Assembly (NCBI RefSeq): GCF_000204055.1
Contig: NW_006768769.1
Location: 1,105,794 to 1,169,793, forward strand
From: Melampsora larici-populina 98AG31
Taxonomy: Eukaryota > Basidiomycota > Pucciniomycetes > Pucciniales > Melampsoraceae
Reading direction: 5' to 3'
DNA length: 64,000 nucleotides
Below, in pieces: positions 1-64,000 of the stretch (its first letter is position 1; the number at the start of each line of letters is the position of its first letter). Under the pieces are notes generated by a model. It was given only the letters and a program-made list of their open reading frames with translations. It searched no databases and was not told the origin of the DNA. Both the position numbers and the translations under genes were made by a program.

Positions 1-156
1 TCATCGAATCATTCATCATTCGATTTAATCACACATTCAGTTCATTTAACAGTTTTAAATCTTGTCAACTTCAAATCGATTCATCTTATTGAGATTTGCC
101 ACTTTGACTCTTAACGATTCAAATCAAACAAAGGATTTAATATCACTCTTGAAATC
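1..156 (+). promoter_or_regulatory. Upstream/5' UTR region of the Crz1-like gene
   Basis: AT-rich sequence before the first ATG of the zinc-finger gene. No discrete operator or TATA box is convincing. It is probably mostly 5' UTR, with the promoter lying partly outside the window. Confidence 0.4.
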
Positions 157-2764
157 ATGACATTCAATCAATCACATCATCCACAGCAGCAGCAGCAGCA
201 GCAACAACAACAACAACAACACCATCAACAACAACAACATCAACAACTACAACAACAATATCAATCCGGTTTGCAACAACAGCAACAATATCAACCAGAT
301 CAACAACATCAACGTCAGCATTCTTCAGATCATCAATCGCACCACTTTCGTCATCAACGTAATCAATCAATCACTTCTCAAACTTCATCTCAGTCGATTC
401 ATCATCATCAGCTACCTATTGTATCTTCTCCTGCCCTTTCTTTTGCAAGTGTACCTAATCACAATCATCATCATGATTCAGCTTATGTGGATGAACCACT
501 TCAGATGGAGGGTGAATTTGCTTCATTGGATTTACATTCATCTTCAAATCAAACCTTGAATCACTTTTTACAACAGCAACAACAGAACAATCAACCAACC
601 AGTTCAAATCAATACCCACAACGTTATGATACCCTCACTTGGGCTAGAGAACATGCTTTACCTGAACTTCGTCAAGATACCATGTTGGCTACCGGTGGTT
701 TACATCCCAAGACTTCAGTCTCTAGTATCACTGCTTATTTGGACAATCAAACTTCAGCTCATCCTCAACATGCTGATGTTTCACAATCTAATGCATCTAC
801 CGATCGATCGATTTGCTCATCCTCATCACCTTCATTAGCATCTCGTACCTCTTTCTCAATCCCAGATCTCAACAATCGACCGATCAGTCCTTCACAAATC
901 AATAATTTACCTTCACCTTTCCTGAATTCTTCAGGTTGTCCATCTCCAGCTATCTCAGCTTTCGGATCTAATGATTTATTAATGGATACATCTCCGGCAT
1001 CTTCTTCCAACATTCCATCTATCAATATCAATGAATCCTTGATAGCATCCATTAATCCAACTCCTTCACCACACCTTCGACTTGATATGAATCATCCTGC
1101 AATGTCTAATGGTCCAACTATCTCTTTGACTTCAGCTACACCCTTGACAGCTAAACCTAATCAAACAGTTGATGTACCGAATTTTCAAAGATTTTTAGAT
1201 CAACTCTCTCAACCTCAATCTAATCATCAAAACAATTTAAATCAATCATCTCAAAATCAATCAACAACAAACTTTCAACCAACATTTGGACAGATTCCTA
1301 ATTTAGATTTCTTACAACTTGATCAATCTTCAAATTTTCTTACCACTAAAACTAATAAAGGCAGACAAAGATCTAAATCCGAATCTCAAACCAATTCAAT
1401 CCAAACCACCAATCCGAATCCGAATCCCAATCTATTCTCATTATTAAATTTGAGTTTCAATCCGTTTCAACAACACACCAACAATACGGATCAAACCAAT
1501 GATACCTCTCAAACTGAAAATGAAAACCAAGGAACGAATCATGATTTCTTATCAAACTCTTCACAACCTTTTCCTTCTTCTCAATTCAACTTATTATCAC
1601 AAGCTCCTAATCTTACAGCACCACCACCACCTAGATTAGACGAATTGAATTTAGGAATAGATACTAGAAATAGTTATGAAACTGGATACTTGAACACGAA
1701 TGGGAATCCTAATCCATCTGCAAGCAATTCACGTTTAATGCAACAACAACATCATAGAAGAGGTAGATCCGAATCGCAAATCATCCATCACTTCAATCCT
1801 CATCCTCCGAATCCAAATCAACCCGAACCATCAGTTTCACCCAAACTAGAAGAATGGGAAGATATCATCACCAGATCAAGATCTTATTCACATTCGTCTA
1901 TTGGATCCTCTTCGGCGATTTCGAAATCGTTTACGATCAGTTCTAGAACTACACCAGCTACTAAAGCTGCGGCAAACAAAAGAAGAAAAGAAGGAAACGA
2001 AGCTAGATATCTTTGTGAGATGTGTGGTGAAAGTTTTACTAGAAGGTATAATCTTAGAGGTCGGTTGATTTCATCTCATTTCATTGTGTGTGTGTGTTTG
2101 GTGTTTGATCTTGTTGGGGCTTGGGTTCTTTTCTTTTACAGGTCATCAGAGAGCTCATAAAGGAGAGAAACCATTTGCATGTGAATTTCCAGGTTGTAAG
2201 TGAATGAAAGTGAAGATTTTTTTTCTGAACACTACAATTCTAAGCTTTTTTTGGGTTTTTTTTGGGTCTAGGTACATCAAGTTTTGCAAGAGCACATGAT
2301 CAAAAAAGACATTATAAATTACATTTAGGTATCAAAGATTATAATTGTAAGGTTTGTGGTAAAGCGTTTATCAGATTAGATGTAAGTGTTTTCTTTATCG
2401 ATTTTTGTTTTGATGGGTTAAGATTAATGATGATTTTCGTGTTTTGAAATATGTTGTATAGGCATTACAAAGACATCATAAATCAGATGCTGGACAAGGA
2501 TGTTTTTATGAATTGAAATCGAAAGGAGAATTAAGTTATGAACATGATTCGAATTTATCATTACCACCACTTGATCCACAACAACCACAACATCAACAGA
2601 ATATTCAACTGGATCCCCAACAACAACAACAACAGCAGCATTTAAGATTGGATTCACAACCACCACCACAACAACAGAATCTTCAACTCGATCCTCAACA
2701 AACGGCTTTGGGAATCATGAACCCTGCTTATGAGTTTTGTGTGGGGATTTCAGGTGAATTATGA
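157..2764 (+). CDS. Crz1-like C2H2 zinc-finger transcription factor (4 exons)
   Basis: Proposed exons are 157-2059, 2142-2195, 2272-2381 and 2462-2764; the phases join to give 789 residues. The N-terminal two thirds is low-complexity (long Gln/His run at residues 8-60, then Ser/Asn/Pro-rich), typical of an activation or regulatory region. Three C2H2 fingers sit at about residues 617-705 and are split by introns: CEMCGESF..RYNLRGHQRAH, CEFPGC..SFARAHDQKRH, and CKVCGKAFIRLDALQRHH followed by SDAGQGC. The last finger, ending in a Ser-Asp-Ala-Gly-x2-Cys stretch, is the feature that recalls Crz1, the calcineurin-responsive factor that enters the nucleus after Ca2+ signalling. Calcineurin docking motifs were not identified, so dependence on calcineurin is inference. 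A second Gln-rich tract follows the fingers. A generic C2H2 regulator is the alternative. Confidence 0.7.
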
Positions 2765-3882
2765 GTGATGATGAAAAAGTATATATATATATGTTTGATG
2801 TTTTTTTTTTCTGTTTTTTCTTTTGCAAAATTATTTTGAATTTGGATTGGATTGAAATTTAAATTTAAATTTGTTGGATTTGAGGATTAAAATAAATTTA
2901 AAGATTAGACAAAAAGTATGGGATGGATTGATGGATTGATTTATGTATTTGTTTTTTTGGAAAGGTAAAAAGAAAAAAGGAAGGAATTTGGATTGGATTG
3001 GATTGGATTGAATTGGATTGAATTGTTTTTTTCTTTCTTTCAGAATGTTTTGTAGATTGTCTTATTTAGATAAAGTCTGTGAGAGAGAGAGTGAGAGTGA
3101 GTGTTTTTCTTGGTTAAGTTGGATTTGATTTGTTTTGATTATCTTGGTTATTTAAAGTAAAAGAAAAGATTTTTTTCAAAATATAGAAGAAATGTAGAAG
3201 AGAAAAAAAAAATAAGAAAAAAAAACACTATTAATATCTTTTTGTTTTCCTTTTCAGATCAATTGTTTTTTTTTGTTTTTTTTTTGTTTGGTCTTGAAAA
3301 AAAAAATTCAAAATATAAATTTATCAGATTTCTTTTTGGACAATTTATCTTTTTTTAATTTTTTTCTTTTCAAGTATGCATAATAATAATTTTGATTTCT
3401 TTTTGATTTGATTTGGTTTGAGTTCTATTTGATTTGATTTCTTTTTGATTTGAGCTCTTTATTTGAGTTCTTTCCTCTGTTTTGGTCTTGGTTTTGGTTA
3501 TTGTCTTAATCCAATCATTTTCTTTCCCTTAATCTAAACTACAATCAATTCATCCCAGACCCAATCTTTTTTGATAACTTTTTGTTTGGTTTGATCCTCT
3601 TTACTATTCTTTTCTTTTGCTTACATTCTATCATATATATCTATACTTTTATCTCTTTCTGTTTAGCTTTTTTTTATAAAATATATAAGATTCCAATTTT
3701 TGGTACATATGATTGATACCATTTGTGTTTGGGTTTTTGCATACCTTTAAATAGGTGAATTAAAGCCTTGAACCTGAGGGAAGTTGAGGCCCTATAATTT
3801 TGAAAAAAACTTGTATGATTTACAAAACAGTAAATAAATGGATTTGACTTCATATCAGATGCAAGAATTGCAGAACAATAGT
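2765..3882. other. Non-coding T-rich and low-complexity spacer
   Basis: 3' region of the Crz1-like gene. It is rich in T runs and short GGATT and GTTT repeats (for example about 2990-3030) and short GA-rich runs (about 3080-3100). No open coding region is convincing. Confidence 0.6.
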
Positions 3883-4041
3883 GGCTCTCAAACCTGACCC
3901 GGTTTTCAAAAACCCAGTTAACCCAGTTGAACTTTTTGGCAGTAACTTTGTGTATCAAGTTGACATTTGTTGACAGCTCCCAGCCAAAAATTCCACTGGG
4001 TCAACTGGGTTTTTTGAAACTGGGCCTACTTTGAGAACCCC
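3883..4041. mobile_element. Small foldback (MITE-like) element
   Basis: The left arm (GGCTCTCAAACC... with an AAAACCCAGTTAACCCAGT block) and the right arm (...ACTGGGTCAACTGGGTTTTTTGAAAC...TTTGAGAACCCC) are imperfect inverted repeats of about 60 bases around a short centre. No clean target duplication was seen. It has no coding capacity and is probably a non-autonomous DNA transposon. Confidence 0.55.
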
Positions 4042-4478
4042 TAATTATGGAAGGCTGAAGTTTGCAAAAAGAATCTCTCCAAGCAAGCTGTCCAACTTGC
4101 CAAATGTTCATTCAGGGCAATCAGAGATATGAGATGTAATACCATTTTTTCAGTCTTTCTGTAGTGGTTTTCCTCAAACCAAGCAAAAGATTCCAAAGAA
4201 GAATTATGTGTAGGTTAACTCTGAACAGGCTCATAGGAGATTTCTTTGGTTCAAAAACTTTTTGTTTGGTTGGTACATAAGAAGGTATATGGTAGGTTGA
4301 AAAACTCCACAGCCAGAAGTTCCTTGCTCATATGGCAAATTGGGTGGATAAATTATAAGTGCCTGTCTTACAGGCTTGCTTGCCAAGCCAAGTGGGATGT
4401 GGTTCGGTTAGATATCAGAGAATAGAAGGATGTGTATGGGGGTAAGGGCTGTAGATGAAAATACACCAAATGTATGTA
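4042..4478. other. Spacer without recognised gene
   Basis: 437 bases between two small repeat elements. No gene or structure was recognised apart from TA at its right edge, which forms the target duplication of the next element. Confidence 0.5.
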
Positions 4479-5258
4479 CAGTTGACTCTGAAATAACCCA
4501 TACCCTTTTATGGAACCCAAAAAGTATGGGTTATCTTGGAGTATGGGCTATCAGGATTCTCTGCAATAACCCATAACCACTAATATATGGGTTATTGCAG
4601 AGAGTTGTTTGCAGAAGGCAAGAGAGTATGTGATTTCATTGCATAGGTTTCAAGAAGAGCGAGCAAGGAAAGACAATAGGTCGTGCTGGACTAGCATTTT
4701 GGAACGAGCTGCACTGAATGTACGCAGAGCTTGCCAAAGAGCCCTCCCACAAGATTTTGCTTCCTCAGAATTTTTGTGCCTGAGGTAATTTGTCATTACA
4801 TTGGCTGACTGGAAGTCAGAGTATGCTGGGCAAGGAGGTACCTTGATCTCAGCGTGTTCTGGAGCAGACAGAGGTGTGATGTTGTTCAATTGCTTCAAAG
4901 ATTTCCTCTGGACTCCAGGTCTCAAGGCCACTCATGGGCTCATTGGTAGGATTTAGGAGTTCTGTAATGGGCATCATATTTCTTTATGAACAATTCAATG
5001 AAATGAGTTCTTGAATATCCTGCTCAAGATCTTGCTGAGCAGATGGATTGAGACTCTACGGTGCAATATTTGATTTTTTTGTGGGAGACTATGGGTTTTT
5101 GGCTTTGATTTTCAAAAGAAAGCTATGGGTTATGGGGTATGATAGAGTTATGGGTTTTTGGCCCGTTTTCCCCGCCCATAAAAAATATGGAGGCAAAAAA
5201 CTATGGGTTAGGGTAGAGTATGGCATATTAGGGATATGGGTTATTTCAGAGTCAACTG
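4479..5258. mobile_element. Pogo/Fot1-like TIR element, degenerate, 780 bp, TA target
   Basis: The termini are inverted copies of CAGTTGACTCTGAAATAACC, and each end abuts TA (4477-4478 and 5259-5260), the duplication expected of the Tc1/mariner/pogo superfamily. CCCATA and TATGGGTTATT blocks recur internally in both orientations (around 4500-4600 and 5090-5240). A 93-residue open frame on the minus strand (4650-4931) may be the C-terminal remnant of a pogo-type transposase, but I see no catalytic triad. This is therefore an internally deleted, non-autonomous copy. Confidence 0.75.
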
Positions 5259-6006
5259 TACACGTCCCCACGCCTAGGATTCGTAATCATCGGGTTTGCA
5301 ACAGGCCCCGGCCCCGCCGCTGCAGAGCTTGAATGATTACGTAAACCACTTGGAGGGGACTGTACATATATCACTGAAGTAACCAAGGTTGAAAAGGTGG
5401 ATTCTGATCTTTCCTTCATCTTGTTGTTCAAACCTTTTTGAATTTGAGGAACCTTGGCTGACTTGCAGCAACATCAATTTATTGAAGCCTCTAGCAATAT
5501 CATATTAGAAATGAGAATTGAGGAATACCAAGAGGAAGTGTTTGGGTGAGAATCCAAAGCCATAAGTCCAAGGGGACAATCTTGCTTGTATGATAAAAAG
5601 AACAACTTACTGGGTGGTTAGAGGTAACAACACAATTCTGATGTGTACAAAAGCCCTGAAAATAATGAACTAAAGGACATGAGAAGACAAAGGAAGAAAA
5701 CAAAAAACCAATCACAAACATTTTAAATAACCTGATAGAAAAATTAATATCTACAAAAAATCTCCTCAAATGAAATAACCAACCAAAATAAACAAAAAAA
5801 AAGATAGAAAGTAAAAGAAATTGTAACAGTTTTGAAAGATCACACCATGTACAAAAATGGAATGGATGAGATCATGGGAATATCTGAGCCAAGCAGTGAG
5901 TAGTGAGAATTGAAAAAGGTGATCTTAAATGGGTGTGTGTGGTAAAAGATAGATTGAGAAAAGTCAAAAGTGATTTATGGAGGAGGGGCACATAGAGGTA
6001 GACGAA

Positions 6007-6438
6007 GACCCAGGAATGTGCCTGTAGATGTATGTGACTTGAGCTGATTTTTAGTTTTTGGGCTCTACACAACACATTAGCACTTGCTTCAAGGTTCAAA
6101 GCACCTTAAAAGATGTGCATGAGTGAAGGCTATCAAATAAACCTGACACAAGCCCCTACACTTGCCTCACTGCGGCGTAAAATGGAAATGCACAAAAAAA
6201 TTCAACCTCCAAGGTCAAATACACACCTTTGCCCTTTTGACCGTTACACTGCCATATTTCCCACACTAATAGAGCTACAATGTTGAAACTTTGTGTAGCT
6301 GAAAGCCCTTATTGAGGTGAACAGTTTGTGCAACTGGAAGTCTGAAAAAGGTGAAGTGTAGTCAGAAAATGGCCCAAAGACCTCCTAATAGAAGTGGCTT
6401 TTTTACATCACATACATCTACAGGCACATTCCTGGGTC
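6007..6438. repeat. 432-bp unit bounded by 31-base inverted repeats
   Basis: GACCCAGGAATGTGCCTGTA...GTATGTGA on the left is repeated in exact inverse orientation on the right, ending in CCTGGGTC. No target duplication is evident. It is a MITE candidate, or two inverted copies of one repeat fragment. Confidence 0.5.
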
Positions 6439-7534
6439 CTGATAGAGGCTTGAGATACAGCCAAAAGGCTGAATCTTGATATGGACAAATATCAGGATCT
6501 TATGGATCAGATACTGATGTCAGATATTTGAACTGAACACCCATCAGATTTTGAATATCTGGTTGAGTTTGGACTGAGATACAACGTGGCCACATGTACA
6601 AGCAGACACTGGAAGTATACATCACCCCTGGGGCCAGACTGGCTCACATCACATATGCTGTAGTGATCTTTTGGCCCTGAGGGTGTTGTAGATTTTCAGC
6701 ACCCACTTGTACAGCCAAAGTGCATTGTGCTGCAAAACCTGGGTTTCTCTTTGACTGAGGTTTGTTTCTCTGCTACTTTAGACAGTACAGAGAATACACA
6801 CCCTGTAAAAACCATTTTTGGTTGGTTTTGACTACTGTACTGGCAATGACTTTTTTACAAAAAAGTGGTCAATCATTCTCAAATTGGCTGTAGCTTTTTG
6901 GGTGTGAATTTTGGCCACAGTATCTTTTTGTGTTGTCCAAACGGGCCCTAATTTTGAGATTATCCCAAAACCCATACACTTTAAGTTTTGATCAGAGTTG
7001 GTGTTGCCCACCAACAGCTCTAATCATCAATGGATGAAGCTATAAAACCACAGGCCATTGGAAATTTGAAATAGGTTTTCAGCTCAACTATCTTCTTTTT
7101 CAAGCGGTTGAACTTGCAAAAAGCAGATCCGGAATGGCTGTATGTAGAAAGGAGACATCATTTTTCTAAAGTGCATAATGGCTGTATTGCATGAAACACT
7201 AACTAAACAAATCAAATTGAAAAGAAACTAGTCTACCTTGGAGGAGCAGCCATCTAGTCAGAGCATAGGATTTTGCTGTCTTTAGATGTTGAGATGTTCA
7301 CTTTTTTTGGATTTTATATATGAATATATACTTTTCTTTTTCTTTTTTTTGAACTTGTTGGAATCCACATTGCTGAGCAGGCATTTGATCCCCCTTCCCA
7401 GCCCCCTATCCCAGCATCAACCGCAGTCATGGGGGAGAAGGGAAGGTGCTGTTAGGTGTGGGGAACAGTGATGAAAACTGTACCAAGTTTCTAGATGTTG
7501 CCAAAACAATTTCTAGAGTGAGCTAAAAAGCAAT

Positions 7535-7775
7535 AAAGCTGCCAGAACGGTTATCATCTGTTGAACTCTGTAACGAGATTAAGCAGTACACTGTTTCTGA
7601 TTTTTTTCAATCAATCCCAGTTACATAAGACTTTATCAGCAATTTGAGTGTGATGTATAAAAGAAACTGCCTTGATGGTTATTATCCATTGAACTCTGTA
7701 ACAAGATTTAGCAGCATCTGTTTCTGATATTTTTCAATCTATCCCAGTTAGATGAGAATTTATCAGTGAGTGGTT
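7535..7775. repeat. Imperfect direct duplication, two ~110-base copies
   Basis: Both copies carry TTGAACTCTGTAAC followed by AGCAG, CTGTTTCTGAT, TTTTTCAATC and ATCCCAGTTA in the same order with scattered substitutions. This is an old local tandem duplication in non-coding DNA. Confidence 0.6.
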
Positions 7776-8176
7776 TTGTTTTGTTTTGATTTTTTTAAAA
7801 AAAAATGAATTCATCTTTTTATCTTGAGACAGCTAGTCCTTTGCTCTGCGACCATCCTCCTTGGTTTAGTTCCTGTGTGTAAGAGCGGAGATGCAAAAAT
7901 CTTTTAGTATTACATGTGAATTGTGCCAGAAAAGGAAAGGAGACATCATTGAGTTTTGCTGAAGAATGGGATGAAAGATACCCGAGTTCTCGAGTTCTCA
8001 GCTCGGGTCTCTCTCTGACGGGTCATCAATGTATGCGCCTTTGAAGAGAAAGATCGATCAGATTGTCAAGTTCAACTTTAACCAACACAAAACTCCAACA
8101 TCAAGATAAAAAGAATGAGAAAAGGAAACATTCAACTTAAAAACTCAACTTAGAAAAAACCACACTTCTACTCAAA

Positions 8177-10145
8177 ATGAATCTCGAATTACAAAGTGAG
8201 TCTTTCCTCATTTACTTACTTTTATCAATTATCGATCATAAAATTAACCAATCTTTTTATCTCTTCGATCAAGATCCATTCGCCCAAGATTTTCCAGATA
8301 AAGTAGACACAACCTTAGACTCATTAGCAGTAATCACAAAGTTTAATCCACACGGATTATTTGCTGGTCAATATTTAGCAATAGGTAGATTGGATGGATG
8401 TATAACAATTTTAGATTTCGAAAGTAAACGAACAATCAAATTTTTCTTAGGTCATGTTAAACCGATCACTTCATTATCTTGGAGTAAAAAGTCGAAATAT
8501 TTGTTGAGTGCTAGTAGGGATTGGAATGTGATTGTTTGGAATTTGTTGACGGGTGAAAGGAGGGACACTATTCGATTTGATGCTCCGGTTACAAGTGCTC
8601 AATTTCATCCTAAGAATAGGTAATTTTCGTCTTTTTCATGTTTTCAATATGAGTTAGAATCACTTACGAGGTTCTGTTTACTTTTTATCTCTACGCGTTT
8701 GTTTATTTTAGTAAAGTGATAGTGGTAACTTTACAAAGTCAAGAAGAAGCCATCTTTGTAGACCTTAGAAGTCAAGGGGGACGTTGGGAGCTAGACTTTC
8801 ATTCCGGTGATAATCTCGCTGATCCATCCCAACCCGTTAACGTAACCCAAGTACAAGATGATGCACCGCGTAGGGGTAGGCATGGAGCACGACGAAAACG
8901 GTAAGCAACCTACAAATCCTTTTTTCGTTTATCAATCCTTTGAGCTCATTGGTATATTCTCAGTCAAGCTGCGACAGTTGTACGTTTTCACCCTAGTGGC
9001 GATTTGGTCTACGTAGGAACTTCACAGGGAGCACTTCATGTATTCGATGCAAGAACCAAACTGGTAAACGATAAGATCCTTCAAACAATCCCAACCCATT
9101 TCAAATTTACACATACTAATCATAATTCAATTAACTTTCGGATTTTTATTATTATTAGTTACTCAAAACCGAACAAGTTTCGAACAAAAACACAATCAAA
9201 TCCATGGAATTCGATACCCACGGTACTTCACTTGTTTTAAATTCAGCAGATCGTGCCATAAGAGTTTATAGTCTCCAATCAACTCCAGATTCAAAAGTTC
9301 CAAATTTGATTTTAGATCATAAATTTCAAGATGCAGTGGCCCGTACTCCTTGGCAAGGTTGTAAATTTGGTTCTGAATATGTGATTGGTGGTGCTGGTCA
9401 TAGAGATTCTCATCAAATTTTTATTTGGGATCGAAGTTCTGGTAGTTTAACCAAGATTTTAGAAGGACCTAAAGATCCACTCGAAGATTTTGATGTATGT
9501 GGCTTTGATCATTTTCTTGACGCTAATGAATTTCAGATTAGGTCTAAGGTTGACTAAACTGTGATATTTGTCATTCTCTCACTTGATTTGTTTTTTAAAT
9601 ATAGTGGCACCCTAATCGACCTATCGTTGCATCTGTGTCTAATTTAGGATTAATTCATGTTTGGGTCACAAGTGTTACAGAGAATTGGAGTTCATATGCA
9701 CCAGGGTTTGATGAATTAGATGAAAATGTAGAATATCATGAAAAAGAAGATGAATTTGATCATGTAAGTCTCTTTTATAACCTTTTGTTCTAGAAACAAG
9801 ATGGTTATTCATGTATGATTATTTTTATAATTATAGGAAGATGAATTAGATGTAGAAAGACGTAGAAAAGATGAACAAGATAGGTTTATAGATATCTTTA
9901 ATTTAGACAAACCACTTTTACCTCATACAATTCCAATTAAGTCAAACCAATCTAAACCAGGTGAAAACTCAATTGATGATGATGATGATTTTTTCAATAT
10001 TGAAGCTGATGATGATACAAATGAAGATTTTTTTATTCCAATTGATTATGATCTTGAAAATGGTGAACAAGAAGAAATCATAGATAAAGAAGAAGATGTT
10101 AAAGGATTTGATCAAAGGAATGAATCGGTTTCTATGCCTGGTTAA
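8177..10145 (+). CDS. swd1: COMPASS subunit Swd1 / RBBP5 homologue (WD40), 7 exons
   Basis: Exons 8177-8195, 8274-8619, 8712-8900, 8964-9063, 9159-9494, 9605-9763 and 9837-10145 join in phase to 485 residues. The start MNLELQNPF matches the characteristic MNLEL opening of RBBP5/Swd1. WD40 blades follow (IGRLDGCITILDF, GHVKPITSLSWS, LSASRDWNVIVWN, VGTSQGALHVFD). The hallmark segment GPKDPLEDFDWHPNRPIVAS and the APGFDELDENVEY...EDEFD stretch are also present. Swd1 is a core subunit of the COMPASS/Set1 histone H3K4 methyltransferase in the nucleus, contacting Set1 and Bre2/Ash2. The C-terminal tail is strongly acidic (Asp/Glu runs). The first exon is only 19 bases, and the ATG is fixed by the family N-terminus. 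No truncation was seen. Confidence 0.93.
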
Positions 10146-11639
10146 AGACTTTTGAAGTGATTCTTTTGGGATTCTAATTGATGATAATGGATTGACTGAC
10201 TTGCCTGGCTATCAACTATTAGCTTCTTTGGATACATTTATAACATACCTTAACTAAGTGTCTCACTCTGGGTCATCAATCACACCCCTAGGAAGGTCAT
10301 AAATCATCTCAAGTCATCACTGTGAATGTAGAAGACCAACATGTAAAATAAACTGCTAGAATAGAACTCTATCCTAATCTGTATCATCAATACCCATGGT
10401 CCAACAAACTAAACATTATAAAAACATACCTCAAAGCCTCATCATGAGAATGTACAAAACAAACTTAATTTCAAATACACACTACACTATTCCACGGATC
10501 ACAGCTTATAACATCACTTTTGATACACTTTTGAAAAACTGTCAATTCTTCAAGTTGAATTTCAACACAAAGATTTCAAAAGATCTAAACAAATGGAATT
10601 CAAAAAGCTACACACTTTGAATTAATTTCCTCTGGGACTTGTGACTGTAAGGAAAGGATAGAACTAGGGATTCAATATCAGAGTGAATTGGAGGTGAACT
10701 CTTTACCACAGTTGGATCTTTGTTGTTTTGTCAGATTTAAGTCTGGGGCAGGATATGTATGAACTGGTAGTAACACTATATTTGTGGGTATTTGTGGGTT
10801 GGTCTAACCAAAGAAATTGATAGTTCTAGTAATGGTCTGTTTGCCACTTCTATCCAGCTTGCCCTAGTAGTTGAAACAATCTTGTAAATCAGAGATGGGT
10901 AGTGTAAGCAGTAGAGTAGCCTTGTTGTTAAGATCTGTTGAGGTGTATCACTTCTTTTGAGAATTTAGTCATGTTTGTTGAACTTCCTTCTTCTTTTTTT
11001 CATTAGAGCATCTCCAATTATTTGGTCATGAACTCACCAGGTTAGTTACAGAAGTTGCAACAAGAATGAAATCAGGAATTTTTCAAAATCAACTGGTGGT
11101 CTGTGTGCCTGGCAGTAAAGTTGATATTGATTGTGACATCTGTCAAACTTACATGCTAGATTTAATATAAAGACATGCCTATTCTTAAGGTATGGTTGGA
11201 CCAACACTGTCACAATTACACTACCAGTATTGGTATTGTAGTTGTATTGTAGTTTTTTGATGGGTATTGTAGCCTCAGTATTAGTATCTGAGCCACAATA
11301 TGTTACTGGTCAAGCCTCCCAGTAGTATTGGGCATGGCAATACTGTACGTGGTATCATATTGGGTCCCACAGATAAACAATCAGATTGAATAGTACAAGT
11401 GCTCACATCTTGTTGTAGCACTGGCAGGCCTTTACAGTAGAAACCCTTTCCAACAACCAAACCATTTTCAGCAAGGATTTCAATATGATCACATGAGAAG
11501 GATGTTGAAAAACCAAGGGATCAAAGTTGAGAGATGGATAAGAGACTGTGTTGCAAGCCAGGCACCTCAATCACATCAAAGCCAGATATTGACATAGGCC
11601 AAGGGAGAGGTACACTTTGTTGTTGATAAAATTTCAGGA
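10146..11639. other. Intergenic region, no gene recognised
   Basis: Downstream of Swd1. AT-rich, with short unrelated open frames only. The right part probably includes decayed downstream sequence of the copia relic that becomes recognisable from 11640 onwards. Confidence 0.5.
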
Positions 11640-12376
11640 TCAGACTGTTGGCCACACAAATAGACAGTACATGTGGGTTGTTGGACAAAAAGACTTGAGT
11701 AGTTCTTCAGAAGTAAAGCATGGAAGGCATGGCTGAGTACATCCAGAATCCAATATCCAAAGTTGTTTGCTGATATCCGCACTTGAAGCAAAATTCTTGG
11801 TGATTACCAAGAAATCAGAACCTACAGGTTGATGAAAAATCATTTCCAGAGCAGAGTTCCAAGCAGACAAGGGAATGGAATGTGTAGGTTGAGATGAAGA
11901 CTCTTGTTGGACCAAATTTGCTTCAGGACAAGGGATTGGTGCAGAAAGATTTGGATTACTCTGTAACATTTGATTAAAGAACTTCTTAGCTAGTTTGTTA
12001 CACACTTGTCCACTGTGTCCTCATATGTGACAAGTAGAACACGTCAAATTTCTAGTAGCTGAATTGTTTGGGTGAGAATTTGTTTGACGCTTGTTACCTC
12101 TTCTAGAAGATTGATTGGATGAAGAGATTGAACAAGGAACAGGTACCAATGGGGAGTAATGGCTAGAACATGAGACAAAGTGTTTGCTTGATCACAACAA
12201 CATATAGCTTCATGATGCAGAGCCAATACAAGAGAAGCAGAAGTAACTGGTTTCTTGCTCGTCAAACTGCTGATAGAAGAATTCCAATCAGAAGGTAAAG
12301 AAGCACCTATCACAGCACATACTATGTCATCCATGCTTAGTTTGAGTTTAGCAATAAGTTGACCTAATTGTGTCAA
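11640..12376 (-). pseudogene. Copia gag C-terminus, zinc knuckle and protease start (broken)
   Basis: Two open blocks are separated by an in-frame stop in the CCHC knuckle. The first (12044-12376) contains a gag-like segment, LPSDWNSSISSL. The second (11640-12005) runs from CNKLAKKFFNQML to the aspartic-protease-like WILDSGC motif. Order and spacing match the gag-protease junction of copia elements. After the protease motif the frame is lost. Confidence 0.65.
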
Positions 12377-12450
12377 AGCTTTCTAGATGTCAGAAAGATG
12401 TGTATTGATATTGTCTTCAACCATTTAGCATGAGATCAAATGTTGTAGCA

Positions 12451-13663
12451 CCAAGCCTGGCTCGCAGCGCTTTGCAGCGCAGAAAACACTAAAACGAGCT
12501 GCGTAACTTCTTTTTTGGGGGGGCAAGATGAGTAGATTTAATGTAAGTGGTGCATGACTTCTACCAAACGTTGGTAGTTGAAAGCGTAGTGTGCTTTCGC
12601 ACCGTTTTGCAGCGCAGCAGGCGGAAAAAACATTTTTTTAAAATTTCTTGATATGTAAGTTGAAAGAAATGCAGAAAGAACGATAGCAGCTGTAAAGACC
12701 GTAATGAAATATAAAACAAAAGCTATGGTTGAATGAGTGTTAAGAAAATAAGAGTGAAAAATCAATTGTAAACAAGTAGAAAAAACATGAAATCAATAAG
12801 CAACCGACTGCTCCCAACCTCTGTCAATGATCGGCTTCTTGTTACATTGGCTTACCTATTACTCTTATCACCCTCTTACAGGACCTTACTTCCACCAGTT
12901 CTACAAACCATGACTATGTTGAATAGATCACCGGTGAGATCGACTTATCAAAGGACTTTGGTCAAAATTTGCTACCTCGGTGATTTTGATGGATGAAACT
13001 GAGAATGAATTGAAAGGGGTTTGTCAATGGATTTCAAGAGCATCTAATTTCTCAAGTTCAGCTCTTGCAAGATCATTTCAAGAACTTGAGATGGTAATGG
13101 TTAAAATTCTTTTATTAGAATCTAATCAAAGATTGTATCGAATAATGTATGAGAGTTTACAAGGCTCAAAAAGTGGTCTGTGAAGTTGCTCAATCAATTG
13201 ACTCAAATCTGACTTGATTGTGCAAGACTCTACCTATTGATAAGGCTCCAGCGAACGGATTGGTGGTTCGGAAAGCTGTTGTTTGTTTGGTGAGGCTATA
13301 CGGAAAGTTGCTGATCAATATTCCATATGTGAAATTGAATTTCTAAAAGGCAACCGACTGATTCCAATTGATTAGAATTGATTCTGATTGATTACATTTC
13401 TTGGTGGTGTGGTGATGTTGATGTATTTAATATGATGTGGAAGGATGTGGAGAAGGCTGGAGGAGGGTTGGGAAGAAGCTGGAAGAAGATAGCAGAAAAG
13501 GCTGTCCGGTAGCTGGGAGCGTAGTGGACCAAACTTTGACCCCAAATCTGAAGCGCAATACACTGCACACAACTTTTTTGGTACCCGGGTAGTTAAGCGT
13601 CAGCGCCGCGCGCAGCGCTGCGTCACGCTCCACGCTTCTTTTTGCGTTGCGAGCCAGGCTTGG
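12451..13663. mobile_element. 1.2-kb TIR element inserted in the copia gag relic
   Basis: The termini are inverted copies of CCAAGCCTGGCTCGC and are flanked by TAGCA on both sides (12446-12450 and 13664-13668), a 5-base direct repeat. Removing the unit rejoins the two halves of the copia gag region. The subterminal sequence is rich in GCGCTGC-type palindromes (12466-12480 and 13600-13625). Internal short open frames (for example 12787-12996 and 12980-13183) do not resemble a known transposase. Superfamily is undetermined. Confidence 0.7.
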
Positions 13664-13678
13664 TAGCACTAGAATTTT

Positions 13679-14139
13679 TCAATCCCATAGAATAGAAGCA
13701 TTTTTATGTGGATCAGACAACTCTTGCCACATAGCCACATCACCAACCATTTGAGGTCTTATCACGGCATAGTTGTTTGGATGAGCATAACATAGAAGAA
13801 CTGGACAAATTGTGTTGTTCTGTTGCAGCCAATTAAAGTTCAGTTGATCTGTGTCACATAGCTCTGTATTTAAAATGTGAGCCATCCTAGCAGTGCACCA
13901 ATAATGGAACCCAACATTGCTAGTTCTTAGTTACCATAGTTTGAATTTTCACCTGTGGTCTTGAGAAGAATTAAACCTACAACAGACAATGTAGGAAGAG
14001 CTAATGGTCCCCATTTTGATCCAACTGAGAATGGGTCATTGAAGTTGGTTGGCGGGGTAGATGGATCCTTTGAGCTGATCAATGGTGAAGGTTGGACTTC
14101 CTTTCCTTTTACAGATGGTTCAGCAGAGGTAGATGCCAT
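13679..14139 (-). pseudogene. Copia gag N-terminal remnants
   Basis: The upper block (13927-14139) opens with a Ser/Pro-rich stretch and FNDPFSVGSKWGPLALP. The lower block (13679-13885) has WLQQNNTICPVLL and VGDVAMWQELSDPHKNAS, as in gag polyproteins of fungal copia elements, where a tryptophan-rich UBN2 domain follows the leader. The blocks are in different frames, so at least one indel separates them. Confidence 0.55.
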
Positions 14140-14176
14140 ATCAAAACAAAAAGAAATTGAGATGAAATCAAGATTA

Positions 14177-14189
14177 GGTGCTCATAACC
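14177..14189 (-). other. Candidate half-tRNA primer-binding site (initiator Met anticodon stem)
   Basis: The minus strand reads GGTTATGAGCACC just ahead of the gag start. This is near-complementary to the anticodon arm of eukaryotic initiator tRNA-Met (GGGCTCATAACCC). Some copia-group elements are known to prime from an internal half-tRNA, and the position agrees. Confidence 0.5.
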
Positions 14190-14200
14190 TATTGGACTGA

Positions 14201-15827
14201 ATCCAAACACAGAACCACCTTAGCATAAGTAAGATCAAAAACAATGAAACAAATCTTATAGTAAGATTGTAAGAAGATGCAGTCAGATGAGGAAAGAAGA
14301 ACACATCAGACTGTTGTGAGATCAGGTTATAAAGAGGAAACAAAAATTGAATCAATGTATGACATCACAGGATCAGTGACATAACATTCCATATTGGAAT
14401 ACATGATGTAATATCAACAAATGGAAATACAAAAAGGGAACAAGAAAACAATGTACAACAATGATGGAGTTATGTAGTCACATTAATGAGAAAGACTTTG
14501 AAAGCAATCACTAATCCAACAGTTGATCATGTCCCACAGTTGATTTGGAAAATTGTTCTTCCTGTTCAATCCAAGCATCATGTAAAACAAGATGCATTCC
14601 AAAAGAGCCGAGTTCTTGACACAGGAAATTGAGTCCTTGAAATTGCTTACCAGCAATATCAATACTCCAAGAGGATTAAGGGACATGTTAAGTGGCAAAA
14701 AAACATTCCAATTGAACCACAAATTTTTCTTCATAGATTTTCATTAATTTATCTACTCACTGTAGTTCATGAAATTGGCTTGAACTTGGAATACCTGCAG
14801 GAAGACTTCCACAATTCCAAACAGTGATGGATAAGTACAAGCAGATCCTTACAAATCATGTTGTTAGATGTAGTTGTCCATTGTGAAAAGTTTGGAAAGA
14901 AGATGTTTGGGTGAAGATCTGATACTATATTTAAAAAACAGCAAAATTTGTCACAGTTACAAAAAAACACATTCAATAGGAATAGAGGTTAAAGCCTAAG
15001 GTTACTATGCAAATTTATATGTTCAAGGTTAACCAAATGATGCCTATTGGGTTCATCAGGCAGTCTTCAGATTACATGAGTATGTTTCACATTGGTTGAT
15101 TGATAGATCATTCATGGATTACCAAATAGACATAAACCACAGGATGAGATTCATCTCAAGTGTCTACAAGATGAAACTCTGAATGATTGAATTATGATTT
15201 TGTTTGCAATTATCGGTATGATTCCTCTCAAGCATTTTCATACTACTTCCTCAAAAGTAAGAAGTATAATTCATAATTAGGCAGTTTAACTTTCAGCTAC
15301 TGCTCACATTCAAACTTCATATTCATATCCAATCTAGATACCTGGCTGAAGCAGGAAATGATCACCCTTGTTGAGCTTTCCAGGAGCCTCCTTCAGATTC
15401 CTGAAACAATTGTGGAATCAATTGAATCAAGACAATCTTACCTTAAAAATTCATTACATATCTCCAGAAAAGATTCACACATTCTTAAACTGTTTCAAAA
15501 AAAACCCTTGAAAAGATTAACCAAATAAGAATACAAAGATCTTACTCCCCAAAACACATATATATCCAATCCTCATGAAGAAAAAAAGGGAAAAAAAATC
15601 CACAAAAGTTTATTGATCACTTTATTCAAGAAAAGTTTTTAACCAAAGCTGAGAAAAAAAAAGAATGCAAAAGATAAGTTCTACTCTCCTAACAACAATT
15701 CCTAAAAAGATTGATAGAAAAACAGACAAATCAAAAGATACACCCAGAAATGATCATCAAACAATCATAATTCAATCAGCAAAGGTAATAAGTAAAAGAA
15801 AAAAAAAGTCAAAAGAAGTCAAAATGA
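14201..15827. other. Non-coding region, probably decayed LTR then 3' flank of the HMMR-like gene
   Basis: No gene was recognised. The left end should contain the copia 5' LTR by position, but no paired LTR was found. The right end, with A-rich runs, is the 3' side of the coiled-coil gene. Confidence 0.5.
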
Positions 15828-18332
15828 TCATCTTAATTCATCTAGAGTCATTCTACCTTGCATCTTAATAGCTCCTAAACTCATCTCAGCCGCCGGTTCT
15901 TCTACAATCGCAGTCCCTGTAGTTCTTACCCTACTAGAATTAGGTTTATTACTATTACTATGACTCTGATCAATCACTTTCTTCTTCATTCCAACTCTAG
16001 AAGCAATCTTGATTGGTAAAGAACTAATAGCACTTCTAGAACTAGGTACTTGAACTTTAGGAACCGGTGGTGGAGAATGATGACTACTATGAATCGTGAC
16101 TTCACTTAAAGCTGGTCTACTGACTCTTGAAAGTCCTACTAATTGTTGACTCGGTGATTTAGGTGGCATTAATCCCAAGGATGGTTTCTTTTTTGAAGTT
16201 GTTGGGATCGGACTGATGGATTGATACGATGATAATTCTTCTTTCAAACTTTCGATTTCGGCTCTTGCTGCCCAAAGATCATTTTGAAGATGTGCTAAAT
16301 TCTAAAAAACCCAAAAAAGAGAAGAATCATGTCAAATTGTGATTTGAAAGTTTGATGATAAGAGAAGCTCAAGTTGGCAGGTTGATCATTCAACTTACGG
16401 CTCTTTCTTCTTTTCCTTCTCTTCGAATTCGATCCAAGACTTTAAGTCTTTGAGATGGGTTTTGATGACTAACAAGTTCAGCATTTAATGAAGCCAGTTT
16501 ATCTGCTTCTTCAGCATTCAAAGAGGATTGACGTGAAAGAAAATCATTAATCTTGATCAATTGACATTTTTCTTTTTCTACTGCTTCTAATCTCAGTTGA
16601 ACATCTTCCAACCTAGAGTACGATTTTTTCTTGGGCTTAGTTTGGTTTCATTTGAAATATGATGAAATTAGAAGTAGATCACTCAACTGTTGTAATTCAC
16701 CTCTCGCAGCCGCCTCTGCTTGTCTTGAAACCATTAATTCCGAACAAGCTTTCCTCTTGGCTTCTTTTTCCTTCAAAGCCTCTTTCCCAGCTTCTTCAGC
16801 TCTACTTTGTAAGTGATTCCGTTCAGTACCCCATTCTTCAACCAGATTTGCATGCATGTCACGTAAATCATCCATTTCTTTGTTCAATTGGACTATTTGC
16901 AAATTTGTTCCTGTCAACTCATCATTCAATTCTGCCAACTTACAATCCTTTGTCTTGATTTCTTCGTTTGCCTTACTCAATTCACTGTTTGTGTTCTGAT
17001 ACGTTTTTGATAATTCTTCATAAGCTTTCAAGACTTCTGAAAGTGTAGATTCGAGAGCAGTAGCAGTTAATCGACTATCCGTTAATTGAGTTTCATTCAT
17101 CACGATTGTTTCTTGAGCGCATTGAAGTTCCGTCTTTGATTCGAGCTCGATCTTTTCCCAAAGCTTAAGTTGAGTTTCATGTAACTGATTCAGTTGATGA
17201 AGTTCATCTCTTAATCGATCAATTTCCATCCCAAGTGACCTACTCTCCTCTTCTGCTTCTTCTCTTGCTGATTCTTCTACTTCGAGAAGTTTTTCAACTA
17301 CTTCTACTAACTCTTCTTCTCTCCATTCAAGTTCATTTACTAATCCTGCCAACTCATCAACCTGTGCAACCCGATCTCCTAATCGTTTTCTAACCCTAAT
17401 CAAATCTGTTGTGTTGAATTTCCTTTCAGTTTTCAATGTATCTTCAATCTCTCGAAATTGTTGAAGTAAAGTAGGAAGATAATGAATATAATGTTGATTC
17501 AATCTATCAAAACTTTCCTTTACCTTTCCTAATCCTTCACCACTAGACCTCTTAGCATTTTCTAAATCGATTTGAAACTCATTTCGTTCCTTCAAAGATT
17601 TATCTTCTAAACTTCTTAATTCAAACTTCAACTTTCCAATCTCACTTTCTCTTCTCTCTTTACTTTTCCTATATTCATTTTCTAAATCGATTAATTTCTT
17701 TTGAATTCCTGTAAGTCCTGAGATCTGTTTCCTTAATCTTTCTAATTCGTTTTCCATCTCTTTTTGTTCTAGATCTGATCGGTTTAATGCTTTTCTAGTT
17801 TCCTTTACAGTCGTTTCTGATATCTTTAATGATTGGTTTAAACTTTCGATTTGTGATTCGTATTGAAATAATTTAGATTCTAATCTTAATAATTCATTGG
17901 CATGTTTTGATGGAGTTGCCATGGTTGAAATTGCTCTTGTTCTAGGTCTTGGAACTTCTAGTTCTTCAGTGTTATATAGCCCAAATGTATCTTTGTTCCA
18001 AAATCGCGTGTTGTATGATTTAATCAAGTTAAATTAGTCTCCAAAAGAAAGAGTGAATGTCAAATCACGTACCAGGACCTCCATCGTGTGGTTTAGATCT
18101 AGGAGCTTTAAAGATTTCTAATGGACCTTTTCTCCAAGGATCATCATTGGGATCATGTAATTTAGGATTATATAAACCTGGACCAGGTACATCTGAAGCT
18201 GTTATTTGTATGTAAAGTGTTTATATGTTTTGAATGAGTGCTTTGTTTTTGAATGATTTTGATGAGTGTTTAGAGATTTGAAACTTTACGTTTTTCAATT
18301 GGGAAACGTTGTGCTTTGGGAAAGTGTGACAT
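15828..18332 (-). CDS. Coiled-coil protein with HMMR/RHAMM-like N-terminus (5 exons)
   Basis: Exons on the minus strand are 18290-18332, 18073-18198, 16688-17990, 16399-16612 and 15828-16301; phases join to 719 residues. The start MSHFPKAQRF and the following DVPGPGLYNP, GGPDTFGLYN pair resemble the HMMR N-terminal domain (SFPKAP.KRF...PSPGxYD) and SHIPPO-type PGPGxY motifs. Residues from about 70 to 620 are a long heptad-rich coiled coil. The C-terminus is Ser/Pro/Arg-rich and basic. HMMR-family proteins bind microtubules and act at spindle poles; that role here is inference. The exon 3 donor is a weak GTTGAG site, chosen because it restores phase (GELQQLEDVQLR). It is divergent from the TPP1-like gene, with under 300 bases between starts. 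Confidence 0.6.
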
Positions 18333-18609
18333 TGGTTGTTTCGTGGTTTAGTTTGAGTGTAGTTGAGGAGGTGAATGGTCTTGGTAGGTCTTGATGAAGT
18401 TGAATTGGATAGTGCCGGCTGAGCTTCCTTTGATGTTTAATTTGAAAAACCATGAGCGGGTTCGGTACAATCCAATGGAATGGTTACCCGATCTCAGGTT
18501 CACTTCGAGTGGTTGTTCCATCAAGTTCAAGTTCAGTTCAATTCAAGATGGAACAACGAAAATAAAGAATCGATCGATCAATGGAACAACGAAAATAAAG
18601 CATCGATCA
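18333..18609. promoter_or_regulatory. Short divergent promoter between HMMR-like and TPP1-like genes
   Basis: 277 bases separate the two outward-facing start codons. The right part holds a tandem duplication of a unit of about 27-30 bases containing ATCAATGGAACAACGAAAAT (about 18545-18625), the last copy of which supplies the proposed downstream ATG. The frame is open upstream to 18391, so an earlier start cannot be excluded. Confidence 0.5.
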
Positions 18610-21428
18610 ATGGAACAAGTTCAACCATGGATCTGGTCAGCATGTCAAACTTATCTACAACAAACCGAACCATCTACCTCAATCTTAAATCCATCAAATC
18701 CCATCAGAACAGGAAACCTACAATTCATTCGATTCTTATCTAAACATTCATTTGGTGAAACTACTATCAATCATGATCATCAAACTTCTTCAATTTGGGC
18801 AGAAGGAATAGATGGAAATTTAAAAATTTATATTGAAATTAGTGATGAGATCTTGAAGAGATTTGAAGAAGATCAAGCTGCAGATAAGAGAAGGATTAGT
18901 AGTTTAAACTTTCCTGTGTTTTCATTAGGTGGATGTCGTTGGATTTGGGCTATTCCTCCTAATTTGAATTCAAACTTAAAGAAAGATCATCATGATATCA
19001 AACCAAAACTTAAACAATTATGTTTAAGGATTGTAAATGAATTACCCAAGAAGAAATTTAAATTTAAAGCAGAATTACCATTTAGGATACCAATTCTTAA
19101 TCAAGAAAATCTAATGGGTTCATTGAATCATCAATTAAAATCAGATCCAAAAGGTTTGATGTTTTTGGCGGCTGCTCAATTAGAGTTACAAATGAGACTT
19201 CGAATCCAATCTGATGATTCAAGTATCGGTACGTGCTTTACATTGATACTACGTAATCAGAACAGAAAAGAAAAAAGAAAAAAAAACTAAGAGAAAATGT
19301 ATTATTTCGAAAATTCATAGCTGAAAAACAAGCATCTGAATTTGCTCGTGGAATTGTAAGAATACCGATTATAAGAAGATCAACCAGAATTAAAAGAAAG
19401 AATAAACCAAATAATGGAAACCAACAAGATGTTACTAGTGCAATTCAAACAACCGAATCATTTCAAGAAGGGTTTGTTTACATTGAGGATCGAAGTTTTT
19501 CAAGAAACGGAGAAGGGGAAGGAAACGAAAGAAGGATTTATGATTTAAGACCGTTTGCTGAGATTGATGATCCGAAAGATAAGGTGGAAATCATTTCATC
19601 AATTCATGATACAGCGGTAGACAAACTACCGTCACTTGCAAGTTCTAGTAATGTTCAACCGACGAGAAGGATTAGCAGATTTATGTCAGATGAAGGTAAT
19701 CTTAATATACCCAACCAGAATGCGATGACGATATACCCATCAACTCGTCACTCTCCCTCAGACAAATTACCGTCACTTAGAGCTTCTAGTAGTGGTCAGT
19801 TGATAGAAGAACCGAGGAGAAGAATGAGCAGGTTTACGTCGTATGAAGGTAATCTTACTATACCCACCAAGGATACGATGACGATATACCCATCAACTCG
19901 TGACTCGCCCTCAGAAAAATCACCGTCACTTGGAACTCTCAGTAGTGTTCAGCTGATAGAAGAACCGAAGAGAAAGATGAACAGGTTTGCGTCAGATGAA
20001 GGCAATCTTACTATACCCAACAAGAATACGATGACGCTCAACCCATCAACTCGTGACTCGCCCTCGGACAAATTACCGTCACTTAGAGCTTCTCGCAGCT
20101 TTCAGTTGATAGAGAAACCGACGAGGGATCTGAGCAGGGTTCCGCCAGGTAGAGCCAGTACTACTATGCCCAGCATGAATTCGATGAAGAATAATCAAAT
20201 AACTCGTGCTCGGAACTCGCCTTCAGACAACTTACAATCACTTAAAACTTCATATAGCTTTCAGTCAGTAGAGAAACAGACTAAGGATCTGCGCAGGTTC
20301 CCATCAGGTAGAGCAAATACTACTATGCCCACCTTGAACCCGATGAAGAGCAATCAATCAATACGTGACTCACCTTCGGACAACTTGGCATCACCGAGAT
20401 TTTCCCGTAGCGTTCCGTTGATAGAGAAGCCGTCCAATGAGCGCAGCCGGGCCACATCAGATCAAAGCAATGTTATTATACCCACCAAGAATACGAAAAC
20501 GACTGACCAATCAACTCGTGACTCACCCTCAGAGAAATTGTCATCACTTGGAGCTTCCAGTAGCGTTCATTTGAAAGAGAAACCAGCAAAGGATCTGAGC
20601 AGGGTTCCGCCAGGTCGAGCCAGGACTACTATGCCCAGCATGAATTCGATGAAGGTTGATCAAATGACTCGTGCTCGGAACTCGCCTTCAAACAACTTAC
20701 AATCACTTAAAACTTCATATAGCTTTCAGTCAGTAGAGAAACAGACTAAGGAGCTGTGTAGATTCCCGTCAGGTAGAGCCAATACTACTATGCCCACCTT
20801 GAACCCGATGAAGAGCAATCAACCAATACGTGACTCACCTTCAGACCACTTAACATCACTGAGACTTTCCTGTGGCGTTCAGTTGATAGAGAAACCGACG
20901 AGTGAGCGCAGCCGGGTCACATCAGATGAAGGCAGCATTATTATACCCACCAAGAAGACGATAGCCATAGATTCTGAATCTACACGAGTCAATCCTACGT
21001 CTAATCATGTCGACCAACTGTTTAAAGCTCCCAACAGCATCCAGCGGGTGGAAAATTCAAGGAGTAGCATTGATCAAACTTACGCAGAGAAGACGAATTT
21101 TACAAGAGAAACTTTGATTGCATCAAAACATCCAAAACATCCAACTCCAATAGATTTAGCTTATGCTTCGAAATCAGTGGCCCCTACTCGACAACTTCGA
21201 TCATCTATCAATCCTGAACCCAGAAGTTCAAGTCGATTGAAATCTATACGACAAAGACTCGAATCGATTCCGATCTCAGCAGGAGTTGAACCCACCAAAA
21301 CAGTCACAGCATTTCAGAATGGAACAAGTAAACGAAAAGCAGAAGAAGTGACTAAATATCAAAAAGAATTTGTTGCAGCTAGAAGAAAAGCATTGATGAG
21401 AAATCGAATGAATTCTTCGAGATGTTAA
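18610..21428 (+). CDS. Possible TPP1/Est3-type OB-fold protein with 51-residue repeats (2 exons)
   Basis: Exons 18610-19228 and 19321-21428 join to 908 residues. The N-terminus (residues 1-150: QPWIWSACQTYL, GNLQFIRFLS, IWAEGIDGNLKIYIEIS, GGCRWIWAI) has the order of a telomere TPP1 OB fold: a PWI...L helix, a strand before a DG turn, then a Cys/Trp strand. This is a pattern judgement, not a proven match. Residues about 302-765 are nine degenerate 51-residue repeats built on R(D/N)SPSDxLxSL, (L/V)IEKP and (T/I)xP...M. Units 4-6 are duplicated as 7-9. The C-terminus is basic (RKAEEVTKYQ, ARRKALMRNRM). If truly TPP1, the protein would bridge telomere-bound Pot1 and telomerase. It could also be an unrelated nuclear protein. 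Confidence 0.4.
19600..20985 (+). repeat. Nine tandem ~153-bp coding repeats with a higher-order duplication
   Basis: Period of about 153-159 bases inside the TPP1-like gene. A TCACTT.GAAC/GCTTCT-type core and GATAGAGAAACCGACGAG recur. Units 4, 5 and 6 (about 20060-20510) match units 7, 8 and 9 (about 20515-20985) far better than neighbouring units match each other, so a three-unit block of about 465 bases was copied. Confidence 0.8.
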
Positions 21429-22878
21429 ATTGAGGATTGGGTTATGATTGAAAAAGAATTGGTGAAAGTTTTGTGGTTTGATTAGTTAGGATTTTATTGG
21501 GTATGTATGTGAATTTGGTTTATTGGTCTTGGTTTGGCTGATTATATGGTTTCTTGTAGGATATAATGTCGATTCAGATAAAACTATTCGTGATGAATCT
21601 ATTCTGATTCATATATGACATATCACGATTATCTGTGTGACATCTTGATGTGGTCAATAGGTATAGATCCTATCACTTTGGACATCCAGAAAAAACTATC
21701 ATTGTCGACTTCTTTCCAATAGTATATCCGATCTAATCAACTAATCTATACTCAAGTTTTCTTTATAATCTTCTTTTATCTTGTTATTTTTTTTCTTGAA
21801 TATTTATAGCCACTTGAATGATTTTTCTTTCTGATTACATACTTTTGATTACATCTACTTTGTGGTTTTTCTTGAGTTTGATTATTAGAATAAGTGCGTT
21901 AAACTTGTATCATTGATTTGATTTGGTCTATTGTTTTTGGATTTTCTGGGTTTTTTTGTTTGATTAACAGTGATACAATTATTGGATTATATGTTGGACA
22001 TTGAGAAGAAATGAAACAAGTTCAAAGTTTGGTTTTTGAACTGGATTGATATACAGCAAGGACGGTACATAGTTTTTAACCTTTTCTAATTTAGTAAAAA
22101 ACTTGGTTAATTTTTTTCTCAATGTCCAACATATAATCAAATGATTGTAGTTTAATCAAAGGAAAATTCAATTTGGTTGTGATCAAAAATAATTCACTCT
22201 ATATTTTTTTTCGCTCGCAAAAAGTCTCTCAACTTTTATTGGATAGTTCTAGTCAACCAAATTGCAAATTCCACAAGTTTTTCAAAAAAGGAAAAATCTA
22301 TGATTCATGGGTTATGCAGATATTTAATACAAAAAAATTATTACAAAGAAAGAAAAAAACAGTAAACACGCCATTATGGTGTTGATAGATAAATCCAAAA
22401 TGATTACATACTACATTTCTAAAAAAAATCAACATATGTGATATCATATGGTGGTTTGAGGAATTATTAAACAAACAAACAAACAAAGAAAGAACTGATG
22501 ATGCGAAAGATACAAAGAGACTGATAGTACAATGTTTAAACGTATAATGAAATTGCTTTCAAAGCTTGAATTGAAAAATGGCTTTCAAAGCTCGAATCGA
22601 AATCTTTGACTTTATATAATGTAGTGAAAACAAAGAACGAAGGAGAAAATCGATGTTTCTTGCTTTAAGTTTATGTGAATGTGATTGAGTAAAGAAACAT
22701 ACAAAAAGACGACTCGATCCAAATGATTTTGTTAAATGAAAAAAGTCAGTCATAAACCAACAAATTTCTATGAGAAGGAAAAGAAAAATTGTAATGAATG
22801 TAGGTTCAAAGCTCTACAGAAAATGTATGAAGAAAAAAAAAGAATTGTAAAAAAATTTCTGTGATTTTGTTTTTTGCT
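21429..22878. other. Convergent intergenic region
   Basis: Space between the 3' ends of the TPP1-like gene and the Ser/Thr-rich gene. It is AT-rich, has no gene, and contains one large imperfect palindrome (21959-22160). Confidence 0.55.
21959..22160. repeat. Large imperfect palindrome / foldback element
   Basis: Left arm TTTGATTAA...GATTATATGTTGGACATTGA and right arm its inverse (TCAATGTCCAACATATAATC...TTAATCAAA). Similarity continues inward through GAGAA.AAAT.AA.CAAGTT, giving arms of 60-70 bases around a loop of about 70. It may be a MITE or a transcript-level hairpin acting on the two converging genes. Confidence 0.6.
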
Positions 22879-23668
22879 TTAAAGTTCTGGACAATAATAA
22901 CCTTCAAGTGTTGCTCTTCTTAATAAAAGTTTAGGTTTCGAATTCGATTCTTCTTCTTCTTCTTCTTTTGATTCAAATATAGAATAAGATTGAGATTTTT
23001 CAGATTGTAAGTTTTGAGTTGTACTTATAGGATGTGATTTTGATCTACCTTGACGTGGTCTAGTTGAAACCCTAGTAGAACTAACTGAATGATATTCATA
23101 ATACATATTTGATGGATTGATTTTTTGTGGTTTAGGTGTATAGAATTCGATGCCAAACTTTTGCCAATCTGCGAATGCTATCCTTGGCATGGATGATGGA
23201 AAATTCGTTTCCGATAATGGGGCTATACTTGAGAGCTCGGTCGAGTCTGAAGACCAAGAAGATGTAGTAGCAGATCGAGACCGAGTAGTCCTAGTTCGAG
23301 TGCTGGTGCTGGTGCTGGTGCTGGTACTACTAGTAGTACGAGTGATTTCTTGGTAAGCTTCCCCTGTAGCTTTATCAACTATCGTATCATGCATTTTTGC
23401 AAAGATTGCAAGAGAATTAATATTGGTCGTGGTTGATTGAAGTGCAAAGAATAGAAAAAAACTTACGCGGACACATTGAGTATTTTTCGTTGAATAAAGA
23501 ACCTGTAGGCGATGAGAGGAGAGTAGTTCCAACTAAAAGCTTGGAAGGTCTAATCACAGGTAATTCAGTGGACGTATCATACTCTTCTAAATCTTCAACA
23601 CAGCTAGCTGGGTCTACTACAGATTCATAATCTATTGAACTACATTTGAAGGGTGAGGGAGATGTCAT
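22879..23668 (-). CDS. Unrecognised Ser/Thr-rich protein (2 exons)
   Basis: Exons 23467-23668 and 22879-23363 (minus strand) join as MCPR-EAYQEITR to give 228 residues; the GTAAGT donor and CAG acceptor agree in phase. The middle holds a simple Ser-Thr-Ser-Thr run followed by Arg-Thr-rich sequence. A Trp-containing segment PRIAFADWQKFGIEFYTPKP looks the most ordered. A Glu run and the end RRATLEGYYCPEL follow. It has no signal peptide or membrane segment. I do not recognise the family. The ordered ADWQ...YTP and RRATLEGYY blocks would be the parts to search. It is the nearest host gene on the left of the large transposon. Confidence 0.6.
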
Positions 23669-24808
23669 GATGTAAGTTTTTGAAACCGGATGAGGAAATA
23701 AGAGGTTGCTTGAAGACAGGAAAATTGTAACTTTCTAATAGACTCTATTAACTTGAAACACTCAATGAAGTACGATGAAAAAGGCAATAAGAAGAAGTTC
23801 TTATATCGATAACTTCCGCTCAGAAAAAACAAGTAATTTGAAGATACAAACTTATGCGATGAAAAGAATTTAAAGCTTTGAAGTCAAAGAGAAACGATAG
23901 ATTGATCACAAAACTACGATATATTTAGGAACAATGTGAATGTTTATACGAGTACTTGAATCATTCTCGAAGTTCTCATTTCATATATAGAAAAGAGAAA
24001 GGTTTGAACTTGATGAAATGATTATGGAACTTATCAAAGCGGAAAGTCAAGGTAGATCATTTTAAGACTGCACTGAACATTTCTTTCATTGAGGGATTCA
24101 ATACCAATAACCCAAACTGCGCTGCGAAGTCAGTTAACCAACGATATTCTATTTGAATTGATTTCTTGGGTCAAAGCTGCCGCGGATCTTCGGTGACGAT
24201 CAGCTTGGTTGCTCGTGCGACGAGCTTAGGTGTAGCCTTTTAGGAAACCGATCCAAGGGTTATTTTAATGTTTCCATAGCCATTAAAGAAAAAAATTCTT
24301 TAAGCTATCCGCGGATCCAACTTGTGAGAGCGAGATAAATAATTAGCGAAGCTTGAGATATGGAAAATACTCGGGTTAATAACTTTTTGGGGCCAGTCAG
24401 ATTACATAAAATCAATGTGAACCTTGATTATTCTTTATAGTGTCAGTGCAACTGTAACGGATAAATTATCTTAAGCTACCACTTAAACTTTCTTATGAGA
24501 AAGACTCAAGTTCGGGTTTTGGAGAGAGAAAAGAGATCATATCGAATGAGTTTGATCAGAGCTACCAAGGAAGGCAAGAAGGTGATGTTATCGTAATGGT
24601 AAAGTCGAATGATTTATTGGGATTCTTTTTTGAATTGCATTTTGTTTAGCGAGAACATATTGAAGACTACAAAGAACGTCATTAATGATCAGGATCATGA
24701 TACCATGTAAGGTTATCATGGAATTGACATCAAGTTGCATGTGATTTTAGACGCATATGCAATTTGAAATTGAAGGCTATTCGCACCCATGCGGCGACCG
24801 GAATATAC
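23669..24808. other. Upstream region of the Ser/Thr-rich gene and left flank of the large transposon
   Basis: The first few hundred bases should be the promoter of the minus-strand gene. From about 24080 the sequence becomes patchier in composition (GC-rich islands such as 24180-24330), suggesting older repeats. No gene was recognised. The last bases (24809-24817, CGCCAAGCA) are the target duplication of the next element. Confidence 0.5.
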
Positions 24809-24817
24809 CGCCAAGCA

Positions 24818-25111
24818 CAAACTTAACTAAGTCCAACTCGCGTGGCCCCGTCGGTACAGGTACCACGTACCTCCGAGCGCCAGCGAGGGACTTACGCCTA
24901 ATCCCAATATTCAAGCGTGAGATCAGGGAGGGCTTTTGCCCAAAATCTCCTGTCGCACCTGCACTCTCTGTTTCATTATCAACGCGCGGTGAGCGTATAA
25001 TAAAAATTGGGCGCACCCCTGCTGTCTATCATTTGGCACTCTACATGGCTCATCGGCCCTAAAACTGAGAACAGCATGAGCTCAAATTCACTTGGCGCTA
25101 TCACCGGGGCC
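24818..25111 (+). repeat. Left terminal inverted repeat (294 bp)
   Basis: Begins CAAACTTAACTAAGTCC. The first about 75 bases can fold: AAGTCC.aa.CTCGC pairs with GCGAGGGACTT around a GC-rich loop containing GGTACAGGTACC. It ends in CACCGGGGCC. Confidence 0.85.
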
Positions 25112-25299
25112 GTACATGACTCAAGAGTGACTGCGGCGTCCAAGAGGCCTGTATCATGGACGAAATGGACAAAACCAGAATGACAAACTGCATTTTGTGA
25201 TTGAGCAGATCTCGCCAAGTACACAAAATCCACCACCTCATAGCTCCACCCTTGTCGTACCACAATATTTGTTCACTGCTTGCCCACCGTCCAACCAGA
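25112..25299. promoter_or_regulatory. Upstream region of the helicase gene
   Basis: 188 bases between the left TIR and the chosen helicase ATG. The same frame is open further upstream without a better ATG, so promoter and 5' UTR probably lie here and in the TIR. Confidence 0.4.
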
Positions 25300-27995
25300 A
25301 TGCTGCGTAGGAGTATTTCCGCGGCCAATGCCGAAAATCTAGCGCTGCGTATGGCCAAATCAATCACTGCACGGCCAAAACTGCGGAACGAACTGACTGG
25401 TGTCAGTGAAGAGCGCCAAGCCGAAATCATTGGCGAGCTATTCCTTTCGAAATATCTTTACCCCGCGCGAGCTCAGCAAATCGAGGCCGTGGTGCACCTG
25501 ATCAATGGAAGAAACACCTTCCTCTTGGCTGGTACCGGTTTCGAAAAGAGCCGTGTCCCCGAATTGCTTTATCTGGCATACGACGAGGGCTATGCGCCAA
25601 TTATCCTGAGCATCAACCCATTGGATGCTCTAGGAGACGATCAAGTCAGTGCCGATGGATTGGTCACTGTAATCATATCACTGACCACGCCTACATGTTG
25701 GTGTAACAGGTCAGCGAGAAAGAAAGTGTGCAGTTGAATGGTGTCAACTTAACTGGACCCAACTGCACCCGGGAGACCTCCGATGTGATACTCAAAGGGA
25801 AATATACTTTTGTCTATGTGGTATATACAATCGACTCGCCGTGGTCTTGATGTCCAAGATACTGACATGTTTTTTGGATGTTTAACCGGTGGTAGAGCCC
25901 AGAGATTGCGTTAACGAGTGATGTTTTCGATCGATTGTGGGCGGATCCAAATTTTCAGAGCAGGTTGGTGCTCAACGTGGTCGACGAAGCCCACATGGTA
26001 TATACCTGGGGGCTGGTCGAGTCCGGCCAAGCTAAAAGGTTGGCAAGCTGGACAAGAGTTCACGACGGCGGAGCCTTCAGACCCTCCTATGGACAACTAG
26101 CCCGGCGTTTCCTGGCCTCCGACAAGGTACCTCTGTTATTAATGTCCGCGACTTGTACTCCTCAAGCAATTCATGCGATTATTGTGAACCTTAAGTTGGA
26201 TTCACAAGATATACGTTTTGTACGCGCTGAACTAAGCCGTCCCGAATTGCGTCTGATACGAAGAACGTTCAAGCGACCCCTGAAAGCATCATTAAAGAAT
26301 CTATTCAGTCATCATACTTTCACTCCAACATCTTCTGTACCTCCAACTCTGATTTATTCGGGTACTCAAAATGCAACTCTGGATTACTTACAGCTCATTA
26401 ATCATGCCCGAGGTCAACCTTTTGAAACTAGCAACGGTGAATCTCATTTTGCACGCCGTTACCACGCCACCACCGGGGATAACGCGAAACTTTCCGCAGT
26501 GGAGGCATTTGTGAATGGAAATCTGCAAGTTATTTGCTGCACGCTCTCCCTTGGCCTAGGCCAGAACTGGCATCGCGTACGCCGTGTTGTTATTGTGGGA
26601 CGACAAGATCCCTGCAACTTTATCCAGATGTCTGGATGTTGCGGTCGCGATGGAACACGTGGCCTTGGTTTTCTTTTGGTCGAACATTGTCGAGCCAACG
26701 GCAAGAACGCCATTGAGGATTTCGATGATTGTTCAGTAATGAGTGATGATGACCAAATGGACGCCCTCGCTCTGACACCGGTCTGCCTGCGAGTGGCTCT
26801 GGCTGTGGATCTGGAGTAAGTGTTAGTTGGAATTTCTACAAGTAACGAATGCCTGTTGACATGGTGTTTGACACAGGCACGGCTACATCCCCTTACACGG
26901 TGATTCGTTGGTTGTAACTGCAGAAGTTACTCGTCAACGGGCGGCTGGAATGGCTGCCTGTGACTGCTCAAACTGTAAACCGGATGACGCGGAAGCGCTA
27001 TGGCTCGCACAACCCTGTCTCACCAACGCGAACTTTCAAGCGGCCCTTGACATGGATGAACTCCAGCTTCTCAACCTAATTGCAACACTCCCCAATACCC
27101 CACTGCCTCCGGTAGTTGACTTACCTCACGTCGCGATGCTCTGCGGTCCTGATGACCCCATTTTGGAGTGTCCCATACTTGAAAGACTAGTCACGCGTTT
27201 GGAACGCGCTTTCGCGGCCTTCTGGCACACACGCTACACTCAGCCTTGTCACCTAGGCCCCGACGATTACTTCGGACGAGATCTGGCATGGGACCTAGCC
27301 AAGAACGTGGATTTACTGCGTGAACCACATGATTTCGGTGTGGTACTAGCCAGCGAGGCCATCAAAGGCCAATACAACTGCCTCTTTGCAGCCTTGACAG
27401 AGTGGAAGGACAACGATTCTGCGACGGTGGCCATCTCGCAAGCGGCTGCGCGAAGGAAAGCGGTCTCACGCCCTCCAACAAAGCCTGTTCAGTCAGTCGA
27501 AGGAGCTCTTCTGTCAAAGCGCCGTGCCGACGCCGAAAAACTGGCCACCAAAGAGGCCAGGCTGCTCGAGAGACAGCAACTCGCGCTGGATAAGGCTAAT
27601 GAGAAGGCTGCCAACCTCGCGCGGAAGCTAGAGGAGAAGGCTCAAGCCGAGGAGGCTCGAGCCGCTTTGAAGGCGCAAGTGGCCCTTGAAAAGGCTCACT
27701 TGCGTGCCCAGCAGAAAGAGGCGCAAGCTTCTGCCACGTCTGATAAGCGGCGGAAACGTTCAGGAGGGTCTCAAGCTGACCCAGATCGTGCTAACAAGCG
27801 CGTATCACAGGTTGGTCATGTTCGCTGTTCATTCCATGGTGTATATTCATCATGTGCGCTAATGATGATTAATATGTACAATATTTCACTCCTCTCCAGG
27901 ATATTCCGCACTTTGACAGTCCCACGCTGACAACACGTCAGCAGCACCCCAGCGAAATCGGGATTTTCGACCCGCGACTAGGTCCGCGCGAATAA
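25300..27995 (+). CDS. RecQ-like superfamily 2 DNA helicase, transposon-borne (5 exons)
   Basis: Exons 25300-25644, 25710-25820, 25896-26815, 26877-27810 and 27900-27995 join to 801 residues without a stop. Motifs in order: a Q-like motif (ARAQQIEAV), motif I region AGTGFEKSRVPE, SPEIAL, DEAH box (VVDEAHMVYTWG), motif III (LLMSAT), YHATTGDNAK, CTLSLGLGQNW, motif VI region QMSGCCGRDG, a CDCSNC cysteine pair, then an Ala/Glu/Lys coiled coil. This layout is that of repeat-associated RecQ-like helicases of rust fungi. Two key positions are altered: motif I has Glu where GKS needs Gly (GFEKS), and motif VI has Cys for the first Arg (GCCGRDG rather than GRCGRDG). Both fit single C-to-T or G-to-A changes and should abolish ATPase activity. 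Its 3' end overlaps the DUF6589-type gene on the other strand. Confidence 0.85.
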
Positions 27996-30737
27996 GCTTC
28001 AGCATGTTCCGCTGACCGGCCTTCCATACGTTGGTAACGGCTGGAGATGGGCGTCTGGCCCGTGTTTTGCCCAAATGCTCTTTGGCATAAGCGAGGAATG
28101 CCAAAAGCGAGGGGACTGAGATGGCGTTGTGGTTGTTTTGGAATATCAAGGTGTGACCGGAGTGAATTTTGAACAGCTGCATGAGTTTTCAGAGCTGGGT
28201 CACGGCATAACCATCATGTCAGCTACTATCGCAATGCATTCAAGTTGATTCGAAGCATACCAAAGGGATAATGTTGGAAAGACGCTCAATGAGCCTTCTG
28301 ATATCCGTTCCATGACCCTGGGTGTACGCACATGAATGAGTCACAGCGTGTCATGATCTGCGAGGATGACAAAAGTGAGGAGGCGTTTGACTTAATCGCT
28401 CACAGTGTTGTTATAGACCCGCTTCAAATAAAAAATGCTGATTTCAAGATATTCATCTATTGGGAGCCAGTGATCCGATTGCCCGTTTGAGGGAATCAGA
28501 AGTGAATGCTTGATAGCATGTGCAATCGGTGCAGGCAGGTCTTATTCCAGGAGGAGTACGATTCGGGGGATATGTCTAGCATAATGAGATAGTCCCTGCA
28601 CCCATTGAGCCATCACGGCCCAAGTTTTCCACATAAGCATCAGTCGGCCTATATCTCCAGCACGTGTGGCCTCGTGCGCCTCGACGACCGTGGCGAAGTC
28701 TCGGAGTCTCAACATCAAGTTGTACCGTGTAGGGTCATCCATTTGCCTCGCGTTTTCAAGGGCTTTCCCGTCAAAGTATGTATTCCAAATAGTATCAAAG
28801 AGTCTTTGGCAGCTGGGAAGTTGTGTGAGATCGATTGTGGAATCTGACTCCAAGGTTTCGCTGGGGGTCAGCCCAATCTGTCAGTTAACCTTGCTCATTT
28901 GCCTGATACATTGGTACTTGGCGCTACTGGAACTAACCGTATGATATGGACGAGATTCGCTTTGTGGAGCAATCGGGTTGAACGCATGATAGTATTGAAG
29001 TCCTGGGACGCTACCGGTTTCTTGTACTCACCTCCCAAAGCAAACAAACTCCGCCACGCCCCCGAATCGTCGCCATTGTCCGATTTACCCCAATGGTGGG
29101 TTAGCAGCGCTTCGGTCACGTTCCACGTGGTGTGGGCCCCTCCGAAGATGGAGAGGACCCATTCCATGCCTTCTACCGAATCAATGGGTGGGTACCTTTT
29201 CATACGCAGACTTTCCAAAAGCTGATTTGAGCCAACATCTCCGCCAGCGACTAATAGGCTCTCCGCGTACTTCGTCTTATCCAAACCAATTTGTTTGATT
29301 ACCTCGTCAATTACGCGCGAAACCCCTTCATCAGAAGAATCGGGTGCGTCCATCATGCGCAGGAAATGAATATTAGCCTGATGCATTTTGATTGGGTCCA
29401 GCGGTGGCGGTTGTGTGGCCAACGTTGGCAAATTTGCGTGTTCTGGCGCCCCAGAAATCTGACCGACATGTTCGGCAAGAGCTTTTGCCAGTTGAGCTTT
29501 AACGACGGCAACCCAGTGGTCCGCTTCCGCAGGAGTAGGGCAAAATGAGGACATCTGGACCGTTTTGCGGTCGGCGCTAGCCATCGCGTCTAGGAAGGTC
29601 GATAATCGAGCCACTTCTTCACTACACTTAGCCTGTAAACAACTACGCACCACGATAAAGAACCCCCAGGTTCCGTGGAAAAGTCTTGATGACGCCTCGA
29701 TGCGAGTATTGTGAATCTTCAGATGGATGTCAATGTTGTCATAGATTAGTAAGGGCAGGAGCTTGTGATTTAATTTGAACAGCTCCATCATCCGGTCTTC
29801 TTGTAAGACTCGGAGATGTTCCATTGCTTGCAAAGTGCTACTCCTCGAAGTGGTCATGCCATGGCAGTTGAGCCACTCGTTGATTTGGCAAGATATCCCT
29901 CCTGCATATCCCATCAAAGCATTCGCCATTGGTAGAGCATTGCTACGGCGGTTGCACGTGAGACCTATCATCGCACACACCATGATGGGTACCTGGGAGG
30001 CAGGCGATTGTTATCAGTCTATAAATCGTAGATACTAGCAATGATGGCGCGCACCTTTGCGAGCTTGTGTGACACTTGATCTGCGAGTGTTCCCTTGACA
30101 TAAACCAGATTCTCCATCGACATCACCGTGGCGTCCTCGGCATTTTCGTCCAAACCAGGGCTACTCGCTAGATCGTCAATGAAGGAGGCAGTTGTCGAGG
30201 TGGAAGGTTGGGATAGGCCAGGCAATTGTTCGCCTTCAATGTCATCGAGGTCCTTGGGGTCTGCATGATTCAGGGCTTGGGCTAGCTTCCGATGGATTAG
30301 TGAGTATAGGAATCTCATCCCAGTCTTGACTTGGGCCTCGCGAAGGCCTTCTGATGCCTCACTAAAAAAGTCAGGCGTGATGCGATTAGAGCTGACGTAG
30401 GCGCCGGTTGGGAAATGGCCGCGAGGTAATTCCTGAGCAATTACTATTTCCGAAGCCTGGGTTAGATAGGACATCAACACTTGGTGAGTGTCTATCGCCA
30501 CAGTTGGAACATCAGACCATTAACCTCTTCCAAAATCAGATCCTCCCAGTCTCGGCGGCCCTCTGGGCAGGACTTCGAATGTTTTCCAAAATTCGTAATG
30601 ATTGAGCGAGTTTGTTCAAAACCCCGGCCAGTCTTCATCAGGCGTCGGCGATATACGATTTCGGGATCGGCAGATGACATGAACGTCACCATGAACTGTT
30701 TGGGAGCTAGATCCAGCTCAGCTAGGTATTTCAACAC
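27886..30737 (-). pseudogene. DUF6589-type protein gene, disrupted (candidate transposase)
   Basis: Segments read on the minus strand: 30492-30737 (ELDLAPKQFMVTFMSSADPE, then YRRRLM), 30055-30501 after a one-base frameshift near 30500, an intron ending at VPIMVCAMIGLTCN, 28895-29990 (LLIYDNIDIHLKIHN; GGDVGSNQLLESLR; FGGAHTTWNVTEALL), 28542-28860, and later pieces to about 27886 (GHGTDIRRLIERLSN; GAADVLSAWDC). The YDNI, GDxxxNQLL and HTTWN blocks in that order are what I associate with DUF6589 proteins of basidiomycete repeats. Breaks: the frameshift, and TAA at 28542-28544 in mid-frame followed by good coding (DLPAPIAHAIKHSLLIPSNG). The three Asp/His blocks could be a divergent RNase-H-like catalytic core (inference). 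The true N-terminus is not certain. Confidence 0.65.
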
Positions 30738-31512
30738 CTGAAGTGTTCAGGACACAGTGCTACTTGGTCGCAGGTTGGCCCGAGGTACTGCCTTAGGAGG
30801 CATCGAGGGTCAGTGGTAACGTCTTTAGCCACAATGTGGAAATATCAACTGGTCAGAGTCCAGATCCCAAGGTATGGAATCAGAACCGTCTCCACCTCTG
30901 TGTCTATTATTTCTCTGTGGCCATCTTAGTTGTAACATTCTTCCATCGATATTGAACCTGGTCAAATCCACCCAGGTGTTTACCTATCAAAGCCTCCAGG
31001 CCTAAACCCCGTTCTCGAGACAAACGGGGGAAGCTCCCAGGAGCGCAGGCATTCACTCCGCGCCTGGTGAAACGAATCGGTAAAGCAGGATCAATGGTGG
31101 TGCTCCCACACCATGCCCAAAAGGGGAAAATTGGCACGAGCAAGACTCATATTTAATCGCACGAGCAGTGCAAGTGCGCGTTTTCGCACAGGAAGCCTCC
31201 GTTTCGCTATTGAAGTGTTTGAGGCCAACAACCCCAAATAACAAAACCGATGGCCTGGCTTGGTGCGAATTACAATAACTCAAGTGACCATGTCCCAAAT
31301 GGGCAAGCGCGAGGACGTGGTCAACACGCTGCAGAGTTTCAGGCCGCGACACCACGTGTTGCGTTTCGCGGAAGAGTGGCAAATTGGGTCAGTCCAGCGG
31401 GTCCCTCGAAGGAGGTCCTTATAACTATCTCTCCACACTTGTGCTCTTGCGACCCTTCTGCATCACTTACACATAATTCCGGGTACCGTTGAAGCAAGGT
31501 TGAATCTTTCAC
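30738..31512. promoter_or_regulatory. Divergent intergenic region inside the outer element
   Basis: Between the 5' end of the DUF6589-type gene and the short plus-strand gene starting at 31513. GC-rich, with several short overlapping open frames on both strands but none with family similarity. It is probably the bidirectional promoter. Confidence 0.4.
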
Positions 31513-31744
31513 ATGATTCCGTACCACGACCCTCTGCTGGATCTTGACAGTGTGATTGGGAGAATCACGGATACCATCGAAGGGGAAGGGCTCACTGTCG
31601 ACACCTTCATAGACGCCGTGGATGGACCGTTGCCCACCTCGATTGCAGAAAATCAATCATTATCACCAGCGACTTTGACGCTATTTCGGCAGACTGTCGA
31701 AATAATTGAATTCATCGAGATCAGCAGCATGAATGTATGGGGGT
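31513..31744 (+). pseudogene. 5' part of a small DUF6589-N-terminus-like gene, cut by the KDZ insertion
   Basis: Open from ATG 31513 (MIPYHDPLLDLDSVIGRITD, then TIEGEGLTVDTFIDAV) to the KDZ insertion at 31745. GLTVDTFI resembles the LTPKxFM opening of DUF6589 proteins. After the KDZ element the frame continues (42212 onward), and a downstream exon-like stretch reads DGDTVWREFIQEQ, again like the W..FI..EA block of that family. It may be a second, shorter paralogue divergent from the main gene. Function unknown. Confidence 0.3.
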
Positions 31745-32070
31745 CACCTGTGGCTACCCGACGGCCCCGACATACTCCCTACATATAGACGAACCTTGAA
31801 GCCGGAGGACCTCCGTTATTGCGCATGCAGACATAACAGACGGATCAGACCTCCCCCTATTACACCTTTTCTCAACATTTCTCTCAAGGAGAAGGGGTTT
31901 TATGCTTTTCAGATCCCTTTGATCATCACACAATCAACCTGAGAAAATTTTTGAATTTTCAATCAAATGAAGTCAAAAATTGCAAGGTAGCAGACATGTC
32001 TGCATCCATCAGACATGTCTGCACCTATATGTAAGTCAGACATGTCTGTGTATGTAAATCAGACATGTCC
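31745..32070 (+). repeat. KDZ left terminal inverted repeat
   Basis: Matches 41878-42203 in inverse orientation through TCAAATGAAGTCAAAAATTG and the first AGACATGTCTG copies, with scattered mismatches. The boundary is approximate. Confidence 0.8.
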
Positions 32071-32096
32071 GTGATCAAAACAAAGTCAGACATCAG
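31992..32096. repeat. Left subterminal AGACATGTCTG palindrome array
   Basis: Three perfect and about two degenerate copies (AGACATGTCCG, CAGACACATCTG) of an 11-base palindrome, spaced about 18-27 bases. Probably transposase binding sites by analogy with subterminal arrays of other DNA transposons. Confidence 0.7.
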
Positions 32097-32659
32097 ACAC
32101 ATCTGCACATGTACCATTCCCCATCCACCCATCAATTCTACCCACCAATCCATCCATCACGATTCTTCACCTTCCATTGATGAAATCGAATCACCGCTCA
32201 AAGACACCAACTCCACCAACAGAGTTATCAATTCTCAAGACACATCATGCATCTCAAGATCGACCGTACCAGCAATCATCTGAATATTGAAATACCGATC
32301 AAAAGCCTCAAACTAAAACAAATAGAGTTACATTGTACAACAAAGATCTTTATGCAGCTCAATTCATATCATTCATCAATGCAATCTATGCAGCTCGACA
32401 CCAACCGCACTGGAATTATCTTTATCTGTTCTATCAACTGAAGACTGAAACACGGATCGAAAGCTTAAAACAAAAACAAAGAGATCTACATTTTCACACT
32501 ATGCAGCTCAACACCGATTGGACCAACCACACTACGCAGCTCAACAAATAACGACCGGACCAATCACATCCAGAAGTGACCTTGTCATTATTCATATCAT
32601 CTCGATCTATCCTTGTTCCCCACTTCTAAACTCTCTCAATCACTCCAACTCCGAAAACT

Positions 32660-35600
32660 ATGGCCGACTCTACTGACATCCAAGGACTCTATTCAAAGCC
32701 AGCAAAGAAGAAACCTCGTAAGAAAATGAGCCGTTCCGCCCAGCAACAGGCTGAGATGGACAAGCTTGACGAAGAATGGCAGCAACCAAAGATCAACGCA
32801 CTTCACACAGCCTTACAACCACCTGTACCAGATGTTCCCCCGGCTCAAGATCACCCTGTTCCGGACCTCGCCTATCTACTTGATCTCCGTCTAGAAGATC
32901 AACCACCTCCACTCAACATCGATCCTCATCCCAATCCTGATGAACAGCCAAACGCGCCTCCCCAAAACTTCACTCAACATGTCTCCAGCGATGATTATCA
33001 CATTCGACGACTTCGAGAATATGAGCAATGGAAAATTGTCTTGCGACCTATGTTTGTAGCGTACATGCAATGTGCAGATAAGACATCTGAATGGTGGGAT
33101 GAGCAAGTGTGGAATACGGATTTTCACCGGTGCTCGTGTAAGGTTAAAGAAGGATCCGGGCGGTTTGTAGATTTAATTGATATATTTTGTAAGTTTCATT
33201 TTTTATTGACAGTTTCATTTCATCATGTCTTCTCTATCCGCTATGAGATTCTATATCTAGATATAGGCTGACAGATACGTCTTACAACATACAGCTCGCA
33301 AGAAGCAGAAGATCAAATTCTGTGATTGCCCCGACCAGGTTCGGTTAATCAACATGGGTTATATAGGCGGAACCCCGACCCACCCAGCAACCGCGTTCTC
33401 TATCCGAGTCCTTCGACACTATCACTTACTATGGAAATTCTCCTCAACAGCAATCCAACCGTTCTGCCTCTCCTTAGACAGGGGTCTAGATGCTCACAGT
33501 CCACTAATTTTAGTCGAAGGCACAAACGAGGTAAGTCCTGATTTCACAAGATGTTCTAGTACCACAGATATTAACCATATTCTTTAGCCTCGTCTTTGGC
33601 GAAAGCCTTTCTCATGCGCGGTCGACGCCTACCGTCATATGATTTGGATGGAGGATGAGCTTTCAGTCAAAGCTATGGACCTCTCTCCAATCGAGCAGCT
33701 TGCGGCCAATTGCCCTCGATGTTATGGACCAGCAGCACCAATTGCAGACCTCAAGCCCAATGTAGAGGATCAAAAAGATGAACCAGATTTCATCATTTGC
33801 TTCGATGGGAACTTTCAGCAATGGCGACACCTTGCAGCAAGCCAAGAATATAGCAATATCGAGATCACGTACCCGTCTTTATTTTTAGACGCCAAGTTTG
33901 TGGATCAATGGAAACCTGGACCTGGATCAGTTCGAAATAAGGGACGCGAAGAGCCATTGGTGCGTGTTACTTCACAATCACATGATTCTTTTTGTCTCAT
34001 GCTGATATGCCTCGAAAATGATTGTTTAGGATGTGTGTTCTGCATCACACACCGCCGCTGACGACACACGCAATGCTTCATCTTTCAAAGGGTCTGATGA
34101 GTCAGGATTGCTAGGAATGGCGTGTAGGCACGACCACTGCCTGTCCTTTGTCAATATTGTACAGAGCGGGGAGAAGTGTGTAATCTTACTATATCCTTCT
34201 CACACTCTTAAAGTTACACTACGGAAGATCACTGATGTTCTCAATTGACTCGCTTAATGCGTGTCAGAGCTTATTTTGTCCATGCTATGTTAGCCAACTT
34301 CCTTTCAAAGACCAACGAGGATCAGAGTGATCCAAAGCGAGTCGGAATCTTATACGACATTGGTTGTAATCTAGAGAAGGGTATCATCAAGGTTTGTATA
34401 TTTCATTTCCCATTGACCTGTAGTTGAAGCTCATCGTGGATCGATCAAATTCTAGCACAATCTGTTTCAACAAGAACGTGCGAATGGTCAGCTGAAAGTT
34501 GGAACCAGCGCATGGCATGCTTTGGTGCACATATACTCATGTCAACTGAAGTATAATCCACGGCTTCAGAAGGGATTTGGGAGGTCTGATGGTGAAGGTC
34601 TGGAACAAATATGGCGGCGTCTGTCACCGCTCATCAGTTATCTCCGTTATTCATCCAAACAACATCGACTGGATGCCTTGAACTTACTAGCTCTCCATAT
34701 AAATGAGCTCTGTCGGATCAATGCAGGTTTGTCTCACTGTGCTATCATCTTACAAAACTATGTGTCTGACAAAGAAATACATTCCTATCCCTGATGTTTC
34801 AGCACGCTCAGCAGCACACAAACTGACTAAACACGAATCAGATATCAGGATTGCACAGCAAACCCTAGCTCAACTCAATCAAGGACCCAATGCTCAACCT
34901 CGCGAGTATTTTGCGGACCAGTGGGAGAGAAAACGAACTTGCCTACTTGCTTTCTCGACAGACAATACTTCTGCTCGTCTTGAAAAAACTTTAGCTCGGC
35001 TTATTGACCTTGAAGAACAATTACATTCTGCGCAGTGAGTATCATTACCTTCATCTCCCCTCCTACGAAATGACTGTTACTTACTCTCTTTTTGTGCAGT
35101 GTCAAAGTCACCGCGATTCGCTCTAAAAGGCGTAATCAAAGATCAGCAAGTGATGTTGCTGAGCTTGACGATCTACCATCCTCAATACTCCTGATTGAGA
35201 ATGCAATGGAGGAGGTCGCGTGCGAGCTTGGTGGGGATGAGTTCAAGAATCATCCTGCAGTCAAAGGTAAGCAGATCTTCTGTGTTGACATGTTTGCATA
35301 GTAGATTTTGACACGTGCTACTTATCGGATAGATCCTCAAGCCCGTGCAATAGTACGAGTCCGAGTGGCGAAAGGGAAACTTTACGAAGCAAAAGTTGGA
35401 ATCATTGAATTGCAGCGTGATTGGGACGAGCCCCGCCAAGGTAGGTGTCCTGTGGCCTTCTTGGTTTATTGTTTATTTAGACTGGTACTCTCAGGAACCC
35501 GGTCTCAGCAGCGATATAAAGATCTAATGCGAGGTAAACAGAAGGCCTTTCAACAAAAGTATATGGCTTACATCCGACAAGTCAAGAAGTTCAACACAGC

Positions 35601-36394
35601 CTGTCCGCATAGGCAGCAGCGCCTACCACTACCTACTCTTCAAACGGTCAAAGGCTATATGATTGAAGACGAGTTTTGGAATATTGGCAACCTCACCCAC
35701 CCAAACGAGCCTTGGGTGAATGACAGACTTACTCGAATTGGCATCGAAGCCTTCTTGACAGAAAGGAGTTGTCAAGAAGAACTGCGTCGAGTCGCTCACG
35801 AGATTTGCGCCATGATGCGCTCCGCTGTACAGAGCTACAATCACCTTAGAGCTCTAAGTATTATGACAACTCGGTGTAAGTTGATATGTGATTTTCTTTT
35901 GATTTTACATATTTGAAAATTTGATTACATGTCTTTTAGGTTGGGATCCCCTCTGTCCAAATCGAAGTCAACCAATCAAGCTAGTGCATCAAAGCAACTT
36001 GGTATCCCGGAAATTACATGATGAAAGCATGACCGTGTTGAAGGTCCTACACAAAAATCTTCTCCAGAAAGAATGTCGGACTTGGATGGTTTGGCAATCT
36101 CACATTCCCACTCTTCTACTCAAAACACAGCAATATTCTGATACTACCACAGAATCTGATCACACATTACTAAAATCGTGGCAGGAAATCCTTTTGAATT
36201 CTGTAGAAGTCTGGGAGGGTATGGTCAAAGGACCTATGTTCACTGCTGAAGCATTGGATCAGGACGAAATATTAGAACAGCAGTTTTTTATTGGTGATGG
36301 TGCAGCTGATGAGACTCCAGACAACGATGATGATGGATATGAAGAGGATGAGGTTGGCGGGAATGATGAAAGAGATGATATAGGACAGTATTGA
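32660..36394 (+). CDS. KDZ-family transposase with CxC1-like N-terminus (11 exons)
   Basis: Exons 32660-33188, 33295-33530, 33588-33959, 34030-34175, 34268-34391, 34456-34726, 34803-35034, 35100-35266, 35333-35440, 35495-35875 and 35940-36394 join in phase to 916 residues with no stop. The N-terminus is charged and Pro-rich. CSCK and KIKFCDCPD form a cysteine cluster of the kind associated with KDZ transposases. Core blocks follow: FIICFDGNFQQWRH (first Asp), DESGLLGMACRHDHCLSF, RVGILYDIGCNLEKGI (second Asp), GRSDGEGLEQIWRRLSPL (the Glu-bearing GEG..W signature). These are the RNase-H-like catalytic landmarks of KDZ transposases, which cut and paste DNA between long inverted repeats. The C-terminus is acidic. 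No lesion was seen, so it could be active. Confidence 0.92.
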
Positions 36395-38005
36395 GCACTG
36401 GCTTGTTGTGTGTGATCGATTACTCTATTGTTGTAACACATTGTTCATTATATGTGAATCAATAAGATCACAGTTGCAATTTTTTGTACTCTTGGTTTTG
36501 GAATACTCGGTGATTAATACCATCCATACCTATATTTAAATTTTTTTTTTCTGCAATTTTACACAAATGTTCTATTCTTTTGAATTCTCTGAAACTGTGG
36601 TTGATGATGACTTGAGTGGAGTCATGCAGTGGAGAGAATATCATCAGGTACAATTTCTCACCGGTGCAATTTCTTGATTACATGATCATCCTGTGATCAA
36701 CTTCTCCTAATCTCCTGATCATCATATTGACATGAGAAATATCTATAATCTGTATTAGCTCATCTGTGTTTAACTTCGCTCACTTTAATTATAAACGTTT
36801 ATGTTTTATTTCGAGTGCCAAAAGTTATAACCTTTTAATTTTGAACAATCAACAATAGAAAAGTATTACAATACTTTTCAAACAATTATAAGTGATGATG
36901 TTGACGGATGAGGAAAGTTATTGCTTTTTGTTCTTGAACAATTTGACTATGTTCAACTTTAGTCACTTGATTACTTTGATCTTGAGAGCCAAAACTCATG
37001 ACTTTTGGCTCTCTGACAATCAACAACTCCCAAAAAACCACGTATTCACAATTTTAGGATGTGTGGAAGTACTTCACTTCGATGATGGATGAGGAAGTCT
37101 TTGCTTCTCCATTCTCGAACAATTGATTCCAGATTTTATCATGTTTTGCTGTTCAGGATTTGATGATCATTGAAACTGGTTTATAATTTCGCACTTTATT
37201 AGATATCTTCAATCTATTCAATCTTAATCTATCTTTCATTCACACTACTAGTACCATTGGTGTCCCAACCAAGTTATCCAAAATATTGCATTAGTCTGGT
37301 AAATTTATAACCTTTAACTCTCTATCTTATGAATAAAACTAACTCATCTTCTTTTGATTGATATGTTTCTTTTCAGTCGAGATCAAACAACCAATCTTCT
37401 TCGGTTTATATCTTATTTGTACTGTTAGCATTCATCAATGGATATATAAACCAAAAGTATTAAACAAATATTCATTATGACACCGGTGCATTATGTCCAA
37501 AACCTTTGCTTTTCGGGAATCGAGTCAAGATAGAAATAAGCAGCCACGTAATTGACTTCAATAAGCTCATAAGTCTCAAACTCCGATGAAGTTTTCAGGT
37601 TTTCAACACACACACACAAACAATATCATGAGTATGATTGACAATTCCCAATTGTACTCATGATTGAGAAATATCAAACAAGTTCAACCACGAATTTGGT
37701 GCTTACCAATTGTGTCCTTTCAAAGCTTTCAAACAAACCTATTCTCAACTTGTCATGAGTTTGAATTGATCACTGCAAACCAGCGAGCAAACTTTCAATC
37801 TAGCACAGTTAAAATGTCAACATTCGTACAACACCCATAATATCAGGCGCACATCACATGAGTGTTAATGGTTGGAAAAGTACAAGGATACTCAGTTCAC
37901 TTGCACCCTTGAAGGGTGCATTTGCAACTTTGAACAGGCATAAAATATGACTAGTCACCACTTCTTGTAGAAATAAGCAATTTTTTTAGACATGACTTAT
38001 ACCTT

Positions 38006-38083
38006 ATAATTATCATTGATGATAATTCACGAGTTATGACTCTCATAATTATCATTGATGATAATTCACGAGTTATGACTCTC
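38006..38083. repeat. 39-bp tandem repeat, 2 copies
   Basis: The unit contains ATAATTATCATTGATGATAA followed by TTCACGAGTTATGACTCTC. The copies are identical apart from the end of the second. ATTATCATTGATGATAAT is itself a palindrome. Confidence 0.85.
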
Positions 38084-38532
38084 AAAAAACTGATTACGCA
38101 CTGGTAAAGTTTGTATTATTAGATGTTGTATCATTAGATGAAGTGGTTTGTGGAATCCAGACATAACTTCAGACAGTAATGCAACTTGGATTCTTATTTG
38201 AGTTGATTACAAGATAAAAATTTGAAAACAATCTTGGAAGGTGTTGGTGAACAACCAAATCTTACAATTGCTGATTCTAACTGGTGAATTTGCAGCCTAC
38301 ACTATTTTTTTCAATGATTTTTTTCAACCAGTAGATGACTTACAAATCGACGGAAACATTACATAATTCATTCAAATCACAAGTGTCACAATTTGATCAG
38401 TGAGAACTTCTCAACAAGCAGACATGAAATTCAAAGTGAAAGTTTACGATGACATATTTGATAAAACACAAACAACACAAACAAATCAATAAAAGGAATG
38501 TTACCATAGCCATAGGAACAGGTACATCGCGT

Positions 38533-38613
38533 ACCATGAGAAAAGATAGCCAAGTCCTAACCATGAGAAAAGATAGCCAAGTCCTAACCATGAGAAAAGA
38601 TAGCCAAGTCCTA
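38533..38613. repeat. 27-bp tandem repeat, 3 copies
   Basis: Three near-identical units of ACCATGAGAAAAGATAGCCA AGTCCTA, just downstream of the stop of the second KDZ gene. Confidence 0.9.
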
Positions 38614-38641
38614 TTCAGCTACACATAATCATTAAACCTGA

Positions 38642-40573
38642 TTAAATTCCAACTTCTTCACCTCCACCATCACTATCTTCGTCAGCACTTCCTCGAGCTT
38701 TTTCACCTCCACTATCCTCATCATCACCATTTCCTCTTGAAGATTCATCAATCTCATCATCAACAGGCCTACCATCTTCAGTCTCCCTGCACGCATCCTT
38801 ATCCTTATGAATCAATTGAAATTGAAAAAGATTGGCGTCAATATCGTGCTGCCAACGCCTTCGACCAGCCGCATTCATCTCGACAAAGCCTTTAGCTAAG
38901 TCCTCCGCTGTCAGAGTGGAGCCGGGAAGCTGTACTATGCGTACAGGTTTGTCTTTTCTTGAGGCCAAAGACTTGTCGATATTAGGACCGCGGGGCAAGC
39001 CTCTCGGCTTCTCGCCAATGGTAGCAGCTGAAATGAGATTCAAAGCCAAGAGTGGAATGAATAAGATGGGGAAAACAAGGAGGAGCGAGAATCAAACTCC
39101 TTACTTAATAATCTAACCAACTCCTGTCCAAGAGCGACCTTTTCACAATCAGATTTATTCTTTCGAGGTTGCGACTTGATGACATGAGAGCCGGTGGCTT
39201 GCGATACAGCCTGGATAAGCGATGTTCCTTGAGATACTGCACCAAAGATTGTAGGGAAATTGGCCTTTTGTGTGACCCATTTTGTCATGACAGGGAGAGT
39301 CGTGGTAACTTTGCACCATGTCAAAGTACCAGGTTGGAGAGGAGGAACTGAGCTCGATGCGACTAGCCAAAAGTCAAATTCGTGGCGGTGAGAATCTGCA
39401 ATAAGCTGGTGAACAAAAGAGACATAAGGGGCCTTTGTTTAGTTTTGTAACAATCTTAACAAGGAGTATAACGAATATGGAAAATAATACTTACATCACG
39501 CTGGTACTTTTGAATGCATCGTAGAGATCGCCGAGTGAACGTCGCATCCGTCATTCCTGGAATAGACACACCAAATCTGGCGACAACCTTATCGTGGTTA
39601 ACTAATTCGTCGTAGATCGGTCGGTAGCGGGCTTCTTCCTCTTCGGTTCGCTGAGTCACTTCAGGGACAAGTACCTCGGTATCACCTTGCGCTTGGTCAT
39701 CGTCATCATCCTCAACATGGTCTGCAGCAAGATCGGGTACCCCAGCCAATGCAAGAAGCATGGAATGCTCGAAAATTGCTTTTTGATCAGCATTGAGCTC
39801 AGACCAGTTGTCACCAGTGGCTCGATTATAGCTACCCAGCTTCTCTGTAATATCGTCGTCATCAGGGTGAGGCACTGCATGTCAAACAAGACAGTTGTTA
39901 GTTTCTATGAAATGTAATACACAAAAGTAGACAAAACAACTTACTGGGATCGGTATGTGATTGTTTGCCAAATATTCGGAAGTAAAGGTATGCACTCTGA
40001 CCTTGCTTTTTGGGAGCAGCAACTCTAAAAAACAGTCCAAAAGTGAAATGAGGAGTGTGAATCAGGTAGAATGGGCAAAGTGACTTACTGTTTGTTTACT
40101 GTGCGTAAGCTACATCTTAATGCCAACGCCATCATCATCTTCAAGTGCTCGTACTTACGGATCAATGCCTTAATTTCCTCTTTACCGTCTTTTGAAGCGC
40201 GACCTTTGAACTTGAGGGAAAGTCTTTCCTTACAACGTGAGGGAGTCCATCTTTTCATCATCTCCTCGGTATTGTAGTTTTCAACGGTTGGAAGCTCGTT
40301 GGTGTCGTCAGATGAGATGTCAAGCAAGGAAGAGTGTGGTTGGGTTGAGTTGGAAATGGATTGGGTGATGACAGGAGAGGGATCTTGAGCTCTGGTGTTG
40401 TTGGTATCTTCGGCAGAGTCATCGAGATCAGAGTCGTCAGAATTGTGGCGGACACGCTTGCGCAATCGGACAGCTCGGGGTTTTTTCTTCTGACTGGCGG
40501 CTGGGGCTGATTTAGGTTGGAGACTAGAGTTGGGTGCCGCATTGACGGCTTTCTGGGATCGAGTGGACCGCAT
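38642..40573 (-). CDS. KDZ-borne accessory protein, function unknown (5 exons)
   Basis: Exons 40089-40573, 39945-40024, 39495-39874, 39105-39432 and 38642-39027 (minus strand) join in phase to 552 residues. The N-terminus is basic and Ser-rich (nuclear-type KKKPRAVRLRKRVRH). Then come an RxxxRCKERLSLKFKGR block, a Tyr-rich FRIFGKQ segment, an acidic stretch, IPGMTDATFTRRSLRCIQ, a middle domain with LTWCKVTTTLPVMTKWVTQK, and a strongly acidic Asp/Glu/Gly tail. I recognise no enzyme motif. Its place within the TIRs, convergent with the transposase, and its intact frame suggest it is a maintained element gene, perhaps DNA-binding or a regulator. This is inference. Confidence 0.75.
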
Positions 40574-40653
40574 GGTATTGGTGAGAATATAGGGATGATA
40601 TTTGGAATGGGAGGAGTAGTCGGTATGGGGAGATGGGGATCAAGAGGAAGCAA

Positions 40654-41600
40654 GAGGAAAGAATTGTTAAATTTAATTTGAATAGGAAAGAATTGTTAAA
40701 TTTAATTTGAATAACGACTTAGTTAAGTTTGCTTGAATAATGAGTAATTTGATACATAGCACAGGCAGGGTCAATAATGAGGTGGGTGAAGTGTGTCAGG
40801 GCCATTCGAGGCCACGTGCTGGTTGACCGAGGTATGGGTTTTCCGGCTGCCTGACATAACAGGCAAGACCTTCTGACCTATACCATTGGTTGTAGGTTGT
40901 ATGTAGGTTTCCTGGGAAAACCTACGGTGATGATACACCCAAACAAGTGTGGCTAGTACCGGTTTTTGTCCATACAGTCTTCCTTGCCCTATTCAAACAA
41001 AATTAACTCTTACTTTGTATGTATACAGTCCTTGCTCTCAACATCTGATTTAATTGAGTCATTTGTTCATTTTAAGCTTTCGAATCGATCCATTCTGGAA
41101 TGATAAGGGGTGTCTCGATGAATTTGAAAACAAAATTTATGAAGACCCTCTAAGGGATGTGTAGGCCAAACTAAAAACAAGTTTTATAAAGGTTTTCTAA
41201 TCTCACGGAAAAAGTAACGCCAAAGACAATGAGTGATGATAGAGTACCACATAGAATAGTAAGACAATATCATCTTATAAGTTCACATGTGAGACACTAT
41301 TGTAGGTGCAAGATGTGATTTGTGACGTACAAGATTATTTCTAATGCAGAGACTTGGTAGCCTTTTGTACTTACAGGAGTGACCAATGAGAGCAAAGTTG
41401 ATTCTAATATACCGATTTGGCAGACTTGTATAGGGCGGGAGTGAGTGGTCAATTGGAGCGAAGCAATAAACAGGACCTCTCGGAAGATGAATCACACAAT
41501 ATGAGTATCCTTTAGGAGAAGCATGTGAGCGACTACATATCAGTGATCAGGATTGAAGCAATGTGACAACCTCCTCTTCATGCCGATTTGGTCGTATATC
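40654..41600. other. KDZ non-coding region upstream of the accessory gene
   Basis: Contains the promoter side of the minus-strand gene and a direct duplication of a GAAAGAATTGTTAAATTTAA block at about 40655-40710. No other gene was seen. Confidence 0.55.
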
Positions 41601-41615
41601 TGGTGTGAGATGTCT

Positions 41616-41964
41616 GCTACAGACATGTCTGAATTACAGGCGAGGATAGACAGAGTGTAGACATGTTTGATCTTTAGATCGCAGACATGTCTGTTGTGCA
41701 GCGCGCAGACACGTCTGATGAGTGAAGTGTGCAGACATGTCTGATCTCTAGATTGCAGACATGTCTGATCTCTAGATGGCAGACATGTCTGATCTCTGGG
41801 TCGCAGACATGTCTGTTGTGCAGCTTGCAGACACGTCTGACGGGCGAAGTGTGCAGACATGTCTGATTTACATACACAGACATGTCTGATTTACATACAC
41901 AGACATGTCTGACTTACATATAGGTGCAGACATGTCTGATGGATGCAGACATGTCTGCTACCTT
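41616..41964. repeat. Right subterminal AGACATGTCTG palindrome array (~14 copies, ~24-bp period)
   Basis: CAGACATGTCTG recurs about every 24 bases between 41690 and 41950 with a few CAGACACGTCTG and TAGACATGTTTG variants. Spacers fall into families (ATCTCTAGATTG, ATTTACATACA), showing expansion by unit duplication. The array extends about 350 bases, much longer than at the left end. Confidence 0.9.
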
Positions 41965-42203
41965 GCAATTTTTGACTTCATTTGATTGAAAATTCAAAAA
42001 ATTTCTCAGGTTGGTTTTGTGATGATCAAAGGGATCTGAAAAGCATAAAACCCCTTCTCCTTGAGAGAAATGTTGAAAAAAGGTGTAATAGGGGGAGGTC
42101 TGATCCGTCTGTTATGTCTGCATGCGCAATAACGGAGGTCCTCCGGCTTCAAGGTCCGTCTATATGTAGGGAGTATGTCGGGGCCGTCGGGTAGCCACAG
42201 GTG
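41878..42203 (-). repeat. KDZ right terminal inverted repeat
   Basis: Inverse of 31745-32070, ending in CCGTCGGGTAGCCACAGGTG against the ATGGGGGT duplication. Confidence 0.8.
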
Positions 42204-42211
42204 ATGGGGGT

Positions 42212-42759
42212 TCATCTTCAATTTCCTCGATCATCGTTTCCTTCGCCGACGACCCCAGCGACACGACCTTTGAGGTAATACTCGCCAGTCGCGCCTATTG
42301 ATCCGAAATATCTTGATGAGCATACGGGGATGTATCTATGACGCAGGAGATGGCGACACTGTCTGGCGCGAGTTTATTCAGGAACAGGTCAGGCATTTCT
42401 TGCTATTATCACGTCTATGACCTGGTATTAATGATATCGTGCATAACCTCTCAGGCAGACGAGCTTCGCATCAACATCGACGAACTTGGAAGCTCGCCTG
42501 AATTCTCTGTCTGATGGCAGTTGGTCTCACCTAGGCAAACATGGTACGTGATACAACATTACCAAAAACTATGGCCATTTGTCAATACTGATTCGACAAT
42601 GCCAGCTTCTCTCCTGGAGGAAACTTTCTATCTTGTGGAATGAATGCATTATTTTGAGTAACGTGCCCTATCCCAAACTGCAGTTTGGACTGTAGTTAAA
42701 TTCCGTCGTGATCAAAACCTTTTGGACGCGCAGCGTTTGGAACACATGTAGACAAACGT
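42212..42759 (+). pseudogene. Continuation of the interrupted outer-element gene and right interior
   Basis: With KDZ and one ATGGGGGT removed, the frame from 31513 continues here. An exon-like stretch (about 42310-42385) encodes IRGCIYDAGDGDTVWREFIQ, followed after a GTCAGG...CTCTCAG intron by ADELRINIDELGSSPEFSV and a stop near 42513. The rest up to 42759 has no feature. Exon joins are tentative. Confidence 0.3.
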
Positions 42760-43053
42760 GGCCCCGGTGATTGCGCCAAGTGAATTTGAGCTCATGCTGT
42801 TCTCAGTTTTAGGGCCGATGAGCCATGTAGAGTGCCAAATGATAGACAGCAGGGGTGCGCCCAATTTTTATTATACGCTCACCGCGCGTTGATAATGAAA
42901 CAGAGAGTGCAGGTGCGACAGGAGATTTTGGGCAAAAGCCCTCCCTGATCTCACGCTTGAATATTGGGATTAGGCGTAAGTCCCTCGCTGGCGCTCGGAG
43001 GTACGTGGTACCTGTACCGACGGGGCCACGCGAGTTGGACTTAGTTAAGTTTG
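42760..43053 (-). repeat. Right terminal inverted repeat of the outer element (294 bp)
   Basis: Inverse of 24818-25111 with one substitution by eye. It ends in GGACTTAGTTAAGTTTG, followed directly by CGCCAAGCA. Confidence 0.85.
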
Positions 43054-43062
43054 CGCCAAGCA

Positions 43063-43541
43063 AAGGAATATAAGCGTAGATGGCTGTTGGAAGAGGGTGC
43101 GATTCCCGTGCGATGTTCGAATGTGATGGTTGAAAATGCTGAGGGCGTCCTCGACTTGGTCCCACACCCCTTGCATTTTCAAGGCAGAACCCTGGACCGT
43201 GTCCGAATCGACTATGAGCGAATCACGGTACCGGGTCAGACTAGGATGTGCTCAAGTCAATCGACGTCATTGCAATCGAAGAAATCGTTATAGAACATTG
43301 TACCACATGACCAAGTCATCTGGTTCTACTTCCTCATCAATATCAAATCAAATCGATCAAACAAATTCAACCAAGCTCTTACTCAAACATATCATTGGTT
43401 GATTTCAGTTCAAAATCAAAGAATATCTTTACCCAAACCCAAGGTTACTCATTGAGTTCACTTGGCTCTGGAAGTCGAAACAATCAATATATATATTTCT
43501 CACTCGTACTGTGATTAGAAATCCAGATACTGAAGAACCAA
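43063..43541. promoter_or_regulatory. Upstream region of the MCC alpha gene, abutting the transposon
   Basis: Only 479 bases lie between the transposon's target duplication and the proposed ATG. The first about 230 bases are GC-richer and may be an older repeat that the transposon entered. The remainder is AT-rich and is the likely promoter. The insertion may have displaced upstream control sequences. Confidence 0.45.
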
Positions 43542-46500
43542 ATGATTTTATCATCTTTAAAAGGGACCAGAAAATCATCTTTCCCCTCAAACAATCTCAT
43601 CAGCCATGGTCCGATCTATGCTTCGACTCGAATTCGGGTCAGGTTTATGCAAACTGGAGGTCAAAGTGCTCACTCCGATACTAGTGAGTCTGATCAGGAT
43701 CCATTCACTTATTTGACGTGGTCCTTCCTTCATTGAAACACGATGTCACATTTGTTACAAGAAGAGAATGCTTTCTAATCAGACATATTTGTAATAGTGA
43801 TATCCAACAGCACAACACGAAAAGCTCTGTTTGATAAAATTCTTATTGCCAACAGGTTAGTCAATTCCAAGATAATGAGACTAGAATAAAAGACTTAGGT
43901 ATCATATCTTTTGTTAGAGGTGAAGTAGCTTGTAGGGTGATTAAAACAGCGAGGAAGCTGGGAGTTCAAACTGTTGCTATCTATTCGGAAATCGATCGAC
44001 ATTCGCGTCATGTCAAATTAGTTAGCATAATCTTTTGCATTCAGTCAACTGTACACAAAATACTCATCGGCTTAAATTTGGTGTTATGGGAATATTAGGC
44101 CGATGAAGCTTATTTGGTCGGACCAGCTCCTTCCACTCAAAGTTACTTGAACATGGACAAAATCGTTCAGTTATGTATCAGAAGTGGTGCACAGGTAATT
44201 GGAATTCCTTGAGACTTTTCATGACTTTAAACTGATAAGTAAACTCTCATACGATTGTGGTACAGGCGGTTCATCCCGGTTGGGGATTTCTTTCAGGTCA
44301 GCAAGAATATGTTTACTTCAAAAGCAAGACAATTACTCAAAATCTTAAACGTGGTAGAGCGTGCGGAATTTGCCGAAAAATTAAAATCGGCAGGAATCAC
44401 TTTTATTGGTCCACCTAGTTCTGCTATTATAAGTATGGGCTCTAAGAGCGAATCCAAGGAGGTTAGTCGACCCTTTTTATCACAGCTTCCCCGAGGGATA
44501 TGATCTGATACACACCTTTTCAATCGAACATCACAGATCATGATCAATGCAAATGTACCATGTGTACCTGGTTATCATGGTGAAAATCAAGACCCAAACT
44601 TTTTAAAAGAAGAAGCAAGAAAGATAGGTTATCCTGTTCTGATTAAAGCAATCAAAGGTGGTGGTGGAAAAGGAATGAAAATCGTTTTCCAAGAATCGGA
44701 ATTTGAAAATCAACTTGAAAGTGCTCAAAGAGAAGGACAACAGAGTTTTGGTGATGGGACTGTGTGTTAAATTTCGTATACTCCGGTTGCATCCTCTTGG
44801 ATTACCATGTAGGTTTGAAGACAGCTGATAAAAAATTTTCTTAGGTTCTTCTAGAGAAATATCTGCTTAATCCTCGACATGTAGAAGTACAGGTGTGAGT
44901 CATCAACGTTAATGAACGATGAAACGCTTGCTAATGTGTTACGTTGATAGTTTTGGAGATCAACATGGCAATTATGTACATTTGTATGAACGTGATTGTT
45001 CAGTTCAACGTAGACACCAAAAGATCATTGAAGAAGCACCAGCACCTGGTTTATCATCTGAATTAAGGGCAGAGCTAGGTGCAAAAGCAGTGGCAGCTGC
45101 TAAAGCTGTTGGATATGTTGGAGCTGGAACAGTTGAAGTGAGTATAATCTTGTTTCTTTTTTTGTACAACTCGGACTTCACGGCTGAATCGGATGTTTTG
45201 TTCAGTTCATACTGGATTCTGATGGAAAATTTTATTATATGGAGATGAATACAAGGTATTTCATTTTTCCTCACTGTGGTTATCAAGGGTTGCAAAGACT
45301 GACATGATTCATGTACAAAAAAGGTTACAAGTCGAAGTACGTTTCTTAATCATACGTACTTAATTGGCTTTTTATTGACTTTTCCACTACTGAATCTACT
45401 CAGCACCCGATCACTGAAATGATTACAGGACAAGATTTAGTTCAATGGCAACTTGAAATTGCATCTGGAAATAAGATTCCATTAAAGCAAAATGAAATTC
45501 CTTGTAATGGACATGCATTTGAAGCTAGGATTTATGCTGAAAACCCTCGTAGGTTAGTAATTTTTTCTTATCAAAAGTTGTACAGTCAAAAGTCTATAAC
45601 ACTTGAACTATGTAGGAATTTCTTGCCAGATGTTGGGAAACTCTTGCATCTTTCGACGCCGCAAGAGAACGAGTCTGTGAGGGTAGAAACGGGTGTAGAT
45701 GTAGGCGATGAGATTAGTGGTCAGTTGATTTCCTCAGTATGCCAGGAAGTCTTAGATTTATCAATGTACCCCACGCTCACAACTTTCTGTCTTTACTTTT
45801 TTCAGTTTACTATGACCCGATGATTGCAAAATTAGTCGTCCATTCACCAAAAGATCGTACAACAGCACTTCGTTTATTAAATGAAAAATTACACCAGTAT
45901 GAAATCGTAGGACCTTCAACAAACATTGAGTTTTTAAAAAACCTAAGTTTTCATCCAGCTTTTATGAAAGGAGAAGTCGAAACTGGATTTATTGAAAAAT
46001 ACAAAACAGATTTATTTCCAGAATTACCAACATCAGTTTCCAAAACTGATCTAATCAAGACTGGAGTTTTTTTAGCTTCTAATGAAATTGAAAGAAAACG
46101 ATCTTCATCTGGTTCTCCTTGGGATAGTTTGTATGGTTGGAGAATGTGTGGTGGTGGATCTCGACAAACTTATGAATTCTCCATTGTTCCTGAAGATACA
46201 TCTACAACTTCTTCTGCGAAACCTACAAGAGTAGAAGTAGAGATTCGGTCTGGACAACCTGGGTTTTCTGTCACTATCAATGATGGACCTCATGAAGGAG
46301 AAAAAACCGTAGCTCAAGCTACACTTTTCCCTTCATCTGAATCACATCCGAATGCAAGAAGATTCGAAACAACCATTGAAGATAAAGTCACCAGCTCAAC
46401 TCATGTTTCACAACCTAGTCTTGGTGTATCCAACTTTTCAATCAAACATCATTTATTTTCAAATGAAGGTGTTACTCAATTGATTTCTCCTTGGCCTAAA

Positions 46501-46841
46501 TGGTTTGAATCAATTCAAGGAATTCAAAACACCAAAGAAGGAAAAGAAGGAACCGTTAGAGCTTTGATGCCTTCTAAAGTCATCAAAGTCATGGTGAAAA
46601 AAGGAGATAAAGTGGCAGTAGGTGATGAGTTGATCATTCTTGAAGCTATGAAAACTGAGGTGAGTCTCTAAACGATTTCACTTGTTTCTTGAAAACTTCA
46701 AAATGCGTTTTGATGAATTCTTTGGGTTGGATTTGTTAGGTTGTTTTGAAATCTCCAAGAGATGGAGTTGTTCAAGAAATTAAAGCTCAATTAGGTGGTA
46801 TGGTAAGTGAAGGACAAGATTTAGTAGTCTTTGAATCTTGA
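43542..46841 (+). CDS. Methylcrotonoyl-CoA carboxylase alpha (biotin) subunit, mitochondrial (multi-exon)
   Basis: Carboxylates 3-methylcrotonyl-CoA in leucine breakdown, with a separate beta subunit, in the mitochondrial matrix. Exon 1 (43542-43683) encodes a basic, Ser-rich leader suited to mitochondrial import. Exon 2 (43798-43855) begins [19 protein letters not shown]. Biotin carboxylase landmarks follow across about a dozen exons: [34 protein letters not shown] (ATP loop), [72 protein letters not shown]-terminal biotinyl domain carries LEAMKTE, with Lys as the biotin site, and ends QDLVVFES. All joins inspected keep phase. Acetyl-CoA, propionyl-CoA and pyruvate carboxylases are the alternatives, but domain order and length favour MCC alpha. 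Confidence 0.9.
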
Positions 46842-47128
46842 AATTGTAAACTTTCCTGTATGTTTTACCGAAGAAAAAATCGAATGGAGACTTGCTTTTT
46901 GTTTGTTATTTTGTTTCTTAACTCGTCTTTCTTTTTCTTATCATCGTCGTCAGTTTTTCTTTTTTGTTGATTGATTATCATGGCAGAGTGAATGTGTTTT
47001 TGTGTTGGGATATCTAAGAAGTGTAATTGTGTTGGAAAGTTGGTTGTAAATGATGAATGTATTATTTTTATGATTGAAGCAGACAGAAAGAGGTTTGAAG
47101 CAAAAATGATTAGGTACTCACATATATG
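46842..47128. terminator. 3' flank of MCC alpha
   Basis: AT-rich 3' UTR and terminator region up to the Tc1 element. No gene was recognised and the poly(A) signal is not clear. Confidence 0.35.
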
Positions 47129-47130
47129 TA

Positions 47131-48459
47131 CAGTCAGTGACAAAAAGTTTACGTACCTGTACTATAACTGACCGATTTGGCAACTCTCAAGAAGCATATT
47201 GTACTCAACATCTCATGTACTTCTATACCTTAAAGCACACGGTCTAGATGGCCACTCGTCAGAGTATCTATGATCAAATTTCAGGATGTGTAATTGTAAT
47301 GTAGACTCTAGAATACAACAATTTTTACCAGCGAGTGTGTCTACCCTTTGCCTTGATCACAGCCTTGATCCGATCAGGCATGGATTCAACCAAAGCTTGA
47401 AGCTTGCTCTGAGGGATTGCTTTCCACTTGGTAAACAGGGCTTCACACATTTCTTGAGGTGTGCGAGGCTGATGTTTTTCAGAAACATTCCTTTTCATTA
47501 TGTTCCAGAGGTTCTCAATCGGGTTCAAGTCTGGACTGTTTGCTGGCCAATTTAACTTTGTAATTGAATGTTGATCTCTCCATTCTTTTTCCACTTTACT
47601 TGTGTGTACCGGGGCTCCATCCTCCATCAAGATAAGATCGCGTGGACAATTAGGTGAGCTGATAAATGGTTCGATGATGCGTCGATAGATCAAATCGACA
47701 AAATCGGGTCCAGATCGACGTCCTGGGGGCATTATGGTCATCGGCAAGCGAATTTCGGCTGTGAATGCGCCCCAGATCATTACCGAAGTTCGTCCACTCT
47801 TGAAACTTGGTGCTAAACAATCTTGGTTGTATTTTTCACCGGGCTTACGCCACACCCGAACCTTCTTTGCAGGCTTTCCTATTTCAAAAGACGACTCATT
47901 GGTCCATATGACCTTCTTCCAATCATTGTAAGTCCAATCTTTGTACTGTTTAGCAAACTGAAGACGCCTTAGAATGTGTTGGCTCTTGAGATAAGGCTTG
48001 ACTACTGCCACTCGAGAGTTAAACCCAAGTCTTCAAATTTCTGATCGGATCGTTTGAAGACTTGCTTTAATTGGTAGTTTGCTAGCGATCCAGGCAGCTG
48101 AAGCGCGTCGGTTTTTTTTTAAAATTCGCTTCAAAGTTCGCTGATCACGTTCTGAGAATTTCTTCGGTCTTCCGAGTGTTTTTGAGGTCGTTGATACGCG
48201 TTTTTTACGGTCATTGTAGATGACCGTGTAGACAGTAGACTTGGGATGGCCTAGTTTTTTAGCAATTTGAGTGCCAGGAATGCCAATTTGGTGCATGTAA
48301 ACGATGGAAGCCTTTCGGGTGGGAGAAAGGGTGCAGGTCTTCATTTTCTAAGAGGTTCGGGGTTGGTATAGAGAAGATGCTCGAGGACAAAAACACTCAT
48401 AGACCTCACTGCACTATTACATATGTAGTCGAGGTACGTAAACTTTTTGTCACTGACTG
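47131..48459 (-). mobile_element. Full-length Tc1/mariner element, 1,329 bp
   Basis: Ends are inverted CAGTCAGTGACAAAAAGTTT-type repeats of about 28 bases, flanked by TA on both sides (47129-47130 and 48460-48461). One transposase-like frame fills most of the unit on the minus strand. Size and target agree with Tc1. Confidence 0.95.
47325..48344 (-). pseudogene. Tc1 transposase, one nonsense codon and altered catalytic Asp
   Basis: The start MKTCTLSPTRKASIVYMHQI leads into a paired helix-turn-helix region (GTQIAKKLGHPKSTVYTVI; GRPKKF AT-hook-like; ASAAWIASKLPI). The DDE part includes VIWTNESSFE, LILMEDGAPVH and SPDLNPIENLWNIMK. Total length with the stop skipped is about 339 residues, normal for Tc1. 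A TGA at 48033-48035 sits between SEI and RLGFNSRV in the same frame, as expected from CGA to TGA. The first catalytic Asp (WTDES in relatives) is Asn. Both changes should inactivate it. Confidence 0.9.
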
Positions 48460-48461
48460 TA

Positions 48462-49586
48462 CATCACCAGGTAATTAAGAATAACAAGTCAGAGGGTCCC
48501 TCAAAGTTAAACCTGGTGATGAAAAGTGACTATTTACTACAGATTGATTACTTCTTGGGCAAAGCAGCAATCCTACAGATTGTTTACTTATCAGGTTTAA
48601 GACCCCTTGAATGTGAGCTAAAAATACCAAAGAAATCATTTCTCGTAGATTCCTTGTTACTAGTTATGAGCCGATTGCTCATGCAATCCATTATCATCGT
48701 TGTTATATTCCTCATCATCTGAAGACTTCATTGTTCTCGACTCACACTTGATTCAAAAAGCAATAACAAATCCTGATTCCATAAAATTTAGGCGAAAAAT
48801 TGAAATTGGGATTCCTTTTTTACGGTTAACGCTGCAAAATTGCTTGACCTGAGCTCCCTCTAACCTAACAAAGTCCCTCTCGGCGAGCGAGCCTGCGAGA
48901 CGCCGAGAGGGACTTTAACATGATGACAATCAAATCATCCTTCTTATTGCACGCTCATGAGCTTATGTTGTGTTCTCCTCAGCGTCAAATCATATGCAAT
49001 TAGGCGATGAAACAGCCAGACCAAAACCTGCTTCTCCTGATAAGCAAGGTTTTTGGAATTGTAGCGTTGCAAACTTAAGTTACGTTAGATACACGTGTTT
49101 GATCATCATAAAGACTATCTTATGACACAGCATAAAAACTGGAGTCAAACTAAGATAAAGGATTGATCTTCTCTGTGAAAAAAGAAAGTCTTTTGACAGA
49201 AATTCAATTCATTTTGTGATCTACCAAAAAAGTTTCAAGGTAAGAGAGACATGAGGAGGGGTATAACTTTAAGTCAACACTCAAATTTATATTAATACTC
49301 CTTTCCAAGGAGGAACCCAATCAGCTCTTGCAAATTGATAATTAGTTCATATCTAATCACAGCAACTTGAAACTCTGTCCATCGCTTATCGTATTCTTTA
49401 GATCGCATACATAGATTGATATTTCTTCAATTGATAAAGAACTTCAATTGAAAACAAGGAAAGCTAAAACATCTTGCCTACTGTTCACTTATCTATTTCA
49501 TTAACTTCTGCATAATCGTAGAAGAAACCTCTTGGATCCTTTAATCGAAGTATCAAAAAATAAAACGAAAAAAGGATAATAAGAAA
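48462..49586. other. Intergenic region with a perfect hairpin; promoter of the permease gene at the right
   Basis: Contains a hairpin (48870-48916) and no supportable gene. The segment after about 49300 is the probable promoter and 5' UTR of the NCS1 permease. Confidence 0.5.
48870..48916. repeat. Perfect 16-bp-stem hairpin related to the transposon termini
   Basis: AAAGTCCCTCTCGGCG and CGCCGAGAGGGACTTT pair perfectly around a 15-base loop, preceded by CTAACCTAAC. The layout matches the terminal hairpins of the 18-kb and 1.66-kb elements, so this is probably a solo end or MITE of that group. Confidence 0.65.
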
Positions 49587-52323
49587 ATGAAACTAAAGAA
49601 TAATAGATTTGATTTGGTTTTGAAACCTTCGACCAAATCTTCAGTGGTACCAAAAGGTTCTTATAATTCTAATCCAGATCTGGTACGTAACCGTTTATAT
49701 TTTCCTTTAATCTCATTTTCATTTGAAGTCAAGTAGAAATTTATTGTACTTATTATATGGTTGTGGTATGATAGGATCCTGTACCAGAAGAAAAACGAAC
49801 ATGGAGTACAAAAGATTAGTTAGTCACTTTTAATTTATCTACCTCTTTTTTGTTGACCTGACTCAACTTGACCGGTTTTCTTGTTGGATGGGGTTTTCAG
49901 TATCGTATATTGGATAAGTGATGGATTTTCGTTAGTAAACTCTCTGATCTCTCAAAGCTTCTCGATCACCTCTAAAGAATAAGAAGGCAAGTATGACTGA
50001 TAAGAATCATATCTTGAATTGATCGGTTGAGAACAGGGTAGCAGTTTGGGATATGGGTTCTAGTATGATTAGTAATGGTCTTTCGTTTAGACAAGCTATA
50101 CCTATCATTGCTACTGGGTTTACTATCGTCAGTTTGAAAGCTTTCAGAATTTGAAAACTCTTCATCTTGACTGATTGTTGGTTTCTTTGCAGATTGCGAT
50201 TCCAATCACTATCAATGGCACAATCGGCGCAAAAACAGTTGAGTGTAGAACTCTTAGCTTGATATGAACACCACAATGATCATCTGCATACTTATGGCGT
50301 CATGAATTTTCTGCACCTTGTGTTTCTAGCACCTTTCATTCTCTGGTAAGCTCATATGTCATCTGAATAAAATCTTACAAGTTGCTAAAGCTTGATTTCA
50401 TTTGTTTAGTCTTGACTCGAGCTTCCTTTGGATATTGGTTTTCGTATTTTCCAGTTATATCTAGAGTCATACTAGCTGCCTTTTGGTTCTCAATCCAAAC
50501 CTTCACAGGTGGAGAATGTGTATACCAAATTGTAAGTTTTTCTTTACATCAACCTTTTTCTTAATTTGATACCTCTCAATCTTACCCTTTCTTTTTGTTT
50601 TGCTTTTCAGATAAGATCAATCTTTCCATCATTTTCAAAATTACCAAATCATTTACCAGTTTCATCAGACATAACTACATCACAATTTATAAGTTATTTG
50701 ATTTTTTGGTTAATTCAATTACCATTTGTAATGATGGGACCAACCAAAAAATCATTAAGACATTTCTTTCTCATCAAATCTATCTTATGCCCCATTTGTG
50801 GTTCGGTCATGTTTATTTGGGCTTTAACTAAAGGTGGTAAAGAGATCTTTAAACATCATTCTAGTTTGAGTGGGAATGTGTTTTCTTTTAGTTGGTTGAG
50901 TGGTATGAATGCTGCCATTGGAAATTATGTTCGTATCATCCCTTCTTTGCTGTGGAACAGTTGTTGTTCCTTTCTGATTATCTTTTCAAATTCTATAGGC
51001 TACTCTTAGTGTGAATGTGAGTGATAGAATGCTACTCTCATGATTTTTGATTTTATCTATATCTTGATATTTTCCTTTATCTAATTCCAGGTTCCAGACT
51101 TTACCCGTTATGCAAAATCTCCTAAAAATCAGAATGTACAACTCTTTATAATTCCAATAACTTTTACTCTAATCGCATTCCAAGGAATGGTAGTTGCATC
51201 AGCAGGTTATGTCCTATACGATCAAGAATGTAAGTCCTTTTTCACCTAATAATATACTTTTTCTTTCCAACAATAGGAAATTTCTTAATAGGGTTTTTTT
51301 GTTATTAGATCTTTGGGATCCACTTAGATTAATTAATAAATGGAATAATAGATTAGCTATTTTCTCTGCAAGTTTTTGTTTTTTAATTGCTACTCTTGGA
51401 ACTAATATAAGTGCAAATGTAAGAGTCTTCATTGCTTACCCTCTAATCCATTCATTTACTTTTGTTTCTTACTCATTGGATTTTGTTTTTGCGGGGATTT
51501 GGAACGATTTTAAGTCACTTTCAGGTGCAAATGATTTAACAGCTCTTGCCCCTAAATATATTAATTTGAAAAGAGGTTCATTTCTTATTGCTTTTTTTGG
51601 TGGTTGGGCAATTCCAAGTTGGAAAATTTTGAAATCTTCCATTGGATTTTTGAACTTTGTAAGTCTTGAAAAACAAGACATCAAATGTTCTTTTGAAGTA
51701 TCTATCTGAAACTAGCTCTTTCTTTCTTTTGGTGATGTAGATGTCAGGTTATACAGTTTTCTTAGGACCTTTCTCTGCAATTATGATTTGTGATTTCTTT
51801 ATAGTAAAAAAAGGTAAATTAGATATCCCAGAATTATATAAACCAAATGGAAGATATAATTATTATAAAGGGTTTAATTGGAGAGCAATCATTACTCTTT
51901 TAGTATCTGGTCAGTTTTATTTCATTGTATTTTATTTATATTGTTTTCAATTGGACTGATGATTTTCAATGTTGGTGATCAGTTTCTCCTAATTTACCAG
52001 GACTTATTAATAGTGCTGCTCCTGGAGTTCAAATTAGCAGTGGTGCTCAACATCTATATGCAATAGTAAGCTTTCCATTCTTCCCTCAAACTTGATCACA
52101 CAAAGGATCACTCACCACTGGTTTTGGAATTTCTTTCTCTTTTTCTTTTCATCAGGCTTGGATATATGGATTCTTTACGGCTTCTGTAGTTTATACGTCT
52201 CTAAATTTATGTTTTCCTGCTCATGAAACTCTAGTAGAAGAAATGATTTGGGGTAATGGGTTTGAACAAAGTGATCAAACTAAAGAGAGTGAAGTGGCTA
52301 GTTTAGAGAAATCAAGTTTATGA
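49587..52323 (+). CDS. NCS1-family nucleobase/allantoin permease (about 15 exons)
   Basis: A plasma-membrane proton symporter for uracil, allantoin or related compounds, by family. Joined exons give DPVPEEKRTWSTKDYIVYWI, MGSSMISNGLSFRQAIPII, NGTIGAKTHLSFSVLTRASF, FGYWFSYFPVISRVILAAFW, TGGECVYQIIRSIFPSF, GNYATLSVNVPDFTRYAKSP, ATLGTNISANSLSGANDLTA and FLGPFSAIMICDFF, in the order seen in Fur4/Dal4-type transporters, with about 12 hydrophobic segments. The P(V/E)..RTW, SRASFG-like, GGEC, DFTR(Y/F) and GANDL blocks are diagnostic. Two micro-exons occur: 50330-50345 (16 bases, HLSFS) and the 18-base ATLSVN exon near 51000. All inspected joins keep phase, and the end is at EKSSL. The exact substrate cannot be told. 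Confidence 0.9.
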
Positions 52324-52999
52324 AATTATTATTAATTGTTTGGCGCTAGGCATCTTTTTGGTGGTGAAGGTTGGTAGTCATGAACTCATATTTTTTACGC
52401 AAGGTAAGAGTTTGGTTTGTGTTGAGAGAAAGTGGTTTCAACTTCACGGACATGAACGTGATGTGATTGTAGTTGGAACTGGTTTTAACGAATTGGAATA
52501 GAGGAAGGCGAAGTTGGCTTTGTAAAGACAAACAGATGATTTTTGTGAAAGACGGGCTCCTCTTCCAAATTGAAGATCTTACTAATTCTTGATTCAAGCA
52601 CAGCGTGATGTCATCATGGCTCTTTACCATTTCTATTTACTTCAAAAGATTTTGTACGATCTTCATTTTCTTCCTACAGAATTATTATTCTTTTGTTGTA
52701 TCATCCATCCCATTATCAACAAGTCTTAAATCTCTTGTTCTTAACTTAGTCATACGGTTTTTAAGACTTATAAAAATTTGTTTCCCGCCATCCCGCCCAA
52801 GTTGTGGGATATATTCTTTTACCTTAGTTGTTAGTGACCACCCCATCGGGTTCCGGTTGTTTTACAGTCAAGGGTCAGACCCTCCGGGGCTGTCTTGCGT
52901 TAATCAATTCAGTCTGCTCAAAAACCAAAACTTTGTCTTGTCCCAAACCTCCGTGCCAAACCCAATTCCCAGGCAATCTTCCAAGTCAGGAAGGAGACA
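52324..52999. other. Intergenic region downstream of the permease
   Basis: No gene was recognised. The right end carries GGTCTCATA (53000-53008), which duplicates next to the following element. Confidence 0.5.
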
Positions 53000-53453
53000 G
53001 GTCTCATACTAACTTAACTAAGTCCCTCCTCAAAGCGCGCGCGTCCTTCGGAGCTTGCGGAGGAGGGACTTACGACTTATCGGCAAATTTGGCCTGATAC
53101 CAAATCCAAATTTGGGATTTTCAGCGATTTTTGGTCAAAATCAACACTATCCTTGCCGCGATTGTCGATATCAAAAGTTTGAATAGGGCAAGTTTTTCCT
53201 CTGCATCTTGTACACATACTCCCTCAAACTTGAAAGGACTTCAAAATGATGCCTTGTCTTCAAGTTTCTTTGAAAAAGTGTAATTTTGACAAGATCAATC
53301 ATACCACTGCGGATGGTTTATCAAAGAGGTATGTAAGAGCATCCGCACTCGTGCGTTAACTCGGGTGCGGTAAGGTAAAATTTAACGCAAATGCGGGGCC
53401 TTTCCCACACTGGTGAGAAATTAGCCCCGCGGTAGTTAATTTTTGATTGGTTT

Positions 53454-53491
53454 GCGTTAGCCATTTGGTAAATTTACCAATTGGCTAACGC
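53454..53491. repeat. Near-perfect 38-bp palindrome
   Basis: GCGTTAGCCA...GGTAAATTTACC...TTGGCTAACGC folds on itself almost completely. Confidence 0.7.
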
Positions 53492-53512
53492 ATGCGGTAG
53501 CCAATCATCACG

Positions 53513-53559
53513 CAAACTTATCAAAGTCCACTCGCACTGGCCCCGTCGGTAAGGTACCC
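53513..53559 (+). repeat. Fragment homologous to the terminus of the 18-kb element
   Basis: CAAACTTATCAAAGTCC, CTCGC, TGGCCCCGTCGGTA and AGGTACC occur in the same order and spacing as at 24818-24865 with a few differences. It is a decayed solo end or a captured fragment. Confidence 0.7.
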
Positions 53560-54902
53560 AGCTACTTCAACTCGAAGAACAAACCTCAACCCAACCTCCA
53601 TCATCAAAGTCAACAATCAACACCTCCGTTTCACCTTTAACACCTGATGAATTCCAAACCTTACAGTCACATGAACCAATTTGAGAACATTCAACACCGA
53701 TGGATGTTTTTACAATCATGTGTTTTTTGTGTTTTTTGATTCAAAATAGCTCGATCGACTTGAAATTCTTCAAATTGTTCATTTTTCTCTCCTGGCTTTG
53801 AATCTTTAGAACTTTTACCAGATCATTATGTATATTCAAATTCATTAATTGTTTATCAAGATAGTAACTGTAAAGCCTTTGTCTTCTTAACTTGAAATCT
53901 ATAGATCGAGTAGATGAAAAAAATCGCAAGGACTTTGGTTTTTTGAATCAAGATCTATTGATCAAGTAGACGACCACAATGATATTGGATGTATGTAGAT
54001 TTGGATCTATGTAAATGAAGAATTCAAAAATGCCATCAGTCCTCCAGCGCACAGCAGAGGACAGTGATGTTTGTACTTGAAAATGAAAATGTTATCTTAC
54101 TGCATGACCGTTGTGGAGTACATGCATTATCCGTAAAGTTACACAAGTTACCATGCTGCTAATGCAAACGAGTGTGAAATTTGGTCGAGGTAAGCAATTT
54201 TTTACTTACTGTAGAGTTTGTTACCGCACGTGACCAAGTTAACAACCGCAAACGAGTGCGGATGCTCTAAATGCGGTACTCAAAGCTACATATGTACGCG
54301 TACATAGTTGCTTTGAGTACCGTAAAAGTACACAGTCAAATGTGGGAATACACTTGAATACACCCGTGATCGCAGCAGAATCACATGTAAAATTTTAATA
54401 AAAAATAAATCTAGACATCAAATTTCCTAGGCAGTCATGAGTGCCATGAAAAATCTGAAGAGAGCAAAAGATGCAGAAAAATAAGGGCTACATCCTTCAA
54501 TGAGCAAGCTTGTATGATTTGTTTGATGCAACATGGGCAAAATGCGAGCTGGAGATAGTCCCAGCCAAATCAAAATTGGTATCAGGCCAAATTTGCCGAT
54601 AAGTCGCAAGCCCCCCCTCCGCAGGCTCCGGGGGACGTCTCTGCGGGGGTTAGGGGCTTGTGTTAAGCTAGGTCTCATAGCATTTCATTGTGCACAATCT
54701 TTGGGTGATCAAGTGAAGCAACAGAGATATGCTTCCCTGGAGCTGACCACGTAACTCCCAGCATGACACCTACATAGTCATCGCAAGCTCGGGTGTCTCA
54801 GTTAGCTTGTGCCTTTTTCCTTGTACAACGTGATTTGGATTCCTGTGAATCTGCACTTTGACTCTCATCGCCTGTCAAGTCATTCAAGATAAAACGAAGA
54901 AA

Positions 54903-56220
54903 ATGGAGAACATCACAACAGATCAGCCAATAGCCAAACCGATCATTGCTCGTTTGCCTTTCGAAATCCTCTCACATATCTTAGAGTCGTTCGCTTCCGA
55001 ATTGAACACCTGTTCGCATATATCAGACCTAGCTTATCCTAATGCTCATTTTGAAAAAAAGTCAATATCTCAACTCAACAATTTACGATTAGTTTGTAAA
55101 GAGTGGGCAGAATTTCTAATACCGATTTGTTTTCGGAATCTTGTCTTACGGGATGAGATTGATGCGCAATCTATCATTGATAATTGGTCATACTCAGTTT
55201 ACGCTCCAATTCTTGCTTGCTCGGTCAGATCTCTTCATGTCGAGTTAATTTATCCGAAGCCGGAAGAAACCTCAAATAGCGAAGATGGTAAAGTACCTTC
55301 AAATCATTCATCTTGATCAATTTGAATATCCATAGCTGAATGAAATATTTGATAATATAGGGATACTGGACTTCACCGTTGTATCGATGGAGCAGGTGAC
55401 ACAATTGATCGACTTACTTGGTCAAGATATATTTGAGTTGGATTTAAATTTTACATATCTCTCTGGGGTTTCTCAATCGTTATTAACATCTATCAGTCAC
55501 ATCAAAGGTTTAAAGAAATTAAGCATCAAACAAAAATCTCAAACATTTTCACCTGAAAGTTGTAATATCAGATCACTTTCTAATTTATTACTTGCTTGTC
55601 CAAATCTCGAACATTTAACCATGGATTTTAGAAATCCGATTCCATTATGTTTAAAACCTCAAGCCTTACCAAATTTGAAATACTTTTATTTTTCTATTAC
55701 AAAAGAAAATATTCAATGTATGGCCAATATATGTGAAACAACTAAAAAAACTTTAAAAGTGATTGCTTATTTACTTCTTACTGAACCTGACGAAGGAGCC
55801 GAGGTGATCTTTGAACCGATCCAGGACAGACTTGAAGGTATATTTGCTATCAACCCAGGAAGCCGTCGTCCACAAGAAGTTTTCTATATAGATTTGCCTC
55901 GACTTTGTGTTTTTCAGACCTTACGGATCCCATCTCAGTTATGGCGTAATGTTCGGACCTTGATCGTGGACCTTGATGTTACAATAAGGCAATGGGAAAA
56001 ACAAAAGAAAAAGATTGGAGCTAAGAATTGGACATCATCACCTAAGTTGAAACATCTCATCTTCATTCGTAGTGATCCGAAGTCGAAAACCACCTTGAAC
56101 GAGGAACTTGTCAATGGCTTCAAGTTACATGGGGTGAATTGTCATATCACAGATAAATTCAAACCTGACGAGTTGATGGTCAGTATTTACAGATTGCATT
56201 TAAATGGATTCAATATTTGA
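54903..56220 (+). CDS. F-box protein, LRR-like (2 exons)
   Basis: Exons 54903-55287 and 55361-56220 join to 414 residues. Residues about 15-60 (IARLPFEILSHILESFA ... LRLVCKEWAEFLIPICFRNL) are a standard F-box, which would bind Skp1 in an SCF ubiquitin ligase. Leucine-rich, irregular repeats follow (ELDLNFTYLSG, LKKLSIKQ, LLLACPNLEHLTMDF, ALPNLKYFYFS), presumed to bind substrate. The ATG at 54903 is chosen because the F-box starts about 15 residues on; an in-frame ATG at 54858 is possible. The end is HLNGFNI. Large lineage-specific F-box/LRR families are common in rusts. The substrate is unknown. Confidence 0.85.
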
Positions 56221-57158
56221 TATCAAACATCTAGAGATGAAATACTAAAGTTTTTGATTTGTGGAACAGGCACTTGACTACGACCTCAATGGCCCAATTG
56301 AATGACTTGCCGCATTTTTCTTCAGTCCCTTAGAACAATTTACATCACCAAACTTTCTGAACACTCAAGGAATAGCTTTCAACTCAATATCTTGTGAGGA
56401 ACTATACATCTAAATCCGAAAAAATGTACTTTTTTTCTCTTAGATGGAATGTATCTTTAGCATTCTTTGAATCTGATGCACCCCATTGGAGTTTTTTTCC
56501 TCATCATCATCCGCACAATAGTTCAAAATTACACCATGTACAATCATCAAAACCTTCTATTAAATGAACCTAGTAGAATCATTACCAAAACAAGAACCAC
56601 AAATATGATCATCAGTTTCTAACTTGAGCTCAATCAGAGAACCCTTGATTCAATCCATCTCAACATTTTGTTTTCCCATAAAAAATACTTTCTTCATCTC
56701 TTGAAGATGATCCATGTGTTTTGGGAGTTTCTTCAGACGGTTTTCCTAGACTGAGTCAAAGTGTAGCACTTTGGAAAATAATCTGAAAGTTTGAGTACTT
56801 AGCTGGACATGTGGGATCATATTTGATTACAAGAAAGGGACAAATACTCAATTGAGGTGTGTCCAGATTGTCTCTAGAGTAAAGCCAAGAGCATCTGCAG
56901 TGGTGCCCTTATGATGTAGGGGGTCCCTCAAGGTTCTGTAGAGTCAAAAAAAAGAGATGAATTTCTCACTGGTCTTGAAGGAGCAGACCAAACTGTCTCA
57001 GAAGGTGTACAAGCAGCTTGAACTGGCATTCACATGCCATTCCAGCAAAAACTGGCCAGGGACGCTGACTGCTCTGTCAGCCTTGAATCAGCTCAAAGGA
57101 ATCCAACACAGTTGCTCAGCCAAACTTTGTTGGGGAAGCGTTTTAGAGGGTTTGTGTT
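56221..57158. other. Intergenic region downstream of the F-box gene
   Basis: No gene was recognised. AAGAGCATCTGCAGTGGTGC at about 56888 resembles PIF/Harbinger-type termini, but no partner end was found. Confidence 0.45.
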
Positions 57159-57230
57159 CTAACTTAACAAACTCCCTCTTGGTAAACAAGCCTGCAAAAG
57201 AGGTACTTATGGCTTAATCCACGAAATTTG
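57159..57230 (+). repeat. Decayed terminus of the CTAACTTAAC element group
   Basis: CTAACTTAACAAACTCCCTC, then a weak hairpin partner (AAGAGGTACTTA), then GGCTTAATCCACGAAATTTG, parallel to the left end of the 1.66-kb element. No matching right end or duplication was established. Confidence 0.5.
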
Positions 57231-57693
57231 GTGTGTGAGCAAGAAACTTTTGGCTGCGGAGCTTTTCAACCTGCCAATGACTTCTTACCCTACAGATAAA
57301 ATACCTTTGGGATCAAAGAAAGGACCTGTGCACCTGCTGAACCTCCATATACCGGTTCTTTGGAATCTCTTTCTTGGTTTCAGGCAAGCACTACAGAATT
57401 AAGCTAGACACTGAAGGGGTCAAACAAATAACGACAAAAGACCATTTACATAGACCATCATTTGAATCCAATGATCTCATAACATAGTCCAAATCTTTGT
57501 GAATTTGAACTATTTAGCTTCCGTTTTTTTGGATATGCTATTTCTAGTTTGAATGAGCTTGTGATATTTGATTTGATTGAAGTCTCTGATCACCCATCAC
57601 ATTCCAAGAAGTGTTTAGAGAAACTCTGGAAGTTACTTCTTTCAAATTCTCATCTTGAATAAACCAAAATGCACAAATTCAAGAAACCCTTAG
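57231..57693. other. Spacer, no gene
   Basis: AT-rich and without a recognised feature up to the TTA flank of the next small element. Confidence 0.5.
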
Positions 57694-57837
57694 GGCGCGT
57701 TCACTTAAGCAATTTCTGGTGAGCAATCACATTCTGCAAAATTTAAAGTGTCTATTTGGTGCTGTATGTTTCATTTATACATTGGAAATTTTCCAGAATG
57801 TGATTTCTCATCAGAAATTGCTTAAGTGAACGCGCCC
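57694..57837. mobile_element. 144-bp PIF/Harbinger-like MITE
   Basis: The arms GGGCGCGTTCACTTAAGCAA and TTGCTTAAGTGAACGCGCCC are exact inverts extending about 50 bases with few mismatches. TTA lies on both sides (57691-57693 and 57838-57840). A further TTAAGTGAACACACCCTG fragment at about 57895 is a diverged relative. Confidence 0.85.
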
Positions 57838-58938
57838 TTAAACAAAGTTCTTTGCCAAAGGCCCACTGAGCCCCAATTTGTGGTCAGGAATTCCTTAAGT
57901 GAACACACCCTGATGAAATAGACTTAAAAAAAACAAGCACCTCAACTTTTTGTTTTTTTCTCTTACTTCACAAGTTCTTTCATTTAAACAAACTGGTTTA
58001 TAAATTCAAATAAAAATCACTTTCAAAGAAGTAAACATTTCCAACTTATCCCAAAAAAAATCAAAACTTTTACACTACATACACATACATATAAAAAAAA
58101 CTGCTAAAACTTTGATTTTGTTTATCCTTTTTCAGTTCCAAGATTTAACCTACAAATTCCAACATATATTTCATAATACAAAGAGCCCCAAAAAGGCCAA
58201 AAACCTTTTCTATTTTCACTTTTTTCTATTTTTCTTTTTTCTTTTTTTCTTTTTTTCTTTTCTGTCCTTCTTTCTTTCCTTCTTTCTGTTATTCTTTCTT
58301 TCCGATCAATAATCCAACAAATCTTCCAACCAATCCAACTCTAAACTCTCAGACTCCAAGACCCCCAAAGAACCAACCACCTCCAAACCATTTCTCCAAA
58401 CCCATCCCCAATTTCTTTTCTTATGTTCTACACCCCCAAGAAAATCAAAACCTCAAGTTGCAACCAAAAAAAAACAAAAACTCTACATTTTTTTCTTCAA
58501 TGATATAATATATATCTAATATACCAAAAAAAACCAAAAAAAAAGAAATGAAAAATCTATACTTATAAACTTCTAATGATGATGATGATGATGATGATGA
58601 TGTAACAAAAAAGACCCAAAAAACTTCTCTACATATGATTTTTAAAAACTTTTTTTCTAAACCAAAAAAGAAAAAATAAAATGATGCAAAAAAACTCCCA
58701 AGACCCAAAGAAAAAAATATATAAACATATGTACTCCCAAACGAGTAAGAAAGAAAGAAAAGAAAGAAAGAAACCAGCCAAGAAGACACCAACTTCCCAT
58801 ACATACCCACTTCAAGCATAAACCCCCCACAGCACACCACACCACACGCATGCCCCCGCCCACCAAAAAATCAACCCCAGCCCCAAAAAAGATTTCTCCC
58901 ATAATTCCAAAAAAAAAGACCAAGATCCCAACCGATTC
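57838..58938. other. Low-complexity 3' flank of the arrestin gene
   Basis: Long T-, CTTT- and A-rich runs plus a (GAT)n microsatellite at about 58575-58602. No gene was recognised. It is the 3' UTR and downstream DNA of the minus-strand gene. Confidence 0.6.
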
Positions 58939-61371
58939 TCAAGAATCAGAAAGACTATTCCTTCTACTTTGAAGATGATGATCGATGGAAACAGAATTGA
59001 TAGCAGCCGAAGATTCTTCATAAGACGGTAAACCGATCAAAGAACTTATTGGAACTGGTCCACCACCTAATGAACCTCTACTTGCAATAGAATAGGAAGG
59101 TACTCTATTCTCCCCACAAACCAAACCCAAAAATCCATCAAACATCAAAAATCAAAAATCAAAAAGAAAAGTAGAAATCAAATAAAGAAAAACACTTACC
59201 TAGACATTAATTCTCTTTCAGTTTCAGGAACAGGAGTAGGAAGGGATCCCGAAAGACTAGTAGTACTACTCGAATGAGCATGACCATGACCATTACCCGC
59301 GACCAAATTAGAAGAAGAAGCACTACTAGGACCCGACCCATTTGTATTTCTCATAGCCGTCAAAGCTTTAGGAGCTCGATTCCTATGAGGAATTTTAGGT
59401 AAATGAATTTGAAAGAATCCATTTCCAATAGTTGTAGAAGAAGTCGAAGAAGTAGAAGAAGTAGAAGTAGCAAGTTGAGAAACATTGAATCCTGAACTCG
59501 AACCTGATCCTGATGGTGGTTCATTGGTGGTGCCTAGACCAGGTGAAGAAGCTCTTGAACTGTTATTAGAAGTGTGTAAAGGAGTTTGATGGATCGGATT
59601 AAAATAAGTAGGTGAAGCGTCTAAGGATCTAATGAATTCTGTGTCATGTGATGGAGTCCAAGCAGGAGAAGGACTAGGGATCGATCCAGGTTCGGGAAAA
59701 TACCCCAAGACTTGTTGATTAGAAGTAGAAGAAGCCGAAGGCGAAGCAGGTCTAGAGACTGGCGGGGTCGAACCTGGCGTATTAGATGTGATCCAAGGTG
59801 CTGGAATGACAGAAGCCATGGGATGAGTTTGTTCTTGTGATGCTAATCTGTCTCTAACATGTTCAGGATAAGAAGGTAATTCGACAGATTGATTAAACCC
59901 TTGAGAAAGATTACCAGAAGGATCGAATAATAAAGTTCTTGCACCGGCCGAGGCGATCGAAGCTTCTGAAGCCAGATGTGAAGCTAAGATATGTAAAGGT
60001 AATGCACATCTCAATTCCGATGTATGACCATCTGGATTAATAATAAATGCACTGAATTTAAGTTTATGAGTCACAGTGATAGGTGGTAATGAATGAGAAG
60101 GTGTAGTCCAAGAAGGAATCGTTAATTCAATGATCGTATCTATATCTTGTGAAAGTTCTACATCAGCTGTAAGAGATGCCCTTAATTCTTCAGAAGGGGC
60201 TAGTTCAGCTAAAGGTGTCGTACTACTCGATGCATTCCCAAACACACTTCTAGAAGGAGAAGGTAAAGTAGAAAACGATGGTCTTCTGTTCGATAACGAA
60301 ACGGCATTTAATCTAGAAGTGAGTAAAGTTAAATCGGATGAAGATAAATGTCTTCTAGGTAAGTTGGATGGGTTTGTGGACGTTTGACTGGGATCGGCTC
60401 TTGAGAGTGGGGCTGATCCTCCTGCTTTTTTATCAGTGAATTCAAATCTACATTGTGCGACATCTCGATTTTCAATATGAGGAGGAGTTCCAGCTTTGCC
60501 CACCAAAGCCCTAATAACCACCCAAGAATCTCAAATCAGTTGAATTGCATAAACCAAAAAAAAAGATGAATCTCAAACTTCAAACTTACACATGTTCTTT
60601 AATAGTAGTAACGAGTGAAGTGACCCTAACCCCTTTCATAAGTGGTGAGAATTTCAAACTGACTGGAATCCGATCACCAGCCGCAAAAGCTTTATGAGGC
60701 AAAGAAATCTCATAAGAAACCTTACCAGGCCAAGTATTTTCGATTTCCAAGGTTTGATTCCATTCAACTGCTTCGACCGGAAAAGATCTAGCCACTCTTA
60801 AGATTTGTTTGGTTTCCCACTTAGAATGAGTTAAGAAACCTGCTCGAGTTGCAATGGCTTTTAACTTGTAATAAATCAAACCTGAACCTGAATAAGTTCT
60901 TAGACTAGCTGGTAGATCTGATGGTAAGTTGATCGAGAATGGAAACCTATGTAATCCAGCTTGTAAGGTAGTATAAGTAGTTGTAGTTGTAGTAGTTGTC
61001 GTACTTTGAGATCCATGATGAGATGGTGTAGAAGGATTTGATGGTTGATGATGATTTGAATCTGAGCTATTAAGATTAAAAGGTAAAAAACTAAATTGAT
61101 GAAAAAAGATTGGATGTAAATGATGAAATCGTTTTCCACTAAGCGGTTCTAGATAATCGATCTTAGCAATCGATCTTAAGTTTAATGAAAGATCTTTCAA
61201 ATGAGTTGATTCAGATAATTGTAATTGAACGGTTCCAGTTAATGAAGCTGATTGACCTGATGCTTCATTTCCAGATAAGGCTCTTAAGACTAAATCAGGT
61301 GAATCTAATTGAATGGTGATGGATGAATGGTTTGGTGGTGATGATGGTAATGGATGATGGATTAAAGGCAT
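58939..61371 (-). CDS. Arrestin-related trafficking adaptor (ART) (3 exons)
   Basis: Exons 60590-61371, 59200-60510 and 58939-59104 (minus strand) join to 752 residues. The N-terminal arrestin fold (residues 15-260) includes TIQLDSPDLVLRALSG, SLTGTVQLQLSE, GLHRFPFSINLPSDLPAS and GLIYYKLKAIATR. An arrestin-C region follows (FAAGDRIPVSLKFSPLMKG; IKEHVALVGKAG; ELTIPSW; ITVTHKLKFSAF). Two LPSY motifs (VELPSYPEH and GLPSYEES) are PY-type sites for the Rsp5 ubiquitin ligase, as in yeast Rod1/Art proteins, which direct endocytosis of plasma-membrane transporters. The middle is long and Ser/Pro-rich, likely a phosphoregulated linker. A His/Thr-rich insert with a run of Thr lies within the arrestin-N part. 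The partner transporter is not known; the nearby NCS1 permease is only a suggestion. Confidence 0.88.
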
Positions 61372-61859
61372 GTATGTGTTGGTTGGTTGATATTTGAATG
61401 ATTTTTATTTAAGTTGATTTGATGTTTGTTTGTTTGTTTGATTTGATTGGATTGTGGATTTAAAATGGAAATAAGTGGAAGAGTTGGTTGGTTGGATTGA
61501 TTGATTTCCTTTTTAAGTTGATCTTCTTATCTTGATCCAATCCATCTGACTGATTGATCTGACAAGTTTGAGATTCAGTCAGCATTGGCTTCGATCGATT
61601 GATTTGATCAGCTAATCAGTTTCTCTAACTTGTTAGATCTTTTAAACTACTACCTATCACCAACTATCAACCATGTGAAATCTAGATCACCATCTTCTTT
61701 CACTAATCATCATTCATCACACATTTTTTAGTCATCATCAAAAAAACCATTCATCATCAAAACTTGTTCAAAAACCATTTACCAATGTAGTACTACCCAC
61801 TTTCAATTTCCTAAAATTCATCATCTCATTGGAAATACTACAAACTTGAGAATAAAACA
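61372..61859. promoter_or_regulatory. Divergent promoter region between arrestin-like and Hop2 genes
   Basis: About 490 bases with TTTGTTTG and GATTGATTG short repeats near the arrestin start and TCATCA-rich sequence nearer Hop2. No discrete motif was assigned. Confidence 0.45.
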
Positions 61860-63570
61860 ATGGTCATCAAGGTTAACAATCCTTCTCTTGACATGACCTA
61901 ACCTGATCTCAACTACTTCTTGACCTCATATCTCTCTTGACCACATCCAATCAGTTTCTTTGGATTTAATTAATCTAATAATCTAATTGACACTTTCTGA
62001 TTTATAATTCAATCTATTTGAAAATACTTAGATAGATGGAAAGATAAAAGAAAAGAAAGAAGAAGTTTTAAAAGGTATTGAAGCAGAAGAAAAAGTTAAT
62101 CATCATTTTCTAAATCTTTATTTGAGTTCATTTTTCTTTGGTATTTTAATTGATCTTTGGTTTTTTAATTGATCTTTGGTTTTTTTTGGTTTTTTGGTTT
62201 TTGAGAAGATTTTAGAGTATCTTATTCAACAGAATAGGTAATTTAGACTTGATTTTCTTTGGATTATTTAGGTTTTTGATGATACTCTAATAAAAGGTTT
62301 TCTCGTTTGTCTTTTTTAAACAAATATCTTGAATTGGAATTCGTGTACGACTTGATTTGATTTTGAATATATATAGACCTTATAATGCTACTGATGTAGG
62401 TAAACCAATCCATATCCTTTTTCTCTTTCTCATCTTCTTTAAATTTTCCAATATCTAATATTTCTTTTTTTGGTTTTGTGGTTTCTTTAGTTAGCAGCTA
62501 ATTTAAGAGTGATTAAAAAAGTAGAAGTCATTAGATGTTTAAATCATTTATTCGAAAACCAAAAGGTTTTAATGAAATCATTTGGTAAACAACAAATTTA
62601 TTGTTGTTTACAAGTTAAGTTTATCAAAGCCTTAATCCTTTTTTTGTTGCATTCCTAAATGATGTTTTCTTGTAACTCATGGATATTTTTTGTTGGATTT
62701 GTGTTTGGTTTTTTAGTCTAAAGAAATCACTGAATCACCTGAAGAATTACAAAAGATTCAAATCGAATTAACTAAAGGAAAGTAAGTCAAATGATCTGAT
62801 TGGATCCGGTCGATCCCCAAGAAATTTCTCTTTAGAAATGTTTTTTTCCCTACACTTTTTCTTAACCTTTTACCTTTTTCTCGATTTGCTTTTTCTTTAG
62901 AGAAGAATTAAAATCATTAAAAGATCAGAATGGGTCATTAGAAATCCAATTAATCAAACTAAGAAACGAACCTACTTCAACCCAACTTTCAATAGTCAAA
63001 GAATCATTAACTCAACAAGTTCAGTCTTCACCTTACCTTTTTATTTTTCTTCTGTTAGATTTTGATGGTGTGTGATTTTTTTTGCTGCGGGTGGGTGAAT
63101 GGCTGGGGGGGAAGAATAGGTAAAAGAACTTGAAGAAAAAATTATCAATCTTAAAACTCATTCATCCACTTCAAATCCAGAAACCGAAACTAAATTACTT
63201 CAAGAACCAAAACCAAACCAAACCATAAATGAACTAAATTCAAACCTAGAAAAATATAAATCATTATACCAAGAACGTAAAAAAATGTAACTTGCTTTTC
63301 CTTCCTCCAAGAAGCTCTTGGTTTAAAATCACTCATGAACTTTTTCTTTTTTCCTTTTGTTTTTCTAGTGCTAAACAAGTGATTAAAACTGTTACTGAAA
63401 ATATTGAAGATGAAGAGATCAGAAACTCATTTGAGATTTCAATCGGAATCGAATCAGATGAACCTGAATTAATTAAACTCATCGAATTAAATGGACTGGA
63501 AAACCACAAAGTTGAAAAACTTGGTTCTTCTGGTTCTAGAAAACGTAGTTTCAGTACTCATTTACGATAA
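61860..63570 (+). CDS. hop2: Meiotic homologous-pairing protein Hop2 (PSMC3IP/TBPIP family), multi-exon
   Basis: Spliced segments give VLKGIEAEEKILEYLIQQNR-PYNATDV-AANLR...FGKQQIYCCLQ, the winged-helix N-terminus of Hop2 (QNRPY..DV and YGKQxIY hallmarks). A leucine-rich coiled coil follows (KEELKSLKDQNGSLEIQLIK; VKELEEKIINLK), then YKSLYQERKKIAKQVIKTVT and FEISIGIESDEPEL, the RxKxCK..GIETDE C-terminal pattern. Hop2 works with Mnd1 to stimulate Rad51/Dmc1 strand exchange in meiosis. The start is tentative: ATG 61860 (MVIK) spliced to 62030 is one phase-correct choice. Later exon joins (near 62060, 62220-62243, 62378-62395, 62494-62610, 62718-62782, 62901-63018, 63120-63287, 63370-63570) keep phase. 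The C-terminus extends beyond the family core with a Ser/Arg-rich tail. Confidence 0.85.
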
Positions 63571-64000
63571 GTTTTTTTTTGGTCGTGGTGGTGGGGGATG
63601 AATGATTCTTTAATGTGGTTTGTATCTTATAAATATCTTTTTATTGACATTGAAATCGTGTTTCTTTTTCGTTTTACACTAAGTTTTATATATTGACTTT
63701 TTGGAAATATCAAGTCTTTGAAAAAATGTTCATTGAGGTGACCTACACTTATGATCATTTACCTTTATGTATCAGCCTCAAGCTTCCTTATTTCCATTTA
63801 CTTCATTCACTTGAACTCTTAACCAAACTGATATCATTCAAGGTACAAATCCAAACAATTTGAATTTTTCATCACAATCAAAGCACATCGAGCAATAAAA
63901 ATTCATTCCTGACTGATCCTGTCACTTTTTAGGTTCAGATACTACGGCTACTTGGTAATTGATTGGTATTGGGATTCAAAAAATCAAACTTTATAAAATT
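63571..64000. other. 3' flank of Hop2, no further gene seen
   Basis: AT-rich 3' UTR and intergenic DNA to the window end. No coding region was recognised. Confidence 0.5.

Follow-up and report, generated by a model that had tools for sequence, protein, structure and literature searches.

A large transposon family with a RecQ-like helicase and a DUF6589 gene in Melampsora larici-populina, most likely of the AcademH kind

In a 64,000-nucleotide stretch of the rust Melampsora larici-populina 98AG31, analysed here as a whole and called the window, a RecQ-like helicase gene and a DUF6589 gene lie between two long inverted ends. Does this arrangement form a single mobile element, which of its proteins might move it, and why would a DNA transposon carry a RecQ-like helicase? 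We consider it likely that the element represents one copy of a sizeable family of the AcademH kind, to which we matched it through descriptions of AcademH, and that its DUF6589 protein would serve as transposase and its helicase would work at hairpins near the ends.

Boundaries and genes of the window copy

The DNA transposon occupies positions 24818-43053 of the window (18,236 bp) and is confirmed as a genuine transposon. Its features, including terminal inverted repeats (TIRs) and target site duplications (TSDs), are as follows.

24809..24817, no strand: left 9-bp TSD, CGCCAAGCA, directly outside the left TIR
24818..25111, plus: left TIR, 294 bp, tip CAAACTTAACTAAGTCC (self-BLAST of the window)
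24829..24893, plus: subterminal hairpin of the left TIR, AAGTCC..CTCGC / GCGAG..GGACTT (folding z -4.1, 0/200 shuffles)
25300..25650, plus: helicase piece H1, motif I region, limits approximate (comparison with other copies)
25896..26816, plus: helicase piece H2, DEAH box and Helicase_C, RecQ-like (Pfam, RecQ profile and structure matches)
26872..27930, plus: helicase piece H3, C-terminal extension (no Pfam match)
28542..28880, minus: DUF6589 gene, C-terminal piece (Pfam PF20231)
28895..30010, minus: DUF6589 gene, central piece, probable transposase core (PF20231, E 3e-32)
30019..30519, minus: DUF6589 gene, N-terminal piece, conserved in other copies (no Pfam match)
31510..31743, plus: third ORF, first part, interrupted by the nested element
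31744..42204, plus: nested KDZ-type transposon, 330-bp TIRs, 6-bp duplication TGGGGG (self-BLAST, domains)
42205..42390, plus: third ORF, second part, interrupted by the nested element
42760..43053, minus: right TIR, 294 bp (self-BLAST of the window)
42978..43042, minus: subterminal hairpin of the right TIR, sequence identical to the left
43054..43062, no strand: right 9-bp TSD, CGCCAAGCA, directly outside the right TIR

Self-BLAST aligned 24818-25111 with 43053-42760 on the minus strand over 294 bases at 99.66% identity, with one mismatch (E 3e-153). The TSD is exactly 9 bp long, and the tenth base differs. The initial annotation had read 294-base inverted ends with one difference, bounded on both sides by the same nine bases, and had put the element at about 7.8 kb without its nested KDZ insertion (18,236 minus 10,461 bases); each of these readings was borne out, and the RecQ-like helicase, DUF6589 gene and short third gene that it placed between the ends are all present.

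The helicase matches the RecQ model TIGR01389 (E 7e-13), and solved RecQ, WRN and BLM chains were also matched; its scores fall far under the NCBIfam cut-offs, and we therefore regard it as a distant RecQ-like enzyme. The window copy deviates from 12 other copies at one conserved residue in H1 and also at one conserved residue in H2, in what we take to be motifs I and VI, respectively. The two DUF6589 matches to PF20231 have E values of 3e-32 and 1e-14. The third gene, short and divergent, is split by the nested element at 31743/42205, and a search needing shared short words gave a single relative among the matches listed, from the same species.

The nested element, which encodes CxC1 and KDZ domains, is 10,461 bp long, with 330-bp inverted ends that are 98.2% alike and TGGGGG on both sides. 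It lies outside the helicase/DUF6589 family described here. Its insertion has damaged the window copy, which is probably further damaged by the changes in two helicase motifs. In the alignment of copies, several others likewise have a helicase with stops or altered motifs, and no working copy was established. We dropped dating by TIR divergence: at 99.7% identity the outer TIRs would seem younger than the TIRs of the nested element (98.2%), but such divergence is no clock because TIRs are not copied from a single template at insertion.

A family that duplicates nine bases of its target

In the 98.3-Mb genome we counted 754 instances of the tip pattern CWAACYTANNNAAGTCC, compared with 16 of the reversed pattern, so that the tip is more frequent than expected by chance. 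Family members are bounded by CAAACTTA/CTAACYTA tips and move as units, duplicating 9 bp of target. Our TIR survey covered 18 sites drawn from 40 TIR places in the genome. As the initial annotation had predicted, nine-base duplications flank inverted TIR pairs across the genome, with an exact 9-bp TSD at 28 of 32 end pairs overall. The first set contributed 17 of 17, with ends allowed a one-base shift and with L033, L035 and four sites that showed at most one end (L027, L028, L030 and L031) left out; a later set contributed 11 of 15, the other four having no exact 9-bp TSD. The ends of L033 itself were later located beyond the stretch first examined.

Empty sites, which the initial annotation had anticipated in other strains, were found for a gene-bearing copy, although the window copy itself gave none, its flanks being unique in the M. 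larici-populina assembly. The joined flanks of the 8.2-kb gene-bearing copy L014 match empty sites with a single TSD at 150/151 and 148/150 positions, and a 1.7-kb copy, L021, has an empty site with a single TSD (98% over 190 bases). L014 gave the clean matches when eight further copies were checked. Unaligned matches of 75-96% across the junction were obtained for L018, L022, L025 and L036, the candidate for L036 having about nine extra bases in the target, and no match was found for L017, L026 or L034 among these eight. Relatives of the L016 site carry 11 extra bases at the junction and were left out of the support.

The two TIRs inside one copy are 97-100% identical in 13 of 15 copies, and the left ends of different copies are 70-87% identical (55 pairs in the main subfamily), that is, 13-30% different. 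In the long copy L034, the TIRs are merely 74-85% alike.

The helicase and DUF6589 genes belong to one element family, as first proposed: at least 110 of the 130 DUF6589 loci listed have a helicase within 12 kb, against a random mean of 4.2, and the two genes are convergent at 107 of these 110 loci. Within that distance, 20 of the 130 DUF6589 loci listed lack a helicase, and 19 of the 129 helicase loci listed lack a DUF6589 gene. On four contigs (C1-C4), both genes are present in all six end pairs longer than 5 kb. The window copy and 8/8 further TIR-found pairs above 5 kb carry them too, and most of the long pairs examined also hold the third small gene. The remaining 20 of the 26 end pairs on these contigs hold neither helicase nor DUF6589 among the matches listed, so that the finding named beforehand as contrary to a single family, ends mostly without the genes, was literally made, yet the long pairs carry both. 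Because the gene-less pairs span 69 bp to 3.9 kb, they fit non-autonomous derivatives. Exact tip matches bracket only 6 of the 13 helicase and DUF6589 gene pairs on the four contigs. L034 and L036, picked for their genes and with helicases 55% and 42% like that of the window, are bounded by tips of the same kind. The word cargo, used at first for the two genes, is probably wrong: present in the long pairs examined and absent from the short ones, they behave like mobility genes. The existence of 69-105-bp derivatives suggests that a small part of the ends is enough.

Transposase and tip hairpins

It is plausible that DUF6589 is the recombinase, with the helicase as its partner, and the protein is probably a DDE-type transposase. 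The acidic residues that are invariant in a 13-sequence alignment (A2) are suggestive only. A profile search of solved structures (PDB) gave no significant match, just two weak, unrelated chains, and the transposase role is therefore an inference. Rust DUF6589 proteins are named hypothetical or uncharacterized among the records listed; they can now be interpreted as belonging, together with a RecQ-like helicase, to a single transposon family, at 110 or more loci in one genome.

The hairpin begins 11 bases inside each tip. Its sequence differs among families and its pairing is kept (covariation, 0/100,000 permutations), and all 12 tips folded gave z values between -2.1 and -9.1. Arms from the same family were each other's best match in just 7 of the 12 families, and one of two unrelated TIRs folded as a comparison also had a hairpin. 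The ends might be recognised as extruded hairpins, the helicase opening the tip to let the hairpin form, the transposase acting on the hairpin and paired-end repair rewriting one TIR from the other. We offer this tentatively and think it somewhat unlikely in full. If true, it would mean structure-guided, helicase-dependent TIR transposition in a eukaryote and would explain the helicase of AcademH; the covarying hairpin offers a specific reason, open to testing, for the presence of a RecQ-like helicase in a DNA transposon. After a shallow literature search on hairpins and TIR homogenisation, we claim novelty neither for these nor for the very short derivatives.

Alternatively, each arm may be a site at which a protein binds double-stranded DNA, present in inverted orientation in the two arms and forming no hairpin, a reading to which we give a little less than an even chance. 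Matched changes in both arms would be equally expected from such sites, TAAGTCCC is found in both arms in many families, and the shortest derivatives have, by eye, at least one end without a complete hairpin of its own; however, the spacing of the arms is far from constant (hairpins span 39-69 bases across families), which is unusual for jointly bound sites, and the helicase supplies a reason for single strands.

Under the AcademH-like reading, a DDE-type DUF6589 transposase would cut and join the tips with a 9-bp stagger, in cut-and-paste fashion. The helicase would unwind the ends, whereby the tip hairpin forms or is resolved, and may also aid repair, which we propose as the cause of the near-identity of the long TIRs within each copy. 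Derivatives as short as 69 bp have probably been mobilised in trans.

Relation to known elements

AcademH is reportedly a lineage of the Academ superfamily described by Kojima in 2020 (Mob DNA 11:15). In the passages that cite it, AcademH encodes a helicase, makes target duplications of 9 or 10 bp and is hosted by fungi, Basidiomycota included, and fungal Academ copies are credited with recQ-family (recQ_fam) helicase domains. The initial view that no family of such composition had been described is thus not supported, as far as these passages go. The rust family shares the helicase gene, the TIRs, the basidiomycete host and, at 28/32 pairs, a 9-bp TSD, and is most likely to be filed as AcademH-like, AcademH being known here by description. 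Those citing passages do not mention four features of the M. larici-populina family: long TIRs that are homogenised, hairpins at the tips, derivatives of 69-105 bp and the third gene. Some of these may be described in the original AcademH publication or in Repbase.

A new superfamily that merely resembles AcademH, with a DUF6589 unrelated to Academ and a RecQ-like helicase recruited independently, seems improbable to us. KolobokH, as excerpted, shows that such helicases are not confined to a single superfamily, and named DUF6589 relatives came exclusively from rusts among the matches listed, likewise in an alignment-widened search. The literature searched has no mention of "DUF6589" and one of "PF20231", in an unrelated optics paper, but silence in print is a weak argument because Pfam names are often unlinked to transposon superfamily names, and the kind of helicase, the length of the TSD and the group of hosts are all in line with AcademH as the citing passages present it. 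We find it very hard to credit that the helicase and DUF6589 are captured host or other genes, carried by a TIR element with its transposase elsewhere: the 20 gene-less pairs of 26 would agree with this, but every long pair examined, window copy included, holds both genes, the gene-chosen L034 and L036 have the same tip type, and the order is convergent in 107/110. A segmental inverted duplication, to which the long, near-identical inverted arms might point, is refuted by the TSDs, the empty sites and the 754 tips.

If the AcademH filing holds, AcademX belongs to the same superfamily; its excerpted description gives duplications of 3 or 4 bp, in contrast to the 9 bp found here, and a nuclease in place of the helicase. 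The passages seen describe KolobokH as a DNA transposon of fungi in which a RecQ helicase is placed downstream of the transposase domain. The rust family is likewise a fungal DNA transposon with such a helicase, but encoded by a separate, convergent gene. Kolobok elements duplicate TTAA, whereas the 9-bp duplications here vary in sequence. Helitrons have neither TIRs nor target duplications, and this identity was rejected for the window element, which has both. RecQ-like helicase genes are also repeated in subtelomeric regions of fungal genomes; they resemble ours in being repeated and RecQ-like and differ in being subtelomeric, and the passages on them mention no TIRs or TSDs. IS608-type elements have single-stranded circular intermediates and enzymes of the HUH class. 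Secondary structures lie just inside their ends, according to the excerpt consulted (PMC6006769), and the subterminal structures of the rust family are alike in this respect; with a different enzyme class, the likeness is one of analogy only.

Bounds, mobility and gene content of the family

The transposon at 24818-43053 of the window is bounded by terminal inverted repeats (TIRs), which we located by comparing the window with itself. Its parts are as follows.

24818-25111 and 42760-43053: inverted ends, 294 bases, one mismatch
Interior, + strand: helicase pieces
Interior, - strand: DUF6589 pieces
Interior: third open reading frame (ORF), interrupted by the nested insertion
31744-42204: nested KDZ-type element of 10,461 bases, with its own 330-base ends (98.2% alike) and a 6-base duplication

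The sequence CGCCAAGCA adjoins both ends, with identity limited to these nine bases. Rereading the ends, flanking duplication, genes and nested KDZ confirmed the coordinates and anatomy proposed in the initial annotation. The helicase of this copy differs from 12 other copies at one conserved residue in each of two motifs, which we take to be motifs I and VI; because of these changes and the nested insertion, the copy is probably inactive. Its flanks are unique in the genome assembly searched, that of the poplar rust Melampsora larici-populina 98AG31 (98.3 Mb, 243 contigs), and no empty site for it was found there.

The family to which this copy belongs is real and well bounded, and it moves as a unit, genes included, with a 9-bp target duplication. 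A TIR search scored 40 places in the assembly; 20 stretches covering 18 of these sites were read, and in addition four stretches around more distant gene pairs. Allowing ends to shift by one base, an exact 9-bp duplication flanks 17 of 17 elements with both ends found, the window copy included. Reading 15 further pairs by their tip pattern, CWAACYTANNNAAGTCC, which occurs 754 times in the assembly versus 16 for a control pattern, added exact duplications at 5/5 long and 6/10 short copies; the other four short pairs have 8 bp (one), 9 bp with a mismatch (one) or none (two). The initial annotation had named many such end pairs with 9-bp duplications as support, and the exact duplication is present in 28 of 32 pairs in total. 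For L014, a gene-bearing copy of 8.2 kb, joining the two flanks across a single duplication gives a sequence that matches sites without the insertion elsewhere in the assembly at 150/151 and 148/150 bases. Aligned empty-site matches for L021 (1.7 kb) reach 98% over 190 bases, with two nearly full-length at 92%. The case of L016 is not clean, since its relatives carry 11 extra bases at the junction; the target of this insertion, on contig C7, is a palindromic repeat, of which three other aligned copies have the 11 bases more. When eight sites were tested jointly against the assembly, four besides L014 gave weaker junction-spanning matches (75-96%, unaligned) and three gave none.

The helicase and DUF6589 genes belong to the element. 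DUF6589 matches merged into at least 130 loci and helicase matches into at least 129. A helicase lies within 12 kb at 110 of the 130 DUF6589 loci listed (random mean 4.2, maximum 11, in 500 trials), and DUF6589 lies within 12 kb at 110 of the 129 helicase loci listed; 107 of the 110 pairs are convergent, with a median start distance of 3.05 kb. Contigs C1-C4 hold 98 tips, forming 26 facing end pairs within 15 kb. Both genes are present in all six pairs above 5 kb. The other 20, between 69 bp and 3.9 kb in length, hold neither according to the gene lists; one of them, L024 (1.8 kb), retains a helicase fragment and the third ORF. Exact tips bracket 6 of the 13 gene pairs on these contigs. Among TIR-search pairs above 5 kb, the window copy and 8/8 others carry both genes. 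Eight of the 20 gene-less pairs measure 570-587 bp, about two TIRs back to back, and look like a MITE class.

RecQ models (TIGR01389, E 7e-13) match helicase piece H2, as do solved RecQ, WRN and BLM chains. Stops or motif changes also mark the helicases of other copies, and none of the copies compared was shown to be intact. Interruptions were also seen in this gene: the helicase of a copy on contig C30 contains an 816-base insert (L017, 6752-7567) with 330-base inverted ends (92%), equal in arm length to the nested KDZ and without sequence match to it, and on contig C8 (L022/L023) about 2.8 kb of DNA splits the gene. Two protein searches with DUF6589 gave 60 and 31 proteins, of which the named ones are from rusts. 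Several acidic residues are invariant across 13 DUF6589 sequences, including D301, D304, D468, E628 and D637 of P0001, a full-length DUF6589 protein; this layout would suit a DDE enzyme, which is suggestive only, and a profile search against solved structures gave no significant match. The third ORF lies beyond DUF6589 and divergent from it; measured between stops, it is 144 and 181 codons long in two query copies. Copies in which it was detected are that of the window, the short L024 and nine additional long ones, with weak matches in L025 and L026; it was not found in L034, L035 and L036 or in the short copies L013, L016 and L021. It has no Pfam match, and a protein search returned one relative, from the same species; as a guess, it could encode a DNA-binding or regulatory helper.

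Covarying tip arms, a probable hairpin and concerted ends

When the terminal 110 bases of 16 long elements were folded as single strands, all 16 showed a stem beginning about 11 bases inside the tip, with (T)AAGTCC pairing with GGACTT(A). The outer stem bases are common to families, while the inner bases vary yet still pair.

Inner stem pairs that differ between families
CTCGC/GCGAG
CCTGGA/TCCAGG
CTCTC/GAGAG
CTCGTGCCTC/GAGGCACGAG
ATGCTGAGACA/TGTCTCAGCAT

The tip arms covary between families. Across 12 family representatives drawn from 27 left ends (<65% arm identity), mean arm pairing was -10.4 kcal/mol within the own family versus -6.3 between families, and 0 of 100,000 permutations reached the observed own-arm total. 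Shifted control arms showed almost no excess (-5.7 versus -5.1 and -4.8 versus -4.6). The own arm ranked as best partner in 7/12 families and fourth or better in all 12. All 12 tips fold better than their shuffled mean (z -2.1 to -9.1); for ten of them, none of 200 shuffles equalled the real tip. As folding controls, the nested KDZ tips lack such a hairpin (z +0.76 and +0.86), and the tip of the unrelated L017 insert has one (z -3.05); tip hairpins are therefore not unique to this family. Alternatively, the paired arms may be two inverted binding sites, for which covariation would be expected as well; the variable spacing between arms (39-69 bases) makes this reading less likely.

The TIRs also show a concerted pattern. 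Compared across 250 bases, the left end is 97-100% identical to the right one in 13/15 elements; L016 (94.4%) and the long L034 fall below this, the latter with 74.4%, or 85% in another alignment of 193 bases. Left ends of 11 main-subfamily elements are 70-87% identical to one another (mean 77.5, 55 pairs). The ends of five additional long copies share 109-110 of 110 tip bases, those of seven short copies 71 to 107 (ungapped). The nested KDZ, too, has TIRs that are highly similar to each other (98.2%). Since ends are near-identical within an element and divergent between elements, we infer that some copying or conversion process homogenises the two ends of a lineage. In the probable mechanism, the DUF6589 protein would cut and join DNA, the helicase would unwind ends or intermediates, and repair via paired ends would copy one TIR from the other.

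Very short derivatives and other tips in the window

Exact 9-bp duplications are kept around elements of 69, 73, 75, 83 and 105 bp. A tip length of a few tens of bases may thus be enough in cis. These elements may instead be deletion products of longer elements, formed after insertion. By eye, at least one end of the shortest derivatives does not contain a full hairpin by itself; when folded, the 73- and 105-bp elements form one hairpin spanning their entire length.

Other tips and repeats were seen in the window:

53009-54670: second, older element of the same kind, with left tip CTAACTTAACTAAGTCCC (own hairpin by eye) and a decayed right tip
53000-53008 and 54671-54679: 9-bp duplication GGTCTCATA around that element
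48860-48920: another family's tip, CTAACCTAACAAAGTCCC, its hairpin obvious by eye
53513 and 57159: further single tips
19657-20961: tandem repeats, with direct matches offset by 153 and 465 bases, 72-88% alike

Relation to Academ transposons

The initial annotation knew of no described family of this composition, a view that AcademH does not support: because helicase, duplication length, TIR and host agree, we file the poplar rust element as AcademH-like, most likely a described kind, with a putative Academ-type transposase. Nothing was found in print that connects Pfam DUF6589 with transposons of this type: in the literature searched no paper mentions DUF6589, and the sole match for PF20231 was an unrelated paper; the original AcademH paper or Repbase may make the connection. 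What is of interest here is the tips and the clear reading gained for DUF6589, and not a new class.

A rust transposon paper calls Academ a recently identified type (PMC12210899). Across 625 fungal genomes surveyed, recognisable protein domains are reported in 81% of Academ copies, for example DEAD/DEAH helicase and recQ_fam (PMC6416283). Kojima and Bao (PMC10045372) give duplications of 9 or 10 bp for AcademH and 3 or 4 for AcademX, seemingly tied to the encoded helicase or nuclease. A later screen describes AcademH as a low-copy element of Basidiomycota, Ascomycota and Mucoromycota (PMC10799480), whereas the poplar rust family has more than 100 gene-bearing loci.
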